Below, piece by piece: positions 1-30,181 of a stretch of 30,181 bases of DNA. This DNA is from a virus, in the IMG/VR virus record IMGVR_UViG_3300035698_000405, positions 1-30,181 of that record; one strand, written 5' to 3'. The notes beneath the pieces were generated by a model. The model saw only the letters and a list, made by a program, of their open reading frames with translations. It was not told where the DNA came from and made no database searches. A program made the translations under genes and the position numbers. Positions within the stretch are counted from its first letter, which is position 1, and every line of letters starts with the position of its first letter.

Positions 1-1
1 A

Positions 2-82
2 GATCGCACCGACGAAGAGTTAAAGATCAACCTTTTGGATATTGAGAATTACGTGCGCGAAAAGCGCGAAATGTGGACTTAA
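2..82 (+). CDS. 3' end of a truncated gene, product unknown
   Basis: The window opens inside an open frame that runs without interruption for 26 codons and ends in TAA. The visible C-terminus is charged (ends REKREMWT) and carries no recognisable motif. The next gene's Shine-Dalgarno (AAGGAG at 85-90) lies directly after the stop, so this is probably the upstream member of the same operon. The start is outside the window, so length and function cannot be judged. Confidence 0.5.
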   Translation, partial: DRTDEELKINLLDIENYVREKREMWT

Positions 83-102
83 GTAAGGAGCGAGAACTGG
101 TC

Positions 103-309
103 ATGGCTTTAGCCAACATTATCAAAAAGCGAAGGTCGGAACTCGGCCTATCTCTTCAGCAGGTCGGAGATCGTGCAGGGATATCAAGAACGCAGGTTTG
201 GGAATTAGAGGATGGCAGGAGCAAGAACCCAACGTTGGAAACCATCGTCGCGATTGCGGCGGCACTACAAGTATCAGCGCCAGAATTAGTCCGGCGCGCA
301 ATTTCGTAA
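103..309 (+). CDS. XRE/Cro-C1 type helix-turn-helix DNA-binding protein
   Basis: A 68-aa protein consisting almost entirely of a Cro/C1-type HTH domain (HTH_3). It shows the usual run of N-terminal helix (IIKKRRSELGLS), LQQVGDRAGIS as helix 2-turn, RTQVWELEDG as recognition helix, then the typical N-P-TLETIVAIAAAL tail. I chose ATG at 103, where the family's N-terminus begins, with AAGGAG at 85-90 upstream at a 12-nt spacing. An in-frame GTG at 73 would add 10 residues and overlap the preceding gene. Such small one-domain proteins in phages act as repressors or Cro-like regulators of early transcription. Its operator is not obvious here. The family assignment is firm, the regulatory target unknown. 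Confidence 0.88.
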   Translation: MALANIIKKRRSELGLSLQQVGDRAGISRTQVWELEDGRSKNPTLETIVAIAAALQVSAPELVRRAIS

Positions 310-322
310 GGGAGGCTGGATC

Positions 323-454
323 GTGACCGCTGAATATAGGTGCCTTCGCTGCAATCACCAGTGGCTTGAAAAGGCGGGGCCAACTCAGTGCCCAAAGTGT
401 GGACATATATACGTCAAATGGGAAAACTATCAGCGCGATTTTGCGCGCACATAA
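323..454 (+). CDS. Small zinc-ribbon protein (GTG start)
   Basis: A 43-aa gene that a length cut-off would miss. GTG at 323 is preceded by GGGAGG (310-315) at 7-nt spacing, a near-perfect ribosome binding site. The protein has two knuckles, CLRC (residues 7-10) and CPKC (residues 23-26), separated by 12 residues, followed by GHIYVKWENY. This is a compact four-Cys zinc ribbon like those found as stand-alone proteins in many phages and at the ends of nucleic-acid-binding proteins. It lies between the HTH gene and the next small gene on the same strand. Function is not known; binding of nucleic acid or of a host protein is possible. Confidence 0.72.
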   Translation: MTAEYRCLRCNHQWLEKAGPTQCPKCGHIYVKWENYQRDFART

Positions 455-465
455 CAGGAGGCGAC

Positions 466-684
466 ATGACACACTGTATGCAATGCCAAGACGGTAGATA
501 CCCCTGCACTTGCGAGTTATCGGTGAAGGAACATGCAAGTATCGGTGTGGATATTTCGTCGAGACTTCATCTGAGGTGGTCAGATCACCACGCCAATGGT
601 GAGTATCTTGAGGTGCAGACTGTGGATGGGTGGCAATCTGTGTACCCACTACTACGAAAACTGCGTAAGGAGACTGAGCGATGA
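466..684 (+). CDS. Small Cys-containing hypothetical phage protein
   Basis: A 72-aa protein whose start ATG at 466 follows AGGAGG (456-461). A longer in-frame reading from 388 would run through the preceding zinc-ribbon gene and is unlikely. The N-terminus has CMQC and a nearby CTC (THCMQCQDGRYPCTC), possibly a small metal-binding knuckle. The remainder is a mixed sequence (HLRWSDHHANGEYLEVQTVDG). Its last codons carry the Shine-Dalgarno of the next gene, and the stop overlaps that gene's start as ATGA. I do not recognise the family. Confidence 0.6.
   Translation: MTHCMQCQDGRYPCTCELSVKEHASIGVDISSRLHLRWSDHHANGEYLEVQTVDGWQSVYPLLRKLRKETER
667..684 (+). repeat. Copy 1 of an 18-bp translational coupling repeat
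   Basis: AAGGAGACTGAGCGATGA spans the last codons (KETER), the stop and the start of the next gene. It includes a Shine-Dalgarno (AAGGAG) and an ATGA stop/start overlap. An identical 18-mer lies at 855-872 at the next gene junction. Confidence 0.8.
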
Positions 685-872
685 GTAAAGGACACACCAA
701 AGATGAGTTAATTGAAATCTGGCGCAAGGCGTTTGAGAAATCGACAATGGATAATCTCAGACTTCGTGCGGAAAACGACAAGCTTCGTGAAGGGCTAGAT
801 GCACAGTGGAATAGTTGGGTCAGCGGAACCTACGAAACGGTGGATGCTGCAACAAAGGAGACTGAGCGATGA
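681..872 (+). CDS. Small coiled-coil hypothetical protein
   Basis: A 63-aa protein starting in an ATGA overlap with the previous gene. The central part (roughly residues 10-40, IWRKAFEKS..NLRLRAENDKLREGL) has a heptad-like spacing of hydrophobic residues with many charged residues, so a short coiled coil is likely. The C-terminus ends in KETER, the same five residues as the preceding protein, because both ends are encoded by the same 18-bp coupling repeat. No enzyme motif is visible. It may be a small accessory factor of the early region; function unknown. Confidence 0.6.
   Translation: MSKGHTKDELIEIWRKAFEKSTMDNLRLRAENDKLREGLDAQWNSWVSGTYETVDAATKETER
855..872 (+). repeat. Copy 2 of the 18-bp translational coupling repeat
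   Basis: Identical to 667-684. It again encodes the C-terminal KETER, carries AAGGAG and closes with ATGA, which starts the Ntn hydrolase-like gene. Confidence 0.8.
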
Positions 873-1306
873 CCGTAGTAGTATGGGATGGTGTCACCCT
901 AGCCACTGACCGCGCTGCAACTGATGGTGCTGCTAAGTGGGCGACCGAGAAGGCGTGGTATCATGGGCAGGATGAGGACCGCATCATTGTATCAGGAGCT
1001 GGACCGTTGAAGTCTATCTTATATATGCGTGAGTGGTGCAAGGAGGGGTGTATCATTGACCACTTCCCTGTCTCGCAACTCACGCACCCCTGTCACTTCA
1101 TAGTGGTCTCGCAGGTCGATGGACTGTATCGCTATGAAGATAGTCACATCCGCATCATGCATGGGTATGAACCATGTGCATTTGGTGAAGGCCGTGACGT
1201 AGCGCATGGAGCACTGGCGATGGGTGCCACTGCACAACAAGCTGTGGAGGCAGCGAACCAATTCTCAGCCCACTGTGGGTTGGGTGTAGAGGAGTATAGG
1301 TTATGA
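869..1306 (+). CDS. Proteasome/HslV-like Ntn hydrolase
   Basis: A 145-aa protein that begins MTVVVWDGVTLATDRAATDG. This matches the short N-terminal beta-strand arrangement of proteasome beta/HslV-type Ntn hydrolases: Thr2 would become the catalytic N-terminal nucleophile after Met removal, followed by the strand-turn-strand and the conserved Asp-Arg (D14-R15). SGAG (residues 42-45) fits the loop that forms the oxyanion region in HslV-like proteins. The C-terminal half has the GALAMGATAQQAVEAA helix typical of the fold. Stand-alone phage members of this family exist, but their substrates are unknown. It starts in the ATGA overlap at 869 with AAGGAG upstream and is followed by the nucleotide pyrophosphohydrolase in another ATGA overlap. 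The fold call is fairly good from the N-terminus; protease activity is inference, because no ATPase partner (HslU) is seen. Confidence 0.68.
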   Translation: MTVVVWDGVTLATDRAATDGAAKWATEKAWYHGQDEDRIIVSGAGPLKSILYMREWCKEGCIIDHFPVSQLTHPCHFIVVSQVDGLYRYEDSHIRIMHGYEPCAFGEGRDVAHGALAMGATAQQAVEAANQFSAHCGLGVEEYRL

Positions 1307-1674
1307 GGCTTGATAAGTTTGACACTGCACAGATGCAGACCACTGGCCCCTTAAAAGAGGGTGTGAAGTTTGATGAGGGTAAGCCACCTTACCATCTGTT
1401 AGCCCCTGAGTTGTTGGAGGCAACAGCCTCTGTACTAAGTTCTGGAGCTGAGAAGTATGGTGAGCGCAACTGGGAGGGAGGTATGAGTTGGTCACGCCCA
1501 TTCGCTGCGCTAATGCGCCACATGTGGGCATGGTGGAGAGGTGAGAACACCGACGATGAGACAGGCATGAGCCATCTTTGGCATGCAGCCTGCTGCATTA
1601 TGTTCCTGATAGCATATGAGGAGCGCAAGATAGGGGAGGACAATAGGCCACGGTTAGAAGAGACAGATACCTAG
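1303..1674 (+). CDS. dATP/dGTP pyrophosphohydrolase-like protein (DUF5664/MazZ type)
   Basis: A 123-aa all-helical protein with the hallmarks of the phage DUF5664 family: KFDEGKP (residues 22-28), SGAEKYGERNW (47-57), RHMWAWWRGE (72-81), then D84-D85-E86 and HLWHA (91-95). These resemble the acidic metal-binding residues of MazG-type all-alpha NTP pyrophosphatases. Known members, including MazZ of 2-aminoadenine phages, hydrolyse dATP and/or dGTP to monophosphates and pyrophosphate and so shape the dNTP pool. The gene begins in an ATGA overlap with the Ntn hydrolase gene and ends inside a probable terminator. No PurZ or DatZ homologue is visible in the window, so use in base Z synthesis is only a possibility; dNTP-pool control is the safer reading. 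Confidence 0.78.
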   Translation: MRLDKFDTAQMQTTGPLKEGVKFDEGKPPYHLLAPELLEATASVLSSGAEKYGERNWEGGMSWSRPFAALMRHMWAWWRGENTDDETGMSHLWHAACCIMFLIAYEERKIGEDNRPRLEETDT

Positions 1675-1690
1675 ATGATCTGGGTATTTT
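1667..1690 (+). terminator. Probable intrinsic terminator after the first early operon
   Basis: A 9-bp stem ATACCTAGA / TCTGGGTAT (one G-T pair) with a 3-nt TGA loop, followed by a short T run ending at 1690. The stem contains the stop codon of the preceding gene. The rest of the 57-nt gap to 1732 holds a second, shorter GGGGC-TGT-GCCCC hairpin (1695-1707) and the GAGAGGA ribosome binding site of the next gene. The T run is short, so termination may be partial. Confidence 0.45.
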
Positions 1691-1694
1691 AAAC

Positions 1695-1707
1695 GGGGCT
1701 GTGCCCC
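1695..1707 (+). other. Short GC hairpin upstream of the ParB-like gene
   Basis: GGGGC at 1695-1699 pairs with GCCCC at 1703-1707 around a TGT loop. No T run follows, so it is not a standard terminator by itself. It may protect the 5' end of the downstream message or simply be chance; the 5-bp stem is short. Confidence 0.3.
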
Positions 1708-1731
1708 ACGCACTGACGAGAGGATTGTGCA

Positions 1732-2607
1732 ATGTTGAATATAGTTAAAGACAAGCGTACTGAGCAGGATGTTATTACCCAACTAAATAAGTACATAGGG
1801 AGTCCACCAGAAAACTCCCGTATTGTGACGTTCACCCCCGCTATAGCAGCATGGGTACTCGACACATATAACTCGAACAACCGCCCCAAGAAACCTACTA
1901 ACATAAAGCGCTACGCAGAAGATATGCTGGCTGGTAGCTGGGGGTTGACCGGGGAGACTATCAAGTTCAGCGATGGAGATAGGCTAGCAGACGGGCAGAA
2001 CCGGTTGATGGCTTGTATCCGCAGCGGTGAACCATTCACTAGCCATGTGGTATTCGGGATTGCTGACGGGCTGTTTCATGTTATGGACACCGGGAAGGTA
2101 CGCACCAACAAAGACGTACTATCTATAGCTGGATACACAAACGTGGCGGAGCTAGCCTCGGCGGTGCGTTGGGCGTATCTAATTACCACGGACCCGATGT
2201 CCCGCAGGTCGTTAACCAATGATGAGGTACTTGCTAAGGTACGGGGTGCGTACGCTGGGGTACAGGATAGCCTCACCCATGGGCGGCGTGTCTATAGTTC
2301 TTATAGCCACCCAACAGGCCAGATGGCCGCACTACACTGGGTATTCGCAGCTATAGATGCTGATAAGGCTGATACATTCTTTACCGCTTGGGCGACTGGC
2401 AACCGTAGTGGCAAGAACAAAGCCCTTGGTAAACTACAGGACAGCCTCGTCCGTACTAAGGATGTTGCCCATGGTCGCATCAACGATAGCATACGGGCAG
2501 CGATGGTTGTGAAGGCGTGGAATCTGTTCTGCAGCGGGCGCATAGGTTCCAAAAATTCCTGCCTCATGGCTATCGGTGAGGATTTCCCTGTAGTAAAGGG
2601 GCAGTAG
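1732..2607 (+). CDS. ParB/DGQHR-like domain protein
   Basis: A 291-aa protein. Residues about 56-110 read TNIKRYAEDMLAGSW, then ETIKFSDGDRLADGQNRLMA, then a beta strand HVVFGI. The DGQNR (87-91) corresponds to the DGQHR signature of the ParB/sulfiredoxin-like fold seen in DndB, ParB-type nucleases and many phage proteins; the usual His is Asn here. A second stretch, MDTGKVRTNKDVL, is commonly found after it in phage members. The C-terminal half is helical. In these proteins the domain binds nucleotides or DNA. The gene starts the second part of the early block with GAGAGGA as ribosome binding site and ends 3 nt before the polymerase gene, suggesting a replication- or DNA-linked role. Activity is unknown. 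Confidence 0.62.
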   Translation: MLNIVKDKRTEQDVITQLNKYIGSPPENSRIVTFTPAIAAWVLDTYNSNNRPKKPTNIKRYAEDMLAGSWGLTGETIKFSDGDRLADGQNRLMACIRSGEPFTSHVVFGIADGLFHVMDTGKVRTNKDVLSIAGYTNVAELASAVRWAYLITTDPMSRRSLTNDEVLAKVRGAYAGVQDSLTHGRRVYSSYSHPTGQMAALHWVFAAIDADKADTFFTAWATGNRSGKNKALGKLQDSLVRTKDVAHGRINDSIRAAMVVKAWNLFCSGRIGSKNSCLMAIGEDFPVVKGQ

Positions 2608-2610
2608 TTA

Positions 2611-4488
2611 ATGGACATAGTAACACTAGACTTTGAGACCTACTACTCTAAGGAGTACGGGTTAGGTAAGATGACGACTGAGCAATACGTCCGTGACCCT
2701 CGCTTTGAGGTGATCGGCGTATCGGTCAAGGTCAATGATGGTGAGACTGACTGGTTCAGCGGCACTATGGATGGGACAGGTGTGTTCCTCAACTCGTTAG
2801 ACTATAGCGACAAGGCTATCCTCTGCCACAACACTGCGTTCGACGGCTTCATCTTATCAGAACACTTCGGCATCAAGCCTAAGTTCTGGTTCGATACGCT
2901 TTCGATGGCTAAGCCTACGCACAACGTGACGGTCGGTGGTAGTCTCAAGAACTTAGTACAGGCGTTCAACCTCGGTGAGAAAGGCACTGAGGTTGTCGAC
3001 GCCTTCGGTAAGAAGCGAGGTGACTTCACCCCTACGGAGCTGGCTAGGTATGGCCAGTATTGTATCAACGACACTGAGTTGACGTGGAAGTTGTTCAAGA
3101 AACTTAAGGTCGGCTTCCCTGTCAATGAGCTGATGGTCATCGACCAGACCATACGGATGTACACTGAGCCTGTCATACGGCTCAACAGTGAGGTGTTGTC
3201 GGCACACTTAGCGGCGGAGAAGGCACGTAAGCAAGCTCTCCTCAACAAGTTGGGGAGTGGTGATCCAGAGGCTGCAAAGAAAGCACTCAACAGTAACGTT
3301 AAGTTCGCAGCACTGCTCGCTGCTATGGGCGCAGAGATACCAATGAAGGTCAGCCCTACCACTGGTAAGGACACGTTCGCCTTTGCTAAGACAGACCTTG
3401 GCATGAAAGCGTTGCTTGAACACGACGACCCAAGGGTTAAGGCCGTCGCTGAGGTTAGGCTCGGCGTCAAGTCAACCATCGAGGAGACACGGACGCAGCG
3501 TCTGATAGATGTTGCAGCGCGTGGTCGCCTACCCATCATGCTCAAATATTATGGCGCACACACTGGGCGCTTCTCCGGTGGCGACAAACTAAACCTACAG
3601 AACCTACCCGCCCGTGGGAACAACGTGATACGCACATCTATCTGTGCGCTTGAGGGTGAGAAGCTGATAGCCTGTGACAGTAGCCAGATTGAGGCGCGTA
3701 TGCTTGCGTACATTGCAGGGCAACACGATCTGGTGGAAGCGTTCCGACAGGGCGAGGATGTGTACAGGCAGTTCGCTGCCCGTGTGTACGGTATAGCTGA
3801 GGCCGACATAACCAAGGCGCAGCGCCACGTTGGCAAGACTTGTATCCTTGGGTTGGGCTACGGCATGGGCCACGTTAAGTTCCGCGGTACTATTAAGTTG
3901 CAGACAGGCGTGGACATTGGTGAGGCAGAGGCCAAGCGTATTGTCTATCTGTATCGCAACACATATCCATTCATCAAGGGACTATGGGAGCGATGCGATG
4001 TGATGCTCGGTCATATGTATATGGGACAGGCGGGTGTGATCGGTGACGGTACGTCCATAGGCTATGACGCTACTGGAATTACGTTGCCAAACACAATGAA
4101 GCTGGCCTATACTGCACTTCGCTCGACAGCCGATGGGTATGAATACATCTCTGACGCACGAGTGTTCCGCAAGTTCATGACCGCTAAGGTTATGGCTAAA
4201 GTAGACGATGACCTAGCGTGGACTAATATCTATGGGGGTAAGGTGACTGAGAACATCATACAGGCGTTGGCTCGTATCGTTATCACAGACCAGATGACAG
4301 CGGTTGGCCAGCACTACCACGTAGCGTTCCAAGTACATGACGAGATAATCATCAACGTCGGTGAGGCAGGGGCGATAGCTGCACAACAAGTTGTGGAGCA
4401 GATAATGAGTACCCCTCCATCATGGGCACCAACCCTACCAGTAGCATGCGAGAGTGCTATCGGTGATAACTACGGAGAGTGTAAGTGA
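2611..4488 (+). CDS. Family A DNA polymerase with 3'-5' exonuclease domain
   Basis: A 625-aa replicative polymerase. The N-terminal proofreading domain has Exo I LDFET (D7, E9), Exo II HNTAFD (N74, D78) and Exo III YCIND (Y150, D154). The polymerase domain shows TGRFSGG..LNLQNLP (318-333), motif A ACDSSQIEAR (D356, E361), motif B QRHVGKTCILGLGYG (R405, K409, Y417) and motif C VHDE (H577-E579). There is no 5' nuclease domain, which is typical for phage enzymes. The residue aligning with E. coli Pol I Phe762 is Leu413. The family's usual TGRLSS is TGRFSG here. AAAGGGG upstream serves as ribosome binding site. The next gene starts at GTG 4485, overlapping the stop. It synthesises phage DNA together with the primase-helicase encoded downstream. 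Confidence 0.97.
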   Translation: MDIVTLDFETYYSKEYGLGKMTTEQYVRDPRFEVIGVSVKVNDGETDWFSGTMDGTGVFLNSLDYSDKAILCHNTAFDGFILSEHFGIKPKFWFDTLSMAKPTHNVTVGGSLKNLVQAFNLGEKGTEVVDAFGKKRGDFTPTELARYGQYCINDTELTWKLFKKLKVGFPVNELMVIDQTIRMYTEPVIRLNSEVLSAHLAAEKARKQALLNKLGSGDPEAAKKALNSNVKFAALLAAMGAEIPMKVSPTTGKDTFAFAKTDLGMKALLEHDDPRVKAVAEVRLGVKSTIEETRTQRLIDVAARGRLPIMLKYYGAHTGRFSGGDKLNLQNLPARGNNVIRTSICALEGEKLIACDSSQIEARMLAYIAGQHDLVEAFRQGEDVYRQFAARVYGIAEADITKAQRHVGKTCILGLGYGMGHVKFRGTIKLQTGVDIGEAEAKRIVYLYRNTYPFIKGLWERCDVMLGHMYMGQAGVIGDGTSIGYDATGITLPNTMKLAYTALRSTADGYEYISDARVFRKFMTAKVMAKVDDDLAWTNIYGGKVTENIIQALARIVITDQMTAVGQHYHVAFQVHDEIIINVGEAGAIAAQQVVEQIMSTPPSWAPTLPVACESAIGDNYGECK

Positions 4489-4679
4489 TAAGTGGAAAGC
4501 GCAAGTGCCTATGCTGCTCTAGGCATTTCCTCTCCTATGGGCGGCGCAACAGAGTGTGTTCCATATGCAAAACCCCTACATATCAGTCTATCCATGACAC
4601 TGATGAGCAGGTATCTAGCTTACAAAACATAGTGCCCAACAGTAGAACCACACCCCACGCAGGAGACCGAGATGACTAA
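4485..4679 (+). CDS. Small four-Cys zinc-finger-like protein (GTG start)
   Basis: A 64-aa gene starting at GTG 4485 in a GTGA overlap with the polymerase stop; GGAGAG lies about 8 nt upstream. The first half contains CLCC (residues 8-11) and CSIC (25-28) with basic residues between (RHFLSYGRRNRV), a plausible zinc knuckle. The second half (residues 30-64) is polar and probably disordered. The last 8 nt overlap the start of the next small gene. No family is recognised; by position and composition it may be a nucleic-acid-binding accessory to replication. Confidence 0.6.
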   Translation: MISGKRKCLCCSRHFLSYGRRNRVCSICKTPTYQSIHDTDEQVSSLQNIVPNSRTTPHAGDRDD

Positions 4680-4797
4680 GAAGCCCAGCCTAGTGACACG
4701 GTGGATGCGATACCTACGTGGTCAAGGACACTCCGAGATGGTGTGTGTTGTACGCGCAAAAGAAATGGCTAAGAAAAAGAAAGGCCCACCAGTATGA
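4672..4797 (+). CDS. Small very basic 41-aa protein
   Basis: ATG at 4672 follows AGGAG (4661-4665) at good spacing, and the frame closes with TGA in an ATGA overlap with the nuclease gene at 4794. The gene therefore fits the coupled operon exactly although it is only 41 codons. The product is strongly basic (MTKKPSL..RWMRYLRGQGH, then EMAKKKKGPPV) and without acidic patches. Its TRWMRYLRGQGHSEMVC stretch could form a helix-turn-helix-like segment, but it is too short for a firm call. Probable nucleic-acid-binding peptide, by inference only. Confidence 0.62.
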   Translation: MTKKPSLVTRWMRYLRGQGHSEMVCVVRAKEMAKKKKGPPV

Positions 4798-5447
4798 AAC
4801 CTCTAGCCCATAGCTACTCAGCGCTTAAGCTGTATGAGAATTGTCCCAAGCAATATTATATGCAGAAGATCAGTAAGGAAATCAAACCCTCGTTCGGTGA
4901 AGCTAGCATCTATGGCAACCGTATCCATGACCAGCTTGAGGCTAGGCTTAAGAACGGCACCCCGCTACCTGATGAGAGTAGTAAGCATGAGGCGCTGGCT
5001 GCTGCGTTCGAGGCTATGTCAGGAGAACTTGTTGCAGAGCAAGAGTTCACACTCAACGCGGCGCTTGAGAAGGTAGGCTGGTGGGATGCTGACGCTTGGC
5101 TACGCGCTAAGCTAGACGTACTCAACATAGATGGTGACGCTGCGGTGGTCGGTGACTGGAAAACAGGTAAGCGTAGGCCCGACTTCTTCCAGATGGAGTT
5201 GTTCGCTATCCTTGTGTTCAAGTTGTACCCTGATGTGCAGCGCGTGAAGGCTGCGTTGATCTGGCTTAAGACAGGTGAGATGGACACTGAGACATACACA
5301 CGCGCGGATGCACCACGTATTTGGAGTAACTTTATGGCCAAGGTAGGTCGTATAGAGAACTCTCTCGCCAAGAACGAGTGGCCAGCTAAGCCGAGTGGCC
5401 TATGCCCTTGGTGTCCTGCGTCACACGCTCAATGCGAGTTCAAGTAA
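4794..5447 (+). CDS. PD-(D/E)XK exonuclease, Cas4/AddB-like with putative Fe-S cluster
   Basis: A 217-aa RecB/Cas4-type nuclease. It opens with SYSALKLYENCPKQYY (Cys17), followed by GNRIHDQLE (His45), RAKLDVL (D108), VVGDWKTGK (D121, K123) and the QxxxF/Y-like helix FFQMELFA (Q133). The C-terminus carries C204, C207 and C214. One Cys at the N-terminus plus three at the C-terminus is the arrangement of the iron-sulfur staple in Cas4, AddB and Dna2-type nucleases. Phage members act as exonucleases in recombination or DNA end processing. It begins in an ATGA overlap and ends in TAATG with the next gene. Family and active site are clear; the cluster is inferred from Cys spacing. There are no cas genes nearby, so it is not a CRISPR component. 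Confidence 0.88.
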   Translation: MKPLAHSYSALKLYENCPKQYYMQKISKEIKPSFGEASIYGNRIHDQLEARLKNGTPLPDESSKHEALAAAFEAMSGELVAEQEFTLNAALEKVGWWDADAWLRAKLDVLNIDGDAAVVGDWKTGKRRPDFFQMELFAILVFKLYPDVQRVKAALIWLKTGEMDTETYTRADAPRIWSNFMAKVGRIENSLAKNEWPAKPSGLCPWCPASHAQCEFK

Positions 5448-5641
5448 TGTGTCAAAAACTAGGTAAGCGGAAGCAGAAACTCAAGGCTGAGGAGTTGCAT
5501 CGTTTTCAGCAACGTGTTCTACGCGTACTAAAGGGTGAACCTCTTGATCCCATGCGGTTTCGGGGGGTCGTCAGAGAAAATTATGGTCGCATGGTAGCGG
5601 CCCATCGTAACTACGCTACGATAGACCACTCAGAATGGTAG
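5447..5641 (+). CDS. Small basic helical hypothetical protein
   Basis: A 64-aa protein whose ATG at 5447 shares one base with the TAA of the nuclease gene (TAATG). A longer in-frame reading from 5402 would overlap the nuclease by 46 nt and is less likely. The sequence is basic and mostly helical (LGKRKQKLKAEELHRFQQRVLRVLKGE), with a few aromatic residues near the end (NYGRMVAAHRNYATIDHSEW). No strong ribosome binding site is visible, so it probably depends on translational coupling. Function unknown. Confidence 0.55.
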   Translation: MCQKLGKRKQKLKAEELHRFQQRVLRVLKGEPLDPMRFRGVVRENYGRMVAAHRNYATIDHSEW

Positions 5642-5862
5642 TTATGGCTATAGCGCCAACTCAAGCTGCGGAGGACGAGGCCCTTAGGCTAATGACGTAC
5701 TTCAAACTGGTGGGGGCTAGTAAATTCCTAGTGATACGTGATGAGTGCATGGCAGTTGATATGGTCACAGCCGAGCTACCTAATGGTAAGCCTATACGTA
5801 TGTACTTCGAAAACATTGAACCGAGACTTCTCCAGTACCTACTTGACACCAATGCAAAGTAA
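5635..5862 (+). CDS. Small hypothetical protein
   Basis: A 75-aa protein beginning at ATG 5635, overlapping the previous gene by 7 nt; a second in-frame ATG at 5644 is an equally possible start because neither has a clear Shine-Dalgarno. It has an alternating helix-strand look (EDEALRLMTYFKLVGASKFLVIR, then a strand-turn-strand VDMVTAELPNGKPIRMYF). No catalytic motif is recognised. It lies directly before the VRR-NUC nuclease gene in the same operon. Confidence 0.55.
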   Translation: MVVMAIAPTQAAEDEALRLMTYFKLVGASKFLVIRDECMAVDMVTAELPNGKPIRMYFENIEPRLLQYLLDTNAK

Positions 5863-5871
5863 GGGTATATA

Positions 5872-6180
5872 ATGGCAGCGACACCAGAAGGTAAAGTTAA
5901 GAAGAAGCTGGACAAGATGTTGAAGGCAAAGCAGGGAGTGTGGTTCTTCCCTCCCCAAGCTGGACCCTTCGGCTCAGCGGGTATCCCTGACAGAATAGCC
6001 TGTGTACGCGGGCATCTGTTGGGGATCGAAGCCAAGGCCAGCGCCAAAAAGAAGCCTACCGCCCTACAAGCAAAGTGTATGGGGGATATAGAAAAAGCCG
6101 GTGGTAAGTGCTTCGTAGTCTACGACGCCGCCACCATTAAAGAAGTAGAGGACTGGATAGATGGATTTTCTGTGGATTAG
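5872..6180 (+). CDS. VRR-NUC domain nuclease
   Basis: A 102-aa stand-alone VRR-NUC protein. Characteristic positions are TPEGKVK (E6) at the N-terminus, GIPDRIACVRG (D40), GIEAKA (E53, K55) and TALQ (Q66), which build the PD-(D/E)XK active site, followed by the C-terminal FVVYDAATIKEVEDWI strand-helix. Small viral VRR-NUC proteins form dimers and cut branched DNA, in the same superfamily as eukaryotic FAN1. It is preceded by AAGGG, overlaps the next gene by 20 nt, and lies next to an SNF2-type helicase, a pairing common in phage genomes. Resolution of recombination or replication intermediates is the likely job; this specific activity is inferred from the family. Confidence 0.93.
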   Translation: MAATPEGKVKKKLDKMLKAKQGVWFFPPQAGPFGSAGIPDRIACVRGHLLGIEAKASAKKKPTALQAKCMGDIEKAGGKCFVVYDAATIKEVEDWIDGFSVD

Positions 6181-6355
6181 TTTCTTTGTTATGTCTGTTG
6201 ATGACGAGGGGTGGCGGTTCGACCTTATGAATGTCGGGGTTAACAATTATAGCACCCACCTATTCTGGGTGTCCCACGACAATGGTGTCTGGGATGTACA
6301 GCTATGTTTCCTCCCCGCATGGAATAGTGTATCCGGTTTTGGGAAGCCCCAATAA
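6161..6355 (+). CDS. Small hypothetical protein between VRR-NUC and helicase genes
   Basis: A 64-aa frame starting at ATG 6161 inside the end of the VRR-NUC gene, with an alternative start at 6191 that would avoid most of the overlap. It ends in TAATG with the helicase gene, which supports it being translated. The product is rich in aromatic residues (about six Trp) and looks beta-rich (HLFWVSHDNGVWDVQLCFLPAW). No domain recognised. Confidence 0.5.
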   Translation: MDFLWISFFVMSVDDEGWRFDLMNVGVNNYSTHLFWVSHDNGVWDVQLCFLPAWNSVSGFGKPQ

Positions 6356-7911
6356 TGTTAGTCGTTGAAGAAGCTAAAGCAATAGCTCTCAAACTTAACA
6401 ACCCACAACGTGTTACAGAGTGCATACCCACAGCGCATCGTGTAACCTTACATGGCCATGATCTCGTGGTCGTGCCGCATAAACCTGATGAGGTCAGAGT
6501 TCTTAGGAACTTAGGTATCAACGCCCCCGCCCCCATCATGCACTACTACGACTGGAAGGGTGACTTCACCCCTTACGATCACCAAAAGAAAACCGCTGCG
6601 TTCCTGACCATGAACAAGAAGGCATTGGTCCTCAACGAGATTGGCACGGGCAAGACACAGTCTGCCCTATGGGCCGCTGACTATCTAATGAACGCCGGGG
6701 TTATCAAGAAGGTACTCATCATCTCACCACTGTCCACACTTGAGCGGGTGTGGGGTGACGCGATCTTCAAAGGTATGATACACCGCCGACATGTTGTTCT
6801 CCATGGCACAGCCAAACGCCGTAAGCAAATGCTGTCTACTGAGGCCGACTTCTACATCATCAACCATGATGGCTTCCCTATTATCTCTGATGATGTGATG
6901 GGTATGTTTGATCTGGTCATCATCGACGAGGCTGCTGTCTACCGCACCCCCGGCACAACACGTTTCAGGCTGTTCCGCAAGTGGATGGATGCTGTTGCCA
7001 ATGCCCACACACGACTATGGCTAATGACTGGCACACCTACGCCCAACAATCCAACTGATGCGTGGACCCTATCTAAGTTAGTTGACAGTCCGTATGCTGC
7101 GCGAACCTTTGGTAGCTTCCGTGATCAGGTGATGGAGAAGTATGGCCAGTATAGTTACGTGCCTAGGCCCGGTGCGCTTGAGACTGTGAAACATGTTCTA
7201 CAGCCAGCGGTGCGCTATACTCGGGACGAGTGCTTCGACCTACCGGAGACTGTGTTCCAGACACGAGAGGTCGAGCTTACCAAAGAACAACGGATGCACT
7301 ATGACAAGATGATGAAGTCATTCATCACTGACGTTGACGGTGGTGAGCAAATTACTGCGGTCAACGAAGCGGTAAAGTTACAGAAGCTGGTGCAGATAGC
7401 ATGTGGCGTGGCGTATAACGACATGGGCGAGAACGTTGAGCTTGACTGTAAGCCTAGGGTGAACGCCGTGTTGGAGGTGATAGAAGAAGTCGGAGGTAAA
7501 GTTATAGTATTTGTACCCTTGACAGGAACTTTACATATGCTAGAACGTGAGCTATCGAAACGTTACACAGTCGGTGTGGTTAACGGGGCAGTCAGTAGTA
7601 AGAAACGTAATGTTATCTTCCAAGACTTCCAAGAACGCAGCGACCCTAGGATTATCCTAGCCCACCCTGCTACTATGGCACACGGGCTAACACTAACAGC
7701 GGCCAAGTCCATCATTTGGTACGGGCCTATAACAAGTAACGAGCAGTACGTCCAAGCCAATGGACGCATCGAAAGGATAGGCAAGAAGTTTACATCCAAC
7801 GTGGTCCACATAGAGGCCACGGAGTTAGAGCGCAAGATGTATAAGCGCCTTGAGACAAAGCAGAGACTACAGGGTCTACTGCTAGACATGATACAACAAG
7901 AACAGGAGTAA
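6355..7911 (+). CDS. SNF2-family DNA helicase/translocase
   Basis: A 518-aa SF2 enzyme with both RecA-like lobes. Visible motifs are the Q-like YDHQKK (Q77), Walker A GTGKT (97-101), motif Ia IISPLSTLERVW, DEAA (191-194, in place of DEAH), motif III TGTP (225-228), motif V-like HPATMAHGLTL and motif VI QANGRIERIGK (467-477, R471 and R474). The QANGR..RIG form and spacing are those of SNF2-like phage helicases. Residues 1-65 form a short N-terminal extension typical of these. It hydrolyses ATP to move on duplex DNA, and may remodel forks or strip proteins. It starts in TAATG with the gene before it. With VRR-NUC and the PD-(D/E)XK nuclease it forms a recombination group within the replication block. 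Confidence 0.94.
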   Translation: MLVVEEAKAIALKLNNPQRVTECIPTAHRVTLHGHDLVVVPHKPDEVRVLRNLGINAPAPIMHYYDWKGDFTPYDHQKKTAAFLTMNKKALVLNEIGTGKTQSALWAADYLMNAGVIKKVLIISPLSTLERVWGDAIFKGMIHRRHVVLHGTAKRRKQMLSTEADFYIINHDGFPIISDDVMGMFDLVIIDEAAVYRTPGTTRFRLFRKWMDAVANAHTRLWLMTGTPTPNNPTDAWTLSKLVDSPYAARTFGSFRDQVMEKYGQYSYVPRPGALETVKHVLQPAVRYTRDECFDLPETVFQTREVELTKEQRMHYDKMMKSFITDVDGGEQITAVNEAVKLQKLVQIACGVAYNDMGENVELDCKPRVNAVLEVIEEVGGKVIVFVPLTGTLHMLERELSKRYTVGVVNGAVSSKKRNVIFQDFQERSDPRIILAHPATMAHGLTLTAAKSIIWYGPITSNEQYVQANGRIERIGKKFTSNVVHIEATELERKMYKRLETKQRLQGLLLDMIQQEQE

Positions 7912-7914
7912 GAT

Positions 7915-8316
7915 ATGTCCGAGCTAACAGTCGATGCAGTTATCGACACGTATATTAAACTGCGCACACAGAAGGAGATAGCTGAGCGTGAAGTGAAGGA
8001 ACAAGTTGAAGGCATCAAGTTAAAGATGGCGAAACTTGAGGCATGGATACAGGCTAAGTCTGATGAGACAGGTGTTAAGTCTTTCAAGACAGATGCTGGC
8101 ACAGCGTTCATGTCGACCAGTGACTTCGCTAGTGTCGGAGACTGGGATGCAGTCATGGACTTCATCAAGACCAACGAGGCATGGGACATGCTGAACAAGG
8201 CGGTCAACAAGAAGGCGGTGCGCGAGTACCTAGACTTGAACGGAGCCATACCCAATGGAGTTAACTTCGGCACAAAGGTTAGCGTCAGTGTACGCCGCCC
8301 GGCGAAGAAGGCATAA
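7915..8316 (+). CDS. Coiled-coil replication-region protein
   Basis: A 133-aa protein with AGGAG at 7904-7908 before ATG 7915. Residues 5-50 are charged and helical (IKLRTQKEIAEREVKEQVEGIKLKMAKLEAWI), probably a coiled coil. Then come a TGVKSFKTDAGTAF turn and DWDAVMDFIKTNEAWDMLNKAVNK, and a C-terminus with IPNGVNF and VSVRRP. This is the layout of a common phage family found next to polymerase, helicase and ssDNA-binding genes; the exact function is not established to my knowledge. The position suggests an accessory protein acting on ssDNA or replication complexes. Confidence 0.75.
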   Translation: MSELTVDAVIDTYIKLRTQKEIAEREVKEQVEGIKLKMAKLEAWIQAKSDETGVKSFKTDAGTAFMSTSDFASVGDWDAVMDFIKTNEAWDMLNKAVNKKAVREYLDLNGAIPNGVNFGTKVSVSVRRPAKKA

Positions 8317-8317
8317 C

Positions 8318-8560
8318 ATGATGTCGCAAGAGATCGGTAGGATAACTAAGATCGACAACGGATACCTGCTAACAATAGGCGATCACAACACGCACTACAG
8401 TAGTGTTAACTACGCTGCTGATGCGACAGGCATAGCAGAACTTATTATAGCCGCCGCTGCCCGTGAAGTATTGGGTGTCGGTGAACAGCAAGAACTATTT
8501 AGCTCCGGGACTAATCTCGGTGTAGCAAACCCAAAAACCAAAGGACAAACAATACCATGA
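8318..8560 (+). CDS. Small hypothetical protein with a QQELF clamp-binding-like motif
   Basis: An 80-aa protein. I chose ATG 8318, just after the stop of the preceding gene and with AAGAAGG upstream; a longer in-frame reading from 8255 would overlap that gene heavily. Residues 1-35 look like a small beta-hairpin unit (IGRITKIDNGYLLTIGDH), residues 38-52 an alanine-rich helix, and QQELF (57-61) fits the sliding-clamp consensus Q-x-x-[LM]-F in a likely flexible C-terminal tail (SSGTNLGVANPKTKG). It ends in an ATGA overlap with the putative ssDNA-binding protein gene. Function unknown; clamp contact is a hypothesis. Confidence 0.6.
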   Translation: MMSQEIGRITKIDNGYLLTIGDHNTHYSSVNYAADATGIAELIIAAAAREVLGVGEQQELFSSGTNLGVANPKTKGQTIP

Positions 8561-9570
8561 GTAACATCGTTCCAATCAACATCGAAGTACCCGCGCACTT
8601 AGCTGGTCGTGTTGGCCAACCCTCTGCCCTTGCTGCTAGCATTGGTGGTGGACTGTCATCCGATGCGGAGTTCCCCCGCATCTCACTTAAAGCATCGCGC
8701 TTCCGCATTGTGCAGGACGGCACAGAGACTGTGCTTAATGATCCTACACTTGAGATCGTGGTCGTCGGTGCCAACCCTAACCTGTCCAAGGCTTTCTATG
8801 CTACGGCTTGGAACCCTGATGCAGAAGCATCGGCCCCTGACTGTGCGTCCCTCGGTGGCATCCGCCCCGATAGCAACAGCACCAATCCGCAGAACGATCT
8901 CTGTGCGTCATGCCCTCAGAACGCATGGGGTAGTAAGAAAACTGCACAAGGCACTGACATCAAGGCATGCGCAGACAAGAAACGTCTGGCCGTTGTTGCT
9001 GCCTCTGACCCATCCGGGCCAGTCTATCTACTAGAGGTGACACCTGCTGCACTCAAGGGTCTCAACCAGTATCAACGTGAGTTGTCCATGCGTGGCATCG
9101 CACCCGAGATTGTTAAGACTGTGATCTCGTTCGACGCTAACGCTTCGTTCCCTAAGCTGGCCTTTGGCTTCGGTGGTTTCATTGACGAGCCTACTCAGGT
9201 AGCCGTTGAGAAATTGTTCGGTACACCAGAGGTCAAGGAAGTCACTGGCGAAGTTGATGCTCCTACTGCCCCGGCTACTCCAGCTACTCCAGCTATCGCC
9301 GCGCCTGTTGCGGAACCTGCTGCCCCTGCTGCTTCGTTTGGTAAGCCAGCGGCTGCTACTCCACAACATGTTGCTGCGCCTGTTGCAGAACCTGCTGCCC
9401 CAGTTGCCTCATTTGGTAAACCTGCGGCAGTGCCGGAGTCCCCAGCCCCGGCAGCAACTCCAGAACCTGTTGTAGAGGAGCCAAAGGCTGCACCTGTTGC
9501 TGACGCTAGCACTGCGGGTCTCGCTGATGAGATCACTGCACTGATGGCTGATGTGGCCGACGATGCCTGA
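8557..9570 (+). CDS. Putative ssDNA-binding-like protein with Cys cluster and Pro/Ala-rich tail
   Basis: A 337-aa protein in the position where phages often encode an ssDNA-binding protein, between a coiled-coil accessory gene and the primase-helicase. Residues about 40-225 are a folded, beta-rich region with four cysteines (C96, C116, C119, C138) that could bind zinc, as in T4 gp32. Residues 232-315 form a flexible Ala/Pro/Val-rich linker with two near-identical 19-residue repeats. The end, LADEITALMADVADDA, is acidic and hydrophobic, like the protein-interaction tails of SSBs. It starts in ATGA with good coupling. I cannot identify an OB fold with certainty, so the ssDNA-binding role rests on layout and gene order. 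Confidence 0.6.
   Translation: MSNIVPINIEVPAHLAGRVGQPSALAASIGGGLSSDAEFPRISLKASRFRIVQDGTETVLNDPTLEIVVVGANPNLSKAFYATAWNPDAEASAPDCASLGGIRPDSNSTNPQNDLCASCPQNAWGSKKTAQGTDIKACADKKRLAVVAASDPSGPVYLLEVTPAALKGLNQYQRELSMRGIAPEIVKTVISFDANASFPKLAFGFGGFIDEPTQVAVEKLFGTPEVKEVTGEVDAPTAPATPATPAIAAPVAEPAAPAASFGKPAAATPQHVAAPVAEPAAPVASFGKPAAVPESPAPAATPEPVVEEPKAAPVADASTAGLADEITALMADVADDA
9298..9429 (+). repeat. Two direct in-frame repeats in the Pro/Ala-rich tail
   Basis: Residues 248-266 and 273-291 of the putative ssDNA-binding protein are the same 19-residue unit (AAPVAEPAAP[A/V]ASFGKPAA) with one substitution, encoded at 9298-9354 and 9373-9429. The DNA copies differ at several third positions, so the duplication is not very recent or has been selected at protein level. 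Confidence 0.85.
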
Positions 9571-9847
9571 TCCTAAACTGGACTTCATTAAGGTCGAGGC
9601 TCTGCGAAAGCATATGCTTCTCACCGCATCCCAGATGGCTACGTTCTTGGGTGTATCACGAGTGACCTACGGCGGGTGGGTAAAAGGAAAGCCCATACGC
9701 AAAGGCAACGACGCCAACGCGAGAGCCGCACTGCGTACCATGTTCACGGTAATTCAAGACCACCAATGGCCAATGCCAGAGGTGATTGCGATGACGCCGA
9801 AGCTGCGATACGAAACGCTGCTTGAACTCACAACAAAAGAAGAGTAA
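9563..9847 (+). CDS. Small helix-turn-helix DNA-binding-like protein
   Basis: A 94-aa protein whose ATG at 9563 overlaps the end of the preceding gene; an upstream in-frame ATG at 9551 would add four residues. Residues 15-50 (LRKHMLLTASQMATFLGVSRVTYGGWVKGKPIRKGN) read as a helix-turn-helix: MTASQMATFLGVS as helix-turn and RVTYGGWVKG as recognition helix, as in Cro/XRE or replication-control proteins. The remainder is helical. It is followed by a strong hairpin and then the primase-helicase gene, so local control of that gene is possible. No operator is visible. Confidence 0.65.
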   Translation: MPDPKLDFIKVEALRKHMLLTASQMATFLGVSRVTYGGWVKGKPIRKGNDANARAALRTMFTVIQDHQWPMPEVIAMTPKLRYETLLELTTKEE

Positions 9848-9854
9848 CGTCAAT

Positions 9855-9887
9855 GGTTCGGGGGGTTATGTTCAGCCCCCCGATACC
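9855..9887 (+). promoter_or_regulatory. Strong GC hairpin in the leader of the primase-helicase gene
   Basis: TCGGGGGG (9858-9865) pairs with CCCCCCGA (9876-9883) around a 10-nt loop, extended by GGT/ACC beyond a one-base bulge. It fills most of the 63-nt gap between the HTH gene and the primase-helicase start. No T run follows, so it is not a typical intrinsic terminator; the ribosome binding site (AAAAGGGA) and ATG 9911 lie 15-30 nt after it. It could block 3' exonucleases, pause polymerase or bind a protein. Confidence 0.6.
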
Positions 9888-9910
9888 AACGAAAACTAAA
9901 AGGGATAGAT

Positions 9911-12775
9911 ATGGATACGCTGGGATTTCTAGAGCGTGTCCTCCCAACCGAAGGCTTCTACTGCGCAATAGTAATCAACGAGGGCTGTGCCCCGCAGCAA
10001 GCATTCTTCGGTTCCGTGGAGGAACTCGCGACCACCTGTCAGAGATTCGATCAGGCTGGACACAACACATACTACGCGACCTCAACATTCAATACCCGAT
10101 TCAACCGCACACAGATTAACACTAAGCTATCCAAGGTTTTGTTCTTGGACATTGACTGTGTTGACGATGACAACCACGAATACAAGAACCAGAGCGATGG
10201 CCTTGCTGCCCTACTAAAGTTCATAGAACTCACGGGTATGCCTAAGCCAATGGTCGTATCATCTGGCCGGGGACTCCATGTGTACTGGGTATTGAGCGAG
10301 GCTCTGCCCAAGACTGAGTGGCAACCATTAGCTGATGCGCTCAAGGCCACCTTCCGAGTGAATGGCTTCGACTTTGATCCGAGCGTCACAGCAGACAGCG
10401 CGAGAGTGCTGCGCCCTATCGGTACGCACAACCCTAAGAACGGCAAAGAAGTTAAGCTACTTATGGATGGGGCCCCGGTCGACAAGCAGACTCTCCAGAA
10501 CATATTGCAGAGAGCTGCACCTGCGGGGGTTGAGGCGAGTGTTGCGAACATCCCTAGTATGATAGCACCCAAGTCACCGCTGGCTGCGGCGATGGAGATC
10601 AAGCAAGAGTACGAACCGTCTAACCCTGACGCCATATACAATAGCTGCCAGCAGGTACGCTGGGCAGTGGACAACCAAGACCAAGTGCTGGAGCCTATGT
10701 GGTACAGCCTGATCGGGTTAGCCGCACACTGCGTAGACCCTGATGCTGTTGCTAAGAACTGGAGCAAGAACCATCCAGACTATAGCGAAGCTGCGACCAT
10801 GCAGAAGCTACGCCAGTGGCAAGCACGTACAACAGGACCAGCGACTTGCGGTAAGATCGAAGCTGACAGGCCCAAAGGCTGCGACAAGTGCCCACTCAAG
10901 GGGAGTATAACATCTCCTGCCATGTGCGGACGGCAGTACAAAGAGACTACGATGGTGTCATCCACAGGTGATGAGTTGCCAGTGAAGCTGCCCAAGCCGT
11001 TCAAGTCGTCTGGGGATATGATCGTTAAGACTGTTGATGGGACAGACGTAGAGGTCTCACCCTTCCTTATATACCCTGTCGGTTATGGCCGTGACGAGAG
11101 CCTCGGCTATGAGACAGTACGCTTTAAATGGAAGCGGCCACATGAGGGATGGACAGACCTAGTATTTAGGCAAGCACATCTCAACGCTAAGAGCAGGGAG
11201 TTCCCCACCGTGATCGCGGATCAGGGGATTGTTCTTAACGGCGAGAAGCAGACAATGGAGTTCCAATATATGTTACGCAGTTACATGAACGAGTTGCGCA
11301 AGTCGCAGTCGATGTCCAATCTCCATGGTGTCATGGGTTGGAAGGACGACCATAAACAATTCGTCATAGGCGGGCGGCTATACAAACGTGACGATGCCGG
11401 GGCTGTGACTGTAGAAGATGTTGCACTGAACAACTCCGCTGGCAATATGGCCAACAGGATGTACGGCACAGCCGGGACCATAGAGAAGTGGACCGACATG
11501 ACCAGTGTACTTGAGACAGCCGACCTACCCCACCACATATTCGCCATCAACAATTCATTAGCTGCCCCGCTCTGGGCTATGACTGGTCTCAAAGGTGTGA
11601 CCATCTCACTGTTCGGCCCGTCAGGTAGCGGCAAGTCCATCGCCCAGTTGATGATGCAGAGCGTATGGGGTGTCCCTAGTAGGCTGCACTTTGCAGCGAA
11701 GTTCACGCACAATGCATTGTTCAATAGGTTGGGGACGTATTGTAATCTCCCGATGACCATCGACGAAGCGACTATGATGCAGGACGTTGGTGACTTCTGC
11801 TACTGGGTGACACAGGGCAGGGACAAAGCAAGGCTGTCCCGCAACGCTAGTGAGCGCGAGGCCAAGGAGTGGGCAACAAGTGTCACAGTGTCCACCAACA
11901 TATCCTTCGCGTCTAAGATGACATCGTCAGGTGTTGAGACCAGCGCGCAGATGGCCCGGCTGCTAGAGGTAGAGATGCCTACGCACAAACTATTCCACAA
12001 GACAAGTGACGCTGGCCGTAAGTTCTCCGACCACATGGAAGAGAACTATGGTGTTGCTGGTGATCTCCTGATGCGTGAGTACATGCGCTTAGGCAAGGCA
12101 GAGTTGAAGCGGCGTATCGCTGAGGCCATACTCAAGTTCGAGGAATGGTACGGCTTCAAGTTCGCAGGTGTCGAGCGCTTCTGGGAGACAACCCTAGTGC
12201 TACAACACGTTGCATGCACCATAGCTAAGGAGCTGGGGCTTATCACCTACGACTTCACGATTGGCATACGCCTCATCATCGACCAGATCGACAGGCTCCG
12301 TGCTAAGGTTGACGAGAACCGCATCGATGGCTTCGATGTTATCACAGAATACCTCAACGAGAATGCTGCTGAGTTCCTAACCATCATGCACACAACCACT
12401 GGCACCCTGCCTCCAGCTTACGATATTAAGCGGGAGCCTCGCAACGAGATCAAGGGGCGGTTCGATGTGTTCCGCAGTGGGCCATTGGATAAGTTCGACC
12501 GTGGCACAGTGATGATAGTACGCAAAGCCTTCAAGGAGTATGTGGCTGGCCGTGGGTATGACTACGGCGTACTGTGCAGGGAGGTTGCTGCCGCTGGTGC
12601 AGATGCCACACCTCACCTAGCTAAGGTGACGATCAGTAAGGATACTAATCTAAAGGCTGGTCAGCACTATGTCCTAGGTATCAACCTCAACAACATGAGA
12701 ATGCTTGGATACCTAGACGCTGCACAGCAACACGCAGATGAGTTAACCCTAGGACATATGGCGGTCGTGCCCTAG
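9911..12775 (+). CDS. Primase-helicase: AEP-like primase fused to DUF927-type ATPase
   Basis: A 954-aa fusion. The N-terminal AEP-like (archaeo-eukaryotic primase) part has FLDIDC (D80, D82), SSGRGLHVYW (H123) and RVLRPIGTHNPK (R166 to K176), the three primase motifs. A four-Cys cluster follows (C313, C324, C327, C339), probably zinc-binding. The C-terminal part is a DUF927/SF3-like ATPase with Walker A GPSGSGKS (569-576), Walker B TIDEA (D618, E619) and a sensor-like VSTN. It would lay primers and unwind the fork for the family A polymerase. AAAAGGGA precedes the ATG. It is the last gene of the + strand block, and its TAG stop lies in the CTAG shared with the convergent gene. Both domains are well supported; polymerase activity of the primase part is possible but unshown. 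Confidence 0.88.
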   Translation: MDTLGFLERVLPTEGFYCAIVINEGCAPQQAFFGSVEELATTCQRFDQAGHNTYYATSTFNTRFNRTQINTKLSKVLFLDIDCVDDDNHEYKNQSDGLAALLKFIELTGMPKPMVVSSGRGLHVYWVLSEALPKTEWQPLADALKATFRVNGFDFDPSVTADSARVLRPIGTHNPKNGKEVKLLMDGAPVDKQTLQNILQRAAPAGVEASVANIPSMIAPKSPLAAAMEIKQEYEPSNPDAIYNSCQQVRWAVDNQDQVLEPMWYSLIGLAAHCVDPDAVAKNWSKNHPDYSEAATMQKLRQWQARTTGPATCGKIEADRPKGCDKCPLKGSITSPAMCGRQYKETTMVSSTGDELPVKLPKPFKSSGDMIVKTVDGTDVEVSPFLIYPVGYGRDESLGYETVRFKWKRPHEGWTDLVFRQAHLNAKSREFPTVIADQGIVLNGEKQTMEFQYMLRSYMNELRKSQSMSNLHGVMGWKDDHKQFVIGGRLYKRDDAGAVTVEDVALNNSAGNMANRMYGTAGTIEKWTDMTSVLETADLPHHIFAINNSLAAPLWAMTGLKGVTISLFGPSGSGKSIAQLMMQSVWGVPSRLHFAAKFTHNALFNRLGTYCNLPMTIDEATMMQDVGDFCYWVTQGRDKARLSRNASEREAKEWATSVTVSTNISFASKMTSSGVETSAQMARLLEVEMPTHKLFHKTSDAGRKFSDHMEENYGVAGDLLMREYMRLGKAELKRRIAEAILKFEEWYGFKFAGVERFWETTLVLQHVACTIAKELGLITYDFTIGIRLIIDQIDRLRAKVDENRIDGFDVITEYLNENAAEFLTIMHTTTGTLPPAYDIKREPRNEIKGRFDVFRSGPLDKFDRGTVMIVRKAFKEYVAGRGYDYGVLCREVAAAGADATPHLAKVTISKDTNLKAGQHYVLGINLNNMRMLGYLDAAQQHADELTLGHMAVVP

Positions 12776-15700
12776 TTAAGGGGCACACCATGTTTGTCTA
12801 GCCCTTGGGACTCCATCACACTACGCCCTAGCTTCTGCAAGTTCTTAGGTAGTGTCTTAAGGTTACGTTCGGAGGCGGTGAGTTTATTAGACTTCCGCTT
12901 CCGCTGTATCTTACCCATCAGATCGTTGACGTATTGCGGGCTAGTCTTACCAACAATACGGTTGGTGCTACGAACACCACGAGCTATGGCGCGCTGTCCT
13001 GCCTTATCAGCTTTTAGATACGCAGTGACAACCTCCGCAGTGTACTCAGCGCTGAGCTTACGTGCGTAGTTTGTCATACGGTTGGCTCCGTACTGTTTAC
13101 TCACTGCGGCTGGACTGAACCCGATCATTTGGAAGAGCGACTCCACGGCACCGATGTTCTTCACAACTGTCTGCCCCCTAGCGTTCACAACTGTGCCGTC
13201 TACCATGTAAGTGACGCCCTTAGCCACGTTCTTCAATGCAGATATACCTAAGCCGCCACGGGCTATGTCCCCAAGGGTAGTGGCATCAGGGCGAACCCCA
13301 ATAGTCTCAAGGCCGTAGCGCCCAATCATTGCAGCCGATCCGAAGATACCCTCCCATGCGCTATACACAGGGCCAGCGATATCTTTTATCACCCGCATTG
13401 GCTCGGCGTCTGCCTTAAGCATACCAGTGCCGGGGAACACAACACCGAACCCAGCACGACCACCCCACTCGACACCTGTTATATAGTTGACTGCGCCATG
13501 TAGCGCTAACTCTGAAGGGACACCAACAGCTTCTGCTATCCTAGATATCTCAAGCTCAAGCCCGCCCCAATCAACCCCGAAGATTTCCATGAGGGTGTCG
13601 AGCAAGTCCGCGAAGTTCCCAGCAAACGGGATGCCCGGTATACCAGCAGTGATGGCGATGAACGCTATGAACATCATGCGTTCCTTGGGTGCCATACTCC
13701 AGAGGTGCTCGACCGTGATTGTCTGGAACATCTTGTAGAGATACACGAACCTAAGCACAGGGCCCTGCGCAATGGTTGGGTAGTTGAACTTGTCGTAGTT
13801 ACCCTGTGAGTAGTCGACAGCATCGTCCACGCGATCAGACAGCATGCGCTTCTCGGCGTCAGTTAGCGTCTTACCTAGCTTCGCACGATCAAGACGGTAC
13901 GCAGCAAGGGCGGTGACGCGGCGGTTGAACTGCTCTGTCTTAGAGAACATGAACATCATCTGGCCAATGGTAGTAATGATGCGATTACTGCTACGCCCGA
14001 AGCGGCCAGCACCAGTCAGTTGATTGGTCAGGTTAGGCGCAGTCACACCGTCCCTAGTTTTCTGTAGCAGCATCTCAGCTTCTTCTAAATTAAGCCCCTC
14101 TTCACGAGCGTTCGCACCCTTCAACTTGAGACGCGCAACAATACTCTTAAGCCCTTCCACATTGCCTGTAACATCTTTCCGCCGCTTGAAGGCAGTGATT
14201 AGGGAGAGGTCAGAGCCCGCTTGTATAAGTGCTCGGGTCGCTGCGTGTATACCGTGACCACCGCCATAACCTGTATCAGGGTGCTGTGTAGATAGCCACG
14301 TTGCACTGTGCGATGGTATCGACGACGTGTTCACAGCAGCAGTAGCTATGGATAAACTAAGCTGCCAGATAGATGCAATAGATAGCGCAGCACCAGATAG
14401 ATCACCTAGTTTTTCATCGCCTGTTGTGGACGGCAACTCAGACCTATTACGGTAAGACGCGACACGGGCTGCGCCTACACCGAGCATGCGACGGCCATCA
14501 CCTTTACCGGAGACTGTAGAGCTTTCGCCAGTCTTATGGTTGTAGATTTTAATAGTGGTGTCGTCTGACGCCTGCACGTACTGGTGCTGGTAGTCCATCA
14601 TTTCACGGCGGGCGTGGAACTCAGCGCCGGAACCTTTGGTTGTTGCCAACCATGTCTTTTGCAGGCTGTCTAGCCGATCCGGGTCGCCTAGCCATAGGGC
14701 ATTATCGCTTAGTGTATCTGTTACCTCATGCTCGTACAGCACCCTAGCTGAGGAGTTAGCCCTCTTCTCAAGATGCTCCCACACTCCCTTACGTATGTCG
14801 GGGTTCCAGCCGGGGACGAACTTACGTTCAAGGCTGTGGCGCGCACCGCCACCTTGGGCAGCAGCCATCTGTACTAGCTTCTCCCTATCTACCCCACCGA
14901 GGGTAATACCAGCGTGGTTCAGCAAGTTGATCGCCTCACCGTAGGATACGATGCCACCCATAGGTGGTAGCTCTAGTGACGTACTCTTGATAGCCTCAAA
15001 GGTCACGCCTTTGATAAGGTCGCCACCATGGCCTAGTAGCTCCATTGGAGGCAGTCCGTTAAGCACCCCATTAAGCTCTGCTACCTGTGACAACGCGTCG
15101 GTGTTAGAGTCTGTGCGAGACATAAACATACTGGACGCAAGCCCGTCATGCAGCTTCACAACTGTGCCATCTACCACGGCTCGCACACGGATTTGGTATT
15201 TACCCTTACGATTAAGTGGGACGTACGCAGACAGTATAGTGTTCTGGGCGACTAGCCGGGCCCGCTCTACGGAAGTGTTGGCCATATGCAGGCCGTGTAT
15301 AGCCTGCTTAATAGCACGGGTGTCGACACCCTTGCCCAGCTTATCCTTTTGCAACGCAGCCAGCTTAGAGATCACCCGGTTAACATTAGCGTCTCCGCTA
15401 GTGCGCAGCACCTCAGTGCTTTTACTGCCAGTAGCCGTTGACCCTTTGAGCCAATCATCTAGCTTTAGCTTACCACGCTTAGTGTCCATCACATCGACTA
15501 CGTTACGTAGGAACGCCTCAGCAGTCCTGATACTCTTCTTATTATAGGAGACTGAGCGCCCGTCGATCTTCTGCCCAGTGCTGTACAAGGTGGTGTACGT
15601 CTCCAGAACATCTTGTAGTGTGTTCATATCCGTGGCAGTAAGCACAGGCTTCTTCGTTGTGCGGTCTAGCGTCTTGCTACGCAGGCCTGTCCAGATTTTG

Positions 15701-18570
15701 TCCCGGTTACGCACCACGCCTTGTGTAGTGTTGAGGTACATATCGAGATCAGCCTGATCCACAACAGCACGTACTTCCTCGGCCACTTTCCAAGCCTCGT
15801 CCGACACAACGTCGAAGTCCAACTTCATGAGCCTAGTCACTACAACTTCTTTGCCGTCAACGGTCTTAACGAGCGGCTTACCCGTGGTCACATCCATGAT
15901 GGGGACTTGGATACCAGCTTCGACTTGCTTCTTAGTCAGCGCAGCCTTGGCTTGTAGTTTCTTAACCGCGACTGTGTCGATAGACGGATCACCATTGGCG
16001 TCGAACTTTAGCAGCTCAGGTGCCTTCCGTAACTCAGAATTAAGATCGCCGCTCCGAGCGTGTAGGATCAACTCCAACACGCGGTCAGCTTGCTCTAGCT
16101 GTGCTTGGGTGGGTCCGCCCGGTCCCTTATGCCCCAGCTTAGCGAGCGCCTCAATGTCATGCGGGAGGTGAGAGTACGATGTGAGACGGTTGTACTTGTT
16201 CTTAAGCGCTGACACCTCTTGGGTTTCAAACCGAAGCGCGTGGAACAAGCGCCGTGCGCCGGGGTTCTTCTTGGCTAGGTTGCCTAGTGACTGGAGAGTC
16301 TCTAGTGAATTGTCATAGATATCTTTCACACCCTCAAGTGCACCCTTAACATCGCGTGTCTCTACTAAGTTACTCACAGATGCAGACATACGCTCAGCAA
16401 TACCGCTGAACCCGTGGGTGATATCTTTCAGACCACCTTGCCCCATGACCACGCCGTCATGGAAAGCGCCCGTGCTATCAGTGGTGCTGTACCGTGTGTT
16501 GATTGCCCGGCTCTCTAGCTCAAGCAGACTGTTGTGCACACCACGGGGTGACACATCACTAACGACACCGTCGCGCACGTACCGGCTGGACTGGTACACA
16601 AAGAAGCGTGTCATGTCATCTTCGAACTTGAAGCCCAACTTGTTGAGCCAGCGCTTAATGACACCACTGAGGCGCATAACCAGTGAGTTGTCGATGTGCC
16701 CTGCGGCATCAGCTAGTGCCTCTTCGATGGCCTCGTACTTCTCAACACCACCTTCTATCTGTCGGTCGGCGTCAGCCTTAATGGTGGAGTCAGACTCATA
16801 TGCATTGTTAAGTAGCTTCTTGAACTCAGCCTTAGGCATGATGGACCCGAGTCCGAAGTGCCCCACAACTTCGTGTGACAGGACAAACGCTAGGTGCTGG
16901 CGGTTAGCTATGTTGTCGCTGAAGACAATAACAGTACGCTTGAACGCTACACCTGCCGCGTTGTCAGGGATGACAGTGCCATCCTCACGCCCGTCTTGGG
17001 CTTCCTTATATAGAGCAGGGTCTTTCTGCTGTAGCTCAGCGACGTTTTTGTAGGTGCGGATGCGCACTTTGAGTGTCTTGCTCAAGCGAGCGCGGAACTT
17101 ACTAACCGCCATCTTCACCGAGCCTAGACTCATTGGCTTAGTGATAGGATTGCCGTCTAAGTCGACGAGGCTGTTACGTGTGTTGACGTCGAAGCTATCA
17201 TCCCCGAACATATTATCCACATCGATACCACCTACCTCAGCGGCGACGTCAATGTCTTCAAGCCCGTCGAACGTGTTGTCTAGCTCAGCGTCATCAGTGG
17301 TAGTGTTGTCCTCTGCCGAGAACATCTTCGCGTCCTTGGCTGCGGCAGCTTCAGCTATGACACGCTTCTGGTCCTCAGTCGGTGCCGCTTGCTCGCCAGT
17401 TGCAGTAGACTTACTCGGTGGAGTGCGCAGTGAAGGGACCAGCGCAAGCATATCATCTGTTGGTTTTGTGGGCCGCACAGGGCGTAGACCACGCTCTGAC
17501 TTGCCTAGCCGGGCGACAATGGCGGGGAATATACCTCGGTTCATCGCGAAGTCCCATAGAGCCTTATGCTTACTGAACTGTGGGTCAGACGTAGCACCAA
17601 AGGTTAGGGACCGAACTTCATCGTTGGCCACATCGGAGAACATACGGTGGACTAATAGCTCACCACCATCCCATAGGGCATCAGCTTCAGGGCTAGCCCC
17701 ATTAACAATGTCAGAGGCGCGGTCATGTGCAGCCTTGTTGGGCTTACTGTTGGAGTCGCCGCCTCTAGTCTCGACTAGGGCTGTGTAAATAATAGTGCGG
17801 GCTGCGTCACGCCATGCCCGGCTCGTAGGCTTAGCTGACTTCAGTGTGTCCACAGCCTCGTTGACCATGATGGTACGCTCGTTGGTGCTGGTCTCAATAC
17901 GGTCTATAGCAGTGGGTTGTTGTTCTTCCCCGACAGGCTGTTCCGACTTTTGCGGTTCAGCGGGCTTACTTTGGTCCGCTTCGTCTGAGGGCTTTTTTGG
18001 TTTGGTATCTTTAGCCCTTCCTCCAGTTTGCCCAGTGTCACTTTCGTTGGTGGACTTACCCTTGCCACTACGCTTGAGGGCTGAGGTTCCGCTTCCAGCT
18101 TTGCCAGTGCCTCCGGGTTGTTCTTCTTTAACCACTCCCTTTGTGCTTGGCTTCTTACTCCGGGCTTTGCTTTTGCCTTTAACTTTTGCATTAAGCTTCT
18201 CCTCTACAACATCTTGTGACGCCTTGTCCGCGTCAGCAGCCTGCTCATCAGGCGATACCTCAGGTGGCCGCAAGTCGAGTGGCAACTGGCCCTCGTTGAC
18301 AGTATCAGAGAACTGCGCGGCTAGTATATCCTCAACGAAGTCTCCCTCATTATTGAGTAGGCCGGGGTAGTCACGCTGCACTTGCTGTACGATACGGCCA
18401 CGATCTGCCCGTGCACTTTGTAGCGCAGTAGCAATCGCAGCGCGCTGTGCGCCCACCTTTGTGATGGCCGGAACCTTCTTCGTAGCCCGTCTAGCCTTTG
18501 CGTTGTCAAGTCGAGCTTGGTCTTCAGGGGCTAGGGCTAGACGGGCTACGATGCTACATGCTTTGGCCAT
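12772..18570 (-). CDS. Giant polyvalent internal virion protein with HExxxH motif and PLxRFG-like region
   Basis: A 1932-aa protein. Residues 1-75 are basic and helical, and QLPLDL (95-100) resembles a hexapeptide sliding-clamp motif. Residues about 120-215 are a low-complexity Lys/Ser/Gly/Pro linker. HEVVGH (566-571) with E616/E617 in EAIEEALAD some 45 residues later looks like a zinc metallopeptidase site of the HExxxH class. The last third contains GPVLRF (1603-1608) and a hydrophobic FIAFIAITAGIPGIPFAG stretch, as in PLxRFG/LPD-type polyvalent proteins, then a basic C-terminus. Such proteins are packaged in the head and injected with the DNA to act early in the host. The start follows GGGAG with TAATG coupling. 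Peptidase activity is inferred. Confidence 0.85.
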   Translation of the reverse strand: MAKACSIVARLALAPEDQARLDNAKARRATKKVPAITKVGAQRAAIATALQSARADRGRIVQQVQRDYPGLLNNEGDFVEDILAAQFSDTVNEGQLPLDLRPPEVSPDEQAADADKASQDVVEEKLNAKVKGKSKARSKKPSTKGVVKEEQPGGTGKAGSGTSALKRSGKGKSTNESDTGQTGGRAKDTKPKKPSDEADQSKPAEPQKSEQPVGEEQQPTAIDRIETSTNERTIMVNEAVDTLKSAKPTSRAWRDAARTIIYTALVETRGGDSNSKPNKAAHDRASDIVNGASPEADALWDGGELLVHRMFSDVANDEVRSLTFGATSDPQFSKHKALWDFAMNRGIFPAIVARLGKSERGLRPVRPTKPTDDMLALVPSLRTPPSKSTATGEQAAPTEDQKRVIAEAAAAKDAKMFSAEDNTTTDDAELDNTFDGLEDIDVAAEVGGIDVDNMFGDDSFDVNTRNSLVDLDGNPITKPMSLGSVKMAVSKFRARLSKTLKVRIRTYKNVAELQQKDPALYKEAQDGREDGTVIPDNAAGVAFKRTVIVFSDNIANRQHLAFVLSHEVVGHFGLGSIMPKAEFKKLLNNAYESDSTIKADADRQIEGGVEKYEAIEEALADAAGHIDNSLVMRLSGVIKRWLNKLGFKFEDDMTRFFVYQSSRYVRDGVVSDVSPRGVHNSLLELESRAINTRYSTTDSTGAFHDGVVMGQGGLKDITHGFSGIAERMSASVSNLVETRDVKGALEGVKDIYDNSLETLQSLGNLAKKNPGARRLFHALRFETQEVSALKNKYNRLTSYSHLPHDIEALAKLGHKGPGGPTQAQLEQADRVLELILHARSGDLNSELRKAPELLKFDANGDPSIDTVAVKKLQAKAALTKKQVEAGIQVPIMDVTTGKPLVKTVDGKEVVVTRLMKLDFDVVSDEAWKVAEEVRAVVDQADLDMYLNTTQGVVRNRDKIWTGLRSKTLDRTTKKPVLTATDMNTLQDVLETYTTLYSTGQKIDGRSVSYNKKSIRTAEAFLRNVVDVMDTKRGKLKLDDWLKGSTATGSKSTEVLRTSGDANVNRVISKLAALQKDKLGKGVDTRAIKQAIHGLHMANTSVERARLVAQNTILSAYVPLNRKGKYQIRVRAVVDGTVVKLHDGLASSMFMSRTDSNTDALSQVAELNGVLNGLPPMELLGHGGDLIKGVTFEAIKSTSLELPPMGGIVSYGEAINLLNHAGITLGGVDREKLVQMAAAQGGGARHSLERKFVPGWNPDIRKGVWEHLEKRANSSARVLYEHEVTDTLSDNALWLGDPDRLDSLQKTWLATTKGSGAEFHARREMMDYQHQYVQASDDTTIKIYNHKTGESSTVSGKGDGRRMLGVGAARVASYRNRSELPSTTGDEKLGDLSGAALSIASIWQLSLSIATAAVNTSSIPSHSATWLSTQHPDTGYGGGHGIHAATRALIQAGSDLSLITAFKRRKDVTGNVEGLKSIVARLKLKGANAREEGLNLEEAEMLLQKTRDGVTAPNLTNQLTGAGRFGRSSNRIITTIGQMMFMFSKTEQFNRRVTALAAYRLDRAKLGKTLTDAEKRMLSDRVDDAVDYSQGNYDKFNYPTIAQGPVLRFVYLYKMFQTITVEHLWSMAPKERMMFIAFIAITAGIPGIPFAGNFADLLDTLMEIFGVDWGGLELEISRIAEAVGVPSELALHGAVNYITGVEWGGRAGFGVVFPGTGMLKADAEPMRVIKDIAGPVYSAWEGIFGSAAMIGRYGLETIGVRPDATTLGDIARGGLGISALKNVAKGVTYMVDGTVVNARGQTVVKNIGAVESLFQMIGFSPAAVSKQYGANRMTNYARKLSAEYTAEVVTAYLKADKAGQRAIARGVRSTNRIVGKTSPQYVNDLMGKIQRKRKSNKLTASERNLKTLPKNLQKLGRSVMESQGLDKHGVPLN

Positions 18571-18992
18571 TAGTTACTCCCGTGTTCAATCCGCAAGCGT
18601 ACGTCGACAGTTGTTGAGCCACCGTATGTACCAGTGGTAACGATCTTGGCCCGAACGAACTTACCGATAGCACCGGACACCGCACCAGCAGCGAGGGCAC
18701 CGTCAACAGTAGCGACAGCCGTAGTGATAGCGGTCTCTTCCCGCACACTGAGCAGATGCTTTAGGCTGGACGTAGTGAACGCGAAGGACATGATGTCCAC
18801 CCACGTAGACTTGTCATCAAAGGAGGTCTGGATATAGACCTTAGCTGTCGTGCCGCCGCTGCCGTACACGAAGTTAACAAAAGCCGTGAGACCAGCAGTC
18901 TCATCAGGGAGGCGGTGCACTTTGCCACGGACTGCGACAGACTGTGCAGTGGTGATGGCGTGGGCGTCTACAAGATGTTGGATAGATGACAT
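18570..18992 (-). CDS. Small beta-rich virion-associated protein
   Basis: A 140-aa protein with AAGGAA before its ATG and TAATG coupling to the giant protein gene downstream. The sequence is rich in Thr, Val, Ser and Gly with alternating strands: LTAFVNFVYG, TAKVYIQTSFDDKSTWVDIMSFAF, FVRAKIVTTGTYGGSTTVDVRLRIE. The pattern of a strand, then SFDDKSTWVD, then further strands is typical of beta-sandwich phage structural proteins that sit on the head or tail surface. No signal peptide or catalytic motif. It lies among internal virion protein genes; a structural role is likely but the precise location is unknown. Confidence 0.62.
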   Translation of the reverse strand: MSSIQHLVDAHAITTAQSVAVRGKVHRLPDETAGLTAFVNFVYGSGGTTAKVYIQTSFDDKSTWVDIMSFAFTTSSLKHLLSVREETAITTAVATVDGALAAGAVSGAIGKFVRAKIVTTGTYGGSTTVDVRLRIEHGSN

Positions 18993-19002
18993 TACATATT
19001 CC

Positions 19003-19152
19003 TTATTTTGCTTTAGCTGTGGTTGTTTGTACTAGGTGGTTACCGCCATGATTGGTAGTAGCCTCTTGCGGCTTAGGTTTAGCAGTACCGGACTTCTTAA
19101 TCTGGTTGGTCTTGCTCATTGGGTGTAAGTCACGGGTGGATATAGTACGCAT
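19003..19152 (-). CDS. 49-aa small basic protein
   Basis: A short gene filling the gap between two virion genes. Its ATG shares a base with the TAA of the 691-aa gene (TAATG), a G-rich Shine-Dalgarno-like run (GGGGGTGG) lies upstream, and the stop falls 10 nt before the next ATG. The product is polar and basic (MSKTNQIKKSGTAKPKP, then a Thr/Ala/Lys-rich end) and probably disordered. A second ATG at residue 12 could also serve as start. No family recognised. Confidence 0.55.
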   Translation of the reverse strand: MRTISTRDLHPMSKTNQIKKSGTAKPKPQEATTNHGGNHLVQTTTAKAK

Positions 19153-21227
19153 TACTTAGCCCACCCCCGGCAGGCTTGGTATTCCTCTAGGGCGTCGATA
19201 CGTTGCTGAGCCTCTTCCATAGCCTCACGGACAGGCACAGGCCGCATCACAACCTCCCCAGTCTCACGGACTTCATGCGGAATATTGACAGTAGGTTCAC
19301 CCCGCGAGAACAGATCACCTTGAGCAGGCCCCATGCGATCCATGGTCTGCTGGTCAAACATGTCAAGCTGGCCCGGAGGTAGCTGGCGCTGTGGAGCCGG
19401 AGCTGGTGCAACTTGTTGTGGAGGCGCAATCGCTTGGGAAGGCTCGAAGATGTCAGCTTGTAATGGGTCGGCATTGACAGGCGCACCCTGCGTCGGGTTG
19501 GGCATAATGATTGTTGGAGTCGGAGGTACTAGATCGAACTCACGTTGAACTTCTGCGCGTGGTGGGGGAGCAGCGATCTCGTTCTCAAGCACACTCATGT
19601 CGCGCTCAAGAGCTTGTTGGTCCTCAAAGCGGTTAGAGCTATCCACGTCTGCGTACGGCAGGATAGGCTCATTACGCGCGGCTTGCTGTTGCGCATCCAT
19701 GCCTTGAAGGTTACGAGCATTAGTCTGGCCAGCATCAAAGAGATCAACTTGCCCCTCCTGCTGCACAGTACCGGAAGGTTGGCGGGGATCACCGGGCACT
19801 TGATCTTGCGGACCTAGCGTTAATGGGCCTAAGTCCTCCTCGTTAAACATTTCCCCCTGCTGCTCTAGCAGTAGTGGGCCTTGGCCTAAGTCCTCATCGC
19901 TGAACAACTCACCTTGGGCGGGGCTAAGCAGGTCGAGGTTCTCTTCCTGTAAGTCACGCGGGGGTGGAGTTGGCTCAGCATCTGGCTCAGCATTTGGCTC
20001 AGCCTCTGGCGACGTAGGTGTGCTGGAAATCGCGTTGGCGGCACCACCGATAGGACCACCGATGCCTGCGCCAGCAGCGAATGCGTTGATTAGTTGGTTA
20101 ATAACTTCGGGGTTGTTAAAGTCTAGCTCACCCGCTGCGCCTAAGGACAGCATATCCTGCATAGTCTCTGCGCCACCTTCAAGCGCAGCACCAGCACCGA
20201 AGCCTTTAGCAGCTCGCGCACCACGTCCTCCGCTAGTGAGGGCATCACGGCCTGCGCGGCCCATTGCGGTCTTGATTGCGAGTGCAGCAGGGCCCAGCTC
20301 AGCAAGCACATAAGGCTGCGCGAAGAGAAGCGTGGTCAAGCGCGCAAGGGCTGGGCTGTCATAGTTACCCGACTCCTCAACAGCTTGGTAGATATCACCG
20401 ATGGCCACGCCTTCTGAGGCAGCGACGGCACCGAACTTCGCACCAGATATACGCCCGGCTTTGCGCAGCGCTGCAAGGTCAGTAGGGTCTACATCTGTCT
20501 TCCCTTTAATACCCTTGATAGCCCGTAGAGCAGCGGTAGCCTCTTCCTTCTTAAGTGTGGGCCCGACTTGCTTAGCGGCTTTCTTTGCAGCACCACGAGC
20601 TAGGAACTTAGCCCCAGTAGCAGTACCCGCAGCTATACCGCCAGCACCACCAGTTAACGCAGAGGTCACAATCATCTCAGCCATGAGGGGGGCCATCTGG
20701 GCAGCGTTAGCTACGAACCAGTCGGCCACGCCCTCAGCGCTATCGATATCAGTAGCTGCGCGTTGGTAGGGCTGGTTAAACCTAATCTCTTCCTCCTGAG
20801 TATCGATGATACTCTGGCCGGTCTCTTCAGCACCGAGGAACTTAAGGGTAGAACCAGCTAACTGCTGGGATGTATCGACACCAATGTCTAGGTTCTTCTT
20901 AGCCAACCGACCAAAGGATGGGTCTTTAATGCGGTTGATGTACCCACCGAACTCCTCGATCTCCATAGGGCGGAAGTTGCTAGGCATAGGCTGCATAGGC
21001 TTGTCTAGCTCAGCCTTGGAGTTGAGCGCAGAGTCGTGGTCGTCAGCGTTGAACGTTGAGCCGTTCACCCAGACCTGTTTAGTAGCAGCATCGAACCCAA
21101 AGGGTGTGAATTGATCCGGCACCTCTGGAGCAGGGGGAGGCGCAAGGCCAGCGGTTACGTCCCCAGTGGGGGTATCTAGCGCGTACGATGGGTCATACGA
21201 CCCCTGTAAGATTGGCGACAGCGCCAT
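19152..21227 (-). CDS. Internal virion-like protein with an array of clamp-binding-like motifs
   Basis: A 691-aa protein with three parts. Residues 1-140 are a mixed N-terminal region. Residues about 150-400 are an Ala/Gly-rich helical region with amphipathic and hydrophobic stretches (MAPLMAEMIVTSALTGGAGGIAAGTATGAKFL; LINAFAAGAGIGGPIGGAAN), fitting a protein that contacts membrane during DNA entry. Residues 405-645 are Pro/Gln/Glu-rich and carry six Q-x-[DE]-[LMI]-F pentapeptides (438, 457, 493, 590, 620, 636). GAGGGG before ATG 21227 and TAATG with the upstream gene support the start. Placement among other internal virion-like genes next to the polyvalent protein suggests packaging and injection. 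The virion role is inferred from context; no enzyme motif is seen. Confidence 0.72.
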   Translation of the reverse strand: MALSPILQGSYDPSYALDTPTGDVTAGLAPPPAPEVPDQFTPFGFDAATKQVWVNGSTFNADDHDSALNSKAELDKPMQPMPSNFRPMEIEEFGGYINRIKDPSFGRLAKKNLDIGVDTSQQLAGSTLKFLGAEETGQSIIDTQEEEIRFNQPYQRAATDIDSAEGVADWFVANAAQMAPLMAEMIVTSALTGGAGGIAAGTATGAKFLARGAAKKAAKQVGPTLKKEEATAALRAIKGIKGKTDVDPTDLAALRKAGRISGAKFGAVAASEGVAIGDIYQAVEESGNYDSPALARLTTLLFAQPYVLAELGPAALAIKTAMGRAGRDALTSGGRGARAAKGFGAGAALEGGAETMQDMLSLGAAGELDFNNPEVINQLINAFAAGAGIGGPIGGAANAISSTPTSPEAEPNAEPDAEPTPPPRDLQEENLDLLSPAQGELFSDEDLGQGPLLLEQQGEMFNEEDLGPLTLGPQDQVPGDPRQPSGTVQQEGQVDLFDAGQTNARNLQGMDAQQQAARNEPILPYADVDSSNRFEDQQALERDMSVLENEIAAPPPRAEVQREFDLVPPTPTIIMPNPTQGAPVNADPLQADIFEPSQAIAPPQQVAPAPAPQRQLPPGQLDMFDQQTMDRMGPAQGDLFSRGEPTVNIPHEVRETGEVVMRPVPVREAMEEAQQRIDALEEYQACRGWAK
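19308..19916 (-). repeat. Six Q-x-[DE]-[LMI]-F motifs (beta-clamp-binding-like array)
   Basis: Within the disordered-looking tail of the 691-aa protein: QGELF (438-442), QGEMF (457-461), QVDLF (493-497), QADIF (590-594), QLDMF (620-624) and QGDLF (636-640). All match the bacterial sliding-clamp pentapeptide consensus QL[SD]LF in its key Gln, Leu/Met and Phe positions; QADIF is one residue from the QADMF of E. coli DNA polymerase III alpha. The surrounding sequence varies, so the motifs rather than a long repeat are conserved. Confidence 0.75.
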
Positions 21228-22960
21228 TAGTACGCCCCTCTAGCTGAAGCCATAATGCTAGACATAGACCCTTTGAAACTAGGTAGTGTAGTTCGTGTTG
21301 AACTCATGCCGGGAACCATCTTCTCATCAGCCCCCTCAACCTCACCAGTTACTGTGTGTACAAGCTGATTACCACGGACCATCCATACGCCCTCCTCAGA
21401 GTCTAGGACAATCTTACCCGCGAGCTCTAGGCGTTTAACCTCAGCTTTACCAGCGTTCTTAATGTGCTCAAGCATTGCGCTTTCTTGCGCGCTCCACTGT
21501 GCATCTCGGAACTTACCGACCCGCTCAGCAGCCGCTGAGTTGATAGCCGCAGCGTACGCACTAGACGCACCCTTACGCGCAGGAGAGGTGATATCCGCAG
21601 TGACGCGGCCTTCGTAGATCATCTGGTCGCCGTCCATCACGTTCCACTTACCATCGGAGCGAGGAACAATCGTTATAGCCCGGCCCGACTGTTGGGACCA
21701 CATGTCTTGCAACATGCGTGGGTCGCCGCCGTTCTCAAATAAGTTAATCGCTTTAGTCTGTGCGAGGTGGGTGACTGTAGCGGTCATATTGTTAAGCGCA
21801 GCTACAGCCTCAATGTACTGCACACCCATACCGGAGCGTTTGTAAGCATCAGCCATTTGGAATAGTTGCTTACGTGCAGCCAGCCCCTGCTGTAGCTCAA
21901 CGTTGTGCAGTTGTATACTCACCGGGGGCTTGGGCTCAGGGGGTCGCGCCTTCACAAGCGCAGTTTTGATATTGCCCTTAGGCATCTCAGCCACACCGGC
22001 TTCCTCTGCAACTTGTTTTACAGCTTTCTTTCTCTCTGCTGGTGTCGGCTTAGCCGCTGGGTCACCGCCCATAAGTGCTGAGGCAGTTTGGGTTGGGGCG
22101 TGAACCGGTGGAGGAGTAGTTGCCCCACCGGCAGGTATAATAGTGCTACTGTACCCTTGAGTCCGCGCCTCGTTAAACGCTTCTTTGCTGCCCCATTTAG
22201 TTAACGTACCGTTTATTAACGCACGGTAGGCATCGCCACCTTGGGCAGCACGCGCCCGAATAAGGTTGTCATAGTCCTCAGCAGCAGAGGTCGCGGGATC
22301 GATTGTAGTCTCTAATGTGAAAGGTTCTGTCTGCTTACCCTTAGCGTCGACAGCCCCAGTGCTACCTGTTGTGCTAGGCACAAACCCAGAGTCGGGTTGT
22401 GGCATATCTGACCTATGCACCGGAGTGGATGTATTGCCAGCGCGCTCGTATATCCAGTCACCGAGTCCACTACCGTCTACAGCCTTTACCCCACGCGCTG
22501 TGGCCTCATCAGCCCTTGCGTTAGCCGCAGTGGAGTCGTCATCAACAAAATCATTCCACCATTTGCGGACTTGCCCAGCAGCCTGAATACCAGACTGAAC
22601 GGGCAGCATGACAGCCCCCCCGTACAGGTTAGCAGCAGTCCGTAGCCCAGCGCGTGATGGGCCCTGTGCCGCAGCCGCAGGAGTTTGAGCGGCGGGCGTA
22701 GCCGGGGGTTTTGGTTGCTGTTGCTGGGCTGCTTGCGCAGCCTGTGCTTGTGCGATCTGTGCGGGGGTTGGCCCTACTTGCACGGTGCTAGCAGTGTTAC
22801 CCTGTGGCCTTATGATCCCAACACCGGGCACTGGTACGTCTTCGTCCCGAATATCCCGCGTGTTGCGGCGTAGGTTCATAGCGTCCCTATACTGTAGGCC
22901 CGCCATGTTGCGCTGCTGACTAAGCTCGTAGTCTCCAGAACGTCCCGTGAAAAAAGCCAT
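21227..22960 (-). CDS. Internal virion-like protein of unknown function
   Basis: A 577-aa protein with an AGAGG site before ATG 22960. Residues 1-110 are Gln/Ala/Pro-rich (AQIAQAQAAQAAQQQQPKPPATPAAQTP) and look disordered. Residues 110-340 are polar with scattered helices. Residues 350-510 are a helical, better folded region (LQQGLAARKQLFQMADAYKRSG; VQYIEAVAALNNMTATVTHLAQTKAINLFE; YAAAINSAAAERVGKF), followed by a short strand-rich unit (GKIVLDSEEGVWMVRGNQLVHTVTGEV). No catalytic motif. It lies in the run of Ala/Gln-rich genes typical of podovirus internal core proteins. The role is an inference from composition and neighbours. Confidence 0.6.
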   Translation of the reverse strand: MAFFTGRSGDYELSQQRNMAGLQYRDAMNLRRNTRDIRDEDVPVPGVGIIRPQGNTASTVQVGPTPAQIAQAQAAQAAQQQQPKPPATPAAQTPAAAAQGPSRAGLRTAANLYGGAVMLPVQSGIQAAGQVRKWWNDFVDDDSTAANARADEATARGVKAVDGSGLGDWIYERAGNTSTPVHRSDMPQPDSGFVPSTTGSTGAVDAKGKQTEPFTLETTIDPATSAAEDYDNLIRARAAQGGDAYRALINGTLTKWGSKEAFNEARTQGYSSTIIPAGGATTPPPVHAPTQTASALMGGDPAAKPTPAERKKAVKQVAEEAGVAEMPKGNIKTALVKARPPEPKPPVSIQLHNVELQQGLAARKQLFQMADAYKRSGMGVQYIEAVAALNNMTATVTHLAQTKAINLFENGGDPRMLQDMWSQQSGRAITIVPRSDGKWNVMDGDQMIYEGRVTADITSPARKGASSAYAAAINSAAAERVGKFRDAQWSAQESAMLEHIKNAGKAEVKRLELAGKIVLDSEEGVWMVRGNQLVHTVTGEVEGADEKMVPGMSSTRTTLPSFKGSMSSIMASARGAY

Positions 22961-24381
22961 TACGCGTTCGCCTCTTCTAGTTTCTTCTTCTTCGTTACCC
23001 CAAAGATTTCATCTGCAATAGGCTGGAAGAGTTCAGTAGCTTCTTGCCCGGCTTTACCCAAGCGACTGTACCGTTTATCAGCGTTAGCGAGATCAGCACG
23101 AGCACCAGAAACGATCCCTGCACCTGTTGGGGCAGCGGACTGCGCTGCCTGCATATACTGTAGGCGCTTAGCCTCCGCTTCTTGACGGCCACTATTGAAC
23201 CCACTTAGGCGGGAGGTGTCGAGTGCGTTACGGCGCTGCTGTGCGCTACGTGAGCCTGTGTTACTAGGGTTAGTACGGCGTAGCCCAGCTTGTTGCGCGC
23301 GCTGTAAGCGGTTCTGCTCCTCAGTGAGCCGCCGCTGCCCGTAGTATTCTGGGTTAATATTAGCTGCCTGCTGGACGTATGAGTTAGAGACCCCACGTCG
23401 CTGCTCAAACTGCGCCTGCTGCTGTGCTGCTGCGGCGTCACGGCGTTGCATAGCTGCTCGCTCCTCAGCAGACATATCGGGCTCGTCGCCCACAAATGCA
23501 CGGCTGAACGCTTTAGTCGCTACCTTACCACCGAGCTGCTGGAAGTTCTCAGAAGTGAAGAGCTTGTCAGACGCAGAGCCTAACTTGCTACCTAATTGGT
23601 CAGCAGTCCGACCGAGCTGTGTTCCCCAACGATTGAGCGTTGCGCTACCGGAACTCGGATTGTACTGGGGTGAGCGGAGCCCGTTAGCACCCGGACTGTT
23701 AAACCCTGCGGTGGAGATTTGGTTGCTTGGAGCCCCAGCGCCACCAAAGCCAAGATCAGATACGTCACCGCTGTACTGCCCTATGTTATTAGTGTAGTTC
23801 GCGCCACCGGACAGCACATCACCGGGAGTATTAGCGTAGCCAGTCCCTCCGTTGCTAAGCGTTGGCGAACCGCCGCCGGAAAACGACCCACCGGTCCCGA
23901 ACTCTCCTGCTGTGCCGATATTAAACGAGTCGGCGCTTTCGGCTACAAGCCCAGATGCACCGGGTACTGCTTGGGTAGTCCCTAGCTGGCCTGCGATGTT
24001 ACCACCCCCGCCGCCGGGGCCAAGGCCACCAGTGGTAGAACCCGCCGGGCCACCCGGCACAGGAGCGTTGAAGCCAGCAATGCCGCCACCAAGGCCACCG
24101 CCAATAGCACCCATAAGGACGTTCCCACCTGTAACAGCAGCAGTAGCAGCACCAAGGCCAGCCCCGACTAAGGCACTACCTATAGTAGCACCAACAACAC
24201 CAGACAACCCAATAGCCTGCGCGATGATAGGCGCGGCCCATGGGATGGCGATAGCAGCCACAATACCAATAACGGCCATGATGCCGCCTTTGTGATCTGT
24301 GGGCGTGAGCGCGGTCGTCGTCATCAGATGAGACTTTAGATGTGGGACGACTACAATACTGCGGGGGACTACGACACTCAT
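22960..24381 (-). CDS. Gly/Ala-rich putative membrane-interacting virion protein
   Basis: A 473-aa protein. GGAG precedes ATG 24381; a second in-frame start at residue 35 (MAVIGIVAAIAIPWAAPIIAQ) is also preceded by a G-rich site and could give a form beginning directly with the hydrophobic segment. Residues 36-110 are strongly hydrophobic with glycine zippers (VVGATIGSALVGAGLGAATAA; LMGAIGGGLGGGIAG), residues 110-260 are Gly/Ser/Asn-rich, and residues 290-470 are charged, Gln/Arg-rich helices. Glycine-zipper proteins of this kind occur among phage internal virion proteins and may help form the channel for DNA entry. Function is inferred. Confidence 0.62.
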   Translation of the reverse strand: MSVVVPRSIVVVPHLKSHLMTTTALTPTDHKGGIMAVIGIVAAIAIPWAAPIIAQAIGLSGVVGATIGSALVGAGLGAATAAVTGGNVLMGAIGGGLGGGIAGFNAPVPGGPAGSTTGGLGPGGGGGNIAGQLGTTQAVPGASGLVAESADSFNIGTAGEFGTGGSFSGGGSPTLSNGGTGYANTPGDVLSGGANYTNNIGQYSGDVSDLGFGGAGAPSNQISTAGFNSPGANGLRSPQYNPSSGSATLNRWGTQLGRTADQLGSKLGSASDKLFTSENFQQLGGKVATKAFSRAFVGDEPDMSAEERAAMQRRDAAAAQQQAQFEQRRGVSNSYVQQAANINPEYYGQRRLTEEQNRLQRAQQAGLRRTNPSNTGSRSAQQRRNALDTSRLSGFNSGRQEAEAKRLQYMQAAQSAAPTGAGIVSGARADLANADKRYSRLGKAGQEATELFQPIADEIFGVTKKKKLEEANA

Positions 24382-24382
24382 A

Positions 24383-24880
24383 CTACATCTCCGTCAGGTC
24401 CAAGCGGACCGTTTCATAAATCTTGTTGAAGCCGTATCGCTTTAGGATACGTGCCATTGCGGGGGAGACAGACGCTTGCATAGTGCGGACCCCGTTCATA
24501 AAGGCCCAGCTACATACGTGTGTCCAAAACTTACTTTTAAGTAGGTCAAGCTCCCGGCCACCAAGTGCGGCGATGTTGAGTACAGTGTATTGTGGGTATG
24601 CTTGTGTTTCTAGGATAAGCACCAGCGCTACGTCTGGTAGTTCACCCTCATCGTTCTTGGCAATCATTGCGTACATACGCGCTGCTTTAATGCCCTCGTA
24701 TATATCGTTCACAGTCATCTCGCCATGCATGGCTTTATCCACACAGCGTTGCAGGACATCAGCCATCTGGGGCCAATACGTTTCCAACTGCTCTCCAGTG
24801 CAGATAAGCAGAGGCTCATACCCTTCAAGGGTATCGCGTTCTACAGTTGGCTCGACCAGTTTAAGTGCTTGCTTTGTCAT
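24383..24880 (-). CDS. GNAT-fold-like virion/internal protein
   Basis: A 165-aa protein from ATG 24880; an in-frame TTG at 24889 would give three more residues. Features recall GNAT acetyltransferase folds: a helical start (YWPQMADVLQRCVDKAMHG), strand DVALVLILET, strand YTVLNIAALGG, then a helix ending in FMNGVRTMQASVSPAMARILKRYGFNKIYETVRLDL, where the ARILKRYGF segment matches the conserved C-terminal helix before the last strand. Podoviruses often carry such a protein near the tail and internal protein genes (T7 gp13 is a comparable case). It overlaps the previous gene by 20 nt. No clear acetyl-CoA loop is seen, so enzymatic activity is doubtful. Confidence 0.6.
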   Translation of the reverse strand: MTKQALKLVEPTVERDTLEGYEPLLICTGEQLETYWPQMADVLQRCVDKAMHGEMTVNDIYEGIKAARMYAMIAKNDEGELPDVALVLILETQAYPQYTVLNIAALGGRELDLLKSKFWTHVCSWAFMNGVRTMQASVSPAMARILKRYGFNKIYETVRLDLTEM

Positions 24881-25655
24881 CTTTACCAATCATCTTGTCA
24901 AAGAAGTCAGTGCCCTTAGCGAGTACAACGTGTTCTGGGATCATATACTCACCCTTATGGGCGTTGATTGCAACACTTCCGTCTTTGTTGCGGCTATCAG
25001 GTATCGGTCCACCGGTCTTAAGAGTCGCTTGTGGTGGCTGACCTTGTGACTGGGGCATACCTTGACCACCTTGTGGCATCTGCTGTGGGCCTTGCTGACC
25101 TTGTGGCTGACCGCCACCATTCTGGACTGCCCGTGCTGCTAACAGCAGTGTGAACACCATGCCGGAGTCGTACTGCTCTGGGATGTCTGTCTCAGGGAAA
25201 CCTTGCTGTAGCGCGAACTGGCGTAGTTGCGGCCACAGTGCGGGGTTCTGGGCAGCAGCGGTAGCGAGCTGCACAGCCATATTAAGTTCCTCAGGAGTAA
25301 GCTCACCTTGCTGCATGAGATACTCGATGCCTGCTTTTATCTTAAGGACTTCCTGTGGGTTGTCCTGAACCATACGCTGCATCTCAGCTTCCATCTGCTG
25401 CATGGGGATGGGTTGGCCTTGCTGAGCCCCTTGGGGAGCGAGACCCGCTGTAGGCCGTGGGTCGCCACCGGGCTGTACAACACCCCCTGTCATATAAGAC
25501 GGGTTCATACGGTAATCCATGGAAGGGCCAGCTCCTTGTGCCTGCGCACCTTGTTGTAAAACGCCGGGGTCAGCCGCGTCATATGACGGGTCTGTCGCGA
25601 TCCGAATGAGTTCCTCAATCGATGAGTTGCCGCTGTCGTCGTTGCCTTCGAACAT
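24861..25655 (-). CDS. Phage structural/accessory protein with GEYMIP-type C-terminal domain
   Basis: A 264-aa protein with CAGGAG before its ATG. Residues 30-90 and 180-215 are Gln/Gly/Pro-rich and probably flexible. Residues 95-170 are helical (QQMEAEMQRMVQDNPQEVLKIKAGIEYL). The C-terminus has INAHKGEYMIPEHVVLAKGTDFFDKMIGKDD, a conserved ending (H-x-GEY-x-IP-x-x-VV..KG..FFDK) that I recall from many phage virion-module proteins. It lies between the nozzle-like gene group and the GNAT-like gene. A structural or assembly role is likely; no enzyme motif is visible. Confidence 0.65.
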   Translation of the reverse strand: MFEGNDDSGNSSIEELIRIATDPSYDAADPGVLQQGAQAQGAGPSMDYRMNPSYMTGGVVQPGGDPRPTAGLAPQGAQQGQPIPMQQMEAEMQRMVQDNPQEVLKIKAGIEYLMQQGELTPEELNMAVQLATAAAQNPALWPQLRQFALQQGFPETDIPEQYDSGMVFTLLLAARAVQNGGGQPQGQQGPQQMPQGGQGMPQSQGQPPQATLKTGGPIPDSRNKDGSVAINAHKGEYMIPEHVVLAKGTDFFDKMIGKDDKAST

Positions 25656-25656
25656 A

Positions 25657-26007
25657 TTATGCTCCTGTCATATTTCGTATTAGTAGGTCAAGCGCCTGCC
25701 GCGTATCGTACAAATCGTTAGCCAACTGTTGCACATCTGTGCGTAGGTCAGTAAAAGAGTTCAGCGGCGCGGACTCAGCAAAAGAAGTGGGGGTAAGGTT
25801 GTTACTAGTATTAATACTAATCATAACCTGATCACCAACTTGGTTGACTGTCATATCCCCACGGACAATGGCCATGCTGGCGAAGTCACCCTCACCGCGT
25901 GTACCAGTCAGAAGCTCTATGTTCTCTTTAAACGAACCAAACAGTACGCCTTGCCAGTCGAGCTGGGTGTCTGGAACTTCTGGAGTAGCTACGTGTCTAC
26001 GTGGCAT
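25657..26007 (-). CDS. Small virion-module hypothetical protein
   Basis: A 116-aa protein with GAGGAAAG before its ATG and TAATG coupling after the nozzle-like gene. The N-terminal half contains LLTGTRGEGDFASMAIVRGDMTVNQVGDQVMISI, which looks like a small beta unit; the C-terminal half is a helix (LRTDVQQLANDLYDTRQALDLLIRNMTG), probably coiled. This short protein after the nozzle gene recurs in similar phages. Function unknown; a connector or assembly role is possible. Confidence 0.58.
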   Translation of the reverse strand: MPRRHVATPEVPDTQLDWQGVLFGSFKENIELLTGTRGEGDFASMAIVRGDMTVNQVGDQVMISINTSNNLTPTSFAESAPLNSFTDLRTDVQQLANDLYDTRQALDLLIRNMTGA

Positions 26008-28841
26008 TATGCTTTCCTCAGTCCATCTGGGGTCTCACCTAAGTGGATTGCCCGAACTCGTGCCTCACTCGCTACTGACACCTCGAACGTATCCGACTTA
26101 TAGCCCGCCGGGCAACGGAAGATGCTGTCACTCGTTACAGCTTGTGTATACACTAAATTCTTGTCCCGCCATAGCTTAAATATCACAGTATACGCAGAGG
26201 GTGCCGTGCGCGACGACCGAACCAGTGAGCCAAGGCCTGAAGGACCGTTCACTAACGCACTGTTAAAGGCCCCAAAGTTAGTAACTGTCACCCCATCAGC
26301 CCCGACATAATCAGTAGGACCATTAAGCGCCCCGAGTTGTTCACTATCGGTCCATACAGTGGTGTTGTAACTGACGACACTGTTGTTATATGTCGTGTAC
26401 GCGAGAGCGTCCTCTGCCGTGATAGTATAGTCCGCAATGACCCGTGCAGCACCAATGTTGATGTAATCTTTGGTAACAATCGTCTTAGACTTCCACTCCA
26501 TAGGGCGCAGCGGCCACACAGAACTACCCCACTGAGTGATGTTACCTCGAGAGTCACTCGCCGTGTACAGCGCGTTATCCGAAACGTCCGTCCATGCGCT
26601 ATTGAACTGGTGGCCAGCAGTGACATAGTACCCACCAACCTTTTCATCCCGCTCAAAGAGGAACGACCCACCATCATAGGAGCCGAAATACTTATCGTTA
26701 TAGAACTGTCCCACAATCGTCGTGGGGTCAATCCCGTCATCCCATGTGTCCCAATCGTGAAGGAGCTTAGTAGCTAAGCTGAGCCCAGAAGCTGGAGACC
26801 ACAGCGCTAGGCCACCGTATGTAGCGAAGATCACACCATACCCCATGTTGACCACGGACCGCTTCGACAGGCATGGGTAGGGGGTGTCAATACGTGAGAT
26901 ACTCACTGTAGCCGGATCGTTGCCTGTCACCCGGAAAGCGTACGTGTCGGTAAGCACAACTAGATACCCACCGACAACTTCAAGCGCAACGATGTCGTAT
27001 TCAAATGTCTGGCGGTATGCAAGTGGCCAAGCCCAAGGCTTACTGGGTTCAGCAAAGCACAGTTGGTTATCGAAGAACCCAACGACCATGTTGTTCTGCG
27101 CGAGAGTAAGCCCTGTCATCGCTGCATTGGGGGCGTCGTAGTTATCCGTCAGCAGGAGATCAACGAGGTTGAGGAAGTCGAAGTCATCTACATAACTGTC
27201 GTTAGTTAGCACACCAGCAGTGTCAGCAGTGTTCGCCTCATCAACACGGATAAGTCCTGCGGTGTCGGCGGTGCTCGCCTCGTTAGCCGCTGTGTTAGGA
27301 TACGTGAAATTATCGTCGTCTATCCGGGTGATGGTGACTCCGACTGCGTCATAGTCTGTGTCCCCCATCCCAGAAATCGTAGCCACATCGCTGGTTGTCA
27401 TGCCGTGCCCGGTGCTCTGTATAGAGGCAACGTTTGATGTGCGTTCCCGCAGCTCTGTAGCTTTGCCGCCGGTGCCGACATAGGTGAACGCTGTAGAACT
27501 TGTTACAGTGACGCGAGCGTCGGCTTGGTCGTACGTGGAGTCGGTCATGCTAGCAAGCGTGAGCAGTTGGTTGGTGACGTACCCGTGTGCTGCTGCGGTA
27601 GTGATAGTTATAACACCGTTCGTGCGCTCACGGGTAGCAGTGGTAGCGCTGCTGTCTCCCCAGTAACGCGGCGTGTCAGCGGCTAGCTCAGCTACGTTAT
27701 GATAGAGAGTGCCGGTGGTATCGGCCTTAGATGTTATATCCGCGTTGGTTACGGCGTAACTAAAGGCCGTGTCGCTATCGACCACGGTGACTTCGCCGTC
27801 TACAACATCGAACACACTATCTGTGCAGCCTTCGAGTTTGAACTTGTCCCCAACAATGAACCCGTGGTGTGTACCCATAGTGACAGTCGCTACGTTGGAC
27901 GTAAGCGCCACAGTCGCAGTAGTCTGCGGGAACCAAAGGTCAGATAGGTGATAGAACTCAGTGCCAGAGGCAGACGACAACGTGCGGTACAGCTTCATAC
28001 CAGTGATAAAGTTATCCCCAGAAGGTGCCGTAGTTGGTAAGCCACCAATAGAGACTTGCTGTCCTTCTTTGATAAAGAGTGTATCAGATGGGTCAGCGCC
28101 GATACCTTCCTCACCCCATGGTGTGAACCAAGTGTAAGTGTAGTCCCGTGTGATAGTGCCACCAGCTAAGTCAATGGTAGCAGCTGTATCTGCCACGAAG
28201 GCTTGCGTGTCCCCAGCGTTGTAATACTCGAACGTAGTGGTGCTTGTCACAGTGATCCGGGTGTTAGTGATATTAAATGCTTCTGGGATCGTACCGGTGA
28301 AATCCCGTACTGTGATGACGTTGCCGTCACGGAAGCCGTGAGCCGCCGCTGTGGTGATAATAGCTGTATTGCCTGAGTCCCGCTCGTATCCAGCCGAGGT
28401 CGGTGAGACAAAAGCCACCGAGGAAGCTGTCGGAACGGCGGTCGGTAAGGGCAAGCCTAGGTCGTAGAACGAGCTGCTCGCAGCGGGATACGGCTCAGAG
28501 CCCGCCGTAGCTAACGCATATGTGGATACTTTCGGTACACCGTCGCCTGTGTAATAGAAGCGCTGCTCGTCGTCTGAGGAGTCGGACACGGTAATAATGT
28601 CCACATCATTCAGCCAAGTTAGCCAGTCGATAGAGGCATCAGCGCTCGCGCGCATACCATGCAAAGTCTGTAAGACCCCTAGGCGTGGCACGTTGTCGAT
28701 AACAGCAGGCTCGCTGTACGGAATAAGGTCGCCAGAATAGAGCTGCAAGTTATAGGCAATCTGCCCCGCACCGTCAGGAAGAAGTTCTGACGATACCTTC
28801 GGTGCAGTTCCTAGGAACTTCTTGATCTTGATTGCAGCCAT
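26007..28841 (-). CDS. Tail nozzle/tubular protein B-like protein with four inserted repeat domains
   Basis: A 944-aa protein. The N-terminus (KKFLGTAPKVSSELLPDGAGQIAYNLQLYSGDLIPYSEP) and the C-terminal half (residues 550-940, alternating strands with LALWSPASG, GYGVIFATYGG, YNDKYFGSYDGGSFLFERD) fit the nozzle/tail tubular protein B type of short-tailed phages, with a beta-propeller-like body. Between them lie four units of about 50 residues (157-207, 312-363, 404-454, 466-514) sharing a T/N-x-I/V, H-G, V/T, then FxY pattern. AAGGG precedes the ATG and the gene is coupled to the holin gene upstream. Nozzle role is by similarity to the family; the inserted domains probably decorate the tail or bind a ligand. 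Confidence 0.72.
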   Translation of the reverse strand: MAAIKIKKFLGTAPKVSSELLPDGAGQIAYNLQLYSGDLIPYSEPAVIDNVPRLGVLQTLHGMRASADASIDWLTWLNDVDIITVSDSSDDEQRFYYTGDGVPKVSTYALATAGSEPYPAASSSFYDLGLPLPTAVPTASSVAFVSPTSAGYERDSGNTAIITTAAAHGFRDGNVITVRDFTGTIPEAFNITNTRITVTSTTTFEYYNAGDTQAFVADTAATIDLAGGTITRDYTYTWFTPWGEEGIGADPSDTLFIKEGQQVSIGGLPTTAPSGDNFITGMKLYRTLSSASGTEFYHLSDLWFPQTTATVALTSNVATVTMGTHHGFIVGDKFKLEGCTDSVFDVVDGEVTVVDSDTAFSYAVTNADITSKADTTGTLYHNVAELAADTPRYWGDSSATTATRERTNGVITITTAAAHGYVTNQLLTLASMTDSTYDQADARVTVTSSTAFTYVGTGGKATELRERTSNVASIQSTGHGMTTSDVATISGMGDTDYDAVGVTITRIDDDNFTYPNTAANEASTADTAGLIRVDEANTADTAGVLTNDSYVDDFDFLNLVDLLLTDNYDAPNAAMTGLTLAQNNMVVGFFDNQLCFAEPSKPWAWPLAYRQTFEYDIVALEVVGGYLVVLTDTYAFRVTGNDPATVSISRIDTPYPCLSKRSVVNMGYGVIFATYGGLALWSPASGLSLATKLLHDWDTWDDGIDPTTIVGQFYNDKYFGSYDGGSFLFERDEKVGGYYVTAGHQFNSAWTDVSDNALYTASDSRGNITQWGSSVWPLRPMEWKSKTIVTKDYINIGAARVIADYTITAEDALAYTTYNNSVVSYNTTVWTDSEQLGALNGPTDYVGADGVTVTNFGAFNSALVNGPSGLGSLVRSSRTAPSAYTVIFKLWRDKNLVYTQAVTSDSIFRCPAGYKSDTFEVSVASEARVRAIHLGETPDGLRKA
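27300..28373 (-). repeat. Four diverged HG-containing domains in the nozzle-like protein
   Basis: Units at 28221-28373, 27753-27908, 27480-27632 and 27300-27446 each encode strand-(A)AHG-strand-...-VTVTSxTxFxY. Examples are TAIITTAAAHGF..ITVTSTTTFEY and GVITITTAAAHGY..VTVTSSTAFTY. I recognise this pattern from small beta domains in phage tail proteins that can match the E1 FCCH profile. Spacing is uneven: copies 3 and 4 are nearly adjacent and copies 1 and 2 are separated by a segment of about 105 residues. Confidence 0.7.
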
Positions 28842-29353
28842 TACGAACCCTTACTGGCGAGGTGTTCAGTCTTCTCTTTAGACCCGGCACTTGAGCCAAA
28901 GTAGAAGTTATATACTTGCTCAGTCTTGGCGCTGATCTGGCCAAGGACGAAGCCGAGGATCGTGCTTTCAAGACTGACCTTGCCCATCAAGACAAACGAC
29001 ATTGTGGCGAAGAACCCGGCGACAGTCAAGCCAGCGAGTACAGGCACGATCCATTCTTTGTTAGCCTTGTGCATGTCTCGTGCTGAGTTACGATCTTTCG
29101 CAGCAATGTCCTCTCGCTTGAGGCCAAGTTCCTCCATCTTCAACTTAAAGTCGTGGTCTGCTTTCTTGAGTAGCATCATTGTCTCTGGGGATGCGCCGAG
29201 AACAGCGGCTTCAATGTCTTCGATACTAGCTTCTTCATCGCCTAGGAGAGCGCCAGCAATAAACTTAGTAGCCATCCCTCCCACAGGACCACCGATAGCA
29301 GTACCAAGGAGAGGAGCAACAGTCTTAACAATCTCTTTCCAATCAAAGTCCAT
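28841..29353 (-). CDS. Holin of the GTA 3-TM type
   Basis: A 170-aa protein. Residues 8-38 are a glycine-rich hydrophobic stretch (VAPLLGTAIGGPVGGMATKFIAGALL), residues 60-100 a charged helix (KKADHDFKLKMEELGLKREDIAAKDRNSARDM), residues 102-123 a transmembrane segment (IVPVLAGLTVAGFFATMSFVLM), and residues 130-146 another (STILGFVLGQISAK). This order is the one seen in the GTA-holin/3TM phage holin family. It would make the membrane lesions that let the endolysin out. GAGGG precedes ATG and the gene directly follows the endolysin gene in TAATG coupling, forming a lysis cassette. Confidence 0.85.
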   Translation of the reverse strand: MDFDWKEIVKTVAPLLGTAIGGPVGGMATKFIAGALLGDEEASIEDIEAAVLGASPETMMLLKKADHDFKLKMEELGLKREDIAAKDRNSARDMHKANKEWIVPVLAGLTVAGFFATMSFVLMGKVSLESTILGFVLGQISAKTEQVYNFYFGSSAGSKEKTEHLASKGS

Positions 29354-29778
29354 TATTTTACCCTCAATTCAAAGTGTGGAAGGTCCGAAAACCTCTCGTC
29401 CTTATTATCAAAATCACCGTCCCAGTCACCACCCCATTTGAGATCAATGCCCAGTCCTTGGGAAACGCCTAGAACGTAGCCAGCCAGTATCATAAATCTG
29501 CTAGTGTTCTTCCAGTCGATGGGATAGGGCGCGATGTCTATAGCAGTCGATGGGTTGGCGTTGTGATTGGATAGGTCGTTGATGCCGTCGATCTGCGTGA
29601 CGATTGGACCGGGAGTTGTGCGGCCCTGTGCGTACAGGCGCTGCTGCTCGCCAGTGGACCGATGCCCACACAACACAGAGAAGTCAGGCCCATGCGTTAT
29701 GGCACTGTTCATCACCACGATCAGGTCATGGTGGCAGGTGAGAAGTCGTGCCTTTGATGTGTCACCGAAACTAGGCAT
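29353..29778 (-). CDS. M15-family endolysin (L-alanyl-D-glutamate peptidase type)
   Basis: A 141-aa protein with the fold signature of VanY/M15C phage endopeptidases: GHRSTGEQQRLYAQGRT (38-54), then SNHNANPSTAIDIAPYP with H72 and D81 as zinc ligands, and LPHFEL with H135 as third ligand. DLKWGGDWDGD (112-122) is also typical. It would cut the peptide cross-bridge of peptidoglycan. No signal peptide is present, so release depends on the holin. AAGGA precedes the start, and it overlaps the upstream gene by 8 nt. Length is that of a stand-alone catalytic domain without a cell wall binding domain, as expected for a Gram-negative host. Confidence 0.92.
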   Translation of the reverse strand: MPSFGDTSKARLLTCHHDLIVVMNSAITHGPDFSVLCGHRSTGEQQRLYAQGRTTPGPIVTQIDGINDLSNHNANPSTAIDIAPYPIDWKNTSRFMILAGYVLGVSQGLGIDLKWGGDWDGDFDNKDERFSDLPHFELRVK

Positions 29779-30169
29779 ATGAAGTATCCTTGTCGTCAGG
29801 CGGGTACACTGGCTGACCCTTAAGCATTTTCATCATGTGGACCACAGGGATAGCCGATGTTTGCTTAACACACCCTAGTTCCGATACCCACGCCACGATC
29901 ATAACAGGTGACGTTCTAACGTGGTACACGGCTATGATGGGCGCTGTTAAGTTAGACGCTGGCGGTGTCGCGTTATACGCTGAGATGAAAACCTTCGCCT
30001 CATCGTTAGCCAGTACACGCTCTAGGATGCCGTAGTTCCTTGCACGTATGTCGTCACGCCAATTAATAAACTCCGCTTTAACATCGTTACACATAGACAC
30101 TTTTGGCGCTGGTGCAGTTGCACACCTGTCGAGAACTAACAGGATCAACAGAGCGTTTACACGCCTCAT
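29771..30169 (-). CDS. Small exported hypothetical protein at the head of the lysis cassette
   Basis: A 132-aa protein beginning MRRVNALLILLVLDRCATAPAPK: two Arg, a hydrophobic run and a Cys at residue 16, which resembles a signal peptide or short membrane anchor. The DRC before Cys is not a standard lipobox, so lipidation is uncertain. The rest has strands PIIAVYHVRTSPVMIVAWVSELGCVKQT and a polar end. It overlaps the endolysin start by 8 nt and has GGGAG before its ATG at the window edge. Position next to the endolysin would suit a spanin or lysis accessory, but no coiled coil typical of an inner-membrane spanin is seen. Confidence 0.6.
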   Translation of the reverse strand: MRRVNALLILLVLDRCATAPAPKVSMCNDVKAEFINWRDDIRARNYGILERVLANDEAKVFISAYNATPPASNLTAPIIAVYHVRTSPVMIVAWVSELGCVKQTSAIPVVHMMKMLKGQPVYPPDDKDTSYA

Positions 30170-30181
30170 CAGATATCTCCC

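What the first reader, a model, noticed from the sequence alone, without database searches (positions are those of the whole stretch)
19308..19916. Array of six sliding-clamp-binding-like motifs in an internal virion-like protein
The tail of the 691-aa protein carries QGELF, QGEMF, QVDLF, QADIF, QLDMF and QGDLF within about 200 residues, all in Pro/Gln-rich sequence that looks flexible. The consensus QL[SD]LF is the known clamp-binding pentapeptide of bacterial polymerases and repair proteins. Six copies in one probably injected protein suggest multivalent capture of the host beta clamp, either to recruit it to incoming phage DNA or to block host replication. I know of no established phage function for such an array in a virion protein.
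Basis: partly seen in the sequence, partly recalled or inferred. Interest (0 to 1): 0.72.

Follow-up and report, generated by a model that had tools for sequence, protein, structure and literature searches.

The report
Clamp-binding motif array in phage protein
A protein that this uncultured phage probably carries into its host ends in a floppy tail with six copies of the short tag that bacterial DNA polymerases use to hold the DNA sliding clamp, and distant relatives keep such tags in the same place, so these phages probably grab the host's replication machinery with a protein delivered along with their DNA.

Summary
Six Q-x-[DE]-[LMI]-F pentapeptides lie in the tail of the 691-aa ORF. Shuffled tails average 0.13 and never exceed 3 in 200,000 trials. 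Homologues were fetched with the motif-free N-terminal module. The stretch after that module was enriched in pentapeptides (28 seen, 3.2 expected) and hexapeptides QxxLx[LF] (44 seen, 10.2 expected). Only Q at position 1, L/M at 4 and F (penta) or mainly F/L (hexa) at the end were enriched. This is the published grammar of bacterial beta-clamp (DnaN) ligands, and matches 52 host DnaE motifs tallied here. In other phages the module and motifs are fused to the polyvalent effector (metallopeptidase) that the window encodes as a separate nearby gene. Upstream genes in relatives carry a transglycosylase typical of ejection proteins. Individual sites turn over, three of six copies have a sub-optimal Gly at position 2, some relatives lack motifs, and binding, virion location and injection are unproven. 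Best reading: a multivalent clamp-docking tail on an injected protein, probably tethering the effector machinery to the host replisome. No report of this was found in the literature held.

The parts
19152..21227 (-). 691-aa array protein: N-terminal helical, Gly/Ala-rich module (aa ~40-400), disordered tail with motifs, short beta-hairpin plus helix at the C-terminus
   Evidence: ORF; phrog_6958 virion structural E 5.8e-8; relatives; AlphaFold2 pLDDT profile (low confidence overall)
19902..19916 (-). motif 1 QGELF (followed by SDEDLG); Q and F invariant in L001 and L002
19845..19859 (-). motif 2 QGEMF (followed by NEEDLG)
19737..19751 (-). motif 3 QVDLF; best score of all 9,654 pentamers in the window's proteins under a DnaE-derived matrix
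19530..19547 (-). possible degenerate site QREFDL, aligned with QLSFDL in L002
19446..19460 (-). motif 4 QADIF
19356..19370 (-). motif 5 QLDMF (canonical)
19308..19322 (-). motif 6 QGDLF
12772..18570 (-). 1932-aa polyvalent protein: zincin-type metallopeptidase (HEVVGH) and DarB-like/PLxRFG C-terminal region; its metallopeptidase region is fused to the array module in L017, L018 and L038
   Evidence: phrog_11358; tblastn; fusion; HEVVGH read
18271..18288 (-). hexapeptide-type motif QLPLDL at aa 95 of the 1932-aa protein; the homologue in L006 has QGDLF in a comparable N-terminal place
18570..18992 (-). 140-aa protein between the array gene and the polyvalent gene
21227..22960 (-). 577-aa neighbour; in L001 and L006 the gene in this place carries an SLT transglycosylase domain (ejection-protein cassette)
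   Evidence: SLT E 8e-20 and 8.5e-17; none found in L002's homologue or in the window copy
26007..28841 (-). 944-aa protein matching phrog_511 (named 'internal virion protein')
   Evidence: E 6.4e-97

Best explanation
The tail is a multivalent docking site for the host beta sliding clamp (DnaN) on a protein that probably enters the cell with the phage DNA. Each motif would insert Q, L/M and F into the conserved DnaN cleft used by host polymerases; several weak copies on a flexible tether would give avidity for the dimeric ring. The most likely purpose is tethering: it would bring the co-delivered polyvalent effector (metallopeptidase and DarB-like modules, fused to the same kind of module in relatives) to clamps on DNA at or behind the host replisome. 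Shown here: the motifs, their grammar, their persistence and turnover in relatives, the fusion. Inferred: DnaN binding, virion packaging, injection, the tethering role.
For: Chance excluded. In 30 non-redundant homologues fetched with the motif-free N-terminal module, the region starting 40 residues before the end of the module match holds 28 penta (3.2 expected) and 44 hexa motifs (10.2 expected, maximum 20), many canonical (QLSLF, QLDLF, QLELPF, QMELPF, QLELPL). The 12,101 aa of N-terminal modules hold 2 and 15. Position scan in that set: penta enriched only for Q1, L/M4 and, among clamp-type ends, F5; hexa only for Q1, L4 and F/L (weaker I/M) at 6. This is the published definition Q-phi-x-[L/M]-[F/L] or Q-phi-x-[L/M]-x-[F/L], with acidic flanks typical (PMC11139829). 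The array set, found mostly by a pentapeptide-only DNA pattern, also holds 13 hexapeptides against 1.6 expected. Host DnaE motifs (52, from Gamma-, Alphaproteobacteria and others) allow many residues at position 2, Gly included, and a bacterial Pol I carries four QGDLF in a linker. Module plus motifs is fused to a metallopeptidase region 26-41% identical to the window's 1932-aa protein. Neighbour SLT domains and a virion-structural PHROG. No DnaN domain-III match in the window or the 59-kb relative.
Against: No binding data. Three of six copies have Gly at position 2, where substitution of Leu lowers affinity. Sites turn over: motif Q 47% against 32% for other linker Q, but motif F 22% against 31%, in pairwise alignments of a poorly alignable region. 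Four of 30 relatives have no motif, and the relative L006 has lost the pentapeptides. In the second family hexapeptides are not enriched (7 seen, 9.6 expected). 26 of 75 copies share an extension, roughly DLGxAP after the F (my tally from the list), that the clamp grammar does not explain. Virion presence and injection are inferred. The host is unknown, so its DnaN could not be examined.
Confidence: 0.55

Rival explanations
1. The motifs bind DnaN, but as a decoy: the injected tail occupies clamp clefts, displacing Pol III and clamp-loader partners and stopping host replication at the start of infection.
For: Same motif evidence as the best explanation. A phage clamp inhibitor exists (Twort Gp168, PMC11139829). 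The window phage encodes its own family A DNA polymerase, so it might tolerate loss of Pol III.
Against: Few protein copies enter per virion compared with clamps in a cell (general knowledge, not measured here), so stoichiometric blocking looks weak. Fusion to enzymatic polyvalent modules suggests targeting rather than blocking. Many relatives carry only one or two motifs.
Confidence: 0.17
2. The motifs load or hold host clamps on the incoming phage genome to help its first replication or repair.
For: No phage DnaN found in the window or the L006 record. A second, replication-region ORF (8255-8560) carries QQELF near its C-terminus, so the phage may use the host clamp elsewhere.
Against: The phage polymerase is family A, and the strict motif scan found no clamp motif in it. 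Nothing ties the array protein to phage DNA.
Confidence: 0.08
3. The motifs are docking peptides for another phage structural protein (portal, ejection tube or capsid), and resemblance to clamp ligands is convergent.
For: The protein is probably structural. An extra DLGxAP extension follows about a third of the copies. Site-by-site conservation is weak.
Against: Penta- and hexapeptide forms interchange, and the allowed residues at positions 1, 4, 5 and 6 match the DnaN pocket. A bacterial Pol I and host DnaE use the same motif. A fixed structural contact would not obviously vary from 0 to 7 copies.
Confidence: 0.14
4. Coincidence in a Pro/Gln-rich low-complexity tail.
For: The tail is compositionally biased and Q-rich.
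Against: Composition-preserving shuffles never reach the count, and enrichment recurs in unbiased homologue sets.
Confidence: 0.02

Closest known systems
Clamp-binding motifs (CBMs) of bacterial beta-clamp ligands: Pol III alpha QADMF, Pol V QLNLF, Hda, Pol IV (review PMC11139829)
   Same: Q at 1, L/M at 4, F/L at 5 or 6; penta and hexa forms; disordered acidic context; 52 DnaE motifs tallied here give the same grammar
   Different: Host ligands discussed in the review carry one or two motifs; here up to seven sit in one phage protein with no polymerase or repair domain; Gly is the commonest residue at position 2 in the arrays
Phage polyvalent proteins (Iyer et al. 2017, PMC5512222), DarB-like/PLxRFG proteins
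   Same: Relatives fuse an array region to zincin peptidase, ART-PolyVal, LPD39 and DarB-like C-terminal regions
   Different: A text search of that paper found no mention of clamp, DnaN or sliding. Cultured DarB-like phages sampled here have no arrays. In the window the array protein is a separate gene
Twort Gp168, a phage clamp inhibitor
   Same: Phage protein aimed at the host beta clamp
   Different: Gp168 fills the DNA channel, not the motif cleft (PMC11139829); it is not described as a motif array
Tandem PCNA-binding motif proteins (e.g. Spd1, cited in PMC11139829)
   Same: Several short clamp motifs on one disordered chain, giving avidity
   Different: Eukaryotic clamp, PIP-type motif, cellular regulator
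Internal virion (ejection) proteins of T7-like podoviruses
   Same: Gene cassette with an SLT transglycosylase neighbour in relatives and a phrog_511 match
   Different: No sequence match of the array protein to them; packaging and ejection not shown

Membership tests
Bacterial beta-clamp-binding motif (CBM) | Gln at position 1 | tested here: met
   6 of 6; in unbiased homologues Q is the only residue enriched at position 1
Bacterial beta-clamp-binding motif (CBM) | Leu/Met at position 4 and Phe/Leu at the end | tested here: met
   L or M in 5 of 6 (Ile in QADIF), F in 6 of 6; same preference in homologues
Bacterial beta-clamp-binding motif (CBM) | Aliphatic residue at position 2 | tested here: inconclusive
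   V, A, L in three copies, Gly in three; host DnaE motifs vary widely at this position and include Gly in 2 of 52
Bacterial beta-clamp-binding motif (CBM) | Hexapeptide variants interchange with pentapeptides | tested here: met
   44 hexa seen against 10.2 expected in the window family; 13 against 1.6 in the array set; but 7 against 9.6 in the second family
Bacterial beta-clamp-binding motif (CBM) | Direct binding to the DnaN cleft | not testable with these tools
   needs binding assay or complex prediction
Polyvalent proteins | Recognised polyvalent-associated domains in the same polypeptide | tested here: not met
   No Pfam domain in the 691-aa protein above its cut-off; met in fused relatives, so the window protein is filed as a detached module, not as a polyvalent protein
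Ejection/internal virion proteins | Position in a virion cassette beside an SLT-bearing gene | tested here: inconclusive
   SLT in the L001 and L006 neighbours but not found in the window's own neighbour or L002's; phrog_6958 match in 3 of 5 members
Ejection/internal virion proteins | Present in virions and delivered into the cell | not testable with these tools
   uncultured phage, no proteomics

The most novel reading that the evidence does not exclude
Injected phage polyvalent systems carry a dedicated clamp-docking tail, so that enzymes delivered with the DNA (peptidase, ADP-ribosyltransferase and DarB-like modules) are placed on the host's replication clamp early in infection: a replisome-targeted delivery system shared by many uncultured phages.
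Probability: 0.4. Interest if true: 0.85.

Novelty: new variant of a known kind. Interest (0 to 1): 0.7.

Why it matters
If true, it gives an address label to a large class of injected phage effectors whose site of action has been a guess, and adds virion-borne, multivalent docking to the ways phages meet the host clamp. It makes a direct prediction that one peptide-binding experiment with a laboratory DnaN can test. It would also supply natural multivalent ligands of a recognised antibacterial target.

Tried and rejected
Coincidence: rejected by shuffles and by unbiased homologue sets. Tblastn of the array protein against cultured phages: no match. Genome-wide three-copy DNA pattern: most in-frame hits are simple tandem repeats; useful exception L102, a Bacteroidaceae DNA polymerase I with four QGDLF. 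The genome scan by homology found nothing. Arrays in large proteins of cultured KPP25-, F116-, ZX1-, RHph_TM29-, SE131- and douglas-like phages: none seen. Structure models of the whole protein (pLDDT 37) and the N-terminal module (pLDDT 45) are too poor for a fold search, so none was run. Profile search of solved structures: only chance-level hits. Column-wise conservation test: weak and mixed, reported as such. One pattern error, two argument errors and one badly formed report cost calls (47, 74, 82, 99). Literature: no paper found on clamp motifs in phage virion or polyvalent proteins in the open-access library held; subscription papers and preprints could not be searched. QMELF in the RecB-like nuclease (4794-5447) is probably part of the nuclease fold, not a clamp motif (judgement).

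Full report
Observation. The window (an IMG/VR virus record of 30,181 bases) encodes a 691-aa protein on the minus strand at 19152-21227. Composition-preserving shuffles of that tail give 0.13 matches on average, never more than 3 in 200,000. Under a score matrix built from 52 host DnaE clamp motifs, the top four of all 9,654 pentamers in the window's proteins are in this tail, and all six fall in the top 14.

Setting. The gene lies in a structural cassette. The 944-aa protein matches phrog_511 (named 'internal virion protein'), and the array protein itself weakly matches phrog_6958 (virion structural). In relatives L001 and L006 the gene directly upstream carries an SLT transglycosylase domain, typical of proteins that open the envelope during DNA ejection (general knowledge); the window's own 577-aa neighbour shows no such domain. 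Downstream lies a 140-aa gene, then a 1932-aa polyvalent protein with a zincin-like HEVVGH and a DarB-like/PLxRFG C-terminal region. That the array protein is packaged and injected is an inference.

Relatives. A search with the single protein found two relatives about 54% identical in the N-terminal module, and a profile added L006. L002's tail carries QEEMF, QGELF, QEAMF and the hexapeptide types QPELDF, QQELAL, QGELPL. L001 has QSDMF and QTTLDL. L006 has lost the pentapeptides, but its polyvalent neighbour has QGDLF where the window's has QLPLDL, a placement judged by eye. A DNA pattern for two close pentapeptides pulled out further large viral proteins with arrays. Although nearly all were found by pentapeptides, the array set of 15 proteins holds 13 hexapeptides against 1.6 expected, with 0 of 5,000 shuffles reaching that number. 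This set includes the window and L002; L002 was found by homology.

Unbiased test. To remove ascertainment, homologues were fetched with the N-terminal module only. For the window's family, 30 non-redundant members hold, in the 300 residues starting 40 before the end of the module match, 28 pentapeptides (3.2 expected) and 44 hexapeptides (10.2 expected, maximum 20). The 12,101 residues of the modules themselves hold 2 and 15. 26 of 30 have at least one motif, 19 at least two, 11 at least three. One of the five seed sequences, L038, had itself been found through its motifs, so a small residual bias remains. For a second family, 59 non-redundant members hold 74 pentapeptides (3.5 expected), while hexapeptides are not enriched (7 against 9.6); 20 of 59 have none. 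In the window's family a position scan shows enrichment only for Q at 1, L/M at 4 and F at 5 in the penta form, apart from residues at 5 that reflect the hexa form (P, D) and a weaker N, and for Q, L and F/L (weaker I/M) in the hexa form. The published grammar of beta-clamp ligands is Q-phi-x-[L/M]-[F/L] and Q-phi-x-[L/M]-x-[F/L], with acidic flanks usual (PMC11139829).

Yardsticks. DnaE proteins fetched from Gamma-, Alphaproteobacteria and a few other genomes show the same motif with many residues at position 2 and mostly D or S at position 3. The phage copies have D or E at position 3, nearer to the gammaproteobacterial style; this is only a weak hint about the host. A bacterial DNA polymerase I (L102) carries four QGDLF between its 5'-3' and 3'-5' exonuclease domains, so the Gly form occurs in an authentic replication enzyme. 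Large proteins of sampled cultured DarB-like phages have no arrays.

Fusions. L038, L018 and L017 join the array region to a metallopeptidase region 26-41% identical to the window's 1932-aa protein, and L038's N-terminal part matches the window module at 54% over 59 residues (a broader unfiltered match). The second family fuses its own module and motifs to HEXXH, ART-PolyVal, LPD39 and DarB-like regions. So the window's two genes are probably partners, and the motif tail is probably the targeting part of a delivered effector assembly.

Mechanism. Shown: motifs, grammar, persistence with turnover, fusion. Inferred: the motifs bind host DnaN; several copies give avidity for a ring with two clefts; the protein arrives with the DNA; the tether places polyvalent enzymes on clamp-bearing DNA. 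A decoy that blocks Pol III, or recruitment of clamps to phage DNA, would use the same binding and cannot be separated by sequence. The window phage encodes a family A polymerase, and no DnaN domain-III match was found in it or in the 59-kb relative; both records may be incomplete.

Limits. No binding assay, no complex prediction, no virion proteomics. Structure models are too weak for fold comparison. In-register conservation of motif residues is hardly above that of other linker residues, so what persists is the presence of motifs, not fixed sites. About a third of the copies in the array set have an extra DLGxAP-like extension that remains unexplained. The literature search covered open-access papers only.

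Noticed in passing
window 8255-8560 (+): Small ORF (real start perhaps near 8318) downstream of the SNF2-type helicase carries GVGEQQELFSSG, a clamp-type motif near the C-terminus; a possible second host-clamp ligand of this phage.
   Followed up: partly
window 18271-18288 (-) and L006 14801-17419: The polyvalent neighbour carries QLPLDL near its N-terminus, and its homologue in L006 has QGDLF in a comparable place: a possible penta/hexa swap outside the array protein.
   Followed up: partly
array proteins L015, L016, L017, L033, L052, L110, L112, window 19828-19916: Copies of type Q[GR]E[LM]F are often followed by roughly xxEDLGxAP (26 of 75 copies); this extension is not part of the known clamp motif and is unexplained.
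   Followed up: no
L053:5127-5927: Viral-contig DNA methylase (PF01555) with QEELF and QADLF in its C-terminal tail, a possible clamp-tethered phage methylase.
   Followed up: no
L102:92-3085: Bacteroidaceae DNA polymerase I with four closely spaced QGDLF motifs in the linker between its nuclease domains.
   Followed up: partly
L001 8948-10216: Between the array gene and the polyvalent gene L001 encodes a 422-aa repeat protein (LLHTLDNPNAY...); the window has a 140-aa protein there and L006 a 1259-aa protein, so this slot is variable.
   Followed up: no
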